Part shown: positions 1 to 64,000 of the stretch, piece after piece
Layout: every line of letters begins with the position of its first letter
Numbering within the stretch: the first letter of the stretch is position 1
Source of the DNA: Parabacteroides hominis
GTDB lineage: Bacteria; Bacteroidota; Bacteroidia; Bacteroidales; Tannerellaceae
Direction of reading: 5' to 3'
NCBI RefSeq assembly: GCF_014287585.1
Contig: NZ_JACOOJ010000014.1
Location: 1-64,000, forward strand
Length of the DNA stretch: 64,000 nt
Made by a program: the position numbers and the translations under genes
The notes under the pieces: model-generated
What the model was told of the DNA's origin: nothing
Database searches by the model: none
Seen by the model: the letters and a program-made list of their open reading frames with translations, nothing else

Positions 1-1
1 G

Positions 2-109
2 AACGAAAATGGCAATTATTACTTATACAACTCGGAAAATTGCGGCATAGAAAAATACTATATCGGGAAAAGGAGGAAACGATATAAAAAGAGGATGTGT
101 CGGTTTTGA
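2..109 (+). CDS. possible 3' end of a protein entering from the left edge
   Basis: From base 2 one frame stays open for 35 codons to a TGA at 107-109. The peptide begins NENGNYYLYNSENCG and ends in a very basic Lys/Arg tail. Its composition is compatible with the C-terminus of a real protein. However, the fragment is short, has no recognisable domain, and its last codons run through the hairpin that terminates the minus-strand gene next to it. The other two frames also stay open part of the way, so this could be chance. Confidence 0.25.
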   Translation, partial: NENGNYYLYNSENCGIEKYYIGKRRKRYKKRMCRF

Positions 110-126
110 CACACCCTCATCCTCTT
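84..126 (-). terminator. rho-independent terminator of the M56/BlaI operon
   Basis: A hairpin pairs AAGAGGATGTGTC with the GACACACCCTCATCCTCTT side, allowing a small internal bulge. On the minus strand it is followed by a T-rich run. It lies about 30 bp beyond the stop codon of the minus-strand M56 peptidase gene. Confidence 0.7.
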
Positions 127-156
127 GGGGAAAAGCATGTACCCTTTTATTACGCA

Positions 157-1527
157 CTATTTCTTTTTCGAAGGATAGTCTTTGCGCGGATCACCGAAAA
201 AGAACAGAGTCGGAGCGTTCTTCCCGGCAGCTGTCGCCTGATACCCGGCAAATGCTTTGCCAGCCGCTTCCAATGCTTCTTTAACTGCTGCGTCGCTTGT
301 CTGCATATCGCAGAGGAAATAGATCATCACAGGCTTTTCACCTGACGATGCAGACAAGGTCGCTTTCAGCTTGGCCGGCATTTCAGACATTTCTGCAAAA
401 TCGTTGCCATACAGTATCTGGTCATTGGCATTAATGAAGAAATCCATTTTCTGCGTATGTTTCTCCATAAATGCAAGTCTTTCCGAGCCTGAAAGCTGTC
501 CGCCTCCCGCCTGCTCGATATACCGGTCGATCTCCTTGTCGAAGAATTCACGGGTGTACGGTTGTCCGGGCGAAGAAATTGTCGTACCTTCGCTCTGTAC
601 TAAGTTTGTCAACTCCCGGTTTACATCCGGGCGGGCGAAAGCGAGCATGCTACATGCTGCCACCGGAACTAAAAGCACGAGCTTCAACCGGGCCCAACTG
701 TTTGATTTCTCTTTTAACATCATAGTAATTCGTTTTTTAATTTTACTGTGATTGAAGCTGTTAGCAAAGGTGTAGGAGCTCGCGCTAACAGCTTTTTTCA
801 CTAATAATAATTGATATTTTGTTGCATCGATGCCATTTTTAAGTACGCCCGTATCGGCCTGGTACTCATGAACCTCCTGCAGTTCCCGTTTCAACAGCCA
901 GGCTGCAGGATTGAACCAGTGCAGGAGCACGACTGCCTCCGTATAGATCAAGTCCAACGAATGATGCTTGCGCCGGTGAACCTGCTCATGCATCAATATC
1001 TCATCCGGGTAGTCACAATAATCTTTCAACGACAGGACAATATACGGTCCCCAGTTAAAAGGAGTGACCGGCCTGCCGACCAGCACCAGCGTATAACGCT
1101 CTTTCCGTATCTTCTCGCCGCTCCGGATCAGCCAAAGCAAACTCACAAACGAGCGAACCAACCGGCAGAGGACAACCGCCATCCCCGCAAGATACAGGTA
1201 AACCGCCCACTCTCCCCATGAGCCGGAAGCCTCCCGTACAGCCGGTACAACCTCCGTTCCAACCTGGACAACGGAGTGCTGCGAAACCGTCTCCCCCACT
1301 CCTTCCTGTATCATCTCTTCCAACTGCAACAACGGCATTTGCAGCACACCGGGCGATTCCGTCCGTAGCTCGACAAACGGCAGCAGCATGCACACCAGCA
1401 TCCCCGCCAGCAGCACCATCCGGTTGAAGCGGAAAAACGTCTCGTTGCTCAACAAGGCTTTATAACCCAAGTAAAACAGAGTCAGGCAACAAGTAGACTT
1501 AACGATATAAAGGAGGAAGGCAACCAT
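157..1527 (-). CDS. M56 family BlaR1-like membrane metallopeptidase/sensor
   Basis: Predicted 456-aa inner-membrane sensor protease of the BlaR1/MecR1 (M56) type. Hydrophobic helices are visible near residues 1-25, 35-52 and 108-135. The zinc site is HEQVH at about residues 180-184, with a downstream glutamate in the LQEVHEYQAD stretch. A fourth hydrophobic segment lies near residue 300 (LVLLVPVAACSMLAFA). The last 150 residues are a soluble domain, not a penicillin-binding sensor domain, so the signal is probably not a beta-lactam. The start at 1527 places ATG one base after the repressor stop (TGA-G-ATG), implying translational coupling; an in-frame upstream extension overlaps the repressor gene and is unlikely. 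In this family, cleavage of the paired BlaI-type repressor relieves repression. Confidence 0.85.
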   Translation of the reverse strand: MVAFLLYIVKSTCCLTLFYLGYKALLSNETFFRFNRMVLLAGMLVCMLLPFVELRTESPGVLQMPLLQLEEMIQEGVGETVSQHSVVQVGTEVVPAVREASGSWGEWAVYLYLAGMAVVLCRLVRSFVSLLWLIRSGEKIRKERYTLVLVGRPVTPFNWGPYIVLSLKDYCDYPDEILMHEQVHRRKHHSLDLIYTEAVVLLHWFNPAAWLLKRELQEVHEYQADTGVLKNGIDATKYQLLLVKKAVSASSYTFANSFNHSKIKKRITMMLKEKSNSWARLKLVLLVPVAACSMLAFARPDVNRELTNLVQSEGTTISSPGQPYTREFFDKEIDRYIEQAGGGQLSGSERLAFMEKHTQKMDFFINANDQILYGNDFAEMSEMPAKLKATLSASSGEKPVMIYFLCDMQTSDAAVKEALEAAGKAFAGYQATAAGKNAPTLFFFGDPRKDYPSKKK

Positions 1528-1528
1528 C

Positions 1529-1894
1529 TCATTTATTTTTACGGTTCTTGATCTGCTGTAGCAATTCTTCCAGTTCCTCGACCGACAGTTCGTCACGGTC
1601 TATCAGCGAAGAAACGACACGCGTATAGGAATCGCCGAAATAGCGGCTTACCACGTTCTTCAGCGTCTTGTTCCGGTATTCGTCTTCCGAAACCAACGCA
1701 TAATACTGATAGGTGTTTCCATACGGGCGATACCCGATATAGCCTTTCTCTTCCAGCACGCGTACGATCGTGGACAACGTGTTGTAGTGCGGCTTGGGCT
1801 CTTCCTGCAATTCCAATAACTCACGGATAAACAACGGGCCGTTCGTCCAGAAATAACTCAGGATATCTTCTTCTTTGGGAGTCAGTTTCTTCAT
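1529..1894 (-). CDS. BlaI/MecI/CopY family transcriptional repressor
   Basis: Winged-helix repressor of 121 aa, the usual length for BlaI/MecI. The N-terminus (LTPKEEDILSYFWTNGP) and the HYNTLSTIVRVLEEKGYI segment match the helix-turn-helix core. The charged C-terminal half is the dimerisation region that the paired M56 protease would cleave. It is the first gene of a two-gene operon and sits directly downstream of a promoter with a dyad over its -33 element, as expected for autoregulation. The genes it controls beyond its own operon cannot be read from this window. Confidence 0.9.
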   Translation of the reverse strand: MKKLTPKEEDILSYFWTNGPLFIRELLELQEEPKPHYNTLSTIVRVLEEKGYIGYRPYGNTYQYYALVSEDEYRNKTLKNVVSRYFGDSYTRVVSSLIDRDELSVEELEELLQQIKNRKNK

Positions 1895-1923
1895 ATTCGA
1901 TGTTTATTTATCAGGTGAATGCC

Positions 1924-1968
1924 CAAAGATAACTATAAAGTGCAATAACACAACTACAATTAATAGTT
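1924..1968 (-). promoter_or_regulatory. promoter and candidate BlaI operator
   Basis: On the minus strand TATCTTTG (1924-1931) matches the Bacteroidetes -7 box TAnnTTTG. A TTG (1951-1953) lies exactly 19 bp upstream as the -33 element. The dyad AACTA-N7-TAGTT (1952-1968) overlaps the -33 element and is a plausible repressor site. The predicted leader to the ATG at 1894 is about 25 nt. Confidence 0.7.
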
Positions 1969-2064
1969 AAACTACTATATTTAGCAATAATTTAATGTAC
2001 AGCCCTCAAAACGTAAATATTCACTAAAGGATTCCGAAGCCTCTTCCATTTCTTCTGTAAAGCG

Positions 2065-2072
2065 TACCTTTG
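2065..2072 (+). promoter_or_regulatory. -7 promoter box for the sulfatase gene
   Basis: TACCTTTG matches TAnnTTTG and lies 50 bp before the sulfatase ATG. No clear -33 TTG is present at 19 bp spacing, so it is a half-supported promoter. The gap between the two divergent genes (1895-2121) holds nothing else recognisable. Confidence 0.5.
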
Positions 2073-2121
2073 TCATATCAGTAACTTTCTCAGGAATATA
2101 AACCGAAAAACACAAAAAAAG

Positions 2122-3663
2122 ATGGACAAACGAATCTTATTGCCTTTAGCAATCCTTCCCGCTTTTCAGGCAGGAAACATGCAGGCAGCCGGCGAGACTG
2201 CCAAACGACCGAACATCATCCTCTTTATGGTTGACGATATGGGATGGGAAGACACTTCCCTGCCTTTCTGGACAGAAAAGACACATTATAACGAAGTCTA
2301 CGAGACACCCAACATGGAACGCCTCGCCCGCCAGGGAGTCATGTTCACCGAGGCGTATGCCAGCAGTATCAGTTCCCCGTCCCGTTGCAGCCTGATCACC
2401 GGTACGAATGCCGCCCGCCACCGTGTCACCAACTGGACGCTGCAAAAAGACAAGACGACCGACCGCAAAGACAGCCTGCTCGACATACCGGACTGGAACT
2501 ATAACGGCGTCAGCCAGGTTCCGGGGACCAACAACACCTTCGTCGGGACTTCTTTCGTCCAACTCCTGAAGAACAGCGGCTACCACACGATCCACTGCGG
2601 AAAGGCCCATTTCGGCGCGATCGACACTCCGGGAGAAGACCCGCACCACTGGGGATTCGAAGTCAACATTGCCGGCCATGCTGCCGGTGGCCTGGCAAGC
2701 TATTTAGGCGAAGAGAATTACGGCCATACGAAGGATGGCAAACCGACTTCGCTGATGTCCATCCCCGGCCTCGAAAAGTATTGGGGCACGGAGACGTTCG
2801 CCACCGAAGCCCTGACGCTGGAAGCGATCAAGGCATTAGACAAGGCGAAGAAATACAACCAGCCGTTCTATCTCTACATGTCCCACTATGCCATCCATAT
2901 CCCGCTGAACAAAGACATGCGCTTCTACGAGAAATACAAGAAGAAAGGAATGACGGATCATGAGGCTGCCTACGCCACCCTGATCGAAGGAATGGACAAG
3001 AGCTTGGGCGACCTGATGGACTGGCTGGAAAAGAACGGGGAGGCGGACAATACGATCACCATCTTTATGAGCGATAACGGTGGCCTTGCTTCCGAATCAG
3101 CCTGGAGGGATGGTCCGCCGCATACGCAGAACTACCCGTTGCTGAGCGGTAAAGGCTCGCTTTGCGAAGGGGGAATCCGCGAGCCGATGATCGTCAGTTG
3201 GCCGGGAGTAGCCCAACCGAATACCCGTTGCGACAAATACCTGCTGATAGAAGATTTCTACCCGACTATTCTGGAAATGGCCGGAGTGAAGGACTACAAG
3301 ACAGTGCAACCGATCGACGGCATCAGCTTCGTGCCTCTGCTCACCGGGACGGGCGATCCTTCCAAAGGGCGTTCCCTCTTCTGGAATATGCCTAACAACT
3401 GGGGTAACGACGGTCCGGGCATCAACTTCAACTGTGCGGTTCGCAACGGCGACTGGAAGCTGATTTACTACTACGGCACAGGCAAGAAAGAATTGTTCAA
3501 CATCTCCGACGACATCGGTGAAAAGAACGACCTTAGCACCCGTCACCCGGAAATCGTCAAACGCCTCTCCCAAGAACTCGGCGACCACCTCCGCAAGGTA
3601 GACGCCCAACGTCCGTCTTTCAAGGCGACTGGAAAGGCTTGCCCGTGGCCGGATGAGGTGTAA
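2122..3663 (+). CDS. secreted serine-type sulfatase (arylsulfatase family)
   Basis: Predicted sulfatase of 513 aa that hydrolyses sulfate esters, most likely on host or dietary glycans, outside the cytoplasm. A short signal peptide covers about residues 1-23. Metal-site residues appear in NIILFMVDDMGWED (31-44). The catalytic signature SSPSR starts at Ser84 and continues CSLITG, so this is a serine-type enzyme whose Ser84 must be converted to formylglycine by a radical SAM maturase (anSME) that is not in the window. A second metal motif, FMSDNGG, lies near residue 315. No susC/susD pair or other glycan enzymes flank it, so it is not in an obvious polysaccharide utilisation locus. The substrate cannot be assigned. 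Confidence 0.93.
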   Translation: MDKRILLPLAILPAFQAGNMQAAGETAKRPNIILFMVDDMGWEDTSLPFWTEKTHYNEVYETPNMERLARQGVMFTEAYASSISSPSRCSLITGTNAARHRVTNWTLQKDKTTDRKDSLLDIPDWNYNGVSQVPGTNNTFVGTSFVQLLKNSGYHTIHCGKAHFGAIDTPGEDPHHWGFEVNIAGHAAGGLASYLGEENYGHTKDGKPTSLMSIPGLEKYWGTETFATEALTLEAIKALDKAKKYNQPFYLYMSHYAIHIPLNKDMRFYEKYKKKGMTDHEAAYATLIEGMDKSLGDLMDWLEKNGEADNTITIFMSDNGGLASESAWRDGPPHTQNYPLLSGKGSLCEGGIREPMIVSWPGVAQPNTRCDKYLLIEDFYPTILEMAGVKDYKTVQPIDGISFVPLLTGTGDPSKGRSLFWNMPNNWGNDGPGINFNCAVRNGDWKLIYYYGTGKKELFNISDDIGEKNDLSTRHPEIVKRLSQELGDHLRKVDAQRPSFKATGKACPWPDEV

Positions 3664-3711
3664 AGCCCGATAGCGAAATCAACAAAGCAATAAAATTAAA
3701 AAAGGAGTATT

Positions 3712-4017
3712 ATGGAACTAAAGGAAATCAGTAAAGACATTTATGATGTTAGTGCATTGCTTGACGATGTTTTAGGTAAAGTAGGCACTCCTGAACGGGA
3801 GAAAAATAGAGAAAAGGCATGGGAGGAATATAACGCCCAAATCCTGTTGGATGCCCGCAAGAATGCAAGACTAACGCAAGCAGAGCTTGCTAAGCGCATA
3901 GGTGCGGACAAAGGGTATATTTCAAGAATCGAAAGAGGATTGACTGTTCCTACCGTCTCCACCCTATACCGTATAGCTGCCGCAATGGGATTAACGGTGG
4001 AACTGCGTCCTATGTAG
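3712..4017 (+). CDS. XRE/HigA-like helix-turn-helix protein
   Basis: Protein of 101 aa with an acidic N-terminal half and a classic XRE-type helix-turn-helix in the C-terminal half (ARLTQAELAKRIGADKGYIS, then RIERGLTVPTVSTLYRIAAA), about residues 50-98. A good ribosome site (AAAGGAG) lies just before the ATG. The layout resembles antitoxins of HigBA/RelBE-type pairs, where the toxin gene lies immediately before. Here the preceding gene is a sulfatase 48 bp upstream and no toxin-like ORF is adjacent, so it is an orphan regulator or decayed antitoxin. The microprotein operon starts just downstream. Confidence 0.85.
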   Translation: MELKEISKDIYDVSALLDDVLGKVGTPEREKNREKAWEEYNAQILLDARKNARLTQAELAKRIGADKGYISRIERGLTVPTVSTLYRIAAAMGLTVELRPM

Positions 4018-4078
4018 ATCGTTTTCCCTAAGCATATAGGATGAGGTATAACCCCGTCTCTATCAAAAAATAGACTGA

Positions 4079-4114
4079 AAAGGTAGGAAAGGTTTGAAAT
4101 CTTTTCTACCTTTG
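4079..4114 (+). promoter_or_regulatory. promoter overlapped by a 13-bp dyad, upstream of the microprotein operon
   Basis: AAAGGTAG (4079-4086) pairs with CTACCTTT (4106-4113), and the stem continues inward through a G-T pair and AAAG/CTTT to about 13 bp with a 9-nt loop. The right arm contains TACCTTTG (4107-4114), a perfect -7 box. It could be an operator covering the promoter, a terminator for the upstream XRE gene, or both. The first downstream ATG is at 4150. Confidence 0.55.
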
Positions 4115-4149
4115 TTGTTACTTAATGTTTAACACAAAAAGTCTTGACT

Positions 4150-4398
4150 ATGAAGAAAAAACGAAATTCAAGAGTACAAGTTCTTCCGATAGTAAGGGAA
4201 GAAGGTATAAACGTTCAAAAAGAATTTGGAAAGTATTTACTGGATATATCGAAGCTGGTTATTGGCGGTGCAGTAATTACAACAGCATTAGATTTAACAG
4301 CCAACAAAAACACTTTGATAATTATTGCGTTTTGTGCAGCTTTTATCATCGGTGTTGGAGGTTTTTTAGTATTCACTTATAAAAACAAGAAGTTATGA
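4150..4398 (+). CDS. small membrane protein (DUF6722-like by recall)
   Basis: An 82-aa protein. A basic N-terminus (MKKKRNSRVQ) is followed by EFGKYLLDISKLVIGGAVIT and two hydrophobic helices, about residues 37-51 and 56-75, ending in a Lys-rich tail. It resembles small uncharacterised Bacteroidales membrane proteins that I recall as DUF6722; no function is known. I use the ATG at 4150 rather than the in-frame TTG two codons earlier. Its TGA overlaps the next ATG (ATGA, 4395-4398), so it is translationally coupled to three microproteins. The stretch is AT-rich compared with the sulfatase gene before it. Confidence 0.7.
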   Translation: MKKKRNSRVQVLPIVREEGINVQKEFGKYLLDISKLVIGGAVITTALDLTANKNTLIIIAFCAAFIIGVGGFLVFTYKNKKL

Positions 4399-4505
4399 GC
4401 TCAGGAATTTTATTATACAGTCTTTTGGGTGGTTTTGGATTAATACTATTGATATTCTTACTCACCCCGGCTGGAAAACGGTGGGTTAAATCATTAGACA
4501 AGTAA
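4395..4505 (+). CDS. membrane microprotein 1 of 3 (36 aa)
   Basis: A 36-codon ORF starting in the ATGA overlap with the preceding gene. It has a single hydrophobic helix (about residues 5-23) and then the motif FLLTPAGKRW, ending VKSLDK. The same motif recurs in the next two ORFs, with the same length and hydrophobic pattern, which strongly argues that all three are translated. Predicted single-pass inner-membrane peptide with a short basic tail. Function unknown. Confidence 0.75.
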   Translation: MSSGILLYSLLGGFGLILLIFLLTPAGKRWVKSLDK

Positions 4506-4507
4506 CT

Positions 4508-4615
4508 ATGAGTTCAGCAATGGTATTATATGGTATGTTAGGAATAATTGGGGCTGGAATCCTGATATTCTTATTAACTCCGGCAGGTAAACGGTGGTTG
4601 GATAAAATCTCATAA
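4508..4615 (+). CDS. membrane microprotein 2 of 3 (35 aa)
   Basis: A 35-aa paralogue of the flanking microproteins, beginning 2 nt after the stop of microprotein 1. It reads MSSAMVLYGMLG, a hydrophobic helix, then IFLLTPAGKRW and LDKIS. The IFLLTPAGKRW block is identical to the other copies while the surrounding DNA differs at synonymous sites, the sign of selection on the peptide and not of a recent DNA duplication. Function unknown. Confidence 0.75.
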   Translation: MSSAMVLYGMLGIIGAGILIFLLTPAGKRWLDKIS

Positions 4616-4621
4616 ATCAAA

Positions 4622-4732
4622 ATGGGCATGGAAGCAGCGTATGTTTTATATGGTATGTTAGGAGTAATTGCATTTGGATTACTGATATTCCTGCTGACTC
4701 CGGCTGGAAAGAGATGGGTTAAATCCTTGTAA
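4622..4732 (+). CDS. membrane microprotein 3 of 3 (36 aa)
   Basis: A 36-aa third paralogue, starting 6 nt after microprotein 2. It shares VLYGMLG near the N-terminus and IFLLTPAGKRWVKSL at the C-terminus. The start could instead be the ATG two codons later. A terminator follows within 30 bp, closing the four-gene unit. Confidence 0.75.
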   Translation: MGMEAAYVLYGMLGVIAFGLLIFLLTPAGKRWVKSL

Positions 4733-4758
4733 GTAACTGCAAGGGCAGGTATATATGG

Positions 4759-4793
4759 AAAGAGAGTTTCTTTGAAAAGAGGCTCTCTTTTTT
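4759..4793 (+). terminator. terminator of the microprotein operon
   Basis: AAAGAGAG (4759-4766) pairs with CTCTCTTT (4783-4790) and is followed by a T run. Confidence 0.75.
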
Positions 4794-4826
4794 GTGTTAG
4801 GGGGATTTGTGTACGGGCAGGGATAT

Positions 4827-4856
4827 AAAAAAAGGGCATCCTCGCGGACGCCCTTT
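4827..4856 (-). terminator. terminator of the giant surface-protein gene
   Basis: AAAGGGCATCC (4831-4841) pairs with GGACGCCCTTT (4846-4856) with one mismatch. Read on the minus strand the hairpin is followed by a T run (A-rich 4827-4833 on the plus strand). It lies 35 bp past the stop at 4891. Confidence 0.8.
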
Positions 4857-4890
4857 CTCATTCAATACTAAAACTCTCTATACATATGGA

Positions 4891-7800
4891 TTAGTATACA
4901 TTAACCTTGGTAACAATAGAATTGCCGGCATTGGTTAATTTCACAATGTAAATGCCTTTCGTTACCGGTATTTGCGTATTGCCACTGATACGTGCATTGT
5001 AGACGATCTTACCGATCATGTTTACAACGGTCACCTGTAGCGGCTGAATCGGATTCACATAAATATTTCCCTTTCTTCCAAACACTTCTGTATTGGCAAG
5101 AGCTTCTTCGAGGCCCGTTGCGAAACCTACGGTTACTTCGCAAGTGGCGGTTACATCACCGATCGTAGCTGTGATCGTTGCTTTTCCAACCTTGACACCT
5201 TTGACTGTCACCTTGTTTCCATCTGCTGTTACAGAGGCTACAGTAGGATCGCTGCTGCTCCATGTAACCGTCTTGCCGGCAGGAGATACAGTAGCTGTCA
5301 GGATGAACTCTTCCGTACGAGGAAGATCTTTGGTTGTTGCATCTAAGGAGATTGTAACGGTTTCGTCTTCGTCACCACCAGAAGGAGGAGTTACAGGGTC
5401 AGCCTTGAAGCCGATCAGGTTCTTCGTGTAAAGCAAAGTAAAATTCTTATTATCAAAATCTTCTTTTGTACTTACCTGATAAGCATTATTACCTAATGAT
5501 ACTACCTGTATAGCTTCGCTAAATGCATCACCAGGAACCACTTTACCAGTTTCACGGATTGTATAAGTCAATTTACTCTTAGCATTCGCTACAGAAGAAG
5601 CCGTTTCCGGAACTTCCACAATGATAGTCGGTTTCAAAACAGAACCTTCTAACTGTGCATTCTTGTTAAATAATGTATAGTTGCCTACATGATTTCCACC
5701 TAAGCTATTTAATGTAAACTGACGCGGGCCAACCTCTTCATTATCCAATGTTACATTCAAACTAACAACATCATTGCTTAAAATACCTTCGGCTGTAAAA
5801 TCATCCAGAGTAAGCGATTTGCTACCTGTATAATAAGCACTGATAGGTGTTGAAACTGTAACAGCTTTCGGGCTAATCTCACCAGAAAGAGCTGCAGTTA
5901 AGCTATAGTTATTAGCATCTGCACCCACTAAAATAGGATTCTGAGACGGATTGATTGTCTTTGTTCCGGCAGCATTAGAGGTATAGTTGAACGTTACGCC
6001 TTCCATATCCAGAGCAACATTATCACTAACTTCTACGCCATCCAATGTTACAGTACCCGTAGCCTGGGTTAATCCATCGTATGTCTTATCCATGTTAGCC
6101 GTATAAGTAACCGGTTTCGGTGTTACTTCATACAGTTTGACTTTGACATCGCCAGATGTATTTGTTGCAATAATAGCAACTTTACCTACACCATTGATTG
6201 TCAAAGTACCATTATCCACTGCCAAACGATTCAAATTAGTAGAAGAATAAGTATAACCTGAAAGATCTGTAATCTGATCTGCAGATCCACCATATACTAA
6301 TTCTATAGGATTAGGATTATTCCATTCTTCTGTTGTAGCTTTCGTAAGCATAGCATTAACAACTTCATCCTTTTGTTGTATAGCATTTACACTTTGCGTA
6401 ATAACAGTACCGCTTCCGTCTTCTACCGGGAAATAACCTGCGTCATTAATCTTGCCGATTTTCAAGTCTGTATAACCAGCCGAATCAACAACTAAAGCCT
6501 CTGCTTTGTCATTTGCATTATAAGCCACCACTACCGGAGTTCCTTTTGTAATAGTCAGAGTACCATTCTGGGCTGTCAGATTATAATTCTGACATAATTT
6601 AGGATCAATCGTCAATGCCAGTACGCCATCCTTTTCTGCCACATCCAATTTTCCTGTATAAACAGAAGACAAAGATTCACCTTCGATTAGACCTGTATCC
6701 GTAAACGTATATTTCGTATAACGCTGGTTGTACATGCGTGTAACGTCGTTAACTTTTACAGTTGCACTCTTCTTCGTGATTTCACCTTTCAGGCCGGTAG
6801 GCTGGATCAAAGTGTAATTATCTTTTTGTGCACCGTCCAATTCCAAAGTGGAAAGAGTGATTGCATGTGTGCCGACATTCTTACTTGCGTAAGTAGCAGT
6901 AGCACCTGTCTTAATACTAACTTTATCAGTACCTATTACCTTATAATCTGCAGACAACGTAATAGCCGGCACTGTTGCTGTAACACTGCCATCGTACGTT
7001 TTCGGTGTGAAGGCAGCCACACTTGCTTTAAGCGGTCTCGGAGTTACTTTAATTGTCTTGGTAACAGTGGCAGAAGAATAATTTTCATCTGCTGCACGAG
7101 TTACTGTAACGGTAATCTCTCCGGCTGCTGTCGGTTTCAAGACGTTCGTGTTGCTAATAGTTGCACCAGACCCAACACTAAAGGTATATTCACCTGTTGC
7201 AGCAGCAGCATCGCTTGTTACGGCCAACTGCAAGCTATCGCCATAAACGATAGATGAAAGAACTTTTGAATCGAATGTCAAATTCTGCGGAGTACCTTTT
7301 TCTACAGTTACATTGATTGAGGCTGTACCGGATTTATCACCAGCAGTAGCCGTAAATGTAACAGTATGGGTAGCAGCAGTTGCTTGTGATATGGTATAAG
7401 TATAGTAGCCATCATCGCCTTTTGCTATTGCGCCATTGGCAGCCTTCATTTCAGAAGCAGCTGTTACAGTTGCAGTAGTAGCACCACCGGAATGAACCAG
7501 ATTAGCCCGTACCGTAATTGTTTTAGCATCGGCATCACCGGTAACCTTTGCATCTACAATTTCAATCTTAGGATCAACCGCATCAACGGTCAGCTTACCT
7601 GCTACAAACTTGATAGCATAATTATCGGAAGTCAGGCCGTAAGGCATAATATCATAACCGCCCTGTTTCACCAATGAATCAGGAGTAGCGGAACAAATGA
7701 ACTTTAATGTTCCGTCAAGTTGATCTTTGGAATTCTCAATTACTTTTATTTCTGCTTCAAAAGTTGGTAATTCCTTACCGAAGTCGTTATTTGCAGCCTT

Positions 7801-10800
7801 AGCTGTTACTGTAGCCTGTGCCTTTACAACCTTAGCTGTTACGAAAGTGATCGGAGCTAAAGTATAATATGTAGCTGAATCCCCATTTAACAAAGCGTTC
7901 GCATTTGTTATCTCAACCGGAACTTTATCACCTACATTCTTATTGGCACGTGCTCCAGTCGGAGCAGTCGAAGTAGTAAAATAGGCAGCAGCAGCAGCTT
8001 CCCAAGGCAAACCGGAAACAGCGATATTAGCTGCATCCCATTTCAAAATTACGTCCGTATCTGCATTATATACAATTGAATCCCCTTTGGTATCTGCACC
8101 ATAGTTCGGAACGATACCTGCTGTCAGGGTCAAGGTACGTTTGGTGATTTTCAGTTTCTGAGTATTTTCCAGAATTTGATCTTTTTTATCATCAGATACA
8201 GTCAGAGTTATTGCTAATTCTTCCGTTGGTTTCAGTATAGTTAATACATTGTTTGCTATTGTTGCATAACTGTTTTGATCTGCTGCAACTGCAGCAGTAA
8301 TACCTTCCGCATTAAACGCCAACGTAATCGGAGCCGTACCATACACCACGCTATCCGGCAGGTTGGTTATCTTTGCCAATGTTTTCTGGAAAGATGCAAT
8401 AGTATATTCCTGCCCCTCGGTAAATTTCAATTCATACACAACCTTACCTGCATTCAACAATTCTTTTGCTACAGTTTCGTTGGAAGCGATAACACCGTCC
8501 TTACATGCGATAGAGAAAGTCTTACCATTCAAATCTATCTTATCAGAGGCGTTATTCATTTCAGCAACAACAGCAGCAGCAGATGTAGTATCAACTGCCA
8601 AAGCTCCACCGGCTGAGATACCAGCCATGATGTATTCCTTCGGAAGGTTCAGTGTACCGTTGTTAGTCAATTTACAACCGCTTGCAATAGTTAATCCTCC
8701 ATTTAGAGACCAAACATTATTTTCAGGGATAGTAAATTCTTTAATTTCAGTACCAGACTTCTGAGTAAAAGTATTAATATTTGCTTTCGCACCATTCAAT
8801 ACAACATTCTGCAAACCTTCACTGGCTTTCACTACAGGAGCATTACCAACAAATGTCATAGTTGTTTTTCCAGATACAGGAGTTGGGTAATTGCCATTTT
8901 GCCAATCTTTGTCAGCACCCAGATAACATTCATATCCTTCTGCAAATGTACAGTTATCAAATGCCATAGATACTTCTGCTGCTTTTCCACGATTTAGAGC
9001 AGCGAGACTGGGAGTATAGCCATCCTTACCTGTAGAGAAAGCACATTTCGTGAAAGTTGCCGTTACTTTATCAGAGCAACCATTTGAACCGGTTCCCTTC
9101 ATTCCGCCTTCGATATTCACTTCATTGAAGGTTGCAGTAATATCTTTCGTATAAGAATAGCTATATCCGCCACCGATATAGAAACAACCGGAAATCTTAC
9201 CTTTTGTCATGGAGAAATTAGCTTTACCAATGCGATTTACAATCTGAGCATATTCCGTGTCTAAAGATTCTCCAATGCCAACCGGAGCAAAACCACCACC
9301 AAAAGCATAAAGAAGATCAGTATTTTCACCTGTTACTTTAACATCGGTAGCCTCAGTCTTGGCATATTCCATACCTCCTGAAAGCATGTAACGGACATAA
9401 GCATTTTCGATATTCATGGTTACTTTACCAGTAACATCGGCAGTCTGTCTTTTGGCTTCCGCAAATTTAGCTTTCGGGCCATAGCCGCCACCAACTAAAT
9501 AACCGGTAATCCGTCCTCCTTTTATCGTAACATTTGCATTCTTAACATCGCCTAAGTAGCCGCCACCGAATATCATGGAAACTTCACCGCTTTCCAAAGT
9601 AACACTGGAAGATTCAACATCTGCATATTTTGAGCCACCAAAGATTACCGGATTATAGCTTTCCGGTATTTCCAAATAGTCATTTTCATCAACGCTAATC
9701 TTCAAATTGCCTGCTGTTGATGTTGCTATAGTAACAGGTTGTCCGTTTGCATAAATGAAGTATGTATTTTTGTATTTTGAATTACTTGGAAACTCTGCAA
9801 CATATTCCATCTGCAGTTTCGAGTTCGTCCAATAACGTTTCTCTTCTGAGCTTGCACCCTGAACACCCACATAAGAAGTCCAACCATTCGGGCCTTCAAC
9901 CAATTGTTTCGGATCTGTCGTAATATCTTCGGACCAGATCTTGGATGATTCGGCAAAAGAACAATCAGGAGAGAAAGTAAACTTCGGAGAATAAACCGGC
10001 GTTCCGTCTGTTCCGACATTTACGCCACCCCAAACATTACCTTCCGTATGCAATCCTTCAGCACTTACTTTAGAGTGAACCAACAGACCTGCTGTTGCAT
10101 TACCCTTTAATGTTACGTTCACTAAAGAAGTAGTCATCGGAGACTGCGCGTTAATACCGGCAGCTTTAGAATCTGCGACTGACAGGTTTTTCAATATTAC
10201 ATCTTCACCTGCTTGGCCATTTTCAATAGAGATCAGGTTCTTAACACTATTAGTCCCGCTCCAATCTGAGCCATTCGCTTTAATAGTAGTAGCTTCTTTT
10301 CCTTCAATGGTCAAAGGTCTGTTAATAACAAGCTGCTTGCCGAGTTCATAAGTCGTTGCTGCCAAATTAACCTTATTAACTGTAGCAAACCCTAAATTAA
10401 TAGTAGAGTCCAGTTGACCGGCAGTATTTACTGTTACAGCATCGTTGTCTTTTGCCCAAACATAAGCCAATGCACCATTATTAGATGTATGCATTGTTGC
10501 CAATTGTAAAGAACGATACCATTTATCATTTTCAGGCGTTACTACTGAAGCGATTATCTCAGCTACAGATGTTGTCGGATTACTGCTCCATTCGGAATAG
10601 GCATGTCTGTCGTAAAAAGCAATTTGCGGAACATTGTTCTCACTAATTGTTCCACTTTTCAAAGTAAACTTCGGCATATTTGTTTCCTGACGAGACAACT
10701 TAACAGCGAACTTTCCATTACCACTTGTAGTAAAATCAGTTGCAGTCAACTGTGAAGAGTTCAAATGCAAACCGCCTTCTTTATTATCAGATAATAAAAC

Positions 10801-11310
10801 CTTATCGAACTTCAGATTATTCAGATTGTAAAGATTGAAAGCCAAAATGTTTGTATTCCTTACAGTCAGGTCTTTGAAAGTAATAGGACTGCTTCCTGAA
10901 CCATCAAAGTAGAATACATAATTTTTGGTAGGATCAAAACTTCCCTCTACAGTATTCGAGGTATTTTCACCTGTAATACTATGTCCAGCTCCATCAATGG
11001 TTAAAGATGTAATTTTTGCCTCAGTAGCATTCAAGTAGAATACTCCTTGCCATTGTGCCTTAGTTGGATTTGGTCCCATAAATTTAACCTTAGAGATGTC
11101 CAAATCGTTCTCCAAAGTAATAGTAGTCGTCACTGATGTGCCACTATTCAAGATTTCCAACACATTTTGCAACCCCTCCGCGGTTGTCACTGTGTAATTT
11201 CCGTCATCGGTCTTTGTATAACCGTCTCCTGAGGTATCTGCCGCCTGCAACCACCCCACACTCGTTATCGTCATAAAGACCGATAACAACATAAGTAATC
11301 TTCTCTTCAT
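4891..11310 (-). CDS. giant secreted beta-helix/Ig-repeat protein with C-terminal sorting domain
   Basis: A 2139-aa exported protein. A signal peptide covers residues 1-23 (cleavage near LQAAD). The N-terminal quarter is rich in short beta strands with the spacing of a right-handed beta-helix. About residues 560-760 carry Gly-Gly repeats (IFGGGYLGDV, LVGGGYGPKA, YAFGGGFAPV, YIGGGYSYSY). The central part holds tandem Ig-like modules of the MBG/YDG type (repeated TYDG: KTYDGSVTAT, KTYDGLTQAT). A Big_2-type domain (WSSSDPTVASVT) follows at about 1985-2060. The last 75 residues (GNIYVNPIQPLQVTVVNMIG, ending in a short beta-rich GIYIVKL segment) resemble a type IX secretion sorting domain or the Bacteroidales DUF6383 terminus. 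It is likely surface-exposed or released; the ligand is unknown. It is transcribed alone, with its own terminator. Confidence 0.8.
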   Translation of the reverse strand: MKRRLLMLLSVFMTITSVGWLQAADTSGDGYTKTDDGNYTVTTAEGLQNVLEILNSGTSVTTTITLENDLDISKVKFMGPNPTKAQWQGVFYLNATEAKITSLTIDGAGHSITGENTSNTVEGSFDPTKNYVFYFDGSGSSPITFKDLTVRNTNILAFNLYNLNNLKFDKVLLSDNKEGGLHLNSSQLTATDFTTSGNGKFAVKLSRQETNMPKFTLKSGTISENNVPQIAFYDRHAYSEWSSNPTTSVAEIIASVVTPENDKWYRSLQLATMHTSNNGALAYVWAKDNDAVTVNTAGQLDSTINLGFATVNKVNLAATTYELGKQLVINRPLTIEGKEATTIKANGSDWSGTNSVKNLISIENGQAGEDVILKNLSVADSKAAGINAQSPMTTSLVNVTLKGNATAGLLVHSKVSAEGLHTEGNVWGGVNVGTDGTPVYSPKFTFSPDCSFAESSKIWSEDITTDPKQLVEGPNGWTSYVGVQGASSEEKRYWTNSKLQMEYVAEFPSNSKYKNTYFIYANGQPVTIATSTAGNLKISVDENDYLEIPESYNPVIFGGSKYADVESSSVTLESGEVSMIFGGGYLGDVKNANVTIKGGRITGYLVGGGYGPKAKFAEAKRQTADVTGKVTMNIENAYVRYMLSGGMEYAKTEATDVKVTGENTDLLYAFGGGFAPVGIGESLDTEYAQIVNRIGKANFSMTKGKISGCFYIGGGYSYSYTKDITATFNEVNIEGGMKGTGSNGCSDKVTATFTKCAFSTGKDGYTPSLAALNRGKAAEVSMAFDNCTFAEGYECYLGADKDWQNGNYPTPVSGKTTMTFVGNAPVVKASEGLQNVVLNGAKANINTFTQKSGTEIKEFTIPENNVWSLNGGLTIASGCKLTNNGTLNLPKEYIMAGISAGGALAVDTTSAAAVVAEMNNASDKIDLNGKTFSIACKDGVIASNETVAKELLNAGKVVYELKFTEGQEYTIASFQKTLAKITNLPDSVVYGTAPITLAFNAEGITAAVAADQNSYATIANNVLTILKPTEELAITLTVSDDKKDQILENTQKLKITKRTLTLTAGIVPNYGADTKGDSIVYNADTDVILKWDAANIAVSGLPWEAAAAAYFTTSTAPTGARANKNVGDKVPVEITNANALLNGDSATYYTLAPITFVTAKVVKAQATVTAKAANNDFGKELPTFEAEIKVIENSKDQLDGTLKFICSATPDSLVKQGGYDIMPYGLTSDNYAIKFVAGKLTVDAVDPKIEIVDAKVTGDADAKTITVRANLVHSGGATTATVTAASEMKAANGAIAKGDDGYYTYTISQATAATHTVTFTATAGDKSGTASINVTVEKGTPQNLTFDSKVLSSIVYGDSLQLAVTSDAAAATGEYTFSVGSGATISNTNVLKPTAAGEITVTVTRAADENYSSATVTKTIKVTPRPLKASVAAFTPKTYDGSVTATVPAITLSADYKVIGTDKVSIKTGATATYASKNVGTHAITLSTLELDGAQKDNYTLIQPTGLKGEITKKSATVKVNDVTRMYNQRYTKYTFTDTGLIEGESLSSVYTGKLDVAEKDGVLALTIDPKLCQNYNLTAQNGTLTITKGTPVVVAYNANDKAEALVVDSAGYTDLKIGKINDAGYFPVEDGSGTVITQSVNAIQQKDEVVNAMLTKATTEEWNNPNPIELVYGGSADQITDLSGYTYSSTNLNRLAVDNGTLTINGVGKVAIIATNTSGDVKVKLYEVTPKPVTYTANMDKTYDGLTQATGTVTLDGVEVSDNVALDMEGVTFNYTSNAAGTKTINPSQNPILVGADANNYSLTAALSGEISPKAVTVSTPISAYYTGSKSLTLDDFTAEGILSNDVVSLNVTLDNEEVGPRQFTLNSLGGNHVGNYTLFNKNAQLEGSVLKPTIIVEVPETASSVANAKSKLTYTIRETGKVVPGDAFSEAIQVVSLGNNAYQVSTKEDFDNKNFTLLYTKNLIGFKADPVTPPSGGDEDETVTISLDATTKDLPRTEEFILTATVSPAGKTVTWSSSDPTVASVTADGNKVTVKGVKVGKATITATIGDVTATCEVTVGFATGLEEALANTEVFGRKGNIYVNPIQPLQVTVVNMIGKIVYNARISGNTQIPVTKGIYIVKLTNAGNSIVTKVNVY

Positions 11311-11647
11311 AATTTCTCTAATTAAAGTATTAATAATGAGTTCATTGAATGATAATTTTCATTTATACTTTAATCGCTTTATTAACTTACCCCATACGAA
11401 TGGTTTCCCTTGAAAAGTAGTTAACAGGTGTGATTATATGTATTTTGACGACCGAAAACGATCGTTTTTTTTAGTCATTTTTTCGGTAGATTTTTGTTCT
11501 GCAAAGCGGACTTGATTATCAAAAGATAATAGTTTTCCCGAAAAAACACTTACGTTTTTCTGTAAAAACCTGCCGGCAGTTTTCTAAATGTATTTTCACA
11601 AAACAGCATTTTCGGAAAAAGTTTCCGCACGTTCCGCACGTTCCGCC
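11311..11647. other. intergenic region with a 9-bp tandem repeat
   Basis: No gene is seen in this 337-bp gap. No convincing TAnnTTTG box was found for the giant gene. The end next to 11648 carries a short tandem repeat (GTTCCGCAC units, 11621-11647) that abuts the stop codon of the DUF3987 gene. The complementary unit GCGGAACGT recurs inside that gene near 13096. Confidence 0.5.
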
Positions 11648-14038
11648 TTATACACTTTTTGCTTGGGAAGATTTGCTGTTTTTCAGGTTGTTACGCTTAT
11701 ATCTTCCTTGCATAACCCGCACGATCAGGCCATTTTTCTTCCATCGTGTGAGGGCTGATTCTACGGTTCTTTTTTCCATTCCGAGAATTTGACCCTTTTC
11801 TATCGCTTCGCGAGTCGTAAAATTTTCGCCCAACTCGGAGAAAAGTTCCTCGCTGATGATAGGGTTGGAGATAGACTTGAGCACCTCGTCTTTTTTCAGG
11901 AGCGTGCTGAGCACCAAAGAGTGTTTCAGGCAGTGGAAAATGATCTGGGTGGCCGTGTTGAAATCATCGTCGCAAATCTTTATTTCCGGGATGTCCAAAC
12001 GCTGCTCGCCTTTGCGCAGGCCGGTCAGCACCATGCAGATGCGGAAGTGGATCATCCCCAGGCGGAACAGGATGGCTGTCTTGTCGCCTTCGCCGAAAGC
12101 ACGCAGGCGTTCGAGTTCGAGGGGGAAAATCTCGTTCATATAGTCGCGCTGGCTCTCCGTATAGCTCACCCAGGTCGGGTGCTCGTCGAGGAAGAGGGCG
12201 ATCTCCTGGAGCGCATGTCCCAAATTGTTATAATAGTTGCCCCGGCGCGGACTGTCGTCGGAGGCAGTCAGGGGTTTCCATTTGCCCTGTTCGGTGATAT
12301 AGAAGCAAAGGAGGCGGCTGAAAAGGCCGTCTTCGGTGGAATGGATCAGGCGCGTCACCTGCCCTTCCGTGCCGGTGAAGACGAGCGCCATGCGGGGGAA
12401 AGGGATGGAGTAGTACTTGTCCTGCTTCGTGTCCTTGCTGATCTGCTCGTGTTGGAAGATCTGGTTCAGGAGGTCGTGATACTGCCCGTGGTCCTGCTCC
12501 ATCGAGTTGTTGAGCACGTCTATTTCGGTTTCGCACATCAGGGAGGCGTAGTGGCCGTTGTCGGACAACTGTTCGATCATACGCGGGCGGGAGATGTTGC
12601 CGGCCAGTTCGATCCCTTTCTGGCGGACGCATTCCGGTTCTTCGGAAAGTTTCCCATTTGATTTCAATTGTTTAAGCATGTCAAAATTGTATTGTTTCAT
12701 TTTGTTGTTATAGACCTTCACTTCTTTTGCCGATTCGCGGCGGATGCCTTCGGCATAGACGTGGAAGACTTTATGTATCTTGTTGACCATCCCCTTTCCG
12801 GAGGCGGCGGCCCCGGCGATGCAGCAGTAGAGCGGCGGCTCGCAGATGGCGTTCTGGTAGGAGCCGCTCACCTTGGGCATGGCTGCCGAAAAAATGCCGA
12901 GGCTGCCCATGAGTGTGACCGAACGTTCGACCTCGGTCAGCCCTTCGGTGAACATTTCGAGGAAGAACGGGGGCAGATGTTCATAAACCGCATGCGGAAA
13001 ACATTTCGCCATTTCTTTGGCATATTCCAAACGTTTGTCTTCCAGCGGACTGCCTTCTTTTTCCTCCAGCGCAGGAGTGTATAGTGCGGAAGATGCGGAA
13101 CGTGCGGAAACTTCCGCTTGCGGCGCAAATTCTTTCCGGTTGCAGCCATGCTCGGCACGTCCTTTGGCGTAGGCCGAAGTGATGACTTTCACGATCTCTT
13201 TTTCGTCGAAATCCGGTTGCGCGTACCGGCTGTTGCATTCCCGTAGCACGGCCTGCTCGCCGAAGCCCGCGCGGTTCAGCGTAAAGGCGAGGCTCACCAG
13301 GTTGGCGTGCCGTTGCCCTTTGACCCAGGAAAGGTTACAGTCGGCAGCGTCGAGATAGCGGCGAAGGTTTTCGCCGATATCAGTTGGAAGTTGAGAGTTG
13401 AAAGTTGAAAGTTTTTTGCCGCTCTTTTCACTTTCATCTTTCCACTTTTCCTTTTCAACTGTGTACGCGGTTGCTTGCAAATTCACATACGCTTCCGGGT
13501 CGTGGCAAAGGAGCGCGGCGCGGGTGATGTCGGTACAGGTGTGGTCGGTGGGGTGTCCGAAGGCGGTTTCGAAGAAATGCTGGAGCGAGCGGCAGACGTC
13601 CTCGTGCTCTTCCGCGGTGCATTTGACGCGGGCAACGAGGTGGTTGCCGTTGCCGCTCGCACTGACCTGGGCGAAGGCCACGAAGGGGATGGCGGCGCAG
13701 CGGTCGCGGTATTCAGCGGCGGGGCATGTGAGGCCGTCGGTGTCGACCAGCACATAACCGAGGTAATCGCCCGCCTCTTCCGTCCGGCGTTCTTCCGGGA
13801 AGCGGCAGGAGACGGCGATGCAGGGGAGTTGCATTTTCAGCGACTTGGCTTTTACGGGGTTTCCCTCCGCGATGGCACGGCGTATTTCGCCGGTGACATG
13901 CCGCAGGGCGTTGCCTTTAACGAGGTTGTACACTTCTTCCAGCGACAGTTCTTTGTTCGAACGGAGGTGGTAAAGATTGTCATAATAGGGGAAAAGCGCT
14001 TGTTCTCCTACTGATTGTCCTTGATTTTCAGTTTCCAT
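11648..14038 (-). CDS. VirE_N (BT4734-like)/DUF3987 protein
   Basis: A 796-aa protein. Residues about 1-190 match the BT4734-like/VirE N-terminal domain of Bacteroidales (EIRRAIAEGN, then a VLVDTDGL core). The rest matches DUF3987, a P-loop domain related to phage and plasmid replication helicase-primases. A Walker A-like motif GAAASGKG lies at about 409-416. The C-terminal 90 residues look like a winged helix (TTREAIEKGQILGMEKRTVE). I start at the ATG at 14038, 11 nt after the DUF4248 stop; a longer in-frame version overlaps that gene and is unlikely. Residues 210-217 (LSTFNSQL) are encoded by a dispersed repeat. It forms an operon with DUF4248 and faces the HU/GH73 operon. The role is unknown; such cassettes recur in Bacteroidales genomes, by recall. 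Confidence 0.85.
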   Translation of the reverse strand: METENQGQSVGEQALFPYYDNLYHLRSNKELSLEEVYNLVKGNALRHVTGEIRRAIAEGNPVKAKSLKMQLPCIAVSCRFPEERRTEEAGDYLGYVLVDTDGLTCPAAEYRDRCAAIPFVAFAQVSASGNGNHLVARVKCTAEEHEDVCRSLQHFFETAFGHPTDHTCTDITRAALLCHDPEAYVNLQATAYTVEKEKWKDESEKSGKKLSTFNSQLPTDIGENLRRYLDAADCNLSWVKGQRHANLVSLAFTLNRAGFGEQAVLRECNSRYAQPDFDEKEIVKVITSAYAKGRAEHGCNRKEFAPQAEVSARSASSALYTPALEEKEGSPLEDKRLEYAKEMAKCFPHAVYEHLPPFFLEMFTEGLTEVERSVTLMGSLGIFSAAMPKVSGSYQNAICEPPLYCCIAGAAASGKGMVNKIHKVFHVYAEGIRRESAKEVKVYNNKMKQYNFDMLKQLKSNGKLSEEPECVRQKGIELAGNISRPRMIEQLSDNGHYASLMCETEIDVLNNSMEQDHGQYHDLLNQIFQHEQISKDTKQDKYYSIPFPRMALVFTGTEGQVTRLIHSTEDGLFSRLLCFYITEQGKWKPLTASDDSPRRGNYYNNLGHALQEIALFLDEHPTWVSYTESQRDYMNEIFPLELERLRAFGEGDKTAILFRLGMIHFRICMVLTGLRKGEQRLDIPEIKICDDDFNTATQIIFHCLKHSLVLSTLLKKDEVLKSISNPIISEELFSELGENFTTREAIEKGQILGMEKRTVESALTRWKKNGLIVRVMQGRYKRNNLKNSKSSQAKSV
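13383..13411. repeat. GTTGAAA-type short repeat inside the DUF3987 gene
   Basis: An array of GTTGRRA units (GTTGGAA, GTTGAGA, GTTGAAA, GTTGAAA) lies in frame within the coding sequence and encodes KLSTFNSQL. It falls in the linker between the VirE_N domain and the DUF3987 part, followed by a pyrimidine-rich stretch. I recall such units mostly in intergenic DNA of Bacteroidetes. Confidence 0.6.
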
Positions 14039-14049
14039 GATGTTTGTTT

Positions 14050-14274
14050 TTAAGGTTCGCCCAGGTGGTCGATGATGCACATGACCTGCTTGGGGGTGAA
14101 CAGTTTGTTTCCGGGATGCCAGTTCAGCGCCTGCAGTTTGTCTTTCAGGTTGCCGCTCAGGCGTATCCAACGGGACAGCTTATCGGTCGCCGACTTGGGC
14201 GAGGAGCCGGGAAAATAGCATAGGGCGAGTTCGTAAACGGCCCATACCTTAGAATAATTCACTTCGTTTTCCAT
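14050..14274 (-). CDS. DUF4248 domain protein
   Basis: A 74-aa cytoplasmic protein starting MENEVNYSKVWAVYELALCY, with a basic core (TDKLSRWIRLSGNLKDKLQA). It matches the small DUF4248 family, which is normally found next to VirE_N/DUF3987 genes, as here. I use the ATG at 14274, just downstream of a strong promoter; an earlier in-frame start would lie upstream of the predicted transcription start. The function is unknown; size and charge suggest a DNA- or partner-binding accessory. Confidence 0.75.
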   Translation of the reverse strand: MENEVNYSKVWAVYELALCYFPGSSPKSATDKLSRWIRLSGNLKDKLQALNWHPGNKLFTPKQVMCIIDHLGEP

Positions 14275-14300
14275 AATGTCTTGTGTGTTATTTATCACTA

Positions 14301-14330
14301 CAAAGATAGGTATAATTATTTGCATAACAA
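14301..14330 (-). promoter_or_regulatory. promoter of the DUF4248-DUF3987 operon
   Basis: On the minus strand TATCTTTG (14301-14308) with TTG (14328-14330) exactly 19 bp upstream: a textbook Bacteroidetes promoter. The ATG follows about 27 bp downstream. Confidence 0.8.
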
Positions 14331-14507
14331 GCTATTAATCAGCATATTATTATAGAAAATCGGTCGACCCCGGCATGCGGTTATCCCATAAATGCCGGTT
14401 ATTTCGCGTATGCCCGCTTATATCTTGTTAAAGCTGTTTACGACTCAAAATGACGCAGTAGGGGGCAGTAGGGCGGGAAAGGCCCTCAGAGGGGAAGGAG
14501 GGTGTCG

Positions 14508-14515
14508 TATCTTTG
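14508..14515 (+). promoter_or_regulatory. -7 box for the HU-like/GH73 operon
   Basis: TATCTTTG lies 50 bp before the HU-like ATG. It is divergent from the DUF4248 promoter about 180 bp away, so the two half-cassettes share one control region. No TTG was found at -33. Confidence 0.6.
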
Positions 14516-14564
14516 ACATACGGACAGACGAAAAAGAGTTTTTAACCTTTAAATTTCAATGTTT

Positions 14565-15014
14565 ATGTCAATCAAGTACAAATTGGTTTTACGCAAAGAC
14601 CTTTCCAAAGATGCGGAAGAGGGCGACAAGAAGTATTACGCTTCGGTGAACAACAACGGGACGTTCAGTTTCGACGACTTGTGCGAGTCGGTTTCTGCGA
14701 TCTCGACAGCTTCGCGCGGGGATGTGTTAGTAGTGATGGACGGGGCGCTCTCGGTGATGAAGAACGCGTTGTTGCGCGGGGAGATCGTGCAGTTCGGGGA
14801 GTTAGGCAATTTCCAGATCAACACCGGCAGCAAGGGGGTTGCGACCGTCGAAGAGTTCAAGACGAACCTGATACGCAAGGCGCGGATCATCTTCCGTCCG
14901 GGGGCGTTGCTGAAAGACTGCCTCGGCAAGGTGAGCTACGAACGTATCGGGAAAGACACCACCTCGCAGGAGGGCGGCGGTTCGGGCGAAGAGGAGCGTC
15001 CGGGTGAACTGTAG
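14565..15014 (+). CDS. HU-family DNA-binding protein (Bacteroidales long form)
   Basis: A 149-aa histone-like protein. The core (ALSVMKNALLRGEIVQFGEL, GNFQINTGSKG, and the FRPGALLK end) is the HU/IHF fold with an N-terminal extension (MSIKYKLVLRKDL) and an acidic Gly-rich tail. This is the long HU-like group common in Bacteroidales, where it is typically encoded beside a cell-wall hydrolase. I chose the second ATG (14565) because the family usually begins MSxKYK; the first ATG is two codons earlier. The stop is 4 nt before the GH73 ATG. It probably bends DNA or binds nucleic acid as part of the cassette; this is inference. Confidence 0.87.
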   Translation: MSIKYKLVLRKDLSKDAEEGDKKYYASVNNNGTFSFDDLCESVSAISTASRGDVLVVMDGALSVMKNALLRGEIVQFGELGNFQINTGSKGVATVEEFKTNLIRKARIIFRPGALLKDCLGKVSYERIGKDTTSQEGGGSGEEERPGEL

Positions 15015-15018
15015 CGGT

Positions 15019-15501
15019 ATGACGGCACAGCAGATTTCCTTCGTCAAAGCGTCCCTGCCGGCGGCCATAGCGGCGGGGACGGCTTTCAACATGAATCCGT
15101 CCGTGATCTTAACACAGGGTGCTTTCGAGAGCGGATGGGGCACGAGCGAGTTAGCGCTACGGGCGCATAACTTCTTCGGGCTGACGGCCTACGGGTGCAG
15201 CAACGCGTATTGGCACGGGCAGAAATATCCCGTCCGCACGTCGCGCGACGAACTGGATTTCCGGTGGTACGGGAGACGGGAGGATTCTTTCCTCGACTTC
15301 GCCCGCCTGATACGCAACAACTACCGCACGGCCTGGAGCAAGAGCGAAAACCCTTCCGCCTATGCGCATGAGATCGCCTACAGCCGCTACATCAGCGAAC
15401 TGAACGGGGACGACCGCGAAACCTACCGCCGCAGCCTGATACAGATCGAAAAGACGGTGCAGGCAATATTATCTATTACTTTTGGCTTGACCCAAAAGTA
15501 A
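15019..15501 (+). CDS. GH73-type glucosaminidase (peptidoglycan hydrolase), C-terminus altered by a repeat
   Basis: A 160-aa protein matching the Flg_J/GH73 N-acetylglucosaminidase fold. Catalytic Glu37 lies in LTQGAFESGWGTSELA, followed by NFFGL and a second-half motif YSRYISELNGDD. It would cleave glycan strands of peptidoglycan. No signal peptide is visible, so release would need lysis or a dedicated route. A GTG at 15004 could extend it by 5 codons, overlapping the HU gene. The last eight codons and the stop (encoding ITFGLTQK) are the terminal inverted repeat of a MITE-like element starting at 15476, so the native C-terminus has been replaced. Related Bacteroidales cassettes usually carry an amidase in this place, by recall. 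Confidence 0.85.
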   Translation: MTAQQISFVKASLPAAIAAGTAFNMNPSVILTQGAFESGWGTSELALRAHNFFGLTAYGCSNAYWHGQKYPVRTSRDELDFRWYGRREDSFLDFARLIRNNYRTAWSKSENPSAYAHEIAYSRYISELNGDDRETYRRSLIQIEKTVQAILSITFGLTQK

Positions 15502-15787
15502 TCAAAAGGTCAAGGCTTAACCTGCCGGGCTACCCCCGTTCCCGCGCCCCGCGCGGGATCGCAAGGAAGCAGGCAGTATCGGCCATCCCCCAAGCCTCCT
15601 CAGCCTCTCTTTTGCCGTCTGCTTCAGCAGACGGTTTAAAAGGTCTGGAGGCAAAGCCTCTTCTTTTGTGGGCTTCAGTCCCTTTTATGGATTATATTTA
15701 AAGGGGTTAAAAACCCACAGGGGAACCGGCAAGGCCGGAGCAATCATCTATCCGTCTGCTGAAGCAGACGGCAAAAGAGAAAGCCTC
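15476..15787. mobile_element. MITE-like repeat element, copy 1 (right end missing)
   Basis: The left terminal repeat (TTACTTTTGGCTTGACCCAA, continuing to 15522) matches both ends of the copy at 17391-17944. Inside are two palindromes CCGTCTGCTTCAGCAGACGG (15615-15634) and CCGTCTGCTGAAGCAGACGG (15752-15771), and longer nested arms. The right half found in copies 2 and 3 is absent. No protein is encoded. Confidence 0.8.
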
Positions 15788-15833
15788 GCATGTTCAACTA
15801 TTCTTATTCAATAATCAACACACACGATGTCTT

Positions 15834-16004
15834 ATGAAAAAGATCAAACAAATTCTTGAATTTATTATCGCGTTGCTTAACTTTTTGTTTCACTTTAAAC
15901 CTATGCCGGATGAAGAAATTCCAACTGTTATTGCCCCTTTTCCGAAAGATAGCCTCCCGCCTGTTCCGCCACGGGATCAGCCTCTATTTGAGGATATCGG
16001 TTAG
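15834..16004 (+). CDS. 56-aa single-pass membrane peptide with proline-rich tail
   Basis: A short ORF: a basic start (MKKIKQILEF), one hydrophobic helix (about residues 8-21, FIIALLNFLF), then an acidic and Pro-rich tail (PFPKDSLPPVPPRDQP). It is co-oriented with and 330 bp behind the GH73 gene, with repeat copy 1 between them. In many Bacteroidales HU/amidase cassettes a tiny hydrophobic protein sits next to the wall hydrolase. The arrangement suggests a helper for hydrolase access to the wall (holin- or spanin-like), but this is inference. Confidence 0.55.
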   Translation: MKKIKQILEFIIALLNFLFHFKPMPDEEIPTVIAPFPKDSLPPVPPRDQPLFEDIG

Positions 16005-16036
16005 GTTTAAACTGCGGGTATAATACGGTGTGTTTT

Positions 16037-16127
16037 CGTCCTGTAAGGACGGTGCATGATAGCTCCAGGTTTTAACCTGGGGTTTAGGATATATATTCTC
16101 TCGTTAGTTTGCACCCTGTAAGGGTGC
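16037..16127. repeat. cluster of three short palindromes (REP-like)
   Basis: CGTCCTGTAAGGACG (16037-16051), CCAGGTTTTAACCTGG (16065-16080) and GCACCCTGTAAGGGTGC (16111-16127) form three consecutive perfect or near-perfect hairpins in non-coding DNA; CCTTACAGG recurs near 16162. The CCTGTAAGG core is shared between hairpins 1 and 3. The 16005-16183 gap holds nothing else I can identify. Confidence 0.7.
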
Positions 16128-16183
16128 TGCAAGGCGAATAGGTTGATATTCTTTGCAATGCCCTTACAGGACTTTTGCCTTTC

Positions 16184-16330
16184 TTATTTATCCTTATCTC
16201 GTAAACTCTCCATATAATCCTTATTGTAGGCTTCTCCTCTACTAACAAAATATTCAAAATAAACGGTATTGTTTATTACTTTGAACAAGAAGAAGGCTCT
16301 ATAACCTCCTACACGAGTACGGTAAATGAT
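16184..16330 (-). pseudogene. RelE/ParE-type toxin remnant
   Basis: On the minus strand an open frame without a start codon encodes 48 residues beginning IIYRTRVGGYRAFFLFKV and ending SLRDKDK. The YRTRVGGYRAFF segment is characteristic of the C-terminal half of RelE/ParE-family toxins. The N-terminal half is missing and a stop lies two codons upstream in frame. It overlaps the last codons of the antitoxin-like gene, consistent with a deletion joining the antitoxin to the middle of its toxin. Confidence 0.65.
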
Positions 16331-16566
16331 TTCTCAAAATCATCTTTTTCCTTGTCTGTAAGATACTGTTGGCCTTCCGGGTCCGATTTGATCAAGGATC
16401 TGTACAGGGCATCATCGTCCATTGCTTTCGATTCGGAGATAAGCAGATTTTCGATGAATGCTTTCAAACTTTTACCTTCTGCTACTGCCATAATAGATAG
16501 CCGTTTGAAAGCATCCTCCGGCAACTCTATCAATTTTTTCTTTCTGGGTAACGCTGTTGTGTTCAT
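16309..16566 (-). CDS. ribbon-helix-helix antitoxin-like protein
   Basis: An 85-aa protein. Its N-terminal part (RKKKLIELPEDAFKRLSIMA, then AEGKSLKAFIENLL) fits a ribbon-helix-helix DNA-binding motif; the acidic remainder fits a toxin-binding region. I chose MNTTALPRKK at 16566; a start seven codons earlier is possible. The final residues (FTVLV) are read from what was toxin coding sequence in another frame, so the native end may be lost. It would be an antitoxin without a working toxin. Confidence 0.7.
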   Translation of the reverse strand: MNTTALPRKKKLIELPEDAFKRLSIMAVAEGKSLKAFIENLLISESKAMDDDALYRSLIKSDPEGQQYLTDKEKDDFEKSFTVLV

Positions 16567-16625
16567 ATATTCAAATTCTTTCTGCAAATATATAATATAT
16601 ACATCATATATACAATATATATACG

Positions 16626-17339
16626 TTATACAAACTTCTCCCTCTTCTGCAAGTTCAGGAGGCCGATCAGCATCCAGACGATGCTGGCGGCCAGGAGGAA
16701 GATGCGGCTTTTGATGATGATGCCTTCCCAGATGACCGGCAGGAAATTGCGGGGGATGGAGAAGGGGTTGAGGAGGATGTTCCAGAAAGAACGCTCGATA
16801 AAATCCATATTGCTGAAGATCAGCAGGGCGATGCCGATGATAATCATCAGAACGGCAGTCCCGTTGCCGCTGCGGGTGATGGTGGAGAACATGAAGGCGA
16901 GGTTTCCGAAAAAGAGGATCGGGAACATCAGTTGGGCCGACATCTCAAAGGCGTTGACGGGATAGAGCATGAGCGTAGCCAGCCAGGAGAAGACGATCAG
17001 GATCGCGAAGATCGCCACATAGATCATCAGCAGGCGGACGCCCCATACCTTATATTTATAGTCGGGGATGCCGAAAAGGATTTCCAATATCCGGCTGTCC
17101 TCATCGTTCTGTATGCCGAAAACAGCAGGATAGAACACCAACAGGACGCAGGGGAACATCAGGAGGTTATAGACCACCCCTTCGTTGACCTCCGACCGGC
17201 TCCAGGCAATCTGGAACATGAAATAGGCAAAAAACAGGAATGCCGCCAGGAGGAACCAGATGAATTTCCCGGCAAAGATAATCTTCAGGTTATATTTAAC
17301 CAGCCGGGGCAAGAGGGATATGAGTTGTTTCAGTGTCAT
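16626..17339 (-). CDS. ABC-2-type membrane permease
   Basis: A 237-aa integral membrane protein with six predicted helices (for example FIWFLLAAFLFFAYFMF, LLMIYVAIFAILIVFSWLA, VLMIIIGIALLIF, IFLLAASIVWMLIGLL). The cytosolic stretch (DEDSRILEILFGIPDYKYKV) resembles the coupling region of ABC-2 permeases of export systems. It has no ATPase of its own and lies directly behind the RND-ABC fusion gene, in the same orientation, so its likely partner is the fused ATPase. A 554-bp MITE-like element now separates the two genes and may disturb co-transcription. Confidence 0.75.
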   Translation of the reverse strand: MTLKQLISLLPRLVKYNLKIIFAGKFIWFLLAAFLFFAYFMFQIAWSRSEVNEGVVYNLLMFPCVLLVFYPAVFGIQNDEDSRILEILFGIPDYKYKVWGVRLLMIYVAIFAILIVFSWLATLMLYPVNAFEMSAQLMFPILFFGNLAFMFSTITRSGNGTAVLMIIIGIALLIFSNMDFIERSFWNILLNPFSIPRNFLPVIWEGIIIKSRIFLLAASIVWMLIGLLNLQKREKFV

Positions 17340-17390
17340 AATCGTTTTTTATTCGTTCTATTTCCTTGTTTCAAAATGCTAATTTACTTA

Positions 17391-17944
17391 TTACTTTTGG
17401 CTTGACCCCAAAAGTAACCAAAAAGTCAAGGCTTAACCAGCCTCGTGCCGCAGGTTCTCTTTTGCCGTCTGCTGAAGCAGACGGATAGATGATTGCTCCG
17501 GCTTCGCCGGTTCCTCTGTGGGTTTTAACCCCTTTTGATGCAATCAATGAAAGGGACTGAAGTCCACAGAGGAAGAGGCTTTGCCTCCAGACCTTTCAAA
17601 CCGTCTGCTGAAGCAGACGGCAAAAGAGAGCCTGACGGGTTTTGGGGGATGGCCGATACTGCCTGCTTCCTTGCGATCCCGCGTCAAGCGCGGGAACAGC
17701 CTGTCCCCGTGCTTGACACGGGGCCGCAGAAGAACCGTCGGTATCGGCCATCCCAAGAGAAAGCGCAGCTTTCTAAGAAAGGCCTAAGCGGACGGGCGTC
17801 AAGCGGAGGGCGAAGACGAAGCGTCCGGAGCATGCGCTGTTTGAGCGAAGCGAGTTTCGCAGGCGACAGCGGAGCCTTTGACCGGAGTAGCCCGGACGGT
17901 TAAGCCTTGATCTTTTGGTTACTTTTGGATCAAGCCAAAAGTAA
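17391..17944. mobile_element. MITE-like repeat element, copy 2 (complete, 554 bp)
   Basis: Left terminal repeat 17391-17438 and right terminal repeat 17898-17944 are inverted and nearly identical over about 47 bp (left begins TTACTTTTGGCTTGACC; right ends AAGCCAAAAGTAA). The interior has palindromes CCGTCTGCTGAAGCAGACGG at 17465-17484 and 17601-17620, a long arm pair (CCTCTGTGG with CCACAGAGG, CCCTTT with GAAAGGG) and GC-rich hairpins (CCCGCGTCAAGCGCGGG). A 122-nt segment, 17769-17890, is ungapped and differs at 7 positions from 39444-39565 of copy 3. No transposase is encoded. It starts one base beyond the RND-ABC stop codon. No clear target-site duplication is visible. Confidence 0.85.
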
Positions 17945-20900
17945 CTACAACCCTTTTAACAAGCAAAGATAAGCATCTTCCAGATTCGGTTCCACCTGTT
18001 CCGCCCCGTCATAGGGGGAGGCGGTCGAGAGGTAACGGACCCGGATGCGGTCGTCTTTCTGGATATGGTTGACGATGCGGGATTTATCCAATGCCTGTTC
18101 AAATTCCGTCTTATCTATATCGAACTGCCAGACCTTTCCGGCTGCCATGCCGACCATATCGACCGGATCGCCGAAATACTTCAGGCTACCCTTGTCGATC
18201 ACCACCACCTGGCTGCACGAACTGGATATGTCTTCGATGATATGGGTGGAGAAGATCACGATGCGGTCCTTGCTAAGCTCCACCAGCAGGTTACGGAAAC
18301 GGATGCGCTCGCGCGGGTCGAGTCCGGCAGTCGGTTCGTCAACCACTAAGATACGCGGCAGGTGCAGCAGGATCAGGGCGATGCCGATACGCTGTTTCAT
18401 ACCGCCGGAGAAAGAACCGATCTTCTCGTCCCTGCGGTCGGACATGTGGACGGCCCGGAGGACATACTCCAACCGCTCACGGCGCAGGCCGGGATCGACA
18501 AGGCCCTTCAGGATCGCCTGGTAGTCGAGAAATTCCCAGGACGACATATTTTCGTATGTCCCGAACTCCTGCGGCAGGAAACCGATCAGGCTCTGCAACT
18601 CCTCCCGGTAGACACGCGTGTCCAGTCCGTTGATCCAAATACTGCCGTAGCTCTGTTCAAGGATGCCGCAGACGATACGCATCAGGGTGGACTTGCCCGC
18701 CCCGTTCGGTCCCAAGAGGCCGAACATACCCGTACGGATCTCGAACGATACGCCCCGGAGCGCCTTGAACGGCCGGCGGCGTTTCCCGATCAGCGGAATG
18801 CCTTTCACCATGCGGAACCACGAACGGCGCAGCCCGGCGAAACGGCCTTTTACACGCTCGATATTGATTTCCTTCTCATACAGATAGCCGGAAGTCACAT
18901 AGACAGCTATGCAGAACGCCCACAGCATCCCGACCGTCCCCACTAAGTTCGGATTGTCCAACCTGCGGAACAGGCCGAAGAGAATCAGCGGAGGAAGGCC
19001 CCAGAAGATGGCCCGGTTGACGTATTTCACCGCCCGGCTCCCCGCAAACCGCCCGTACAGGTATTCGCGCACCTTGCGCCACAGGTAAAGGGCAGCGGCA
19101 TAGACAGCGAAGGAAAGGATAAAGATCCACAGCCTGCTGTCGACAAAGAACCAGGTGAACCAGACGCCGAAGCCTAACAGGGCGAACTGCCAGCCCAGTT
19201 CCATAAAGAACCCTCTCTCCTGCGCCAGACGCGGGATCGCAGAAGCACCGGCGGTATCTGCATAATCAGAGGAGGGATCAGGGCTGATCTTTTGCGATCC
19301 TGCGTCAGGCGCAGGAACGCGGTGCAGACGGCCGCTCCGCAACTGGCGGCTGACACGTCCCGGCCAGTCGTATATCTTCACTAAGTTGCGGACGGATATA
19401 TGGATGTCCGCCTCCGGATCGATCACCTTCGAACGGGCGCGGCGGAGGCTTGCCTGCATAAAATAGGTCACGCCCGGAATACCGGCTGACAACAACACCC
19501 CGTAGACGGACTGCCACAGGAGGCTGCCGCCATACAGATAGATACAGCCCGCGCCTGCCGTAAAGAGCAAGCCGTGCAGCACCCACACTTTCGGGGACAG
19601 CCCCCTGTACCATTGCAACGTGTTTTCCAATCCCATGCAGACGGTCGGGATCAGGATCAGCGTCAGCAATGCCGAGAAGGAAAGGCCACCGATCACGGTA
19701 ATGGCAAACGGCGCACCGATCGCTCCGGCATACTCCGAGTTGCCCATCGCCATCGGAAACATGGCTACGATCGTCGTAATGGAGGTAATCAGGATCGGGC
19801 GGATGCGCGACAGCCCGGCCGTCATCAACGCCCTGTTGCGGCGGTAACCGCGCCGGCGGAGGATGTTGGAATAGTCGATCAGGATAATGCCGTTGTTCAC
19901 CACCACTCCCAACAGGATCAGGAACCCGACCATCACGTTCGCATTGTTCAGCAAACTGTTGCCCGTCAGCAGCAACGCCAACAGCGAACCGATCGCCGCC
20001 AGCGGGATGGAGAACAGCAGGACGAACGGCGTCGCAAAGGACTCGAACACCGAAGCCAGTATCATGAAGATCAGGATAAACGCCGCCAACAGCAGGAACT
20101 TGAAGTCGGCAAGCATGTCTTCCTCGTGGAACACCTCGACCGCCACGCCCGAAGGCAGGTTATAGCCCGACACCAACTGGTCGATATCCGACCGGTAGCC
20201 TTCGAGGAGGTCTTTCGACTCTTCGACGTCGCGCGAGAAGGAATAGAACAACTCGATCTGCTTGTCCTGGTTCACGCGGGTGATGCGGGCACGTCCGCGG
20301 CCATAGTTGACGGAGGCGATATCTTCGAGCCTGTGCAGGCCGCCGGAGGCGCTCGGTATGCGCACTTCGCGCAGGTCGTCCACCGTCTTGTCCCGGTTCT
20401 TGTCGGCCTCTTCCTCTTCTTCCGTCCGGTTCGTCCGGTTGCGGATGATGATATCGTAGGTGTCTTCCCCTACCTTGAAAGAGGTCCCGGACGAAATCTC
20501 CGGGTTTAGCGACGTGAGGCCGGAGGCTATGTTCTGGCGGGAGATATCGTAGGAGGTCAACAGGATCGGGTCGAAGCCGAGGCGGATCTCCGGTTGCCGG
20601 CGGCTGTAGGAGACACGGGTATTGCGGATGAACTCCTGCTCGTCGAGGTAATAGCGGAAGTCCTCCGCCACCCGCTGCATGAGGTCGAAGTCGGAGCCTT
20701 TGATCACGATCCGCTCCCGGTTCTCGCCGATACCCAAAAGGCGCATGAAGCCGCCCATGCCGCCCATCATATCCCCGGAACCGCTTCCACCCCTGCCCGC
20801 ACCGCCTCCGGCTTCGGAAAGGGATATTTCGGCGCCGTTGATGGTGCGGAGGCGGGTTTGCACGTCGGACTTGATATCGGCGATGCTGCGCTTCCCGATC

Positions 20901-22732
20901 TGGCGGTAATCTTCTTTGAGGACAAGTGTCAGCTCGGCATCCGTTTCCCGGATACGGCTGATCAGGTCTTGTTTCTCCGGAAACCCGTCAAGGCGTTCCT
21001 CGATGACATGGACGACCTGGTCGGCATTCTCCAGCGTGCTGCCGGTCGGCATCGTCACATAGATACTGAAACGGTCGCTCTCCACCTCTTTCCGGTCCTG
21101 GATATTCAGGGAGATAGAGAGGATCAGGCAAAGGAACAGCAGGATGACGGCCCCGAAGATCGTCACCCCCGGATTCCGCATACAGGTCTTCAACAGCACT
21201 AAATAGATCTGTACCGGCCGCTGCGTGACAGAGACCTTCTCGTAAAAGACCGTGCCCCTCTCCGGCTTCCGCAACACCGTATAAGTAGCCATCGGGATAA
21301 AAAGGAGGGCGACGGCGAGGGAGATCAGGAGGGTCGAGATGATGGAGACGCCGATATGGTGGCCCATCAGCTTGATCAGGAAATTATCGGAAAAGACGAA
21401 GGGCAGGAAGACCGTGACCGTCGTCAGGGTGGCGGCGAGGATGGAACGCCAGACCTCGCGCGTACCTTGCGTCACGGAACGTTCGGGCGTGCCTCCGGAG
21501 GCCGAGAGGCGGTAGATGTTCTCCAAGACCACCACACTATTGTCCAGCAGCATGCCGATCGCCAGCGCCACGCCGACCAGCGTAAGGCTGTTGATCGTAA
21601 TCCCTGCCCCGTAGAAGAAATTGAACGCCGTATAGACGGAGATCGGGATAGACAGGGCGATGAAGAACACCAACCGGAGGTTCTTCAGGAAAAGCCAGAG
21701 GATGACGACGGCAAGCAGGCCGCCCACGATCGCCAGGTGGATGATCTGGTCGATGTTATCCTCCATCGTCTCGGCCAGGTTGTTCTCTACCACGATCGAG
21801 AGGTCGAGCGGGGCAAGCTGCTCGTTCAGGCGGTCGATCACTTCGGCCGTACGGTGGGAGAGCCCGATCAGGTTGGCCTGCGAGTCGGCAAGCAGGGAGA
21901 CGGAGACGGCATCCTTGCCGTTGACCCGGCTGTAGCTTGTCTCCTCCTTCATATCGAAGAAAACGGTGGCAATGTCTTTCAGCAGGATGGGACCGGGAGC
22001 GACGACGATGTTTTCGAGGTCGGAGACTTCGGTATAAGGCGAGTTGACATGGACGAAGTATTTCCCGTCAGGCTCGTTAGTATTGCCTACGAAAGCCTTC
22101 TCCTGCGTATTCTGCGCCAGGAGGCTGCTGATGCCGGAAGGAGTCAGGCCGAGGGCTTTGCAGGCGTCGGGATCGAGTTGCACCTCGATGGCCTTCTCGC
22201 GCCCGCCGTAGATATTGACGGAGGCGATGCCGTCGATGTTTTCCAGATCGGGCCGTATCTCTTTCTCCACTAAGTTACGGACGCGGTCCGTACCGCCCGA
22301 TCCGCGTACCTGAAGCGACATGAAGCCGCCGGCAAGCATCGAGACATCGACCTTCTGCACCTGTACCGTAAAGCCTTCGGGAAGCGACGAGGCGGTCTCG
22401 TTGATCTTCTCCTGCAACTTCAGGGCGGTTATCTTGAAGTTGATATTCGGCTTGAAATCGATCTTGATGGAAGACTGGCGGCTGTCGATCCGGGACTCGA
22501 TCTGCTCTACCCCGCCTATGGTTCCGATGGCTCCTTCGAGGGGGATCACGACCTCCGACTCGACATACGACGGGTCCATATCCTGCGCCGACGCGACCTG
22601 CACGAACAGCATCGGAAGCTCCGCATTCGGCAACAGTTCGACCGGCAACTGCTTGTACGACACGTAGCCCAATCCTGTCAGGGCTATGAACAGCATACAG
22701 ATCGCAATCCTTCTATGTAGTAAAAAGTTCAT
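17945..22732 (-). CDS. RND efflux pump fused to a split ABC ATPase
   Basis: A 1595-aa inner-membrane protein. Residues 1-1035 form an RND (AcrB/HAE-1-type) pump: signal-anchor helix, two periplasmic loops, transmembrane blocks at about 332-490 and 876-1035, and proton-relay region GMLLDNSVV with Asp397. Two extra helices follow (about 1050-1092). ISVRNLVKIY (1112-1121) is the first strand of an ABC ATPase, but the rest (KALRGVSFEIRTG, 1323-1335) comes only about 200 residues later, after an insert with four helices (about 1177-1284). The ATPase then looks intact: Walker A GPNGAGKST (1341-1349), signature FSGGM (1441-1445), Walker B ILVVDEP (1461-1467), H-loop His1497. Its tail (VEPNLEDAY) matches the stand-alone ATPase of this operon (PPNLEHAY), suggesting duplication. 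Its start overlaps the upstream RND stop (ATGA). The substrate is unknown. Confidence 0.9.
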   Translation of the reverse strand: MNFLLHRRIAICMLFIALTGLGYVSYKQLPVELLPNAELPMLFVQVASAQDMDPSYVESEVVIPLEGAIGTIGGVEQIESRIDSRQSSIKIDFKPNINFKITALKLQEKINETASSLPEGFTVQVQKVDVSMLAGGFMSLQVRGSGGTDRVRNLVEKEIRPDLENIDGIASVNIYGGREKAIEVQLDPDACKALGLTPSGISSLLAQNTQEKAFVGNTNEPDGKYFVHVNSPYTEVSDLENIVVAPGPILLKDIATVFFDMKEETSYSRVNGKDAVSVSLLADSQANLIGLSHRTAEVIDRLNEQLAPLDLSIVVENNLAETMEDNIDQIIHLAIVGGLLAVVILWLFLKNLRLVFFIALSIPISVYTAFNFFYGAGITINSLTLVGVALAIGMLLDNSVVVLENIYRLSASGGTPERSVTQGTREVWRSILAATLTTVTVFLPFVFSDNFLIKLMGHHIGVSIISTLLISLAVALLFIPMATYTVLRKPERGTVFYEKVSVTQRPVQIYLVLLKTCMRNPGVTIFGAVILLFLCLILSISLNIQDRKEVESDRFSIYVTMPTGSTLENADQVVHVIEERLDGFPEKQDLISRIRETDAELTLVLKEDYRQIGKRSIADIKSDVQTRLRTINGAEISLSEAGGGAGRGGSGSGDMMGGMGGFMRLLGIGENRERIVIKGSDFDLMQRVAEDFRYYLDEQEFIRNTRVSYSRRQPEIRLGFDPILLTSYDISRQNIASGLTSLNPEISSGTSFKVGEDTYDIIIRNRTNRTEEEEEADKNRDKTVDDLREVRIPSASGGLHRLEDIASVNYGRGRARITRVNQDKQIELFYSFSRDVEESKDLLEGYRSDIDQLVSGYNLPSGVAVEVFHEEDMLADFKFLLLAAFILIFMILASVFESFATPFVLLFSIPLAAIGSLLALLLTGNSLLNNANVMVGFLILLGVVVNNGIILIDYSNILRRRGYRRNRALMTAGLSRIRPILITSITTIVAMFPMAMGNSEYAGAIGAPFAITVIGGLSFSALLTLILIPTVCMGLENTLQWYRGLSPKVWVLHGLLFTAGAGCIYLYGGSLLWQSVYGVLLSAGIPGVTYFMQASLRRARSKVIDPEADIHISVRNLVKIYDWPGRVSRQLRSGRLHRVPAPDAGSQKISPDPSSDYADTAGASAIPRLAQERGFFMELGWQFALLGFGVWFTWFFVDSRLWIFILSFAVYAAALYLWRKVREYLYGRFAGSRAVKYVNRAIFWGLPPLILFGLFRRLDNPNLVGTVGMLWAFCIAVYVTSGYLYEKEINIERVKGRFAGLRRSWFRMVKGIPLIGKRRRPFKALRGVSFEIRTGMFGLLGPNGAGKSTLMRIVCGILEQSYGSIWINGLDTRVYREELQSLIGFLPQEFGTYENMSSWEFLDYQAILKGLVDPGLRRERLEYVLRAVHMSDRRDEKIGSFSGGMKQRIGIALILLHLPRILVVDEPTAGLDPRERIRFRNLLVELSKDRIVIFSTHIIEDISSSCSQVVVIDKGSLKYFGDPVDMVGMAAGKVWQFDIDKTEFEQALDKSRIVNHIQKDDRIRVRYLSTASPYDGAEQVEPNLEDAYLCLLKGL
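19218..19316. repeat. 99-bp palindromic repeat inserted in frame in the RND-ABC gene
   Basis: Arms 19218-19243 (TCCTGCGCCAGACGCGGGAT, then CGCAGA) and 19291-19316 (TTTGCGATCCTGCGTCAGGC, then GCAGGA) are inverted repeats with about 3 mismatches in 26. They resemble the GCGATCCCGCGTCAAGCGCG hairpin in element copy 2 (from 17673). The length, 33 codons, keeps the frame open. It encodes the linker around VPAPDAGSQK and AIPRLAQER in front of the first inserted membrane helix. Confidence 0.75.
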
Positions 22733-25700
22733 CTTCCCCTTTTCATTTTTTCAAATACATAATATACGCACGGGATCACCACCAGGCTCATAACGGTCGA
22801 AGTCACCAACCCGCCGATCACCGCGATCGCCATAGGTGAACGGAGCGAAGCGCCTTCGCCGAAACCGAACGTCATCGGCAGGAGGGCGAGGATCGTCGTG
22901 AGCGTCGTCATCAGGATCGGGCGGATACGCTGCTGGCCGGATTCCACGATGGCATCCGTCAGTTCCATTCCTGACTGTTTCAACTGGTTGATACGGTCGA
23001 CCAGGATAATCGAGTTGTTCACCGCGATGCCGACCAGCATCACGATGCCGATCACTCCCATCATGTTGATCGTCGTCCCCGTCAGGAAGAACAGCAGGAT
23101 CGCTCCTACCACCGCCAACGGGATCGTCAGCAGGATCGTGAAGGGATGCAACAGCGACTCGAACTGCGAAGCAAGCACCATATAGACCAGGATCACCGAA
23201 AGAACCAAGGCGAACATCAGGCTGTTCATGGACTCCTGGCGCTTCTCTTCCTCGCCGGTGACGGTAATCGAATAGTTGGCGGGGAGGTCGATATCTTTCA
23301 CGGCAAGGCGTATCTCGCCGGCAACCTTGTCGAGCGAATAGCCTGCATCGAGGTTGGCCGTCACCTTGCTGATGCGGTTCTGCCCGCGTCGGAAGATTTC
23401 TTTCGGGGCCTGCGAATGGGTGATCGTGGCGATCTCCTGCAGGCGGAACTCTTTCTCGCCGCTTCGTATGACCAGCCCGCCGAGGCCGTGCAAGGTGATA
23501 TCGGGAACCTTGATCAGGATATCCCGCATCTCTCCCCGGTACTCCATCTTGCCGGATTCGAGGCCGCCGAGCTGCTGCTTCAACTGTTCGATAACGGTCG
23601 AGACGCTGACATTATGAATGCCGGCAACCGTGCGGTCGACGGAGATCGTTACCTCCGGGGCGCCGTCTTCAACGGACGACTGGACATTGTAAAGTCCCGG
23701 CAGACCGGTGATCCGTTCTTTTACTTCTTCTGTGATAGCCGCTATTTCGTCCAGTTCCTCTCCTTTTACCTCGACCACGATGGGGGCTCCTTCGCTTCCC
23801 AAAAGGGAGCTGAGGGAGTTCTCTTCCTGCTTCAGGGTGACCTCTAACCCTTCGGTATCTTCGGTAGCCTGTACGAACTGTGCCATCACCTCTTCGGGCG
23901 GGACGGGGCAGGAGGGCGAAAGGATCACTTTCATGACAGCCGTATTCTCCCCTTCGAATATATCATTCTCCGAACCGCTGCCCGATCCGACATGGCTGTA
24001 GATCGTACACAGGGAGTCTTGCGAGATGGTGTGCATCAAATCCTCCAGGTTACCGACAGCCGAAGCGGTACGCTCCAACGGAGTCCCTTCCGGCAACTTG
24101 ATAACGGCAGAGAACGCCTTGCTCCCGGCTCTCGGCATAAACTCCGTACCGATAAAGGGAACCAACAACCCCGCTATCACCAGCAACATCAAAGCGCAGC
24201 CGATCACCACCCAACGGCGGCGGAGCAGCGTACGCAACAAGGGGCTGTAACCGGTAATCCGGATGCCGTTTCCCCCCCGTGTACCACCACCAGCACCACG
24301 ATCCTGCCGTCCGGTAATCCGGTCATACAGCATCGGGATCACCAAGATCGCCACAAACAACGACGACACCAACGAGAACGTCACCGTCCAGGCCTGATCC
24401 TTAAACAGTTCTCCGGAAGCGCCATGCAGGTAGACAATCGGCAGGAAGACGACGATCGTCGTCAGCGTCGAGGCAATGACAGCACCGGCCACTTCGGAGG
24501 TTCCCGTTATGGCAGCTTCGCGTATCGTCATGCCCTTCTCCTGGTTACGGAAAATACTTTCGATCACCACGATCGCATTATCCACCAGCATGCCGGCTCC
24601 GAGGGCCAATCCGCCGAGCGTCATGATATTCAGCGTAAGATGATTGAAGAACATCAGGTTGAAAGTGGCAATAATGGAAATCGGGATAGCCAGGCTGACG
24701 ATCAACGTCGTCCCCAGACGGCGAAGGAAGACGAACAGGATAACCACAGCGAGGATAATCCCCAAGACGGCACTGCTCTTCACCTCTCCTATCGCATTCT
24801 TGATAAAGGTTCCCTGGTTCGTGATCACCTGGAAACGGTAACCGGGCAACGCCTGCTCGATAACCGCCAACTGGCTGATCACGCCATCGACGACCTTCAC
24901 CGTATTGAAACGCATCTCCTTATAAACGGACAGCCCGATACTGCGCTCGCCATTGATGCGGACAATATTTTCCGGGCGGGCATTCTCGAAGCTGACGGTA
25001 GCGACTTCGCGCAGGAAGATCGGAGCCTTGTCCGTAGACGATGCGGAAGCCGCACCGGAAGTCCCCGAAGCCGTAGCCTCGGCCGTAACCGGCTTGTAAC
25101 CGACAATCAGATTCTCAAAATCGCTCTCCGTCGCAAACAGGCTCGAACTCTTGACCAGGTATTGCAGGCCCAACTCGCTGACACGACCGCCGGATATGCT
25201 TTGGTTATTCGCCTCTATCTTAGAAGACAGATCATTTATCGTCAACTTGAAGGCATCTAATTTATAAGGGTCCGTGCGGATCATTAGCGTACTGACCTCG
25301 TCACCCGACAGCGTGACATCCGCCACTCCTTCCAGACGGATCAACTCGTTACGGATATAGCTCTCCGCCACCTTCCGAAGCTCCGCCATGTCGGTAATGC
25401 TGCGGTGCGAAAGTCCGATCAGGACGACGGGGGACTGGTTCGGATCGTGCTGCGTGATCTTGAGCTCGGTGATATCCTTATTTTGGGCAAAAGGGTTCAT
25501 GGCTTTCTGCAAGTCGAGAAAAGCCTCGTCCATATCTTTCTTCCAGGTGTACTCGACCGTGATGCGGGCGGAACCGGCACGGATCACGGATGATACCTGT
25601 GTCACGTCGCTCTGCCGGATCGCCATCGACTCCATGTTCTTGACAAACTGCTTCTCGATCTCCTCCGGCGGACGTTCGCCTGCCTTCAGCTCGATGAAGA

Positions 25701-25836
25701 GGCGGGGATTATTCAGGTCGGGCAACAGGTCGACCGCCAACTGGTCATAGGAAATCTTACCCAACAGCAGGATCGCCAGTACCAGCATCCAGATCGTAAC
25801 CGGGTTGCTTACCGCAAATTTGATAATACTTTTCAT
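22729..25836 (-). CDS. RND (AcrB/HAE-1-like) efflux pump
   Basis: A 1035-aa proton-driven inner-membrane exporter subunit, normal family length. The N-terminal helix is ISYDQLAVDLLPDLNNPRLF-like as in other RND pumps. The transmembrane signature is GLALGAGMLVDNAIVVIES, with one conserved Asp of the proton relay. The two periplasmic loops have pseudo-repeat symmetry, and the second block includes GVIGIVMLVGIAVNNSIILV. It overlaps the adaptor stop upstream and the fusion start downstream by 4 bases each (ATGA), so all three are translationally coupled. It is paired with a second RND protein, as in systems with two different pump subunits (MdtBC-like arrangement). Confidence 0.93.
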   Translation of the reverse strand: MKSIIKFAVSNPVTIWMLVLAILLLGKISYDQLAVDLLPDLNNPRLFIELKAGERPPEEIEKQFVKNMESMAIRQSDVTQVSSVIRAGSARITVEYTWKKDMDEAFLDLQKAMNPFAQNKDITELKITQHDPNQSPVVLIGLSHRSITDMAELRKVAESYIRNELIRLEGVADVTLSGDEVSTLMIRTDPYKLDAFKLTINDLSSKIEANNQSISGGRVSELGLQYLVKSSSLFATESDFENLIVGYKPVTAEATASGTSGAASASSTDKAPIFLREVATVSFENARPENIVRINGERSIGLSVYKEMRFNTVKVVDGVISQLAVIEQALPGYRFQVITNQGTFIKNAIGEVKSSAVLGIILAVVILFVFLRRLGTTLIVSLAIPISIIATFNLMFFNHLTLNIMTLGGLALGAGMLVDNAIVVIESIFRNQEKGMTIREAAITGTSEVAGAVIASTLTTIVVFLPIVYLHGASGELFKDQAWTVTFSLVSSLFVAILVIPMLYDRITGRQDRGAGGGTRGGNGIRITGYSPLLRTLLRRRWVVIGCALMLLVIAGLLVPFIGTEFMPRAGSKAFSAVIKLPEGTPLERTASAVGNLEDLMHTISQDSLCTIYSHVGSGSGSENDIFEGENTAVMKVILSPSCPVPPEEVMAQFVQATEDTEGLEVTLKQEENSLSSLLGSEGAPIVVEVKGEELDEIAAITEEVKERITGLPGLYNVQSSVEDGAPEVTISVDRTVAGIHNVSVSTVIEQLKQQLGGLESGKMEYRGEMRDILIKVPDITLHGLGGLVIRSGEKEFRLQEIATITHSQAPKEIFRRGQNRISKVTANLDAGYSLDKVAGEIRLAVKDIDLPANYSITVTGEEEKRQESMNSLMFALVLSVILVYMVLASQFESLLHPFTILLTIPLAVVGAILLFFLTGTTINMMGVIGIVMLVGIAVNNSIILVDRINQLKQSGMELTDAIVESGQQRIRPILMTTLTTILALLPMTFGFGEGASLRSPMAIAVIGGLVTSTVMSLVVIPCVYYVFEKMKRGR

Positions 25837-26891
25837 TTCTGAACCTTTACCTTTGCATTCTCTTTTAATGTCTCGAAACCTTTCACCACTAAGTTATCGT
25901 TCTCTTTCAGCCCTTCCAGTACCTGGATGTTCTTGTCGTCTTCCAGCCCGGTCTTGAGCTCGCGGAGCAGAGCAGTGTTCTTCTCGACGATATAAACGTA
26001 TTTGACACGACGGTTGGACTGGATCACATCTTTCGGTATGATGATGGCACTGTCCGCCTTGTTCACCACGATATCAGCTTTGACGAACATACCGGGACGA
26101 AGTTTCAAGCCGTCATTCTGTATCAGTATCTTCCCTTTGAAGGTACGGGTTTCGGAACTGATGGCGGGCGACAGTTCGCTGATCACTCCCCGGATCGTAT
26201 CTTCGGGCAACGTATAATGGGTGATATAGACCGGCTGATCCGCTTTCACATACCCGATAGCACTTTCCGGCAGGTTGATATCCATGTACATACGGGCATA
26301 GTCCATGATGCCGACTACCGGTTTCCCCTGTTCGATACGGACATCGGACGTGTAATGGGGCAAGTCCACGATCACACCGTCGAAAGGTGCTTTGACATTC
26401 ATCTTCTCTAAATTGAGCTTACCGTTCTCGTAGTCGTAGCGGGCGTTCGTCACTTTCACTTCCGTGTTACGCATTTCGCTAAGCGTCACACCGCCTTTCT
26501 CATACAGGGCTTTCTGCTTCACCTGTTCCTGCTCGGCTATTTCGAGGCTCAACTCTTTGGCGTCGATAGCGATGCCGTTTTCGTATTCCCGGTCTTCGAG
26601 GCGGACGATCAGTTGTCCTTTGGAGACGATATCCCCTAATTTAAAGGGCTTGCCTGTACGGGGATTGGTTTGCAGTTTATACAGGCCGCTCATTTCGGAA
26701 TTGAGCGTTACCCCGTAGGTAGGCTGTGCCGTCCCGGTCGTATTGACCAACTTGCTGATAGAGCCTTTCTTCAATTCCGTCACCGACACGGGTGTAGCAA
26801 TATCGTTCTGCGTACTCTGCGGCTGATTATTGCAACCGGTCGCCAACAGGACAAACAATAAGAGAGATGTGATTGTATATTTCATATTCAT
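25833..26891 (-). CDS. periplasmic adaptor (membrane fusion protein), lipoprotein
   Basis: A 352-aa RND adaptor. The N-terminus has a lipobox (LLATGC, Cys20), so it is anchored to a membrane by lipid. It has the usual order: beta-barrel strands, lipoyl half-motif (KGQLIVRLED), a short alpha-hairpin (about 105-150), second half (VKAPFDGVIVDL) and a membrane-proximal domain at the end. It bridges inner-membrane pump and outer channel. It starts one base after the channel gene stop and overlaps the pump start; a second ATG two codons in is possible. Confidence 0.93.
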   Translation of the reverse strand: MNMKYTITSLLLFVLLATGCNNQPQSTQNDIATPVSVTELKKGSISKLVNTTGTAQPTYGVTLNSEMSGLYKLQTNPRTGKPFKLGDIVSKGQLIVRLEDREYENGIAIDAKELSLEIAEQEQVKQKALYEKGGVTLSEMRNTEVKVTNARYDYENGKLNLEKMNVKAPFDGVIVDLPHYTSDVRIEQGKPVVGIMDYARMYMDINLPESAIGYVKADQPVYITHYTLPEDTIRGVISELSPAISSETRTFKGKILIQNDGLKLRPGMFVKADIVVNKADSAIIIPKDVIQSNRRVKYVYIVEKNTALLRELKTGLEDDKNIQVLEGLKENDNLVVKGFETLKENAKVKVQK

Positions 26892-26892
26892 A

Positions 26893-28368
26893 CTACTTTT
26901 TCGTTACTAAATCTTCCATCGGGACAATGGGCACGTCGTGCTCGAAGTCGTAGAGGGAAAGTATCTTGAGGTTCAACAATTCGATCTTATAATTGATAAG
27001 CGCCTGCGTATAGGCGATCTTTTTATTCGAAAGCTGGGTTTGGAACTGGTTCATATCCATACCGGTGATATCGCCCTCCCGGTAACGGGTCAGGTTCAGG
27101 TCGTAGGTACGCTGCGCATTTGCGACGTTCTGCTCGGCTATCTTGATCTGCGAAAGCAGGTTCTCCAGGCTGCGCCAGGTCTGGCGGATGTTCAGTTCGA
27201 TGTTGACTTTGTCTTCATGGAACTCCAGTTGGTTGATCTTCCGGGCTACTTCCTGCGCCTTGACACGGGCTTTCTTCTCTCCCCAGTCGAAGATCGGGAC
27301 ACTGAAGCTGATGGCGACACGCGGGTTCTGTGTCGGGTTATTATAAATCTTTTCCAGATGTCGGTTATCGCCGATCAGGCCGAAGGAGAGAGCAATATCC
27401 CCCTTGAACTCGTTCAGAGCCTTCGTCTTGATCATATCGAAAGCCAGTTCTTTGCTCTCGATCTCACGCTGACGCAGTTCCAGGCGCGATTCGAGGCCAT
27501 GCTGTATCGCCTTTTCCAGATTCACTTCCACCGGCTTGATCTGTACTTCGGCAAAGACCATGATGTCCTCGTTCAGGTCCATCCCCAACGTCTGCTTCAA
27601 CTGGTCTTTCGAGTTTTCGAGCGACACCTGCTGTTCTTCCAGGGAAGAGCGTGCGGAGGCGAGATTCACTTCCGCCTGGAACAGCTCATCGCGGGCAGCC
27701 AGGTCGGCTTCCACCTTATTCTTGATAATCTCGTAGCTTTGCTGTGCATTGGTCAGTTCCTCCCTGGTAATGGCCAGTTGGCTTTGTGCCATATAGACGG
27801 AATAGAACTGCTGGGTAATATCCTTTTCCGTACTCAACCTTTGCAGGGCGTAGCTGATGTTGGCATTCTCATAATCATATTCGATCTGTTGCAGTTCCAT
27901 CTTACGCTTGTTATAAGTAAAGATGGGTTGCGAGAGTTGCAGGTAGAGGTCGTTGCTGAATGCCTTGTTACTGGTCTTCGTACCGTCGATATTGGAGTTG
28001 TTATCCTGCCAGCCGAAACGGTTGATCAACGAGAGGACACCATCCGTCCACAAGATCGGCTGGTCCACCTGGAACGTTCCGGTCGTACTGAACCGCTCGT
28101 TCGTGTACCACTGAGACAGGCGGTTGTCGAAACTGCGGCTCTTGCTGTAATCCACCGGATTGAGGTTCAACGAGAACTTCGACTTCAAGGAAGCCCGCTG
28201 CGCAACCAGGTTCTGCTGATAACGTTCCAGGTTCATGTGGGAACGGCGCAGGGAAGGGCTATGCTCTTCCGCTATATCCATCGCCTTCTCGATCGTCAGC
28301 GAGATTTGTCCCTGCGACGGGGCAGACAGCCCCAGGCAGACGGCAGCCGTCAGCATTATCTTTTTCAT
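26893..28368 (-). CDS. TolC-family outer-membrane channel
   Basis: A 491-aa protein with a signal peptide (MKKIMLTAAVCLGLSAPSQG) and two OEP-type repeats rich in long alpha-helices (for example QMELQQIEYDYENANISYAL). It is the outer-membrane exit duct for the RND/ABC pumps encoded downstream. I start at MKKIML (28368); an earlier ATG eight codons upstream would bury the signal sequence behind a charged leader. There are 37 nt between the upstream permease stop and this start. Confidence 0.92.
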   Translation of the reverse strand: MKKIMLTAAVCLGLSAPSQGQISLTIEKAMDIAEEHSPSLRRSHMNLERYQQNLVAQRASLKSKFSLNLNPVDYSKSRSFDNRLSQWYTNERFSTTGTFQVDQPILWTDGVLSLINRFGWQDNNSNIDGTKTSNKAFSNDLYLQLSQPIFTYNKRKMELQQIEYDYENANISYALQRLSTEKDITQQFYSVYMAQSQLAITREELTNAQQSYEIIKNKVEADLAARDELFQAEVNLASARSSLEEQQVSLENSKDQLKQTLGMDLNEDIMVFAEVQIKPVEVNLEKAIQHGLESRLELRQREIESKELAFDMIKTKALNEFKGDIALSFGLIGDNRHLEKIYNNPTQNPRVAISFSVPIFDWGEKKARVKAQEVARKINQLEFHEDKVNIELNIRQTWRSLENLLSQIKIAEQNVANAQRTYDLNLTRYREGDITGMDMNQFQTQLSNKKIAYTQALINYKIELLNLKILSLYDFEHDVPIVPMEDLVTKK

Positions 28369-28405
28369 GGATAGTAACTCTCTTCGTATCATGTATCTAA
28401 TTCTA

Positions 28406-31400
28406 TTAATATCGTTTTACTATTTTGACCGCATCGGCCGTCACGCTCCGTAGCTTGCACTCGTTCGTCAGGGTGATCCGGACCGTATCGGAACTGAAGT
28501 AGTAGGCGCCTATGGGTTCCCAACCTTCATTCGCTCTTTTCAGGTCTATATAAGCATCTTCGTTTTCCTCGTCATACTCTACCTTAAAGTGATATTCCCC
28601 GTCGGCCTGTTTATTATATTTCAGCTCATTGTCTTTGGAAACATAATAGTAGACGTCGTATTGCCCGGCAGAAGGAACCGGAACTTTCCAGGTTGCCGTC
28701 TGGTTGCCGTTGCCACTCTTGATCACATAGGCGGACCGGATATAGCGGCCATAGTAGGCGGCATTCGTCGTAGCCGTCCACTGCAACGGGGCACGCCAGG
28801 GAGAGACACCGGCATACTTGAAAGAGGTATCTTCGACCTTGTCGAGCCACTTGGGCAGAAGCCCGACGACAGCCGGTTCGGACAGGGAGAAAAGAGGATC
28901 TTCATTATCCACGATCACCTCCCCTTCCGCTTCGGGAGAAAAGTCCGCAACGATGAAATCGCCTTCGGCATCGACCGCCCTCTCCCGCTCTTCCCGGATG
29001 TTGGTGACAGGCAGGTTCAGGACATTCGGCAGGTTGCCGGCTATCAGCGTATTCACATCCACCTGGCGAGGCACTTCCTCCCAGACCGTTACCAACAGCT
29101 TGGTCTGGCGGGCGGCAAGAGGCAGTTTACGGCTCGTACGCGGATCGATATCCGGCCCATAGCCTCCGGCCTGTATATCGAGTTGAAGCATACCGTCGTG
29201 ATCGGAATTATTGCTGACTAATTGCTTCAGCACAAAGCTCTCCTGTCCCTTGTTCGTGATCTTGGTCACTTCAGGCTGACCGATCGTATAGAAAGGAAGA
29301 GGCGTCGGACAATCCCACCCGGAAATACCCGCACGGATATCGGACCCGCTGATCATCCCCAACGTATCCAACAGGTTCTCGAAACGCATATTACGAAACT
29401 CGTTCCGTTCCAACAGGGCATACAGGGAATCCCGGAACAGGCTCACCCCCATATTCACTTCGGCAGGAGCAAACAGGCAATACCCTTTCAGGCTGATCGT
29501 GTTATTCAGCAAATCGCGGTGTTCCACATCGGACAAAAGCTCCTTAAACGAATGTTGCTCCATCAGCAGGTTCGCTTTCTCGTTATTGCTGATCCCGTTT
29601 ATCTCGCGCTCCCATCCGTTATTATCGGATTTCTTTTGCAGGTAAAGTTCGACCAGCCGGTTCGTAACAGGCCATTCGGAAGAATAGATATTATACCGGA
29701 AGTTATAGAGTTCGGGAAACAGGAAATACGGATTGCTCTGAGAAGAGATATTGAACTTGCCGCGGCTGCCGGAAGAGAAATTATAGCTACCTTCCGTCTG
29801 CGAGAAAATCCACAGGAAACTGTTCATCACCCGAATCTCCGCCTCCTCCTCGCTGATCTCACGCCCTCCCCGCTTCGACCACTTCAACTGGTTTTTCTTC
29901 TGCTTGACAAAGTCCATCTGATTGAACATGCAGCCCAGTTCGGGGAAAAGAACCATTTCCGGCTGCACCACTTCCTGCGCCTGCGACCAGGGACGGACAT
30001 AGCTGTAGAACTGTGCCGGAACCTCCACCACTGAAAAACGGTCGAACGGATAACTCAACTTATACGTGCGTTCGAGATTCTCCCGCAGGTTGCGGATCAA
30101 CCCCGGAATCGTATCGCGGATCGAATCGAAGGCCGCCTCGTAATAATCGTGCCCTTTTATATGCCAGACACTATAGAGCGTACTGTCGCTTTCTACGCTC
30201 TTCTGTTCATATTTCCCGATAATCAGGGAGATGGACTGATAGGGATTGTTCGCCGACTGCGAAATAGAAACCAGTCCGGGAAGCGGCTTCACATCCAGTC
30301 GAAAGCGGCTGAAATAGGCCTGTTGCCAGTCGGGACTCTTGTCGCTATACCCCGTACCGGGGCGCGGATACCAATAGGTTTCGGGTGTAAACAGCACATA
30401 ATCGGGAGTCTGGAAACTATATTTCTTATCGAGCTTGAGCATTTCCTTGTCATACGGTTGCTGCAAGACCTCCGCCGGAATGTCCAGATAGCAGAAATCA
30501 TCCTTTATCCGCCCCTCGTAGCAGACCGAAAGCGAAACGGTGTCCCCCTCGGCTATCTTCCTTCCGAAATCCACCGTTAAAATCTGTTCCTCCCGCTTAA
30601 AGTCCAACGGCTTCTCACCTTCCTTCACCTCCTCGACCCTCAATCCGGGATTCAGGCAAAAGGTAAATACTTCCGACGCAGCGAGCGCCGTCCCCTTCAT
30701 CCCGACAACGGAACGGATCGTTTCGACCTTCTGCTCCACCGAAATATCGTACCGGTCGATCACCATCTTCGGCTCATGGACATATTTATTATTGATACTT
30801 GTGTACAAAGCACGCACCTCCCCTTCCCTCAGAATCGAACGCACATGCCGGAAGCCCGCCGTACATGCCAGCAAGAACATGCAGAGCGAAAGGAACAGCC
30901 ACGGATAATGGCTCCTTTTAGCATTCGGCAACCGCCTGAACAGAAAGATCGTAAAGAAGATGAATCCCAGTCCGGCAAAGAAATAAATCGCCCGGTGGTT
31001 CAAGATCAGCTCCAGGTTGCTGAACCCGACGATCGTCGATTTGAACAACGGCAGGTTATACACCATATAATCGAACAGGTAGTAGAACTTATCCTGTATA
31101 TAAAACAAGGTCAGCCCGATATACCCTAACAAAAGGATAAAAGTGAGCGCCTGGTTCTTCAACAGCAACATCAGGAAAATAGAAAGCCCGATGATAAAGA
31201 TCAAAGTAGGAATACTGATCAGGAAGAAATAAACCAGATAAGCCGGCAAGTCGACCGCCACGCCCGATGCCATAAAGTTGAAAGCCAGCACAATCGCCAA
31301 TATCAGCAGGTTCAGGAGCAGGAAGACCCTGAGGTTTCCCCATATCTTCCCGACCACATACTCGGCATTACTGAGAGGCCGGACATAAAAAACCTCGGAA

Positions 31401-31678
31401 GTATCGAGCTTCTTGTCCCGTTTCAGAAATTCGGACGAAAGAAAGACAGCGACCACCGCCTGCCCTGTGTTCAACAGCAACAAGATCAGATAAGGTATAT
31501 TGGATGGAACCGCTTTCCCGAACCAAAAACCTCCGGAATCTTCGGCCAACAACAAGCTAAAGCTGAGAACACCTAAAATAAACGCGGCAAGCAGGGTGAA
31601 GAGACGGAAGAACCAACTTCTCACCAATATCTTGCTTTCGTATTTGGCTACGGATCGTATGTTCGTGATAAATGACAT
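28406..31678 (-). CDS. ABC-2-type permease with inactive M1-like region and golvesin-like C-terminus
   Basis: A 1090-aa protein. Residues 1-260 hold about seven membrane helices of an ABC-2 permease (SWFFRLFTLLAAFILGVLSF, then VFLLLNLLILAIVLAFNF). The long extracytoplasmic part resembles the M1 aminopeptidase-like domain attached to some Bacteroidetes ABC permeases, but no HExxH motif occurs anywhere in the protein; the equivalent region reads VLFPELGCMFNQMDF. So it is probably a binding or structural domain, not a protease. The last 130 residues (ATWKVPVPSAGQYDVYYYVS, ending TADAVKIVKR) look like a golvesin/carbohydrate-binding-like sandwich. It is encoded 16 nt after the ABC ATPase, its likely partner. 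I use the ATG at 31678 rather than the TTG at 31684. Confidence 0.8.
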   Translation of the reverse strand: MSFITNIRSVAKYESKILVRSWFFRLFTLLAAFILGVLSFSLLLAEDSGGFWFGKAVPSNIPYLILLLLNTGQAVVAVFLSSEFLKRDKKLDTSEVFYVRPLSNAEYVVGKIWGNLRVFLLLNLLILAIVLAFNFMASGVAVDLPAYLVYFFLISIPTLIFIIGLSIFLMLLLKNQALTFILLLGYIGLTLFYIQDKFYYLFDYMVYNLPLFKSTIVGFSNLELILNHRAIYFFAGLGFIFFTIFLFRRLPNAKRSHYPWLFLSLCMFLLACTAGFRHVRSILREGEVRALYTSINNKYVHEPKMVIDRYDISVEQKVETIRSVVGMKGTALAASEVFTFCLNPGLRVEEVKEGEKPLDFKREEQILTVDFGRKIAEGDTVSLSVCYEGRIKDDFCYLDIPAEVLQQPYDKEMLKLDKKYSFQTPDYVLFTPETYWYPRPGTGYSDKSPDWQQAYFSRFRLDVKPLPGLVSISQSANNPYQSISLIIGKYEQKSVESDSTLYSVWHIKGHDYYEAAFDSIRDTIPGLIRNLRENLERTYKLSYPFDRFSVVEVPAQFYSYVRPWSQAQEVVQPEMVLFPELGCMFNQMDFVKQKKNQLKWSKRGGREISEEEAEIRVMNSFLWIFSQTEGSYNFSSGSRGKFNISSQSNPYFLFPELYNFRYNIYSSEWPVTNRLVELYLQKKSDNNGWEREINGISNNEKANLLMEQHSFKELLSDVEHRDLLNNTISLKGYCLFAPAEVNMGVSLFRDSLYALLERNEFRNMRFENLLDTLGMISGSDIRAGISGWDCPTPLPFYTIGQPEVTKITNKGQESFVLKQLVSNNSDHDGMLQLDIQAGGYGPDIDPRTSRKLPLAARQTKLLVTVWEEVPRQVDVNTLIAGNLPNVLNLPVTNIREERERAVDAEGDFIVADFSPEAEGEVIVDNEDPLFSLSEPAVVGLLPKWLDKVEDTSFKYAGVSPWRAPLQWTATTNAAYYGRYIRSAYVIKSGNGNQTATWKVPVPSAGQYDVYYYVSKDNELKYNKQADGEYHFKVEYDEENEDAYIDLKRANEGWEPIGAYYFSSDTVRITLTNECKLRSVTADAVKIVKRY

Positions 31679-31694
31679 AGGCAAGCGATCTCTT

Positions 31695-32588
31695 TTAATC
31701 GTTTCTCCAACGGTTCAACTTGTTTTCCATATAGTAGACATAGGCATGTTCCAGGTTCGGCGGATAGGATTCCGCGTCATATCCCTGCACCTCATCTGCC
31801 ACCACCTGCACTTCCCAACCCGTACCGGACGGGATCGTCGAGATAACCGGGTACAGTTTATCCACCTCATGCAGTTCGTCGCCGGTCACCCGTATGCGCC
31901 ATACCTTCCCCTCCGCCTGCCTCAACATATCCTGCGGGGAACCGTAGAACGAGACTTCCCCCTTATTCATAAGCGCCATACAGTTGCACGTACTCGATAT
32001 ATCGCCCACGATATGGGTCGAAAGGATGATTGTCACGTCGTTTTCACTGACTTCCGACAGGAGGTTGCGGAAACGGATTCGCTCTTCGGGATCGAGCCCT
32101 GTCGTAGGTTCGTCCACGATAATCACTTTCGGATGATGGATCAACGCCTGCGCAATCCCCAAACGACGCTTCATCCCTCCCGACAGCTTGTTGGCATACC
32201 GGTCGCGCACATCGAAAAGCCCTACGTTTTCCAACATCTCATCCACCGCATTCTTTCGCAAAGACTTACGGTTCATACCGGAAAGACGCGCAGCGTAGTC
32301 TAAAAACTCATACGTTTTATATTTGGCAAAAAACCGGAAATCCTGTGGCAGATACCCCAATATGCCCCGTATCTCCTTGCGTTGCCGCATCAGGTCGTAT
32401 CCGCAGATATCCACCTCGCCCGAAGTCGGTTCCATAAGAGCCACTAAAATACGCATCAAAGTAGATTTACCCGCCCCGTTCGGTCCTAAAAGTCCGAACA
32501 TACCAGTCGGTATTTCCAGATTGACATCTTTCAGCGCATGGTTTCCATTCGGATACACTTTATTGAGATTTCTTATCGATATGCTCAT
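31695..32588 (-). CDS. ABC transporter ATPase
   Basis: A 297-aa cytosolic ATP-hydrolysing subunit, first gene of the export operon. It shows ISIRNLNKVY, Walker A GPNGAGKST, signature LSGGMKRR, Walker B VIIVDEP and H-loop STHI. The segment between first strand and second strand is only five residues (PNGNH), whereas the homologous ATPase in the RND fusion has about 200 residues there. The tail PPNLEHAYVYYM also matches the fused copy. I use ATG at 32588, not the TTG one codon earlier. It probably pairs with the downstream ABC-2 permease. Confidence 0.93.
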   Translation of the reverse strand: MSISIRNLNKVYPNGNHALKDVNLEIPTGMFGLLGPNGAGKSTLMRILVALMEPTSGEVDICGYDLMRQRKEIRGILGYLPQDFRFFAKYKTYEFLDYAARLSGMNRKSLRKNAVDEMLENVGLFDVRDRYANKLSGGMKRRLGIAQALIHHPKVIIVDEPTTGLDPEERIRFRNLLSEVSENDVTIILSTHIVGDISSTCNCMALMNKGEVSFYGSPQDMLRQAEGKVWRIRVTGDELHEVDKLYPVISTIPSGTGWEVQVVADEVQGYDAESYPPNLEHAYVYYMENKLNRWRND

Positions 32589-32624
32589 CAACAGGTAAAT
32601 TCTGATTCATATAAATAGCGAGGC

Positions 32625-32632
32625 TAAAGATA
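32625..32632 (-). promoter_or_regulatory. candidate -7 box of the export operon
   Basis: TATCTTTA on the minus strand differs from TAnnTTTG only at the last base. It lies 36 bp upstream of the ATPase ATG. No clear -33 TTG is present. Confidence 0.35.
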
Positions 32633-32646
32633 GGAGTTATAATATA

Positions 32647-32720
32647 AAAAAAGGCACGGATCACGCGGATTTCACAGTTTTAAATCAAATTAAACCGTGT
32701 AATCCGTGAAATCCGTGCCT
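32647..32720 (-). terminator. terminator of the rubrerythrin gene
   Basis: GGCACGGAT (32653-32661) pairs with ATCCGTGCC (32711-32719), with further internal pairing of CGGATTTCACAG-type arms. On the minus strand it is followed by seven Ts. The CACGGATTTCACGGATT motif is of a type repeated in many bacterial genomes. Confidence 0.75.
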
Positions 32721-32751
32721 CAAAATAAATAAAACTATGTAAATCTATCGA

Positions 32752-33330
32752 TTAATAGTTCTGTTTCATCGGTTCGAAATAAGCCTGCGGGTGAGCGCAT
32801 GCCGGACATTTCATCGGAGCCTTCTTGCCTTCGAATACGAAACCGCAGTTACGGCACTGCCATAAGATAGCTTCGTCTTTTTCGAATACCTTGTTTGCTT
32901 CCACGTTAGCCAAAAGCTTGCGATAACGTCTTTCGTGTTCAGCTTCCACCTTTGCGATCATGCGGAAAACGACAGCGATTTCCTTGAAACCTTCTTCGTC
33001 TGCGATATCAGCAAAAGCCGGATAAAGATCAGCCCATTCTTCGTTTTCGCCGGCAGCAGCAGCCGCCAGGTTTTCAGCAGTTGTTCCGATCACGCCTGCA
33101 GGATAAGCAGCTGTGATTTCAACCATACCGCCTTCGAGGAATTTGAAGAAACGTTTAGCATGTTCCTTTTCCTGTTCAGCTGTTTCCATAAACACGCCTG
33201 CAATTTGTTCGTAACCTTCTTTTTTAGCTACACTTGCAAAAAATGTGTAACGACTTCTTGCCTGAGATTCCCCGGCAAACGATTTCAGCAGATTCTGCTC
33301 GGTACGAGTACCCTTAATACTTTTTTCCAT
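32752..33330 (-). CDS. rbr: rubrerythrin
   Basis: A 192-aa non-haem iron peroxidase that removes hydrogen peroxide in anaerobes, using electrons delivered through its rubredoxin centre. The four-helix diiron domain carries the ligand motifs ETAEQEKEH and [10 protein letters not shown]. The C-terminal rubredoxin domain has CRNCG and CPAC pairs (about residues 158-177). Length is normal. Single-gene unit with its own -7 box and terminator. Confidence 0.95.
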
Positions 33331-33389
33331 AACGCTAATTTATGTATATATAAAATGAGTTTGTCTAATCGCCCTGAATAAATAACGCT

Positions 33390-33397
33390 CAAAGGTA
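33390..33397 (-). promoter_or_regulatory. -7 box of the rubrerythrin gene
   Basis: TACCTTTG on the minus strand, 60 bp upstream of the start. No -33 TTG at the usual spacing. Confidence 0.5.
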
Positions 33398-33584
33398 GGA
33401 AAATGTTCGCCAAATCGTAAATTTACATATACAAAATATTTTTATGCATCGATAGATAATATTTATAAAGACAAGATTTATCAATACCCGTTGACGAAAT
33501 TAAAAATGTTTTGCCAAAAGAAAAATCGCATCATAATGACTTATTGCCGGATATATATCAAATACAATAGTAGCCATAACATCC

Positions 33585-35927
33585 CTATCTGTTCATGTTT
33601 ATGATACCGGCATCCGTATCTGCATTGTTCAACTTTTTATTCCCGGCTTTATGCTTCCGCCCGAAAGAGAAGTTATAAGCAAAACGAATAGTTAATAATT
33701 GTCCTGATTCTTTTATATACTCCCAAGAAGTTACTGGTGCATCCTTACTCAATCGTTCATACCCTTGACGGAAATTATTGGTAAAAGGAAACATCATGGC
33801 AACACCAAGCTGAAGGTTGTTTTTCATCCAAAAAAGCCCCAATGCTGACATATCTGTCCCCTTTAGTATAGTTTCACCATATAAACTGCTTTTATATCGT
33901 CTGTATTGTCCGATAAGCGAGAAGTTTCGATAAGTAAGCGACGCATTAATATTGAAATAAAAATCATCAAATGTATGATCATAATTCCAACCCCTGCTCA
34001 GATATTTAGAATAACCGAAACCGGCATTAATAGACAAGAATCGCCTTAATGATCCAATAGTCAATCCATTTACACCCAAATTCAGATCTACATCGAACTG
34101 CTGGTAATAATCCTGATTATTTTCAGTCAAAATGACTTTATTGCCTTTAATGAACACTTCTTCCATAATGGGATTCTTTGAGTATTGATGGTTCAAATTC
34201 AAATATCCCCGGAAGACACCTTTGGAATAAGAATAATTCAAGTTATTCTTAAATACCTTATACGTTTTCAAATTAGGGTTACCTCGTACGATCTGGATCG
34301 TATCCAACAATACTTCGACATCCGTCAAAGATGAAAGTGACGGAATCGACGGATTCATCTGGAACGAATAGCGTAAAAAACTATTCTTATGAGGCTGCCA
34401 TCCCAATTTTACTGTCGGAGTAAATATCCAATACGTATTATCCACCTCCCCTTCTTTAAACCAACTACGATTCACCCCAACACCTGCCGAATAAGAAAAC
34501 TTCTTCACCTTTCCTACAACTTCGGCAAAGCCATACGTTTCAGATTGCATCATATCTGATAAAGTACTTGTCGTTCCGGAATAGGTATTCTCCGTCTTCA
34601 TCTGGGAATGTTTTAACCCGGCACTAAAATTCAGTTTCTCGAATGCACGTGTATAAATACCTTCTCCGATAAATGAATATTTTTTACCATCAATATCAGT
34701 CAGAATATTACTAAAAGGATTATTAGGATCTACATATTCCAAATAAGTACGTTCACTGTTCGTAGACATCAAAGTTCCCACAACATTAAATTCGAGTGTT
34801 TGCTTCTTTGGTAGATTATATAGAAAATATAAGTCCAAAGAAGGTGTATAAGAATTTTCTTCCTGCAAAATACGGGAATAGATAAAATTTTCTGTATTAC
34901 TCCCATCATATAATTTATTGTGAAGATTATTATAAGGGACATTTTTTAATGTATTACGGAAAATAGCATTAAAAACATACTTATCAGGATTATATAAATT
35001 GTACGACAGATTTATATCGTTCGTAAAGTTTTTCGATTTATCATCCAGACCTTCCTGTATACGTTTAATAGTTTTATCTGCAAAATGATATTCTTCCTCC
35101 ACTTCTTTATAATGATGCCTATAACCTCGATTTCGGTTTACAACACTTAACCCCCATTCGGAACGACGGTTATTAAATTTCGCAGCCAGAAAATTTTCCC
35201 CCCAAAGACGATAAGGAGCATCTGTTCCCTGTAAAGAGACATATCCCCCGGTTTCCCGACGACGAGTCACTATATTAACTACTGCTCCCAAACCCGGTTC
35301 ACCATAACGACTCCCTGGATCTTCAATAAATTCGATACGAAGCACATCTTTCGGCATAATAGTAGCAAGTTCGTTTGCAGAAACCTTGATGCCGTTTATT
35401 CGTGTTTGAATAGACCCCCCATTACTAACCTCCATTGTCTTCATAATAGGATTTACATAGAGACGCGGGATATTCAAATTATTCATCAAATCATATGCAT
35501 CTGCAGAAATATCTACAGCCGATTTAATCGGTAATATGACCTGCCTGTCCACCCGGTTAATGATATTGGAAGCTGTCACTTCCACATTTCCAAGTTCAAC
35601 AGACGATTCTCCGATCATAATATCGCCCAAATCTATTGTTCCGGAAAGATTGTTTACTGCTATCGAAACAGTTTCATACCCGATGAACGATGCAGAAACT
35701 ATATAACTACCCTTTTCCAACTTATCCAATTGAAAAGTCCCTTTTATATCTGTCGCACAGCCACCTACAAAAGAAGAATCAACCGTCGACAATGAAATAG
35801 AAACTGCCTCAACAGGCAACAACTTTTCATTTTGAATCTCTACGACACGTCCTTTTATCTTACTATGTTGAGCTTGTACATTCAAACAGAGTTCTAAAAA
35901 GATAAATATGCATAAATATATTTTCAT
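33585..35927 (-). CDS. outer-membrane beta-barrel receptor-like protein (OMP_b-brl_3 type)
   Basis: A 780-aa exported protein. A signal peptide (about 1-19) is followed by a carboxypeptidase-regulatory-like domain (IKGRVVEIQNEKLLPVEAVS, about 22-95), a plug-like region containing VLRIEFIEDPGSRYGEPG (about 195-215), and then an outer-membrane beta-barrel. This is the TonB-receptor-like family seen in Bacteroidetes. No SusD partner follows. It is 11 nt downstream of a frameshifted Cys-rich exported peptide gene and near a TPR/HTH regulator. The region is AT-rich relative to the export operon, suggesting different ancestry. The ligand or function is unknown; transport of, or binding to, the neighbouring peptide is possible. 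Confidence 0.82.
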   Translation of the reverse strand: MKIYLCIFIFLELCLNVQAQHSKIKGRVVEIQNEKLLPVEAVSISLSTVDSSFVGGCATDIKGTFQLDKLEKGSYIVSASFIGYETVSIAVNNLSGTIDLGDIMIGESSVELGNVEVTASNIINRVDRQVILPIKSAVDISADAYDLMNNLNIPRLYVNPIMKTMEVSNGGSIQTRINGIKVSANELATIMPKDVLRIEFIEDPGSRYGEPGLGAVVNIVTRRRETGGYVSLQGTDAPYRLWGENFLAAKFNNRRSEWGLSVVNRNRGYRHHYKEVEEEYHFADKTIKRIQEGLDDKSKNFTNDINLSYNLYNPDKYVFNAIFRNTLKNVPYNNLHNKLYDGSNTENFIYSRILQEENSYTPSLDLYFLYNLPKKQTLEFNVVGTLMSTNSERTYLEYVDPNNPFSNILTDIDGKKYSFIGEGIYTRAFEKLNFSAGLKHSQMKTENTYSGTTSTLSDMMQSETYGFAEVVGKVKKFSYSAGVGVNRSWFKEGEVDNTYWIFTPTVKLGWQPHKNSFLRYSFQMNPSIPSLSSLTDVEVLLDTIQIVRGNPNLKTYKVFKNNLNYSYSKGVFRGYLNLNHQYSKNPIMEEVFIKGNKVILTENNQDYYQQFDVDLNLGVNGLTIGSLRRFLSINAGFGYSKYLSRGWNYDHTFDDFYFNINASLTYRNFSLIGQYRRYKSSLYGETILKGTDMSALGLFWMKNNLQLGVAMMFPFTNNFRQGYERLSKDAPVTSWEYIKESGQLLTIRFAYNFSFGRKHKAGNKKLNNADTDAGIINMNR

Positions 35928-35938
35928 AAGATATAATA

Positions 35939-36230
35939 TTAATTTCCACTACATTTAGGACACATAGTATCCGGATAATACCACTTATCTTCTCCATGTT
36001 TTTTCAGAATTTCCCTATAGCAAACCTGTTTAACAGATCTACATTTTTGAAAAACTTCACATGTAGAATACAAAGATTCATGAGGTATATTTTTCTGATT
36101 GACATAAGCTTTCTAAAACAATTTTAGCTCCGGATTCATCTGCATGCCCTAAAAATCCGATTGACATAGTCAATACCAATGTTACCATCACGCGTGTAGT
36201 CCATGTCATAATTTTTTTGTTTGCTCTCAT
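35939..36230 (-). pseudogene. Cys-rich exported peptide gene with frameshift
   Basis: From the ATG at 36230 the frame encodes 50 aa: MRANKKIMTW, a signal-like hydrophobic stretch (VMVTLVLTMSIGFLG), ADESGAKIVLESLC, then stop (36078). An overlapping second frame continues from about 36110 to a stop at 35939. It encodes AYVNQKNIPHESLYSTCEVF, QKCRSVKQVCYREILKKHGE and a DTMCPKC-like end, with five cysteines. Total length is one base more than a multiple of three, so a single-base shift near the GAAAGC tract would give one secreted protein of about 96 aa. It may be a true mutation, a sequencing error or programmed slippage. It resembles small signal-peptide proteins encoded beside outer-membrane genes in Bacteroides (NVEALA-like, by recall). 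Confidence 0.6.
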
Positions 36231-36337
36231 AATATCTTCAATTTTTAATGATTAATTCATGCCGTAAAGTTACCCGTATAGACTATGAAAAACAAGCAAA
36301 AGATCTGTACTAAAGGTGGACACACATGTACAAAACA

Positions 36338-36376
36338 GAATCGGTAATATGTTAATAGATAACACATTACCGATTC
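36338..36376 (-). terminator. hairpin terminator behind the TPR regulator
   Basis: GAATCGGTAAT (36338-36348) is inverted at ATTACCGATTC (36366-36376), and the stem extends through TGTTA/TAACA. It lies 30 bp past the regulator stop and is followed on the minus strand by a short T-rich run. Confidence 0.6.
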
Positions 36377-36405
36377 TTCAAAAACAAAAGAGGTGGACAC
36401 TTGCT

Positions 36406-38259
36406 TTAATATCCCTGTAACCACATATCCAACGACTCTTTTTCATCTAAATCCAAATCCATCCGCTCTTTCATCCGCTGTTTACGCTTCGTCACGGAAG
36501 CTGGGGAAATTCCAGTCAAAGTAGCAATCGTACTATTATTCAAATGAAGCTTTATCAGGCAACAAATTTGAAGATCACTTTCAGTTAATGATAAGAATTG
36601 TTCGCGTAAACGAACTGTATAATTATCATACAAGATATCAACCGCTTCAATAATACCTTCCCATTCACCTTGCGTTTTGATATATTTTGGAGACAAGCGA
36701 AGTTCTTTCAATAGGGTTGTCTGTTTTATCAATTGGTCACATAAGAACTTCTCACGGTCTCGCAAACAAATATTTTCTTTTGAGAGTTTTTTATAATCCT
36801 CAAGTTCACTGTCTTTTTGTTGTAACGATTGCGTGAACTTATCGATATTTTCCTGCAATGACTTATTGGCTTCCTGCAAGCTATTGTTCTGGTTGTGCAG
36901 ACTTTCTATTTCAGACGATTGTTCCTTAATCGAATCTTCCAAACCGGTATGATTAGATATTTCACCGGATAATTCTTCTATGCGTTCCTCATTTTTACGA
37001 ATTGTCATACCATTTTCATTTAGCTGCTTAGTATATTGACGTAATAAAGCCTTATCTTCTTGAATCGTGCGCTCCCTTGTCAACAAACGCCGTTGATAGA
37101 TATAAACAAGTACTACTATAACCAAAAGCAATAAGGATAAGATCAAAAGGCTACTCTTCAACAGTTGACTTTTTTCCAACTCCAAAGTAATCTTTTCGTT
37201 TTTCAATTTTTCATGATCATATTTTGCTTGAATTTCAGCAACTATATGACTACGGTTGATCTGATCCACAGAGTCACGGCATTGCCAATAATTTTCATTA
37301 TACTCGATTGCCTTTTCATAGTTATGCATATCCTTCTGTATAAAATACAAATATTGATAAGCACTCCTCTTCGTATACATATTATTTGTAACAAGAACCT
37401 TATTCAAATAGAAAGATGCCGAATCATATTTATTCAAATATCTATACGTATCTCCTAACACTAAATAAGTTTGAAGTATTGTTCTTTTATTATCCAACTT
37501 CTCATTTTCAGCTCTTTTTAAAAAGGTAAGAGCCATTTCATATTTTCCTATGGCCCGATAAATCCCTCCCAGTTCACTTAAAGCTGCTCCCAAACTTTTT
37601 TTATCATTTACTTGCTCTGAAACATCGATTGCTTGCTTATAAGATAATATAGATTTATCCCATTGTTCCATATTTCCATATATTCTTCCCAAATGGATTA
37701 AAGAAAAAGCAATATAAAAGCTATCCTGGGATTGTTCTGCCAATTCATATGCTTCCTGAAAAGCCAATAATCCTTCCTGATTAAGACCCCGATAAGCATA
37801 AATCATCCCCAAATTAGAATGTATCAAATATCCTAATCTGTAATCCTCCGTCTTCTTCATCTCATCTGCCGCACGCAAATAAAACTCCGTTGCTTTCTCG
37901 ACTTCGCCCAAATCTTCATTTACACGTCCTTTATAATTCAACACCAAAGCTTTTCGATTCGGATCTTCCTGTTTCATAAAGTAATCATACGCTACATTGA
38001 TCAAAGAATCGGATGTATGTTTTATATAGTTTTTATCCCGTGCTTGCACCAGTAATAAACTCCAGGTTGCATTCTGCAATTTATTGGAGGATGAAGGAGG
38101 ATTCATATTTTCCAACAAGGATAAGGCACTGTCAGGATGGTCATACATCAAAGACTCCGCACGGGTTAATTCCGGCAAAAGTTCTGTTGTTTGGCGGTTG
38201 GTACAAGCCAACAGATAAACTAAAAACAACAGCAATAATATATTTAAGGCGTTTTTCAT
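36406..38259 (-). CDS. membrane-anchored TPR protein with C-terminal HTH
   Basis: A 617-aa putative regulator. The start is placed at MKNALNILLLLFLVYLLACT (38259), giving a lipoprotein-like signal (LLAC); a longer version of 37 more residues is in frame but less likely. About residues 25-330 are tetratricopeptide repeats (for example YLIHSNLGMIYAYRGLNQEG). One membrane helix (about 370-392) follows, then a coiled coil (SLHNQNNSLQEANKSLQEN) and a LuxR-like helix-turn-helix at the end (SDLQICCLIKLHLNNSTIAT, then LTGISPASVTKRKQRMKERM). This layout is common in Bacteroidetes sensors. Its neighbours suggest it controls the peptide/barrel genes. Confidence 0.8.
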   Translation of the reverse strand: MKNALNILLLLFLVYLLACTNRQTTELLPELTRAESLMYDHPDSALSLLENMNPPSSSNKLQNATWSLLLVQARDKNYIKHTSDSLINVAYDYFMKQEDPNRKALVLNYKGRVNEDLGEVEKATEFYLRAADEMKKTEDYRLGYLIHSNLGMIYAYRGLNQEGLLAFQEAYELAEQSQDSFYIAFSLIHLGRIYGNMEQWDKSILSYKQAIDVSEQVNDKKSLGAALSELGGIYRAIGKYEMALTFLKRAENEKLDNKRTILQTYLVLGDTYRYLNKYDSASFYLNKVLVTNNMYTKRSAYQYLYFIQKDMHNYEKAIEYNENYWQCRDSVDQINRSHIVAEIQAKYDHEKLKNEKITLELEKSQLLKSSLLILSLLLLVIVVLVYIYQRRLLTRERTIQEDKALLRQYTKQLNENGMTIRKNEERIEELSGEISNHTGLEDSIKEQSSEIESLHNQNNSLQEANKSLQENIDKFTQSLQQKDSELEDYKKLSKENICLRDREKFLCDQLIKQTTLLKELRLSPKYIKTQGEWEGIIEAVDILYDNYTVRLREQFLSLTESDLQICCLIKLHLNNSTIATLTGISPASVTKRKQRMKERMDLDLDEKESLDMWLQGY

Positions 38260-38370
38260 GTATATAGACTTTGTTTGCAAATATAACAAATTTTCAATGA
38301 ATACATCCGAATCCATTTCAGAAGGATCTGTTTCGAACGTTTTTGCTGACATACATATTTCTGTTTTCAA

Positions 38371-39183
38371 ATCTTTCAGGCGAAAGATTATCTATTTTCA
38401 GAGCTCTTCCCCAAATCATCTAAATGATTTTTCAAATGATCCGGATGTTTTTCCAAAAACATTTAGATATTTCAGGCAAACCAACGGGATGAATCCGGAA
38501 AATCATTTAGATGATTTTTCCGGAAGAGCCGAAACAAAGGAAAAAAGGGAGTAGGAAAGAGTTGAAAAAGGCATTTGAAAGCTATTTTAACACCTCACAA
38601 GTCTGATCAGAAAGGTATTTGGCGATTGACATTTTGACGGGAATATAGCCTTCCGATCGACACTACAATCTGTTTTTCGACCATCATTCCGCTTTTCAGC
38701 CTGCCAAAAATAGATATCGAAGCAATTCCGAAAACAAAATGACAATCGTATCTTCCGTTTCCTTAGCTTATTTGTAATCACTCCGGCCACAGACACATAC
38801 AGGCAAACCTGAAGATAGCTAATCCGACATTTTGTCAATATCTGACATACGTCACACAATCTCCCACTCATCCATACTCCGGGTTCGGGAATCGAAATTT
38901 ATTCCGATTCTAATCAACTTGCGTCCATCGTCTTCACTCCTTCTTGTCTTATTGTCTATTTTTACAAAATACCCGTTGGTCCAAATCGAAATACTACCCC
39001 ATAAAAATGAGATTTCTATCCCATATTTTTCGATTTATTATTGAGGGTAATATTTATTAATAATCTTACATATACTATAACATTGATTATCAACAAAATG
39101 GAAAAACATCTCTTTTGAGGGGGTTATTGTAGTTTTTTTAAAATAAAAGCCGAACATCTACAGAGGTAAAATCTTTTTCCATT
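38371..39183. other. AT-rich intergenic region with palindromic repeats
   Basis: No credible gene. AATCATCTAAATGATTTTTC (38414-38433) recurs as AATCATTTAGATGATTTTTC (38501-38520). The second copy is the centre of a hairpin TCCGGAAAATCAT/ATGATTTTTCCGGA (38494-38524). Small ORFs on both strands here overlap these repeats, lack ribosome sites and show no family resemblance. The remainder to 39183 shows no recognisable signal. Confidence 0.5.
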
Positions 39184-39593
39184 CAGGGCGACCGCACCAA
39201 AAGTTCAAGGCTTGCCTTATGCCGCAGATTCTCTTTTGAGTCTGCTTCAGCAGACGGATAGATGATTGTTCAATAGATGAAAGGGACTGAAGTCCACAGA
39301 GGAAGAGGCTTTGCCTCTAAATCTCTTAAACCGTCTGCTGAAGCAGACGGCAAAAGAGAAGCTGAGGGGGCTTTGGGGATTGCTGATACTGATAGCTATA
39401 TTTGTATAAGAGGCGGTATCGGCAATCCCAAGAGAAAGCTGCACTTTCTAAGAAAGGCCTAAGCGGACGGGCGTCAAGCGGAGGGTGAAGGCGAAGCGGC
39501 AGGAGCCTGAGCTGTTTGAGCGAAGCGAGTTTCGCAGGCGACAGCGGAGCCTTTGCCCGGAGTAGACCGGAAGGAAATATTTTGGTTGCCCTG
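39184..39593. mobile_element. MITE-like repeat element, copy 3 (410 bp)
   Basis: Ends are short inverted repeats CAGGGCGACC (from 39184) and GGTTGCCCTG (to 39593), different from the long termini of copy 2. The interior shares CAGCAGACGG palindromes (39240-39257; 39331-39350), the block around GAAAGGGACTGAAGTCCACA, and the 122-nt core 39444-39565 with copy 2 (7 differences, no gaps). No protein is encoded. Confidence 0.8.
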
Positions 39594-39634
39594 TTTTCTA
39601 TTTTAAGAATATATTATATAATCCACTTTCTTTG

Positions 39635-39642
39635 TACCTTTG
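39635..39642 (+). promoter_or_regulatory. -7 box of the SulP gene
   Basis: TACCTTTG lies 29 bp before the ATG at 39671, downstream of repeat copy 3. Confidence 0.6.
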
Positions 39643-39670
39643 CAGCATTTTTTAATAATCAGGCAGAAAG

Positions 39671-41347
39671 ATGAAGAACAAGTTTGATTTTCAGCCCAAG
39701 TTGGTATCGGCGCTGAAAAACTACTCTAAGGAGAAATTTATGACCGACCTGATGGCCGGTATTATTGTCGGGATCGTAGCATTGCCACTGGCTATTGCTT
39801 TCGGTATCGCTTCGGGGGTAAGCCCGGAAAAAGGATTGATCACAGCCATTATCGGCGGGTTCATCGTATCGCTATTAGGCGGTAACAACGTGCAGATCGG
39901 AGGACCGACAGGTGCGTTTATCGTAATCGTATATGGCATTATCCAGAATTTCGGGATCGAAGGGCTGGCCATCGCCACCGTGGTCGCGGGTATTATCTTA
40001 GTGATCATGGGGGCATTGAAATTAGGGACGGTTATCAAGTTTATCCCCTACCCGATTGTCGTCGGTTTCACCAGCGGTATCGCCCTGACGATTTTTACCA
40101 CACAGATGAAAGACCTTTTCGGCTTGACGATGGATAAGGTTCCGGCGGATTTTATCTCCAAATGGATCGCCTATTTCGAACATTTCGACACGGTGAACCT
40201 ATGGTCGCTATTGATCGGACTCGCCAGTATCGTGATCATCGCCGTCACACCGAAGTTTTCGAAGAAAATCCCCGGTTCGCTGATCGCTATTATCCTGATG
40301 ACAGTCGTTGTCTACATCATGCGTTATCATTTAGGGATCACGGGGATCGAGACAATCGGAGACCGTTTCACCATCAACGCCTCCCTGCCCGGACCGGAAG
40401 CTATCAGCTTCAATATGGAGACGATCAACCTCTTGCTTCCTTCCGCCTTTACTATCGCGATGTTAGGAGCGATCGAATCGTTGCTGTCCGCCACCGTGGC
40501 AGATGGCGTGACGGGCGACAAGCATAATTCGAACACCGAACTGATTGCACAAGGTGCAGCCAATATCATCGTGCCTATCTTCGGCGGTATTCCCGTGACC
40601 GGGGCGATTGCCCGTACGATGACCAACATCAACAATGGCGGGCGTACTCCGGTGGCCGGCATCATCCATGCGATCGTGTTGTTGCTGATTTTGCTCTTTT
40701 TAGGCCCGTTGACCAAACATATCCCGATGGCTTGCCTGGCAGGTGTGTTGATTATCGTTTCTTATAATATGAGCGAGTGGCGTACGTTCCGTTCGCTGAT
40801 GAAGAATCCGAAAAGCGACGTGTCGGTGTTGTTAGTGACTTTTTTCCTGACGGTTATATTCGACTTGACGATCGCGATCGAAGTCGGATTGCTTATCGCC
40901 ATGTTCCTCTTTATGAAACGTGTGGCCGAAACGACTCATGTGTCGGTAGTAAAAGATGAGATCGACCTTTCGGACGATGGTGAAATCCACCATGACGAGG
41001 AAGTCCTTTCCCTCCCTAAAGGTGTGGAAGTATATGAAATCGACGGCCCGTTCTTCTTCGGGGTGGCCAGCAAGTTCGACGATATCATGCACAATATGGG
41101 AGATAAACCGAAAATCCGTATCATCCGCATGCGTAAGGTTCCGTTTATGGACTCGACCGGATTGCATAACCTGGAGAACCTCTTCCGCATGTCACAAGCC
41201 GAACATATCCACATGATCCTTTCGGGTGTGAACGAACATGTACGCCGCGTACTTGTTAAATCGGGTTTCGACAAAAAGATCGGAACGGAAAATATTTGCA
41301 GCAATATAAATGAGGCAGTAGCAAAAGCGCGCGAAGCGACTACATAA
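39671..41347 (+). CDS. SulP-family anion transporter with STAS domain
   Basis: A 558-aa inner-membrane transporter. About residues 20-410 contain the SulP core helices (DLMAGIIVGIVALPLAIAFG and GGNNVQIGGPTGAFIVIVYG are family landmarks; GAIESLLSATVADGVTG lies mid-protein). The C-terminal STAS domain is at about 450-555 (VPFMDSTGLHNLENL). Members move sulfate, bicarbonate or other anions, often with sodium or protons; the substrate here is not assigned. Single-gene unit. Its last 8 bases overlap a small convergent ORF. Confidence 0.92.
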   Translation: MKNKFDFQPKLVSALKNYSKEKFMTDLMAGIIVGIVALPLAIAFGIASGVSPEKGLITAIIGGFIVSLLGGNNVQIGGPTGAFIVIVYGIIQNFGIEGLAIATVVAGIILVIMGALKLGTVIKFIPYPIVVGFTSGIALTIFTTQMKDLFGLTMDKVPADFISKWIAYFEHFDTVNLWSLLIGLASIVIIAVTPKFSKKIPGSLIAIILMTVVVYIMRYHLGITGIETIGDRFTINASLPGPEAISFNMETINLLLPSAFTIAMLGAIESLLSATVADGVTGDKHNSNTELIAQGAANIIVPIFGGIPVTGAIARTMTNINNGGRTPVAGIIHAIVLLLILLFLGPLTKHIPMACLAGVLIIVSYNMSEWRTFRSLMKNPKSDVSVLLVTFFLTVIFDLTIAIEVGLLIAMFLFMKRVAETTHVSVVKDEIDLSDDGEIHHDEEVLSLPKGVEVYEIDGPFFFGVASKFDDIMHNMGDKPKIRIIRMRKVPFMDSTGLHNLENLFRMSQAEHIHMILSGVNEHVRRVLVKSGFDKKIGTENICSNINEAVAKAREATT

Positions 41348-41510
41348 ACACGATGTGAAGGAAACGGTCGCCCGATTTATATTTATCCTGCTTTGCTTCA
41401 AATATGAATTCTTTAGCGATCGTTTCCACATCTTCAAAACTAAATCCATTTTCCGGCTGGCTCCAATACCAGAGTTGCGGCACGTTCTGCTTGCTATTCG
41501 GTGATTCCAT
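41340..41510 (-). CDS. 56-aa hypothetical protein
   Basis: A minus-strand ORF starting MESPNSKQNVPQLWYWSQPE and ending SGDRFLHIVFM. Its composition is that of a folded soluble peptide (three Trp/Tyr near the start, FEDVETIAKEFIFEAKQDKY as an amphipathic helix). It fills the otherwise empty gap between the SulP and protease genes and overlaps the SulP 3' end by 8 bp. The ribosome site is weak. I do not recognise a family. Confidence 0.5.
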   Translation of the reverse strand: MESPNSKQNVPQLWYWSQPENGFSFEDVETIAKEFIFEAKQDKYKSGDRFLHIVFM

Positions 41511-41582
41511 TGTTTTATATATTTACTTTATTTATTAGACACAGAATTTGAAAAAACCCCTATCCGAATCAAAAATAAATAT

Positions 41583-41590
41583 TACATTTG
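41583..41590 (+). promoter_or_regulatory. -7 box of the protease gene
   Basis: TACATTTG matches TAnnTTTG, 25 bp before the chosen ATG at 41615. This favours that start over the ATG at 41603, which would leave almost no leader. Confidence 0.5.
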
Positions 41591-41614
41591 TCACCACATC
41601 AAATGATAAAACCT

Positions 41615-44416
41615 ATGAACAAGAAGGTTCTCTTTCCGCTGATAAGCCTGCTCCTGTTACTGGCAGGAACGACTTTGCCTGAATCCGCCTACGCACAAAT
41701 CAGTGAAGGCGGAACACCCGTCTCCTTTCAATACCAGAATACTCTGAAAAGCGATCTGCCAACCATACAGATCCCCGTCGACTTCAGCGTAGAAGACATG
41801 AAAACAGTCGATGCCTGGCAGGTCAGCCAGGGGGCGCCGCTGAAAGTAGGAACCCTTATCGATACAGACCTTACAACAGATAATTCCGGTAACTGGATCA
41901 CTTTACCGGATGGCAATAAAATATGGCAATTACGGATACAGGCAAAGGATGCTATCGCTTTGATGGTAAGCTTCAAAGATTTTTATATACCTGAAAACGG
42001 CAAATTGTTTATTTATAATGCGGATAAAACCCAAGTGATAGGTGCTTTTACCTATCAGACTAATCCGTCGACAAAAGAATATGCAACGGAGTTTCTGGCC
42101 GGTGATGAGATCATCCTCGAATATGAAGCCGGCAATCAGGCAAATGAACAACCCCGCATTTCGATAGACGCGATCGGATACGGATATAACCATCTGTATA
42201 TTTCACGCACAAAAGCCGATATCGGTCCGGGTGCTTCCGGATCTTGCATGGTAAATATAAACTGTGAAGAAGGAGATGCCTGGCAAACAGAAAAAAATGG
42301 TGTTTGCCTGATGACTTTGATCATTGGAAAGTATATCTATTACTGTTCGGGATCGTTAGTCAACAATACGGCAGAAGATCTGAAACCTTATATTCTTTCA
42401 GCTTATCACTGTATAGATCTGGATGAAACTGTCACTCAGCAAGATTTGAACAAATATGTTTTCTATTTTCATTTTGAACGTACAAGCTGCGAAAATACAT
42501 CGGCAGCCGCTTCCTATAGAACGATGACAGGTTGTAAAAAAGTAGCCGGAATACCATTGGACGGCGGATCGGATGGCTTACTACTCCTATTAAATCAAAA
42601 TATTCCGGAAAATTATGATGTCTACTACAATGGTTGGGACAGAAGCAACACGGCTGCCAAATCAGGTGTAGGCATTCATCATCCGGCAGGAGATTATATG
42701 AAAATATCAACATTCAACAAAGAGGTGACTACCGGAACCTGGTATGGCATCGATAGTGTAATCGGAGCGACAAGAGCACACTGGAACGTTATATTCGAAC
42801 AAACAGCCAACGGACATAGCGTGACTGAGGGCGGTTCATCCGGTTCTCCGCTTTTCAACCAAAATAAATTGATTGTCGGAACACTTAGCGGAGCCATTTC
42901 CTCATGTGAAAAACCAAACCAGTCCAATACATACGGTAAATTGTATTATCACTGGGATCAGTACAGTAAAGCCGATACAGCCCGCATGGACGTTTACCTC
43001 GACCCGGACAAAACAGGTGTTACCCAATTGTCCGGCCGTTACGCCATTGGCCGCAAAGCAGCGCCTACCGACCTGATTCTTTCTTATAAGAACGGAGAAG
43101 TACAGCTAAACTGGAAAGCTCCTGCTTCGACAGCAGAGAAGCCTTCCCGATATGCAATCTATAGAAATAACACATTGTTGGATTATGTAACCTCTACCTC
43201 CTACACGGATAACGATCCGGAAACAGGAACACAGCTCTATAGCGTGTCCGCTCTTTATACAGATGGTAAAGAATCTCAGGTGACATATCAATATATTTAT
43301 GTTTATGAGTTAAAAGTTCCGACAAAGGTAACCGCAACAGTCCATGACAATAATGTAACCATAAACTGGAAAGAACCTCTATACCAACAGATCATTTATT
43401 GGGGAACAGGTTCCGCTTATATGGCATTAGGTTTTGGACAACCGTTTTATTTTGGTCAAAAATGGGATCAAAATGATCTTGCTCCTTTACATAAGCATTT
43501 GATAGAATCCATCATTTTCCTGCCTATCGAAGGAACTTCTTATTCATTACTGATTACTCAGGGTAACCGGAAATATACACAGGATTTAGATAACCTGTCT
43601 TTCGGAAAATCCAATGTGATAGAATTGAAAGATCCTTTTGTTATAGATGCTTCGAAGGAATTAATCATTGCTTTGCATTCTTCGACAAATAGAAAGGATG
43701 TTTATCCGGCTGTTACCGATGAAGGGCCTGCCATAAACGAAAAAGGAAATCTTGTATCCGTTGACGGGGAAAACTGGGAATATATATACGAACCCTCAGA
43801 AATAGAAAAAGAAAATTTTGACAATAACTTTTTGATAGCAGCAATTATCAGTTCGGAGCAAAAAGATATCCCTGCCACCAAAACAACATCGGATAATAAG
43901 GTTTTATTGAGTAAATCATCGGCTAAACCTTTATTAGCCAAAAGAACGGAAACCTATTCTTCGCTCCGGAGCACACAGGCGACAGCTTTTCCGGAAATAA
44001 CGGGTTACAATATTTATCGTAATGACAGTAAAGTCGGAAACGTTTCCGGCAAATCCATTACCGAATTTACGGACAAACAAGTTCCCATAGCACGTCTTAT
44101 TTATCAGGTATCTACTTTATACGGAGATAACGAAAGCAAAAAAAGCGAAGCAAGTGTGGAAGTCAGTGTGAATAATGAAAGTATACATCTTTCAGAAACA
44201 AGCATTACTCCGACTTCATTTACCGATCAGGTACAACTGACAGGAAATGAAAAAGTAAACTTGTTAGAAGTCATTTCAACCGATGGCAAAACGGTTATCA
44301 AACAAAAGAATCCGGAAGCAATTATTTACACAAGTTCGCTCTCTACCGGTATTTACTTCTTCCGTCTTCATACAGATGGAGGCATAAAGGTAATAAAGGG
44401 TATGAAAATAAATTGA
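41615..44416 (+). CDS. secreted trypsin-like serine protease with T9SS sorting domain
   Basis: A 933-aa exported protein. The signal peptide covers about residues 1-28 (VLFPLISLLLLLAGTTL). The S1-type protease fold has the triad His265 (SAYHC), Asp320 (GGSDGLLLL) and Ser409 (GGSSGSP), an arrangement similar to bacterial lysyl endopeptidases. Fibronectin-III-like modules follow (about 480-560 and near 810-870; LNWKAPASTAEKPSRYAIYR). The C-terminal 75 residues (SLSTGIYFFRLHTDGGIKVI) form a type A sorting domain for type IX secretion. Probably surface-bound or released and degrades extracellular protein. Single gene. Confidence 0.87.
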   Translation: MNKKVLFPLISLLLLLAGTTLPESAYAQISEGGTPVSFQYQNTLKSDLPTIQIPVDFSVEDMKTVDAWQVSQGAPLKVGTLIDTDLTTDNSGNWITLPDGNKIWQLRIQAKDAIALMVSFKDFYIPENGKLFIYNADKTQVIGAFTYQTNPSTKEYATEFLAGDEIILEYEAGNQANEQPRISIDAIGYGYNHLYISRTKADIGPGASGSCMVNINCEEGDAWQTEKNGVCLMTLIIGKYIYYCSGSLVNNTAEDLKPYILSAYHCIDLDETVTQQDLNKYVFYFHFERTSCENTSAAASYRTMTGCKKVAGIPLDGGSDGLLLLLNQNIPENYDVYYNGWDRSNTAAKSGVGIHHPAGDYMKISTFNKEVTTGTWYGIDSVIGATRAHWNVIFEQTANGHSVTEGGSSGSPLFNQNKLIVGTLSGAISSCEKPNQSNTYGKLYYHWDQYSKADTARMDVYLDPDKTGVTQLSGRYAIGRKAAPTDLILSYKNGEVQLNWKAPASTAEKPSRYAIYRNNTLLDYVTSTSYTDNDPETGTQLYSVSALYTDGKESQVTYQYIYVYELKVPTKVTATVHDNNVTINWKEPLYQQIIYWGTGSAYMALGFGQPFYFGQKWDQNDLAPLHKHLIESIIFLPIEGTSYSLLITQGNRKYTQDLDNLSFGKSNVIELKDPFVIDASKELIIALHSSTNRKDVYPAVTDEGPAINEKGNLVSVDGENWEYIYEPSEIEKENFDNNFLIAAIISSEQKDIPATKTTSDNKVLLSKSSAKPLLAKRTETYSSLRSTQATAFPEITGYNIYRNDSKVGNVSGKSITEFTDKQVPIARLIYQVSTLYGDNESKKSEASVEVSVNNESIHLSETSITPTSFTDQVQLTGNEKVNLLEVISTDGKTVIKQKNPEAIIYTSSLSTGIYFFRLHTDGGIKVIKGMKIN

Positions 44417-44429
44417 GAATTTTTTATTA

Positions 44430-45209
44430 TCAAGCTGATACTGTTACATCGAACCCTTCACGGCGGGCACGGTCGGCAATTGCTTCCAATTCGTCTTTCG
44501 TTACCTTTTTCAGGTTTTTGACAGGCGTTTCGCGGTCGATTGTATAGATCATGACCTGTTTAGGCTTGATTTGCTTCAGAGCCTCCAGCCAGCCGGATAT
44601 TTCGGGTTCGGTCGTGTTTGTCACGCTTTCGCCGTCGATCTCTCCTTCCAGGAACATGGTTTGTATAATCAGATTGCCGTTGAAACGACAAAGTTGTTCC
44701 AGCAACCGGTCGTAAGTAAAAGCCGGGGAATTGGGCGCATTCAACTGACCGATGCGGATGTCCAGCACGGAATCGAGCTTCAATATATTATCTTCAATTT
44801 TATTCAATGCCTGGAAAACATCCTCCTTGTGGAGCATGGTCGAGTTCGAGAGCACGGCAATCTTGGCTTTCGGGAAAAAGCAGTTACGGGTTTCGATCGT
44901 ATCGTCGATGATACCGGCAAATTCCGGATGCATGGTAGGCTCGCCATTCCCGGCAAATGTGATTACATCGGGAACGACACCATCGGCCTGCATGGAAGAC
45001 AGTTTATTTATTAAAGCCTCCTTTACCTCCGCACGGGTCGGCAGTTTACTGCGCGTACGATGATTCTCATTCAGCCCGCATTCGCAATAGATACAGTTGA
45101 ACGAACAAAGTTTCCCGTCTGTGGGAAGCAGGTTCATACCTAAAGAAACACCTAACCGACGACTATGTATCGGTCCGAATACTATTTTATCAAAAAGAAT
45201 TGTAGACAT
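44430..45209 (-). CDS. radical SAM protein
   Basis: A 259-aa enzyme with the iron-sulfur motif CSFNCIYC (about residues 35-42) and the GNGEPTMHPEF SAM-binding signature (near 107-117). It resembles the short radical SAM family of unknown function (UPF0026-like) found as single genes in many anaerobes. It is not next to a plausible peptide or protein substrate and is not obviously the sulfatase maturase, which is larger and carries further Cys clusters. The gene ends 13 bp from the convergent protease gene. Confidence 0.88.
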   Translation of the reverse strand: MSTILFDKIVFGPIHSRRLGVSLGMNLLPTDGKLCSFNCIYCECGLNENHRTRSKLPTRAEVKEALINKLSSMQADGVVPDVITFAGNGEPTMHPEFAGIIDDTIETRNCFFPKAKIAVLSNSTMLHKEDVFQALNKIEDNILKLDSVLDIRIGQLNAPNSPAFTYDRLLEQLCRFNGNLIIQTMFLEGEIDGESVTNTTEPEISGWLEALKQIKPKQVMIYTIDRETPVKNLKKVTKDELEAIADRARREGFDVTVSA

Positions 45210-45228
45210 AATGATTTATATTTAAGTG

Positions 45229-45236
45229 CAAAGCTA
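45229..45236 (-). promoter_or_regulatory. -7 box of the radical SAM gene
   Basis: TAGCTTTG on the minus strand, about 20 bp before the ATG at 45209. Confidence 0.55.
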
Positions 45237-45245
45237 CAAAAGTTA

Positions 45246-47273
45246 TCAGAATTTCCAGCGCAGTAACGTATATACATCTGCTTTGGCATGTCCTTCGATC
45301 TCTTCCAGGTCGGTGCCGATCACATCGCGATCAGCATAATACGTGTATCCGAATTTAGCGGAAAGAGAAAGCTGCTTCACGATATCCCACCGGAAAGAGA
45401 GCGCCAGCCGGACTCCTTTTCCATAAAAGGAAGGCATATTGAAGGCATACAAGATATTCTTTTCATAAGAAGATATCCGGGTTTGATAATTATCCGTATG
45501 AAAGCCTGCCACATAAAAATCTGTTTGAACAGGAATATCAACCGGCTTCCAACCCACGCTCTGGGCAATCATCCATCCTCTGCTCCTTTCGTTTGCTTCC
45601 GTATAACAAATACCGTCTGCGGATGTTCGCAGCGAGACGGACGAAGAAACCGCATACAAGGCCTGCATACGCAAACGCTGTTGGTGGTAAGGTGCTATAT
45701 TTTCCTTTTCTTTGTGTTTATAACGGATATATACGGACAAGCTCCGGCTCGGTGTATAATCGAGTTGAAGCATATATTCCTTTCCTGTCGACGGTGCATC
45801 CACCCCATATTTCAACCAGGGAAACCGGAATATATCTGCATAGGCGGATAACTTCCAGTGGCCTAAAGGTGTCCATTGCATCCCCATATACATTCCCTGC
45901 TCATTCCGGACGATTGAGTTTTGTGAAAAAGCATTCCCGAAAAAGGCTTGATAGCGTTTATCGTAATAACGATATAACAACAACAGGGAAAAATAAGAAG
46001 CAGGCGTCAACTGCAAGGCATTCAGGGAAGCAACCGCCCCATTCCGGCTCAGAGCCGTTTCGCCGTAAAACTTGATCAACTTATTTTTCAACAGATAATC
46101 CACACTGACATTCAGATTCCGGCTACCGCGAAAATAGAAAAGGTTGTAAGGTTTCGGATCAGGCTGTATCGAATAGTCTTCGAAGGAATAAGAGAGAGCA
46201 GTCAGGCCGATACATAAACCGGGAGTTGCATATCGTATGTTCCCGCCATACGTCTGCATGGGAACTTTACGCATCTTTTCCCTGTCCCGTACCAGACGAT
46301 GCAAACCGTCCGTTTTAAACGAAGTAACGATCGTACTGTCCACACCTCCATCCAATTTCCGATACGAATAGAACAGGCTGATATCTAATTTTTTCCAGTT
46401 GACGGTAGCAGCCGCTCCCCGGAAGAATTCATTTTCATCGGTTGAAAAATGACGCCGGAATCCGTTCGTCCTTCTTTCCGTTTGTGAGACAAGGGCGTTC
46501 CGGCTGGGAGAAAAATCATTGCTGATCACCAGACCTTGCCCGAAAGATATTTTATAATCGCCTATGGCAAGACTTTTCAACCATTTATTCATATCTTTCA
46601 AAAAGAGGTGCATCGAATAGTAGTCATATCCTTTATGATATTCGTTCCAGAAAGGTTCTCCCGCATCTTTTTCTGCGACCAGACCGAACTGGATGCGTTC
46701 ATCGAATGCATACGAATAGCGAAGGGAATGATAGAACGGTTCTCCCAAATACTTCCGATTCGGATATTGTTGTAGTACACTGTCAGGATATGAACAATAG
46801 CCTTTCTTTTGTTGAAAACATTTGTCATATCTGATTTGTAGTGTATTAGAACCTCGTTTCAACAGGTTCTTCACTGTTATAGGACGTTTATCAACTACTA
46901 TTTCACCGATATGAACAAAGGGGACAAGCAAAGAAATCGTCTCTAAATCGAATGATTCCACGTTTTTAAGTTCATAAAGGGTCAGCATTTTTCCATAACG
47001 GGAACGGTATTCCAGAAGCTCCCGTATCTGTAAATCGGATAAGAAAGGGAGACGTTTCAATTGTCCTTCCGTCACTGTATTGAGTTCGAAAGGATGTTCG
47101 ACAATATAGGAAATATCCGTATAAAGCGCTTCTATACGCTCTTCATCTTCCGTTTCCGAAGCCATTTCTTCTATATACTCCATCCACTTATCAACAGAAT
47201 ATAATGTCTGGCTTTTAAGCTGATAACTGCTTATTAACAGGCATACCAACAGGTTTATAAACATTCGTTTCAT
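45246..47273 (-). CDS. helix-hairpin-helix/outer-membrane barrel protein
   Basis: A 675-aa exported protein. A signal peptide covers about residues 1-21. Residues about 60-115 hold helix-hairpin-helix-like repeats similar to ComEA (LNTVTEGQLKRLPFLSDLQI, RELLEYRSRYGKMLTLYELK). The remaining 550 residues are beta strands of an outer-membrane barrel ending in a typical aromatic residue (TLLRWKF). The family is known in Bacteroidetes but uncharacterised. It starts 13 nt after a PorV/FadL-like barrel gene and is co-transcribed with it. The HhH part would lie in the periplasm, so DNA or protein binding at the outer membrane is conceivable. Confidence 0.72.
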   Translation of the reverse strand: MKRMFINLLVCLLISSYQLKSQTLYSVDKWMEYIEEMASETEDEERIEALYTDISYIVEHPFELNTVTEGQLKRLPFLSDLQIRELLEYRSRYGKMLTLYELKNVESFDLETISLLVPFVHIGEIVVDKRPITVKNLLKRGSNTLQIRYDKCFQQKKGYCSYPDSVLQQYPNRKYLGEPFYHSLRYSYAFDERIQFGLVAEKDAGEPFWNEYHKGYDYYSMHLFLKDMNKWLKSLAIGDYKISFGQGLVISNDFSPSRNALVSQTERRTNGFRRHFSTDENEFFRGAAATVNWKKLDISLFYSYRKLDGGVDSTIVTSFKTDGLHRLVRDREKMRKVPMQTYGGNIRYATPGLCIGLTALSYSFEDYSIQPDPKPYNLFYFRGSRNLNVSVDYLLKNKLIKFYGETALSRNGAVASLNALQLTPASYFSLLLLYRYYDKRYQAFFGNAFSQNSIVRNEQGMYMGMQWTPLGHWKLSAYADIFRFPWLKYGVDAPSTGKEYMLQLDYTPSRSLSVYIRYKHKEKENIAPYHQQRLRMQALYAVSSSVSLRTSADGICYTEANERSRGWMIAQSVGWKPVDIPVQTDFYVAGFHTDNYQTRISSYEKNILYAFNMPSFYGKGVRLALSFRWDIVKQLSLSAKFGYTYYADRDVIGTDLEEIEGHAKADVYTLLRWKF

Positions 47274-47285
47274 AGTCAAGTCTGA

Positions 47286-48092
47286 TTAAAAAGAATAACT
47301 CAAACCCAGTCCGGTACTGGCTCCTAAAACCGGATGATAAACAGTCGCGACATCTATTGTAATTCCAGCCAGACGATATCCGATACCCAAAGCAGGCAGG
47401 AGAGGGGTGGCCTGTACTCCCGCCCGTATACGGAAGTTTCTGAACGGAGCATATTCAATGCCCGCATTTCCTGTCCATGTATGTGCTTTATTACTTTCGA
47501 TCGTTCCTGCTATCAACAAGCTGTTAATTATCTCCCATTGAAAACCTATTTGTACGGAATAACCGGTAAAGCACTTTATTCCAGCAGTATGTTTATGAAT
47601 GGCAACAGAAGGGAAATTCATTATCAACATTCCAATCAACAATTTGTCAACGGGAGCAAACAAGATTCCAACATCCGTGGAAAGTTGTTTCGGTACTTCT
47701 TCCCACAACTCCGTCTGCAACATCTTATATTGGAAACCAATGCCGATCTTCCACCGGTCATTCAACCGTTTCCCGACCGACAAACGAAAAAGTGTTTCCC
47801 TATACCGATCATATCCGAAAGAAGAGATATCAACACCTGCCGACAACAACGGATTAGGGTAGACAAAACCAATCCCCACCGTTCCCAACTCCTTTACACC
47901 ATAGCGATTAAAGTATTCTAAATGAAGAATTTTATCAGTATGCAAAGCCACCAATGCCGGATTAAACAAAACAGATTGCGTAACCCCGTTTCCTCCCATT
48001 CCCAAACTACGGATATCGGGAATACGGAGGTTATCAACAGCATGAATGTTGATAGATACAAAAAACAAAACGAATAAACTTATTGATTTCAT
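47286..48092 (-). CDS. PorV/FadL-like outer-membrane barrel protein
   Basis: A 268-aa protein with a signal peptide (about 1-18), LRIPDIRSLGMGGNGVTQSV at the mature N-terminus and beta-strand periodicity to a C-terminal Phe (GLGLSYSF). The opening, with SLGMGG and FNPALVA, is typical of PorV/PorQ-type and FadL-like barrels associated with type IX secretion. It is shorter than PorV and may be a PorQ-like accessory. First gene of a two-gene operon with the HhH/barrel protein. Confidence 0.65.
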   Translation of the reverse strand: MKSISLFVLFFVSINIHAVDNLRIPDIRSLGMGGNGVTQSVLFNPALVALHTDKILHLEYFNRYGVKELGTVGIGFVYPNPLLSAGVDISSFGYDRYRETLFRLSVGKRLNDRWKIGIGFQYKMLQTELWEEVPKQLSTDVGILFAPVDKLLIGMLIMNFPSVAIHKHTAGIKCFTGYSVQIGFQWEIINSLLIAGTIESNKAHTWTGNAGIEYAPFRNFRIRAGVQATPLLPALGIGYRLAGITIDVATVYHPVLGASTGLGLSYSF

Positions 48093-48213
48093 AGCAAGGT
48101 TTGTTTAAATCGTCAACTTTCTATTATTTATGGACTATATATTCAGGATTGATAAATATGGGAAGATAACAGTATGTTTCATAGTCTGTTGATTTTAGTT
48201 GTTTATATTGTCA

Positions 48214-48221
48214 CAAAGATA
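48214..48221 (-). promoter_or_regulatory. -7 box of the PorV-like/HhH operon
   Basis: TATCTTTG on the minus strand, implying a leader of about 115 nt to the ATG at 48092. The divergent gene starts at 48365. Confidence 0.55.
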
Positions 48222-48350
48222 ATGATTTATATAATCCCTGCAACACATTAACAACTTATTTACAACACATCCCTTTATTTTCTGTAATCGAAGCTATCAC
48301 ACCGATTAGTCAAATTCTGTAAAACCGGCAGATGCTATTCGTAAATCGAT

Positions 48351-48358
48351 TACTTTTG
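48351..48358 (+). promoter_or_regulatory. -7 box of the DUF4294 gene
   Basis: TACTTTTG ends 6 bp before the ATG, placing the predicted transcription start at or next to the start codon. Confidence 0.45.
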
Positions 48359-48364
48359 TGAGCG

Positions 48365-48970
48365 ATGTTGAGAAAAGGCAAGTATAAAATATTGATAATA
48401 TTCATATTGTGTTCGGTAGGAGCCCATACACAAACATTGAAGATCAATACCGTTCCAGAAGGATTACAAAAAGCTTATCTGGATGGAAAGGACACAGTGC
48501 CTGTTGTTAATTTACGGGAAATATTTATTTACCCTCCGGTAAAGTTTAAGAATAAACGAGAACAAGCCCGGTACAGCAAGTTAGTTCGCGATGTGAAGCG
48601 CACGTTGCCGTATGCCAAAATGGTTTATGAAACACTGATCGAAACCTATGAATATATGGAGACGCTCCCCGACGAAAAGTCCCGTCAGGCACATTTGAAA
48701 CGGATGGAGAAAGAACTCTTCCAGGAATATAAACCGCAGTTGAAAAAACTGACCTTCTCACAAGGCAAACTGCTTATCAAACTGATTGACAGAGAATGTA
48801 ACCAATCGAGCTATAACCTGTTGAAAGCCTATTTAGGCAGTTTCCGGGCAGGCTTCTGGAACATATTTGCCGGCATGTTCGGCGCCAGCCTGAAATCCGA
48901 ATATGATCCCAAAGGAAAAGACGCCATGACGGAGCGGGTAGTCGTACTTGTCGAAAACGGGTTAATCTGA
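48365..48970 (+). CDS. DUF4294 family protein
   Basis: A 201-aa exported protein with a hydrophobic signal segment (ILIIFILCSVGAHTQ). The rest matches the Bacteroidetes DUF4294 family (PVVNLREIFIYPPVKFKNKR, ARYSKLVRDVKRTLPYAKMV, then YNLLKAYLGSFRAGFWN). The function is unknown; it is predicted periplasmic or envelope-associated. Its 3' end overlaps the convergent methyltransferase gene by 9 bp. Confidence 0.85.
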   Translation: MLRKGKYKILIIFILCSVGAHTQTLKINTVPEGLQKAYLDGKDTVPVVNLREIFIYPPVKFKNKREQARYSKLVRDVKRTLPYAKMVYETLIETYEYMETLPDEKSRQAHLKRMEKELFQEYKPQLKKLTFSQGKLLIKLIDRECNQSSYNLLKAYLGSFRAGFWNIFAGMFGASLKSEYDPKGKDAMTERVVVLVENGLI

Positions 48971-49492
48971 CAACTGCTTAAAGAAATCCCAGATGATGAT
49001 GCCGGTAGTCACCGAAACATTCAAAGAATGCTTGGTCCCGTACTGCGGTATTTCAATACACATATCACAGTTATCAACGACACATTGTTGAACGCCTTTC
49101 ACTTCGTTTCCCATGATAACGGCATACTTTTTATTCTTGTCCAACAACAACTTATCCAACATCGTACTACCTTCGGCCTGTTCAACCGCACACACCGTAT
49201 ATCCCTGCTGTTTCAGTTTATCAACAGCCTCCATCGTATCTTTGAAATACTCCCAGTCGACAGTCTCTTCCGCCCCCAAAGCTGTCTTGTGAATCTCGGC
49301 ATGAGGCGGACAAGCCGTGATGCCGCACAGATAAATACTTTCTACCCTGAAAGCATCAGAGGTACGAAACACGGATCCTACATTGTTTAAGCTTCTTACA
49401 TGGTCGAGCACAACGACCAACGGAATTTTTTTACTATCTTTGAATGCTTCCGGAGTCAGGCGGTTCAGCTCTGTTATTTTTAACTTGCGCAT
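48962..49492 (-). CDS. SPOUT (TrmH/SpoU-like) RNA methyltransferase
   Basis: A 176-aa SAM-dependent RNA 2'-O-methyltransferase. The three SpoU motifs are present: LNNVGSVFRTSDAF, AVIMGNEVKGV and IPQYGTKHSLNVSVTTGI. It is short, without an added RNA-binding domain, like the minimal TrmH/TrmL group; the target nucleotide cannot be assigned. I start at MRKLKITEL (49492) rather than three codons earlier. Confidence 0.9.
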   Translation of the reverse strand: MRKLKITELNRLTPEAFKDSKKIPLVVVLDHVRSLNNVGSVFRTSDAFRVESIYLCGITACPPHAEIHKTALGAEETVDWEYFKDTMEAVDKLKQQGYTVCAVEQAEGSTMLDKLLLDKNKKYAVIMGNEVKGVQQCVVDNCDMCIEIPQYGTKHSLNVSVTTGIIIWDFFKQLSD

Positions 49493-49501
49493 AGCTATCA
49501 T

Positions 49502-50090
49502 TTCTTTGCTTGCAAAAGTAGTGAATTAATGTGGATATGCCGTTGAAAAGCTATTGATAAGTGGTGGACACAAAATGAAAAATAGTTCTTGCATTATTCG
49601 ATTTGTTCGCTATACATCCTCTTGTTTTTATTATGCAATAAAAATAACGGATTATTTATTACGCCCTATCAACAGTGGTTATACACGTGTCAACAGCCCT
49701 CAACTGCTATAAACTTTTACACACAGGCGGTTTTCAACCGGAAACTAATAAAGTCCGTAAAATGAAGAATAACAGGATATAATAGGATAAATCGTATGTT
49801 GGTATCTACTTGATAAGTAGTTTGCATCGTTTAATAACGAACCGGACAAGTATTGCAACAGAAATGTATAAACTGTTTCAACAGGATATTATAATCATCA
49901 TATTTAGATTTAAAATAAAGAATAAATAAGAATATAATAATATGATTGTGGATAACTTGGGAAGGTCGGGATGTTTTACATTCTCTTGTCTTCTGTTTAT
50001 TTGTTTTACACATATTTCTTATGCATGAAACAATTAAAGTTTTTACCTTTGCATATTTCATGCTTTTACAATCATTTAATACAGGTAACT
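49502..50090. other. AT-rich intergenic region
   Basis: It contains promoter boxes for both flanking genes: TACTTTTG for the methyltransferase (minus, 49513-49520) and TACCTTTG for nadA (plus, 50044-50051). The remaining 500 bp is A/T-rich with no ORF, RNA gene or repeat I recognise. A small ORF reading into nadA is treated as a false extension. Confidence 0.5.
50044..50051 (+). promoter_or_regulatory. -7 box of nadA
   Basis: TACCTTTG lies 39 bp before the ATG at 50091 and inside the longer possible ORF, which supports the internal start. Confidence 0.6.
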
Positions 50091-51077
50091 ATGTTGACAA
50101 ACCAATCGATCGGATATATGGACGCACCCATTCCAAAGGGTTTGGACTTGAAGGAAGAGATAAACAGGATGCGTAAAGAAAAGAACGCCGTTATTCTTGC
50201 TCACTATTATCAGACAGGTGACATTCAGGATATAGCAGATTTTGTGGGAGACAGTTTGGCGTTGGCGCAACAGGCAGCCAAGACGACCGCCGATATCATT
50301 GTTTTCTGCGGTGTCCATTTTATGGGGGAAACGGCGAAGGTATTGTGCCCGGACAAGAAAGTGTTGGTTCCCGACCTGAATGCCGGTTGCTCGTTGGCAG
50401 ATAGCTGTCCGGCTACCGATTTTGCAGAATTTGTAAAGCAGCATCCCGGTCATGTAGTTATTTCGTATGTAAATACGACTGCTGCTGTAAAGGCCGTGAC
50501 GGATGTAGTGGTGACTTCTACCAATGCGCGCCAGATCGTCGAAAGTTTTCCTGAAGACACGAAGATCATTTTCGGTCCGGACCGGAACTTGGGTAATTAC
50601 ATAAACGGCATTACCGGACGCAAGATGTTGCTTTGGGATGGCGCTTGCCATGTGCATGAACAATTTTCACTGGAAAAGATATTGGAATTGAAAAAACAGT
50701 ATCCCGATGCGGACGTTATTACTCATCCGGAATGCAAACAGCCCGTTATACAGGTTTCAGACTTCGTAGGATCGACTGCGGCTCTTTTGAAGTATACTGT
50801 CAAGTCTGACAAAAAACAATTCATTGTAGCGACGGAAAGCGGCGTTATTCACGAAATGCGTAAGCTGAGCCCCGGTAAGGAATTTATCCCGGCTCCTCCT
50901 GAAGACAGCACATGTGCTTGCAACGAATGTAATTTCATGCGTCTGAACACGATGGAGAAACTTTACAACTGTTTGAAATACGAACTCCCTGAAATCTTTG
51001 TTGACGAACAAGTACAGGAAAAAGCGATCCGCCCGATCAAGAAGATGCTGGAGATATCGGAAAGGTTGGGGCTGTAA
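50091..51077 (+). CDS. nadA: quinolinate synthase A
   Basis: A 328-aa [4Fe-4S] enzyme that condenses iminoaspartate with dihydroxyacetone phosphate to quinolinate in de novo NAD synthesis. Cluster cysteines are expected at Cys100 (LNAGCSLAD), Cys186 (WDGACHVH) and Cys280 (CACNECNFM). HYYQTGDIQDIADFVGDSLA near the start is a family landmark. I reject a 40-codon upstream extension because it crosses the promoter box. nadB and nadC are not adjacent; the gene stands alone with its own terminator. Confidence 0.95.
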   Translation: MLTNQSIGYMDAPIPKGLDLKEEINRMRKEKNAVILAHYYQTGDIQDIADFVGDSLALAQQAAKTTADIIVFCGVHFMGETAKVLCPDKKVLVPDLNAGCSLADSCPATDFAEFVKQHPGHVVISYVNTTAAVKAVTDVVVTSTNARQIVESFPEDTKIIFGPDRNLGNYINGITGRKMLLWDGACHVHEQFSLEKILELKKQYPDADVITHPECKQPVIQVSDFVGSTAALLKYTVKSDKKQFIVATESGVIHEMRKLSPGKEFIPAPPEDSTCACNECNFMRLNTMEKLYNCLKYELPEIFVDEQVQEKAIRPIKKMLEISERLGL

Positions 51078-51110
51078 GTTTGTTAGGCAAACAATACTAA
51101 ATAATGTGAG

Positions 51111-51150
51111 GAGAGTGCATCAAAACGGGATTTTGACGCACTCTCTTTTT
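51111..51150 (+). terminator. terminator of nadA (possibly bidirectional)
   Basis: GAGAGTGC (51111-51118) pairs with GCACTCTC (51138-51145), with TCAAAA/TTTTGA extending the stem, then a T run. Confidence 0.85.
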
Positions 51151-53468
51151 TATTTTATAACTGCAATTTTAGTAACCACGCTTTCTTTTGAATCTTCGGT
51201 GGCAGAAAGTACCAAATATATTCCTGAAGCGACACGGACACCTTTGGCATTCCGGCAGTTCCAGATGACTTGTCCGCCTAAAGATTTGGTTTGGTAGATC
51301 AGATTTCCGTTCAGGTCGGTGATCTTGACGATCGAGTTATCCATCAGTCCCGTGATAGTTACTTTATCTCTATGTTCGGGCCGTACTGGATTCGGATAAG
51401 CGTACACATCGGAATAATCGCTTCTACCTTCTGTTGCTTCTCCTTTGTAAGAGTTCAGACCTTTATCGGTTCCAATAAACACTTCGCCTGTTTTTCCATT
51501 GATGTCTATGGAATATATATTGTCGGATAGGAGAGGGCTGTTAGATGTGTTGAACTGGTGAACGACTTCCTGATTGTCTTCGCTCAATACATAAACGCCG
51601 TTGCCATCTGTCCCGATCCACTTCCGGTTTCCATTATCTACCTTGATGGTGGTTATCATCACGTTATCGAGGAAATAATATGGAGTTCCCTCTTCATTGA
51701 TAAGTTTTACGCGTGTGCAACGCATGGATTGGTTGTTTTCCGATGTCGCCAGTTTGGGATTTGTAAAATAGATCGCCCCTTTATTGGTTCCTACCCATAC
51801 ATATCCGTCCTTATCTTCCGCCATGCAAGTGTAATTGCTGGGAGAGAAGTCATTGCCGTCGGTGTCGGTTAAATTTTCAAATTTATAAGACGCCGCTTCA
51901 TCCAAGGAATTGCTGTTGGCTATAACGGTTAAGCGTACTTGACTGGTAGGGCGGGATATGTTTATCCATTTGTCGTTGTTTGAGGTGATAAGTATATCGT
52001 TTATAGTATATTTTCCATTTAAAGATTCGACAGACAGGCTGTGCCATTTTCCATCCTTATCTAATATTTTAATGGCTTTATTGACTTCGGAATTAGTCAT
52101 CCACAGATTTTCATCCTTATCAAGGGCAAGCCCGTCTACACGACAATAAAAGCCCGGATTATCATTTGCATTTTCAAGCGGGCTATTTGCTCTGTTATAA
52201 ACCATCGTAGGTTCTCTGTCTATATATTGGACAACACCGTAACCGAATGAAGATGTATAAATGATTTCTTCTCCGGCATCGTTTGTAGTAACGACAATAC
52301 TGGTATAATCTTTAGGCCATACATTTAATTTATTTTGAACAGCTGAAGGCTCTAACACAGTCCATTTGTCATAATCGTATATCATAACCGAACCGGCTTT
52401 ATCAAAATGATTATCACCTGTTAAGCTTTTTCCACCAGGTATAAGATAGACTTTATCATTTTTAATTTGTATATCATAAGGGCTATTGGTGTACGGACCA
52501 TCCAAAACAATAGCTTCGTTTACTGCTTCAAACTGATTGGTTCCTGTTCTTTTGATAGAGCGTAAACCTTTGTTTCCTTCGGCTATCCAATATTTATCGG
52601 TTTGATAAGTGCTGATATCCTTAATGGGCAGGTTGTTGATTTGATCGAAAGCCTTTGTGTCTGTAAACAGGTAAATTTGTGAAGCAGCTATGCAAGCCAG
52701 CTTTTCACCGGTAACTTTAATATTGTTCATCGAGTTATTGCTTGCCAGAGGAACGGTCGTACCGTTGGATTCGTAATAGACTCCTTTATTTTTTGCCAGA
52801 TAAAACAGCTGGTTTTTGAATAGTACGACTTTATCAACAGAATTGTCAGCCGGAAATCCGAGGATGGTATAAGGTTTCCAGTTTGACTTATCCAATAGGT
52901 TGTCTTTTAAAGAAGCGTAAAGGATACCGGAAGATTCTGTTGTAGATGCATATATGTGATTGTTCAGAATGGCACAGGAGGTTATGTTCATGGATAAATT
53001 ATAGGTATCGGTTATTTCCTTCTTTTCCATGTTGACGACTACAATGCCGGATTTTATGGATATATAAGCATATTCGTTATAAATCATAACGGAATTTACG
53101 GCTTTGTCTCTTAACGACGTAGTAGTGTATAGATAAGGAATGTTTTTCACCGAACCTTCTTCCCATATATCTATATTGCAGTTTTGATAGATGATTAGCA
53201 GGGACTTTGTCTGCTTATTATATGAGATGAATTGAATATCCGTATCGTTCAATCCGTTTCCTTTGTAATATTGTTTAATGCTATTATCTTCTTTTCCATA
53301 CGTGTACAAAGCTCCTTCCGCTACAACGAATACCTGATCGGCTGATTCTTCTACATAGTCGGTGTTGTTGTAGGAGAGATACGTTTTCCATCCGAGCGTG
53401 TTGTCATCGGCTGCTAAGGCAGGAAATGATAGTATGAAAAGCAAGATAATAGTCAATATATTTCTCAT
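51150..53468 (-). CDS. porZ: PorZ-like T9SS beta-propeller protein
   Basis: A 772-aa surface protein, almost the length of Porphyromonas PorZ. Signal peptide about 1-19 (MRNILTIILLFILSFPALA). Two beta-propeller halves follow, including GWKTYLSYNNT at the start and regulator-propeller-like repeats (DKDGYVWVGTNKGAIYF, TDGNGVYVLSED). The C-terminal sorting-type domain (VYAYPNPVRPEHRDKVTITG) closes it. PorZ is part of the surface complex that attaches lipopolysaccharide to T9SS cargo. It lies 13 nt behind rdgB in the same orientation. The PorZ name rests on architecture and length, not on a search. Confidence 0.8.
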   Translation of the reverse strand: MRNILTIILLFILSFPALAADDNTLGWKTYLSYNNTDYVEESADQVFVVAEGALYTYGKEDNSIKQYYKGNGLNDTDIQFISYNKQTKSLLIIYQNCNIDIWEEGSVKNIPYLYTTTSLRDKAVNSVMIYNEYAYISIKSGIVVVNMEKKEITDTYNLSMNITSCAILNNHIYASTTESSGILYASLKDNLLDKSNWKPYTILGFPADNSVDKVVLFKNQLFYLAKNKGVYYESNGTTVPLASNNSMNNIKVTGEKLACIAASQIYLFTDTKAFDQINNLPIKDISTYQTDKYWIAEGNKGLRSIKRTGTNQFEAVNEAIVLDGPYTNSPYDIQIKNDKVYLIPGGKSLTGDNHFDKAGSVMIYDYDKWTVLEPSAVQNKLNVWPKDYTSIVVTTNDAGEEIIYTSSFGYGVVQYIDREPTMVYNRANSPLENANDNPGFYCRVDGLALDKDENLWMTNSEVNKAIKILDKDGKWHSLSVESLNGKYTINDILITSNNDKWINISRPTSQVRLTVIANSNSLDEAASYKFENLTDTDGNDFSPSNYTCMAEDKDGYVWVGTNKGAIYFTNPKLATSENNQSMRCTRVKLINEEGTPYYFLDNVMITTIKVDNGNRKWIGTDGNGVYVLSEDNQEVVHQFNTSNSPLLSDNIYSIDINGKTGEVFIGTDKGLNSYKGEATEGRSDYSDVYAYPNPVRPEHRDKVTITGLMDNSIVKITDLNGNLIYQTKSLGGQVIWNCRNAKGVRVASGIYLVLSATEDSKESVVTKIAVIK

Positions 53469-53481
53469 ATTAATCCTGATG

Positions 53482-54063
53482 TTAGAGTGTGTAATTTGAT
53501 AAAAAGGCAGTTAGCTTTTTGACTGCTTCGGCACGATGGCTGATCTGATTCTTGATGTCGTTGCCCATTTCGGCAAATGTTTGCGAATAGGTGTCGGGAA
53601 CAAATACAGGATCGTATCCGAAACCGCTTCCTCCTCGTTTTTCCTCGATGATAGTGCCGTTTACAATTCCTTCGAACAGATACTCTTTTCCATCTAAAAT
53701 AAGAGCTATAACCGTGCGAAAACGGGCTTTCCGGTTTTCTTTGCTTTTCATTTCGTGAAGGAGCTTGTTCATGTTGGCTTCTGAATCGTGTCCGGGACCG
53801 GCGTAGCGCGCCGAATATACACCCGGAGCATTATCGAGGGCTTCTACCTCCAGGCCGGTGTCGTCTGCAAAGCAGTCATAGCCAAAGTTTTCTTTGATAT
53901 AGCGGGCTTTTTGAAGGGCATTTCCTTCCAATGTCTCTGCGGTTTCGGGTATGTCGTCATGACAATCGATATCCGAAAGACTTACTATCTCAGTGTATCC
54001 GGTTGTTATTTTCCGGACTTCGTCCAGCTTATGCTGGTTATTTGTTGCGAATACAAGTTTCAT
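53482..54063 (-). CDS. rdgB: RdgB/HAM1 non-canonical purine NTP pyrophosphatase
   Basis: A 193-aa house-cleaning enzyme that hydrolyses ITP/XTP/dITP to the monophosphate and keeps these bases out of DNA and RNA. Landmarks: [14 protein letters not shown] at the start, [28 protein letters not shown] and [11 protein letters not shown] use the ATG at 54063 (MKLVFATNN); the longer in-frame version overlaps the terminator hairpin just upstream. It is followed by the PorZ-like gene. Confidence 0.95.
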
Positions 54064-54080
54064 GTTAGTTGAGTATAAAT

Positions 54081-54127
54081 AAAAAAGCACTTCTATACGA
54101 TGTGTATATAACGTATGGAAGTGCTTT
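54081..54127 (-). terminator. strong hairpin terminator/attenuator between yitT and rdgB
   Basis: AAAGCACTTCTATACG (54084-54099) pairs with CGTATGGAAGTGCTTT (54112-54127), 16 bp with one mismatch. It is followed on the minus strand by six Ts. It lies 18 bp before the rdgB ATG, so leuS-yitT transcripts would mostly stop here. Confidence 0.8.
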
Positions 54128-54147
54128 AAATTGTTTGGATAGTTGTT

Positions 54148-55026
54148 TTATGTTTTTATCTGGTCAAACCCTTCCCCATACACTCCTCTGACGATACTTT
54201 GCGAGATGAATGCCTGGTGGTCGATTTGTTTTACCAGGCGGAAGATGGAGACGGATTCTGATTTTTTGGCCAGTAAGACAACGACTTTGACCGGTTTGCG
54301 GGAATATCCGCCTACACCGTCGAGTATGGTGCAACCACGATCCAGGTCGTGGATGATCCGTTCGGCTATTTCGTCGTATTTCTGGGAGAAGATCAGGAAC
54401 TGGACCGACTGGCGGTTTCCGTTTAGCACGGCATCTATGATGTAGTTGCTTACGAACATTTCGACAAAACCGAATACGATCTTTTCCACATCATGGAACA
54501 GAAGAAATGAAGAGCCGATGATAATGAAATCGCAGAACAGCAATGCACGTCCGATCGATATATTCTTGTATTTGTTTACAATAGCTCCGATAATATCCGT
54601 TCCTCCGGTACTGCCGTTCGCTGAAAAGACAAGTCCGAGACCGGCTCCGCAAAGGAATGCGCCGATGATGATGGACATGAACGGCTGGTCATGCAAAAGC
54701 GGTTGTCCCTTCAGAAGCCATTCGAAGAACGACAAAGAAGCCGACAGGGAAAAGACTCCGAAAATCGTTTTTATCAGGAATTTGAATCCCAGGACTTTTA
54801 AAGCGGCTAATAATAGTACGATGTTAATCACAAAGTAAGACACAGAAACGGGAATAACCTCGTTGCTGGCAAAAAAGATCAAGGCACAAATACCACTGAC
54901 TCCACCGGTGATGATTTCATTCGAAAGAATGAAAGCGTTGAAGCCGAAGCCGTACAAGAGAGTACCCAACAGGATCATCAGGTAGTCTTGTACGGCAAAG
55001 TAAACTTTATTGTTTATAAACTTCAT
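54148..55026 (-). CDS. YitT family membrane protein (DUF161 + DUF2179)
   Basis: A 292-aa protein with six predicted helices (LMILLGTLLYGFGFNAFILS; FFEWLLKGQPLL; AFLCGAGLGLVFSANGSTGG) and a C-terminal cytosolic DUF2179-type domain (DRGCTILDGVGGYSRKPVKV). The GSTGGTDIIG segment is typical of the YitT family. The function is unknown; transport or membrane sensing is proposed for the family. It starts 7 nt after the leuS stop and is co-transcribed with it. Confidence 0.9.
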   Translation of the reverse strand: MKFINNKVYFAVQDYLMILLGTLLYGFGFNAFILSNEIITGGVSGICALIFFASNEVIPVSVSYFVINIVLLLAALKVLGFKFLIKTIFGVFSLSASLSFFEWLLKGQPLLHDQPFMSIIIGAFLCGAGLGLVFSANGSTGGTDIIGAIVNKYKNISIGRALLFCDFIIIGSSFLLFHDVEKIVFGFVEMFVSNYIIDAVLNGNRQSVQFLIFSQKYDEIAERIIHDLDRGCTILDGVGGYSRKPVKVVVLLAKKSESVSIFRLVKQIDHQAFISQSIVRGVYGEGFDQIKT

Positions 55027-55033
55027 ATAAAAT

Positions 55034-57871
55034 TTAGATTACGATGTTTACAATCTTTCCGGGAACAACGATAATCTTTTTCGGAGTCTTGCCTTCCATC
55101 CACTTAGCGGAATTTTCGTGGGCAAGAGCGGCTTTTTCTATCTCTTCGCGGGGCATATCGGCCGGAAGCTCCATGCTGAAGCGGGCTTTGCCGTTGAAGG
55201 AGATAGCGTAAGTAAGCGAGTTTTCTTTCAAGTATTCTTCGTTGTAGACAGGCCATTCGGCATCGCATACGGTTGTGTCGTGACCGCAAGTATGCCATAA
55301 TTCTTCAGCAGTATGAGGAGCGAACGGGGCCAACAGGACGATTAATTGTTCTAAAATGGCACGTTTGTTGCATTTCAGGCTGCTCAGTTCGTTTACACAG
55401 ATCATAAAGGCACTGATGGAAGTGTTGTACGAGAAATGTTCGATATCGTATGTCACTTTCTTGATCAGTTTATGCAATGATTTCAGTTCGTCGGCTGTCG
55501 GTTCTGCATCCGTGATCTGCAAGGTGTCCGTATTGCCGAAGAACAGTCCCCAGAGCTTTTTCAGGAAGCGGTGAACGCCGTCGATACCGTTCGTATCCCA
55601 CGGTTTGGATTGTTCCAACGGACCTAAGAACATTTCATACAGGCGAAGCGTGTCGGCGCCATATTTCTCGACAATCATATCCGGATTGACCACGTTGAAC
55701 ATAGATTTTGACATCTTTTCAACAGCCCATCCGCAAATGTATTTGCCGTCTTCCAGTACGAATTCCGCGTCGTTATATTCCGGGCGCCAGTTTTTGAAGG
55801 CTTCGATATCCAGTATATCGTTTGATACGATGTTTACGTCTACATGGATAGGAGTGACCTCGTACCGGTCTTTCAGGTTCAGAGATACGAATTTGTTCGT
55901 GCCGTTAATACGGAATACGAAGTTGGAACGTCCCTGGATCATCCCCTGGTTGATCAGTTTCTTGAACGGTTCCTCTTCACAAACGACACCTGAGTCGAAC
56001 AGGAATTTATTCCAGAAACGGCTGTAGATCAGGTGTCCGGTAGCATGTTCGGTTCCCCCGATATACAGGTCTACGTTACGCCAATATTCGTCTACGTCCT
56101 TAGCAACCAAAGCCTGGTCGTTGTGCGGGTCCATATAACGCAGGTAGTAAGCGGATGAACCGGCGAATCCCGGCATCGTGCAAAGTTCCAGCGGGAAGAT
56201 AGTCTTGTTGTCTATTTTGGAAACTTCCGTAACTTCCTGTTTTGCGGTGTCCCATGCCCATTTTACGGCGTGTCCTAAAGGCGGTTCGCCTGTTTCGGTC
56301 GGCAGGAATTTATCTACTTCCGGCAATTCTAACGGCAATTTGTCTACCGGCAACATCTGAGGCATACCGTCTGCATCGTAATAGACCGGAAACGGTTCGC
56401 CCCAATAACGCTGGCGGCTGAAAATAGCGTCGCGCAGGCGGTAGTTCACCTTAACGCGTCCTAATTTATGTTCTGCCACATATTTTTTAGTGGCGGCGAT
56501 CGCTTCTTTTACGTTCAGGCCATTCAACGACAGGTCGCAATAAGGCGCTACGTCCGGTCTCGGTGAGTTGCAGACGATTCCTTCTTTTGCATCGAAACTT
56601 TCTTCGCTTACGTCACAACCTTCGATCAGCGGGATAACTGGCAAGTTGAAATGTTTGGCGAATGCATAGTCGCGGCTGTCATGTGCCGGAACGGCCATGA
56701 TAGCACCGGTTCCGTAGCCGGCCAATACATAGTCGCTGATCCAGACGGGCACGGCATCGCCGGTGAACGGGTTGATGGCATAAGAACCGCTGAATGCACC
56801 GGTAACGGAACGGTCGGCGATACGTTCACGTTCCGTACGCTTTTTAGTGCGTTCCAGATAAGCGTCTACTTCCTGTTTCTGCTCCGGAGTCGTCAGTTGT
56901 GCGACCAGTTCGCTTTCGGGAGCCAAAACCATGAAAGTAACACCGAACATGGTGTCGGCACGGGTTGTAAAGATGGTAAATTCGAGGTCGCTATCTTTTA
57001 CCTTGAACTGGATTTCGGCTCCTTCGCTGCGGCCGATCCAGTTACGCTGTGTTTCTTTCAGCGAGTCCGTCCAGTCGATCGTGTCCAGTCCGTCCAACAG
57101 GCGTTGTGAATAAGCGGATACGCGCAGGCACCACTGGCGCATGATCTTTTGTTCCACCGGATAACCGCCACGTTCGGAAACACCGTTCACTACTTCGTCG
57201 TTGGCCAGTACGGTTCCCAGTGCGGCACACCAGTTTACCATCGTTTCGCCCCGATAAGCGATCCGGTAGTTCAGCAAGATTTCCTGTTTTTCTTTTTTGC
57301 TTTTGGCTTTCCATTCGTCGGCCGTGAAATGCAATTCTTCGCTGCAAGCGACATTCAAACCTTCTGTTCCCGACTGTTCGAAAGCGGCAACCAGTTCGCT
57401 GATAGGGCGTGCCTGCTTTTCGTCGTTGCAGTAGTAGCTGTTGAACATCTGGATAAATGCCCATTGCGTCCATTTATAATATTCGGGATCGCAAGTACGG
57501 ATCTCGCGGCTCCAGTCGTAACTAAAACCTATTTTGTCCATCTGCTCACGATAACGGGCAATGTTTTTCTTTGTCGTTACTTCAGGATGCTGTCCGGTTT
57601 GGATGGCATATTGTTCTGCCGGCAGTCCGTAGGCATCGTAGCCCATCGGGTGCAAAACATTGAAACCTTGCAGGCGTTTGTAACGGGAATAAATATCAGA
57701 AGCGATGTAACCGAGCGGGTGGCCTACATGTAGTCCTGCTCCTGACGGATAAGGGAACATGTCCAAAACGTAATACTTTGGTTTGTCGGTATTTTTTTCG
57801 ACTTTATAAACCTTATTGGCAATCCAGTATTCGTGCCACTTTTTCTCAATTTCTCTGAAATTGTACTCCAT
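55034..57871 (-). CDS. leuS: leucyl-tRNA synthetase
   Basis: A 945-aa class I synthetase that charges tRNA-Leu. It has the HIGH-type motif ([10 protein letters not shown]), the KMSKS motif ([11 protein letters not shown]), the CP1 editing domain ([20 protein letters not shown] and [15 protein letters not shown]) and a C-terminal anticodon-binding region. Full length. First gene of a leuS-yitT unit; a -7 box lies upstream at 57913. Confidence 0.98.
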
Positions 57872-57912
57872 GATTGTTTATCGTTTATTTTATCGTTTTC
57901 TATTTAAAGCCA

Positions 57913-57920
57913 CAAAGTTA
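57913..57920 (-). promoter_or_regulatory. -7 box of leuS
   Basis: TAACTTTG on the minus strand, about 42 bp before the leuS ATG. Confidence 0.55.
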
Positions 57921-57966
57921 GTGAATTTTGTAATACATAAAGGTTTGGAGCGGCAAATTGAAGGAT

Positions 57967-58533
57967 TTAGTCTTTTACATACCCGATTTTGTTTCTGGGT
58001 TTATTCTCTCTTTCCTTGTTCCGGTTAGCCAATTCAGCCAATGCCAAATATATATCATCAAAGTGTTGTTCATAACTTTCATGATCTTTAGAAAGGCTTT
58101 CCATATCTTCCCGAAGGTAACGAAGCTGGAGTTTGAGTTCAGCCAGTTCTTTGGCTGTCTGGTTGCTTTCAAGTATGTATTGTCTTATTTTTACGAAAGC
58201 CCGCATGATGTTTATATTAACTTGTATGGCTATGGGGGAACGAAGGACGCTTGACAGCATGGCTATGCCCTCTTGTGTGAAAGCAAAAGGTGTATAAGCA
58301 CTAAAGTTATATTGGGGTGTCCCATTTTGGGATACCCTAATGGATAGCAATGCGTTAGCTTCTTCTTTTGTTAATTCGAACATAAAATCTTCAGGGAAAC
58401 GTTCTATATTTCTTCTTACGGCACGTTTTAATAATCGTGTTTCTGTTACATAAAGTTCTGCCAGATCAAAATCCAGCATCACCTGTCGTCCCCTGATCTC
58501 ATAAATCTTGTTTTGAATGATTTGAAGTTCCAT
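57967..58533 (-). CDS. ORF6N domain protein
   Basis: A 188-aa protein. The N-terminal 90 residues are an ORF6N DNA-binding domain (YEIRGRQVMLDFDLAELYVT, then RNIERFPEDFMFELTKEE), of phage origin and frequent in Bacteroidales. The C-terminal half is a coiled coil (LAELKLQLRYLREDMESLSK) with a basic tail. No phage genes flank it, so it is an isolated remnant or a domesticated regulator. Moderately AT-rich. Confidence 0.88.
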   Translation of the reverse strand: MELQIIQNKIYEIRGRQVMLDFDLAELYVTETRLLKRAVRRNIERFPEDFMFELTKEEANALLSIRVSQNGTPQYNFSAYTPFAFTQEGIAMLSSVLRSPIAIQVNINIMRAFVKIRQYILESNQTAKELAELKLQLRYLREDMESLSKDHESYEQHFDDIYLALAELANRNKERENKPRNKIGYVKD

Positions 58534-59260
58534 AGCTAAGTATTTTTATTGTTTTAATTTATCAAAGGAAAGGATAATAATCTGATAAAGCAAAAAGACA
58601 GAAAACTATTTTCTTGTGATAAGGAATATAGGTAATTATCAAAATGTCAAATGAACTCGCTGTCGTTTCTCTCTATCTGTATAAATGTACGGACGCTGAA
58701 TTTTATAGCCGTATTTGGGAGGATATTATTTTCAATAAGTAATGGAATTGGGTAAATACTTGTGATATTTATTATTACTGGCTTATTATTGTATGAAAAG
58801 GTTTCATAGCAAATGTTTTTTATGGTAAAGTGATAGATCGTTTTGTGTTGGTGTTCCTTCACAACCAGCACGGAAATCTTCAAAATTTTCACCTTATTCG
58901 TCGGAAATCCATTGCCAGTTTAACAAAAATTGATTGCCTGACGAAATAAATTTTTACTCTTATGAATTTTTAGTTCGTCTTAAACGAAATTTTTCCCGGC
59001 TGTAGTCGGGTAGAAGCGCTTCATAAAAGAATATAATTGGTTAATTTATGTATTGTAATTGATAAATATGTATCATTTTTTATTTTGTAAGCCTTTTTTC
59101 TCATTAGTCAGTGTTATCGAAAAACTCTAAATGCAACCATAATGAAATGCTATCTGCATAAAATAAATCTTTTTGCTTTTTTGTTTCGGAACGATTGTTT
59201 TCTTCTCTCATAATTCGTTTCTTTGTAACAATAGTACCGAATAAAAACACACTCGCTCAT
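58534..59260. other. AT-rich intergenic region
   Basis: No RNA gene or mobile element recognised. A minus-strand 81-codon ORF (58647-58892) starts with GTG, lacks a ribosome site and has no family resemblance; I do not count it as a gene. A weak promoter-like TTTCTTTG lies near 59218, ahead of the gene at 59261. Confidence 0.4.
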
Positions 59261-59680
59261 ATGCAGATATATATTCATGTAAAGCAACTGGGAAAACGCA
59301 GAAATGTGATTGACAAGAAAGCCATGCAACTGGATAAAGTCCCCGGAAACACAGCCTCCCTGATAGCCGGTATTGTAGCCCTGCAAGTTCAGGAATATAA
59401 TCAGAGACTTGAACAAAGCGAACTGCTGAAATATCTCACCGACGAAGAGATACAAGCGAAAGCTACCGCCGGAAAGATCAGTTTTGATATAAACTATAAC
59501 GGAATGGCCGCCGATACGGAGAAAGCGGTTCGCAACGCCCTCCAATCTTTTGAAGACGGTATTTTCCGCATTTTTGCGGATGGTAAAGAGCTGGAGTCAT
59601 TGCAGGAACCGGTTTCGTTGCAGGAAGGATCAGAGTTAACATTTGTCCGTCTGACCATGCTGGCCGGGCGTATGTGGTGA
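59261..59680 (+). CDS. uncharacterised 139-aa partner of the MolR-like gene
   Basis: A soluble protein with a likely start at MQIYIHVKQLGKRRNVIDKK (59261); an in-frame extension of 22 codons upstream lies in non-coding-looking DNA. It has a beta-strand start, a long helix (AGIVALQVQEYNQRLEQSEL), and a final beta-rich half ending ELTFVRLTMLAGRMW. No signal peptide. It ends 26 bp before the giant MolR-like gene, in the same orientation, so it is probably its operon partner. I do not recognise a named family. The strand order and the G-R-M-W end vaguely suggest a ubiquitin-like or beta-grasp fold; this is speculation. Confidence 0.72.
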   Translation: MQIYIHVKQLGKRRNVIDKKAMQLDKVPGNTASLIAGIVALQVQEYNQRLEQSELLKYLTDEEIQAKATAGKISFDINYNGMAADTEKAVRNALQSFEDGIFRIFADGKELESLQEPVSLQEGSELTFVRLTMLAGRMW

Positions 59681-59706
59681 TATAACGAAATAAAAGAAGA
59701 ATCGAT

Positions 59707-62700
59707 ATGGGATTATTTTGGAGACAGTCGTCGGAATCGTTTGTTTCCGGCTATTTTTATAAACTGGTGAATAACGACCGTCAACTGAGCGAGAAAGGAC
59801 GGAAACTGTTCAGCGCGTTGGTCAGCCGCTTTACAATCAATACGAGCGAAGCCGATAATTATTTACGTTCGTTGATGGACGGCAAACAGATTCGTTATAT
59901 CTGGCAACTGTTTGACGACGATCGTCGGGAAGTGCTGCAATACATGTTGGGCGAAGAATATGCGCAGAAATATATAGCCTGGTTGCATAAATTACCTTCA
60001 ATCCCTTATACATCCGGTTATTACCGTCGTCCGGTTCGTTCTGACAATGCGGGATTGCATTACACAAAGGCGTTGGACAACCTGAAAGACTTTTTAGCTA
60101 TCGTCGCCTCCGGTCTTCCACTCGAAGTCCTGATGGAAGGCGGGCGGACCGAAGAAGAACGGGCTTTCATCGGAGATATCAACTTTCATCATCTGATGAG
60201 TGTGGAGATAGATGCCGGAAATACGGCAGTGATTGAAAAGACGAAGGATATTATTTGCAGCGACAATAACGCAGGTCGTATCTCATACAGCCTTTTGCAG
60301 GGCATTGTGATGAGTAATAACCGGGAATTATACGAACTGGAAGGCAAGCTTCTGCTGGCGGCCCGTTTACAGGAAGGTCTTCACCAGTCCATAGCCGAGA
60401 CTATGGACAGCGGTACGGTGGAAGCGTTTGTCTATTTGTTCAATATCATGCGGACGAATGACATGCAGCGTTTTTCTTCCGTCAAGCGTGCCGTGGGAAC
60501 CTGGACCGGCCTGCTGGATGAAAATAATGCCGACCGCATCAACCAGAAGGTTATGGACTTGATCTATATGTCGTTGACCGATCCGTCTTATGCGGATGCC
60601 TGCCTGAACAGTGAGGACAGCATCGAGCTCTACATGGCGCTTTGGTCGAAAGGATTCCATAAACTGGAAGACCTGACGGCAACCGCTGAGCAAGTCATGG
60701 AGGAAGGCGTCAAACATAAAGTGCAGGTTTTGTTTTATTATCTTCTCAATATCCAGGCTGAATGGATGCAGGAACAACTGTCCAAACAGGCATTGGAACG
60801 TTTCTCCGGCGACTTTTCGATAGTGGTTTCTTTCTTGCGTTCCTATTTAGCGAGCGTTTCCATAGGCTATTATTATCCCAGAAAGAAAGAGGATCATTCT
60901 TATTTCGATTCTTTGTCGGAAGCTAAAAAGCAATATTATATACTGAAAGATATCAACAGTCGCCTGACAAAGAAACTGACGTTTTCTCCTTTTATCTTCC
61001 CTTGGCATAGTACCGAACTGACGCATGAAGATATTCTGGAAAAGATGGCGTCTATCATCTATGTGGTCGGCAGTGACGAATTGCTGGATGATCTTTGTAC
61101 CTGCTACGAGCAGGCTGGTAGCAATGTACGGGCCTTTATTGTCAAGGAATTGCTCAAACAACCGGCTTCACAGATACAGGTCGATACCCTTGTGAAAGCT
61201 CTGGGTGACCGTGCGGATTCTCCCCGCAGTGCCGCATTTGAGATTTTAGATAAACAGGAAATAAGCGACGACCAATATCTGAAGATAGAAGAACTGTTGA
61301 AATATAAATCCGGTGTGCTCCGCCAGCAAGCTATCAAGTTGCTGATGAAACGCGGTCCGGAAGCCTTGTCCGGGACAATAGCACGCCTGCTTTCCGCTCC
61401 GTTGGCGGACAAGCGCTTGGCTGCTCTCGATATGTTGCTGACTCTTCGTAAAAAGGGCGGACAGGCGGAAGTTTGCGACAGTCTTGTTCCGTTGGTTTCT
61501 TCTATTGAAAAGCCATCTTCCAAAGAGTTGTTGCTGATCGAACAATTGATCGTAAAGAAAGAAGAATCTTCCGTATATACTAAAGAAAACGGTTTCGGTC
61601 TTTACGATCCTTCCACTAAGGTACAGCTTCCGGTACTTTCCGTTGATGAGGATTTTAATATGAAAGAGGTCTTTTCCCTTTTCCAGGAAGGTTCTCTCAT
61701 AAAGAAACTGTTTGGCAGGAAGCAACAGGGAGCTTACGAGATTATTGAAAAACTGAATAATCTGATTGCAGCCAATGCCAATTACGAATACAGGGCAAAA
61801 TATGGCAGTACATACTTGCTGAACGATTATTTTACCGAGACAGATAATGCTGATAAAGCGGAAAAAGAACTCGATAAGTATCCGCTTGCCGGGGTTTGGC
61901 GAAACTTCTATAAAGAAGAAGTCGGAAGTTTTGAAATACTTTTCCAACTCGCTTTTTTGCTGAATACGGATTGGAATAGCGGAGATAGCTATTGGAACTG
62001 GAACAGCGTGATCGACAAGTCCAGTCCTGTGATCTGTCCGTTTTACGGTTTCGATCTTTCGGGATTGAAAAAACGGGTGAATAGGCTTCCTTATCTGCGT
62101 ACGGTCAACCACATTATAAATCTTCTTATTGCAGAAAACCGGAATGACGGATATGTCCGGAAAGTAGCCAATAACATACTGGTTAGTTTCAGTTCGGTGC
62201 TAAATGAAAAGAACCTTTATAAGTTGTATGACTATAAGAATTACCAGGGAACACAGAAATATACGATATTTTCTTTCCAGGACCGGCGTATCTCTACGTG
62301 GATGTCCAATTCTTACGGATGGTCGACAGATGAGGAGTTCGTACGCCATTTTACTGTCCGTTACCATTTTTATAATCTTGCCCGGTATTTCCAGACGGAC
62401 GAACCTTCGGCTATTACCGATAGCAACTTGCTTATATACGATTTTGCCAAGATGTATGAAATGGGATTGCTGCCGGCATCGGAAGTCATGAAGGAACTGA
62501 TGGTACGCAAGAAAGCGGACGATAATATCGGTACGGTTTCTTCTTTATTGTGCGGCAATCTCACGGTCTGGCAGCGTAGACAATTTAAACCTTACGAAGA
62601 TACCGGTCTGGAACAGTTCAAGGACCTGGCCCGGAAGGTGATCGACCGCATTCTCGATATCGAGTTGAAACGTGGCGATACGCCGACCGAAGTTTCTCAT

Positions 62701-64000
62701 CTTGCCTTGAAGCTCGAATATGTGGAAGGAGCCGTGTGGCTGGTCCGGATTCTGAAAGCTTTCGGCAAAGACACTTTCGGGCGTTCCGGCTATTACTATA
62801 ATTCCAGCTATACGAAGAAAGAGGTATTGAGCAAACTCCTGCGTTGCTGCTATCCGTCTAAAACGGATAATGCCGCTGTTCTGACCGGATTGTTGAAGAA
62901 TTCCGGTATCACGGAGACGCGTTTGGTCGAAACAGCCATGTATGCACCGCAGTGGCTTGAAATCATCGAACAATGTATCGGATGGAAAGCTCTGACCAGT
63001 ACCGCTTTCTATTTCCATGCCCATATAAACGAATGGTGTGATGACAAGAAAAAAGCCATCATAGCCCGTTATACCCCGATCGAACCGGAGGATTTGCGTT
63101 TAGGCGCATTCGATATCGACTGGTTCCGCGAAGCCTATAAGGAGATAGGAGAGAAGCGTTTCGAAGTTGTCTACAATGCGGCCAAATATATTTCTTCCAG
63201 CAACGGACATACGCGTGCCCGCAAATATGCAGATGCCGTGAACGGCAAACTGATTACTTCGGAAGTCAAAAAGCAGATAGAGGAAAAGCGTAATAAGGAT
63301 TTGCTGATGGCATATTGCCTGATCCCGCTTGCCAAAAAAGCAACACCGGATTTGTTGGAACGTTATCAATATCTGCAACAGTTCCTGAAAGAAAGCAAAG
63401 CTTTTGGCGCCCAGCGCCAGGATAGCGAAAAGAAAGCAGTGGAGATCGGCATGCAGAATCTGGCCCGCAATGCCGGCTATAGCGATGTCACCCGCCTTAT
63501 CTGGAGTATGGAGACGGAACTGATCAAAGAAATGGAACCTTATTTCACTCCGGTGGAGATAGAAGGCGTTCAGGTATATGTAAGCATCGACGAAGAAGGT
63601 AAATCCGATCTGAAGCTGATAAAGGGAAGTAAAGAACTGAACAGCGTTCCTGCAAAGCTGAAGAAAAATGCTTATTTAGAGGAACTGAAAGCCGTCCATA
63701 AAAAACTTAAGAACCAGTATTCCCGTTCGCGCCTTATGCTGGAACAGGCGATGGAAGACGAAACCCCCTTCTATATCAGCGAGCTGGAGACGTTGACGCA
63801 TAATCCCGTCATCTGGCCTTTGTTGCGTAACCTTGTTTTCGTGAGCAAGGATGATACAGGGTTTTATCTGGATAAGAATCTGGTAACGCCTGATGGAGAA
63901 TGTATTTCGCAAAAAGCTTCGACACCGGTACGCATTGCGCATCCGGTCGATTTGTACACCCGCAATGTATGGCATCGTTATCAGCAATGTTTGTTCGAGA
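59707..64000 (+). CDS. MolR/DUF4132-family giant protein, 3' end cut by the window
   Basis: Open for 1431 codons and one base to the window edge. The start is MGLFWRQSSESFVSGYFYKL after an A/G-rich ribosome site. It is soluble, almost entirely alpha-helical, with HEAT-like repeats in the middle (VRAFIVKELLKQPASQIQVD, VLRQQAIKLLMKRGPEALSG). The later part resembles the DUF5724/DUF4132 (MolR/YehI-like) proteins of bacteria by recall; the defining C-terminal domain is outside the window. In other bacteria such genes sit with a MoxR-type AAA ATPase, a VWA-domain protein and a SWIM-domain protein, which would be expected just beyond 64000. Function unknown. Confidence 0.7.
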   Translation, partial: MGLFWRQSSESFVSGYFYKLVNNDRQLSEKGRKLFSALVSRFTINTSEADNYLRSLMDGKQIRYIWQLFDDDRREVLQYMLGEEYAQKYIAWLHKLPSIPYTSGYYRRPVRSDNAGLHYTKALDNLKDFLAIVASGLPLEVLMEGGRTEEERAFIGDINFHHLMSVEIDAGNTAVIEKTKDIICSDNNAGRISYSLLQGIVMSNNRELYELEGKLLLAARLQEGLHQSIAETMDSGTVEAFVYLFNIMRTNDMQRFSSVKRAVGTWTGLLDENNADRINQKVMDLIYMSLTDPSYADACLNSEDSIELYMALWSKGFHKLEDLTATAEQVMEEGVKHKVQVLFYYLLNIQAEWMQEQLSKQALERFSGDFSIVVSFLRSYLASVSIGYYYPRKKEDHSYFDSLSEAKKQYYILKDINSRLTKKLTFSPFIFPWHSTELTHEDILEKMASIIYVVGSDELLDDLCTCYEQAGSNVRAFIVKELLKQPASQIQVDTLVKALGDRADSPRSAAFEILDKQEISDDQYLKIEELLKYKSGVLRQQAIKLLMKRGPEALSGTIARLLSAPLADKRLAALDMLLTLRKKGGQAEVCDSLVPLVSSIEKPSSKELLLIEQLIVKKEESSVYTKENGFGLYDPSTKVQLPVLSVDEDFNMKEVFSLFQEGSLIKKLFGRKQQGAYEIIEKLNNLIAANANYEYRAKYGSTYLLNDYFTETDNADKAEKELDKYPLAGVWRNFYKEEVGSFEILFQLAFLLNTDWNSGDSYWNWNSVIDKSSPVICPFYGFDLSGLKKRVNRLPYLRTVNHIINLLIAENRNDGYVRKVANNILVSFSSVLNEKNLYKLYDYKNYQGTQKYTIFSFQDRRISTWMSNSYGWSTDEEFVRHFTVRYHFYNLARYFQTDEPSAITDSNLLIYDFAKMYEMGLLPASEVMKELMVRKKADDNIGTVSSLLCGNLTVWQRRQFKPYEDTGLEQFKDLARKVIDRILDIELKRGDTPTEVSHLALKLEYVEGAVWLVRILKAFGKDTFGRSGYYYNSSYTKKEVLSKLLRCCYPSKTDNAAVLTGLLKNSGITETRLVETAMYAPQWLEIIEQCIGWKALTSTAFYFHAHINEWCDDKKKAIIARYTPIEPEDLRLGAFDIDWFREAYKEIGEKRFEVVYNAAKYISSSNGHTRARKYADAVNGKLITSEVKKQIEEKRNKDLLMAYCLIPLAKKATPDLLERYQYLQQFLKESKAFGAQRQDSEKKAVEIGMQNLARNAGYSDVTRLIWSMETELIKEMEPYFTPVEIEGVQVYVSIDEEGKSDLKLIKGSKELNSVPAKLKKNAYLEELKAVHKKLKNQYSRSRLMLEQAMEDETPFYISELETLTHNPVIWPLLRNLVFVSKDDTGFYLDKNLVTPDGECISQKASTPVRIAHPVDLYTRNVWHRYQQCLFE

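Follow-up and report, generated by a model that had tools for sequence, protein, structure and literature searches.

RND and ABC exporters are usually regarded as distinct classes, each with its own energy source, and the locus described here raises the question of what a single chain made of both could be doing. The window, i.e. the whole stretch of 64,000 nucleotides from Parabacteroides hominis that was analysed, contains on its minus strand (17945-22732) a single uninterrupted frame of 1,595 codons in the ORF list, encoding a protein termed RND2-ABC. Pfam placed ACR_tran at residues 2-1031 (515.5 bits) and ABC_tran at residues 1325-1469, in agreement with the initial annotation, which had read the 1595-aa frame as a full RND pump joined to an ABC ATPase. 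The RND2 part is a full-length AcrB/AcrD/AcrF-type domain with 12 hydropathy peaks at RND positions; a weak extra peak at residues 242-260 was not counted as a helix. The gene is divided as follows:

17945..22732, minus strand: RND2-ABC fusion gene, 1595 aa (open reading frame, Pfam and homologues)
19634..22732, minus strand: RND permease part, residues 1-1033, TM1-12, HAE-1 type (Pfam, hydropathy and alignment)
19406..19633, minus strand: linker with two extra helices, TM13-14, residues 1034-1109 (hydropathy and alignment)
19370..19405, minus strand: strand beta-1 of the ABC domain with the A-loop tyrosine, residues 1110-1121, IHISVRNLVKIY (alignment)
18767..19369, minus strand: membrane insert within the ABC domain, residues 1122-1322 (alignment and hydropathy)
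19218..19318, no strand assigned: repeat-derived stretch in the first cytosolic loop of the insert, lineage-specific and in frame
17948..18766, minus strand: remainder of the ABC ATPase domain, residues 1323-1595, with all catalytic motifs

The first strand of the ABC domain, ISVRNLVKIY, occupies residues 1112-1121 and ends in the A-loop tyrosine (Y1121), and the second, KALRGVSFEI, starts at residue 1323, both as initially annotated, leaving a gap of about 200 residues between the two. Hydropathy agreed with the four helices predicted in this insert (1179-1197, 1199-1217, 1237-1255 and 1263-1281) and gave two further ones upstream of the first strand (1049-1067 and 1071-1089), which had been overlooked, as had the permease gene at 16626-17339, the ABC-2 permease within the protein M1perm and the depth of conservation described below. 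The same six extra-helix peaks were present in the average over 74 homologues. The predicted order within the insert is a basic cytosolic segment, two transmembrane hairpins and a basic segment. In the 74 homologues, the predicted cytosolic loops of the insert carry mean net charges of +4.7, +3.8 and +5.7 and the periplasmic ones about 0, values that fit a location of the ATPase in the cytosol. The loops flanking TM13-14, expected to be cytosolic, are near neutral in the same homologues (+0.1 and +0.3), so that the orientation of this hairpin draws no support from charge. On the predicted topology the chain can cross the membrane as needed with its ATPase entirely cytosolic, and the fused ATPase would be anchored in the membrane on either side of its first strand, as had been proposed for its nucleotide-binding core. 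Residues of about 1136-1172 are peculiar to the lineage of the window, since the repeat-derived sequence lengthens that loop.

The fused ATPase has a full set of motifs: Walker A, the signature, Walker B and the H-loop, as already annotated, and also the Q-loop and D-loop. In ABC1, the stand-alone ABC ATPase encoded nearby, and in 10 control ATPases, the only ones that passed the motif filter, the A-loop aromatic residue is separated from Walker A by 23-27 residues. The corresponding distance in the fused ATPase of the window is 220 residues, and measured by the 23-27 residue spacing its ABC domain is thus not continuous.

Could such a chain be an artefact, i.e. a frameshift, a read-through or an assembly join of separate RND and ABC genes? 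A relative of RND2-ABC was found in 15 loci of other genomes, which argues against an assembly join, and all 13 of those long enough for alignment share both the position of the fusion and that of the insert; they are labelled Parabacteroides, Bacteroides, other Bacteroidales, Flammeovirgaceae and Cytophagales, among others. For a wider comparison, at least 350 proteins were collected by searches with the module or with the whole fusion. From 350, the 135 shorter than 1,500 aa were dropped, as were 150 near-duplicates among the remaining 215, and nine sequences from the window and the loci were added, giving 74 aligned representatives (five of the 13 loci were left out of this alignment as near-copies or truncated). 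Fusion, insert and ATPase motifs are present in all 74 dereplicated representatives; these figures express the uniformity of the fused family rather than the frequency of the fusion, since the sequences were retrieved by module or fusion searches. The distance from the end of the RND part to the first ABC strand is 78 residues in 74/74, while the length of the insert ranges from 162 to 216 residues. Y1121 and the Walker A, signature, Walker B, D-loop and H-loop motifs are kept throughout (74/74), including the Walker B glutamate and the H-loop histidine, and the exceptions are confined to single sequences, namely Q1388 (73 of 74, one Arg), S1348 (73, one Thr) and P1473 (73, one Thr). Because the motifs and the A-loop tyrosine are held in every representative, the fused domain is very probably an active ATPase, as the initial annotation had supposed.

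The module search found the fusion module in 6 of 395 Bacteroidota genomes, counting the centre genome, whichever of two centres the search used. Among 393 sampled Bacteroidales genomes 55 matched, of which three did so through an ABC1-like ATPase alone and were excluded, leaving 52. Open frames of at least 1,515 aa carry 44 of the 52 Bacteroidales modules, the other eight lying at contig edges as judged from coordinates. A search with the RND part alone detected RND2 in 40 of 295 Bacteroidales, fused in one frame of at least 1,500 aa in 32 cases and at or near contig ends in the other eight: G410 and G677 have a fused RND2 cut on its N-terminal side, and the six other RND2 genes are broken at or near contig ends, with the match in G486 stopping 224 bases before the end. 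G413 had appeared as a candidate unfused RND2 and was rejected, as the contig end falls inside the gene; no clear case of an unfused RND2 was seen among the 40 RND2-bearing genomes of the 295. With the same single frame recurring in isolates and metagenome-assembled genomes across the phylum, the short frames lying at or near contig ends and nothing in its favour, an artefactual origin of the fusion is practically negligible, and neither of the outcomes that would have spoken against the initial annotation (an assembly join or frameshift; no fusion in relatives) was encountered in the 13 alignable loci or the 74 representatives. As judged from sequence comparison, the fusion family is old and deeply conserved across Bacteroidota, a sign that membrane helices directly after the A-loop may be accommodated by an ABC ATPase domain and retained for a long time.

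The search for the module without the RND part covered the best 120 of 7,745 matches. Several module-matching proteins encoded on long contigs (P0149, P0194, P0217, P0261 and P0285; 803-1,084 aa) may represent frameshifts or true splits. Two variants, L100 and L101, keep the first strand, the tyrosine and the insert with about one hairpin fewer by alignment; the tyrosine precedes Walker A by 131 residues and all five motifs checked are present in both. The insert of L100 shows two helices and that of L101 one clear peak, the other helix falling below the threshold.

The fusion gene is the sixth of seven genes that follow one another on the minus strand in the order ABC1, M1perm, TolC, adaptor, RND1, RND2-ABC and perm237. 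Its six companions are:

16626..17339, minus strand: perm237, a six-helix ABC-2 type permease of 237 aa, the apparent dedicated partner of the fusion
22729..25836, minus strand: RND1, a second RND permease, 1035 aa
25833..26891, minus strand: membrane fusion (periplasmic adaptor) protein, MFP, 352 aa
26893..28392, minus strand: TolC-type outer membrane factor, 499 aa
28406..31684, minus strand: M1perm, 1092 aa, an ABC-2 permease with an M1-peptidase-like domain without HExxH and a Golvesin_C domain
31695..32591, minus strand: ABC1, a stand-alone ABC ATPase of 298 aa, forming one clade with the fused ATPase

All seven genes occur in the same order in the window and in 13 distinct relative loci (L001, L004-L007, L009, L010, L012, L083, L085, L087, L089 and L090; ABC1 is partly cut in some). 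In the remaining fusion loci examined the row is interrupted by a contig or fetch end, with the exception of L003, where the genes for TolC, adaptor, RND1, RND2-ABC and perm237 are present and neither ABC1 nor M1perm was found in the 1.8 kb beside TolC; in this draft genome the two genes could lie elsewhere or be absent. In L015, M1perm is split over two frames. The gene next to the fusion in the cassette is perm237 in 20 of the 20 examined loci that reach past it, and perm237 and the fusion module were detected, at the thresholds used, in the same 6 of 395 Bacteroidota genomes and in no others. No flanking gene recurs across the 15 sequences compared, sharing being limited to pairs or close kin, so that the cassette looks self-contained; a rubrerythrin-like flanking gene is common to the window, L004 and L086.

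The gene row brings together an inner-membrane transporter, an adaptor and a TolC-type channel, the combination that defines a tripartite exporter. In its two RND genes, adaptor and TolC-type channel it resembles MdtABC-TolC of Escherichia coli, and MdtB is the best PDB match for both RND parts; it differs in that RND2 bears an ABC ATPase and six extra helices and in that two proton-relay residues are missing. MdtBC is not known to have an ABC domain or associated ABC genes. In MacAB-TolC and type 1 secretion systems an ABC transporter works with an adaptor and TolC (PMC8277102). The present cassette differs from them in uniting both transporter classes in one gene row and in one chain. Neither MacAB-TolC nor type 1 secretion systems are known to contain an RND protein.

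An ABC-2 exporter comprises two permease domains of about six helices and two ATPase domains; genes for two permeases and two ATPase domains are conserved in the cassette and may form a putative exporter of this kind. The six helices of perm237 were recognized by hydropathy, and two of 17 family members matched ABC2_membrane_3 in Pfam. The N-terminal part of M1perm matched ABC2_membrane_2 in 10 of 13 members and is followed by an M1-peptidase-like region, matched in six of nine members and giving weak PDB profile matches to aminopeptidases at about positions 729-810 (best E 0.0005). The HExxH motif is absent from all nine M1perm proteins, and a Golvesin_C domain follows the M1-like region in each of them; the M1-peptidase-like domain is, by these sequence criteria, dead. 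Profile comparison detected no relation between perm237 and the permease part of M1perm, and since, in addition, only 2/17 Pfam matches were obtained, the view of the two proteins as halves of one channel draws chiefly on gene content. Profile comparison with perm237 and M1perm gave no support for the view of the six extra helices of the fusion, TM13-18, as a hidden ABC permease, and the other matches of these helices were weak and scattered (best E 0.062 in Pfam with 14 members and 0.23 in the PDB profile search). Nor did the comparison establish the three hairpins as copies of one another, the hhalign probability being 18.6 (P 0.0013) for hairpins 1 and 2 and 0.2 and 2.7 for the other pairs.

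A two-gene relative occurs at L122 and L123, in two genomes where the search did not detect the fusion; its genes encode a single ABC ATPase and a permease of 12 helices that carries an M1 domain. It is similar to the cassette in that its ATPases fall in a clade with ABC1 and the fused domain and in that an ABC-2 permease is followed by an M1 domain. In contrast to the cassette, which has two ATPases, half-permeases on separate genes, no HExxH and an added Golvesin_C domain, this stand-alone system has a single ATPase, a single-chain 12-helix permease and an intact HEMAH motif (present in L122), and no RND or TolC gene was recognized in the roughly 20 kb fetched. The permease part of M1perm is weakly related to the second permease half of the stand-alone protein (24.5% identity over 204 residues, E 1.8e-5, one sequence), and perm237 gave no significant match to that protein. 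The cassette suggests an arrangement in which the permease halves are placed on separate genes and served by two ATPases instead of one, and the stand-alone relative, with one ATPase and one 12-helix permease carrying M1, fits this idea.

The fused ATPase had initially been considered a close match to the ATPase of its own operon, born by duplication and fusion. The two are, however, 43% identical over 272 residues, which makes the fused domain an old paralogue of ABC1 and not a recent copy of it. In a 55-sequence tree, ABC1 and the fused ATPase formed two sister clades (each 100/99), together exclusive with respect to 22 other ABC ATPases, in keeping with an origin by duplication. A copying of the fused domain (ABC2) from ABC1 seemed supported by this tree, but when the stand-alone ATPases were added the order of the three groups was left without preference: neither ABC1 with ABC2 (p-AU 0.364) nor ABC1 with the stand-alone ATPases (p-AU 0.542) was rejected. 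The two cassette ATPases lie in one clade with the stand-alone ones, and a duplication within this operon is a candidate origin of the fused domain. Both trees, which gave long-branch warnings, omit three rows whose genomes were already represented (two from L086, one from L013); the second also omits six distant or long-branched rows. The motif expressions matched ABC1 in 11 of 20 sequences for the first version of the A-loop and in 16 of 20 for strict Walker A, some sequences being cut at locus ends. Among solved structures, ABC1 and the fused domain both have their closest sequence matches in the ATPase domains of ABCA-type (type V) transporters, which the cassette also recalls in its ABC-2 permease families; NosF of NosDFY appears in both lists, further down. 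The ATPase domain of ABCA-type transporters is, as far as known, continuous, whereas the fused domain is interrupted after beta-1 by membrane helices and is joined to an RND protein.

Alignment to solved RNDs (MdtB) was used to map the proton relay, which in its canonical form comprises two adjacent aspartates in TM4, a lysine in TM10 and an arginine and a threonine in TM11, residues that take part in proton transfer in AcrB. RND2 of the window retains the first TM4 aspartate (D397), R978 and T983, and has N398 in place of the second aspartate and N946 in place of the lysine. RND2 therefore lacks the canonical relay, and the pattern is constant in the family: the first TM4 aspartate, the TM11 arginine and the threonine are found in 74/74, the second aspartate in 0/74 (Thr in 56, Asn in 18), and asparagine occupies the lysine site in 74/74. 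RND1 shows the same pattern in 10/10. Twenty other RNDs from the same five genomes served as controls (one of the 20 control regions had no 800-aa frame, and the second RND of L005 was taken as the 20th); both aspartates are present in 16 and the lysine/arginine in 15, asparagine stands at the lysine site in three, and three are without both features. The absence of relay residues from both RND subunits of the cassette makes a changed energy coupling at most plausible, and it qualifies the premise of the initial annotation that RND pumps run on proton flux. Proton coupling through a modified relay is nevertheless possible, since the first TM4 aspartate, the TM11 arginine and the threonine are kept in both.

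These observations bear on what the fused ATPase drives, for which the initial annotation had suggested dual energy input or a mechanically coupled hybrid exporter. One explanation makes it the main motor of the RND pump, with the ABC-2 permeases as coupling parts and not a separate channel, as in mechanotransmission ABC systems, where the permeases act as coupling parts rather than as an export channel. The loss of the second TM4 aspartate and the TM10 lysine in all RND2 and RND1 proteins examined, a pattern that most of the 20 controls do not share, would agree with this, as would the all but invariant ATPase motifs. The explanation is nonetheless decidedly unlikely, given that other RND branches rely on different proton relays, that three of the 20 controls also have asparagine at the lysine site and three lack both features, and that one TM4 aspartate is retained. 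A related reading sees a new class of transporter, an ATP-powered RND machine: an RND trimer that has lost two canonical relay residues would be cycled by an ABC heterodimer of which one half, threaded through the membrane, belongs to the RND chain, and ATP hydrolysis would thereby move the periplasmic duct directly. It is also considered unlikely, though less so. A conserved chain of RND and ABC domains in a fixed cassette makes the direct driving of an RND protein by ATP testable.

With a probability judged slightly better than even, the seven genes may encode one composite machine, in which ABC1 and the fused ATPase, as a heterodimer, drive an ABC-2 exporter attached to a tripartite RND pump. 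On this view the fused ATPase would pair with ABC1, and the heterodimer would power an exporter formed from two half-permeases, M1perm and perm237. This exporter would dock on, and feed, the pump made of RND1, RND2, adaptor and TolC; its docking is presumed, and the covalent link that would hold it there can be read from the gene, one ATPase domain being part of RND2. The six extra helices are predicted to hold the ATPase at the membrane on either side of its first strand. The likely job of the machine would be to pass a substrate, taken from the cytosol or the inner leaflet by the ABC half, on to the RND/TolC duct and from there to the outside, with ATP as at least one energy source of export. 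Since both RND proteins lack two canonical relay residues, ATP may power more than the ABC half and, speculatively, may contribute via the tether to driving the RND cycle. If each trimer contains one RND2, one ABC exporter would be docked per pump.

The fusion could instead be a tether only. The RND pump would then run on protons and the ABC-2 exporter on ATP, each independently of the other, with the covalent link setting their ratio and keeping them close so that one feeds the other. The conserved first TM4 aspartate, TM11 arginine and threonine of RND2 (74/74) are consistent with this. A plain anchor is further favoured by the loop after the first strand, which takes lineage-specific insertions, and by the two variants with a shorter insert, since the region thus tolerates both added sequence and a lost hairpin. 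Force transmission is favoured, on the other hand, by the invariant length of the linker (74/74) and by the position of the insert directly after the A-loop tyrosine, beside the nucleotide site; together with the two relay residues missing from both RND subunits, this makes the tether-only explanation somewhat unlikely. A regulatory role, in which the fused ATPase would respond to ATP or to the state of ABC1 and gate the RND pump but would not itself power transport, is very improbable: nothing beyond the fusion itself points to it, the catalytic set is complete in 74/74, including the Walker B glutamate and the H-loop histidine, and a permease gene, perm237, accompanies the fusion. In some gut and environmental Bacteroidota, the presence of both parts in one chain of this conserved cassette suggests a physical coupling of two pump classes otherwise regarded as distinct.

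The fusion architecture matched nothing described in the literature searched, which was mostly open access and did not include bioRxiv preprints, and in which no description of an RND-ABC fusion was found; as far as that search goes, the fusion appears to be visible in some database annotation yet undescribed. Among the 25 listed of 200 matching NCBIfam models, none reaches its cut-off for the fusion. Database entries, if they give the protein a name, use 'efflux RND transporter permease subunit', an ABC ATPase or a pair of subunit names, so that current annotation obscures the fusion.

A repeat element roughly 500 bases long, with 31-nt inverted ends (94%), is present in the window as whole or partial copies, and a palindromic repeat piece also lies in frame within the membrane insert that splits the ABC ATPase of the RND-ABC fusion:

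window 15476-15781, 17400-17945 and 39196-39574, repeat element, whole or partial copies
window 19218-19318, palindromic repeat piece, in frame, within the first cytosolic loop of the insert

The stretch of the loop holding this piece comprises 61 residues in the window and 38 in most close relatives, with lengths of 45, 71 and 77 residues found in other relatives; one retrieved protein, P0061, was parsed improperly in this comparison. One copy of the element sits between the fusion gene and perm237, the 237-aa ABC-2 type permease gene downstream, and in the relatives compared these two genes overlap or stand at most about 100 bases apart.

Natural variants of the fusion occur at loci L100 and L101, where the insert is shorter by approximately one helix hairpin and perm237 is still found downstream. 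At L003:1-1830, neither ABC1 nor M1perm accompanies the TolC gene of the cassette, their place being taken by an unrelated long frame. Two diverged copies of the cassette (L009 and L082) are present in one genome, G005.

Two genomes without a detected fusion carry a stand-alone ABC ATPase together with a 1212-aa permease bearing an M1 peptidase domain:

L122:11547-16061, ABC ATPase and M1-permease pair
L123:11672-16186, ABC ATPase and M1-permease pair

As checked in L122 only, the permease has 12 predicted helices and the HExxH motif HEMAH. This pair is probably related to the cassette's ABC half.

In two distant loci, a small, related, secreted-looking protein is encoded upstream of ABC1. The window encodes a 2139-aa protein that also looks secreted:

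L013:2307-2744, small secreted-looking protein
L082 (reversed) 1958-2440, small secreted-looking protein
window 4891-11310 (-), 2139-aa protein, secreted by appearance

Judged by eye, the 2139-aa protein possibly carries a C-terminal sorting signal.
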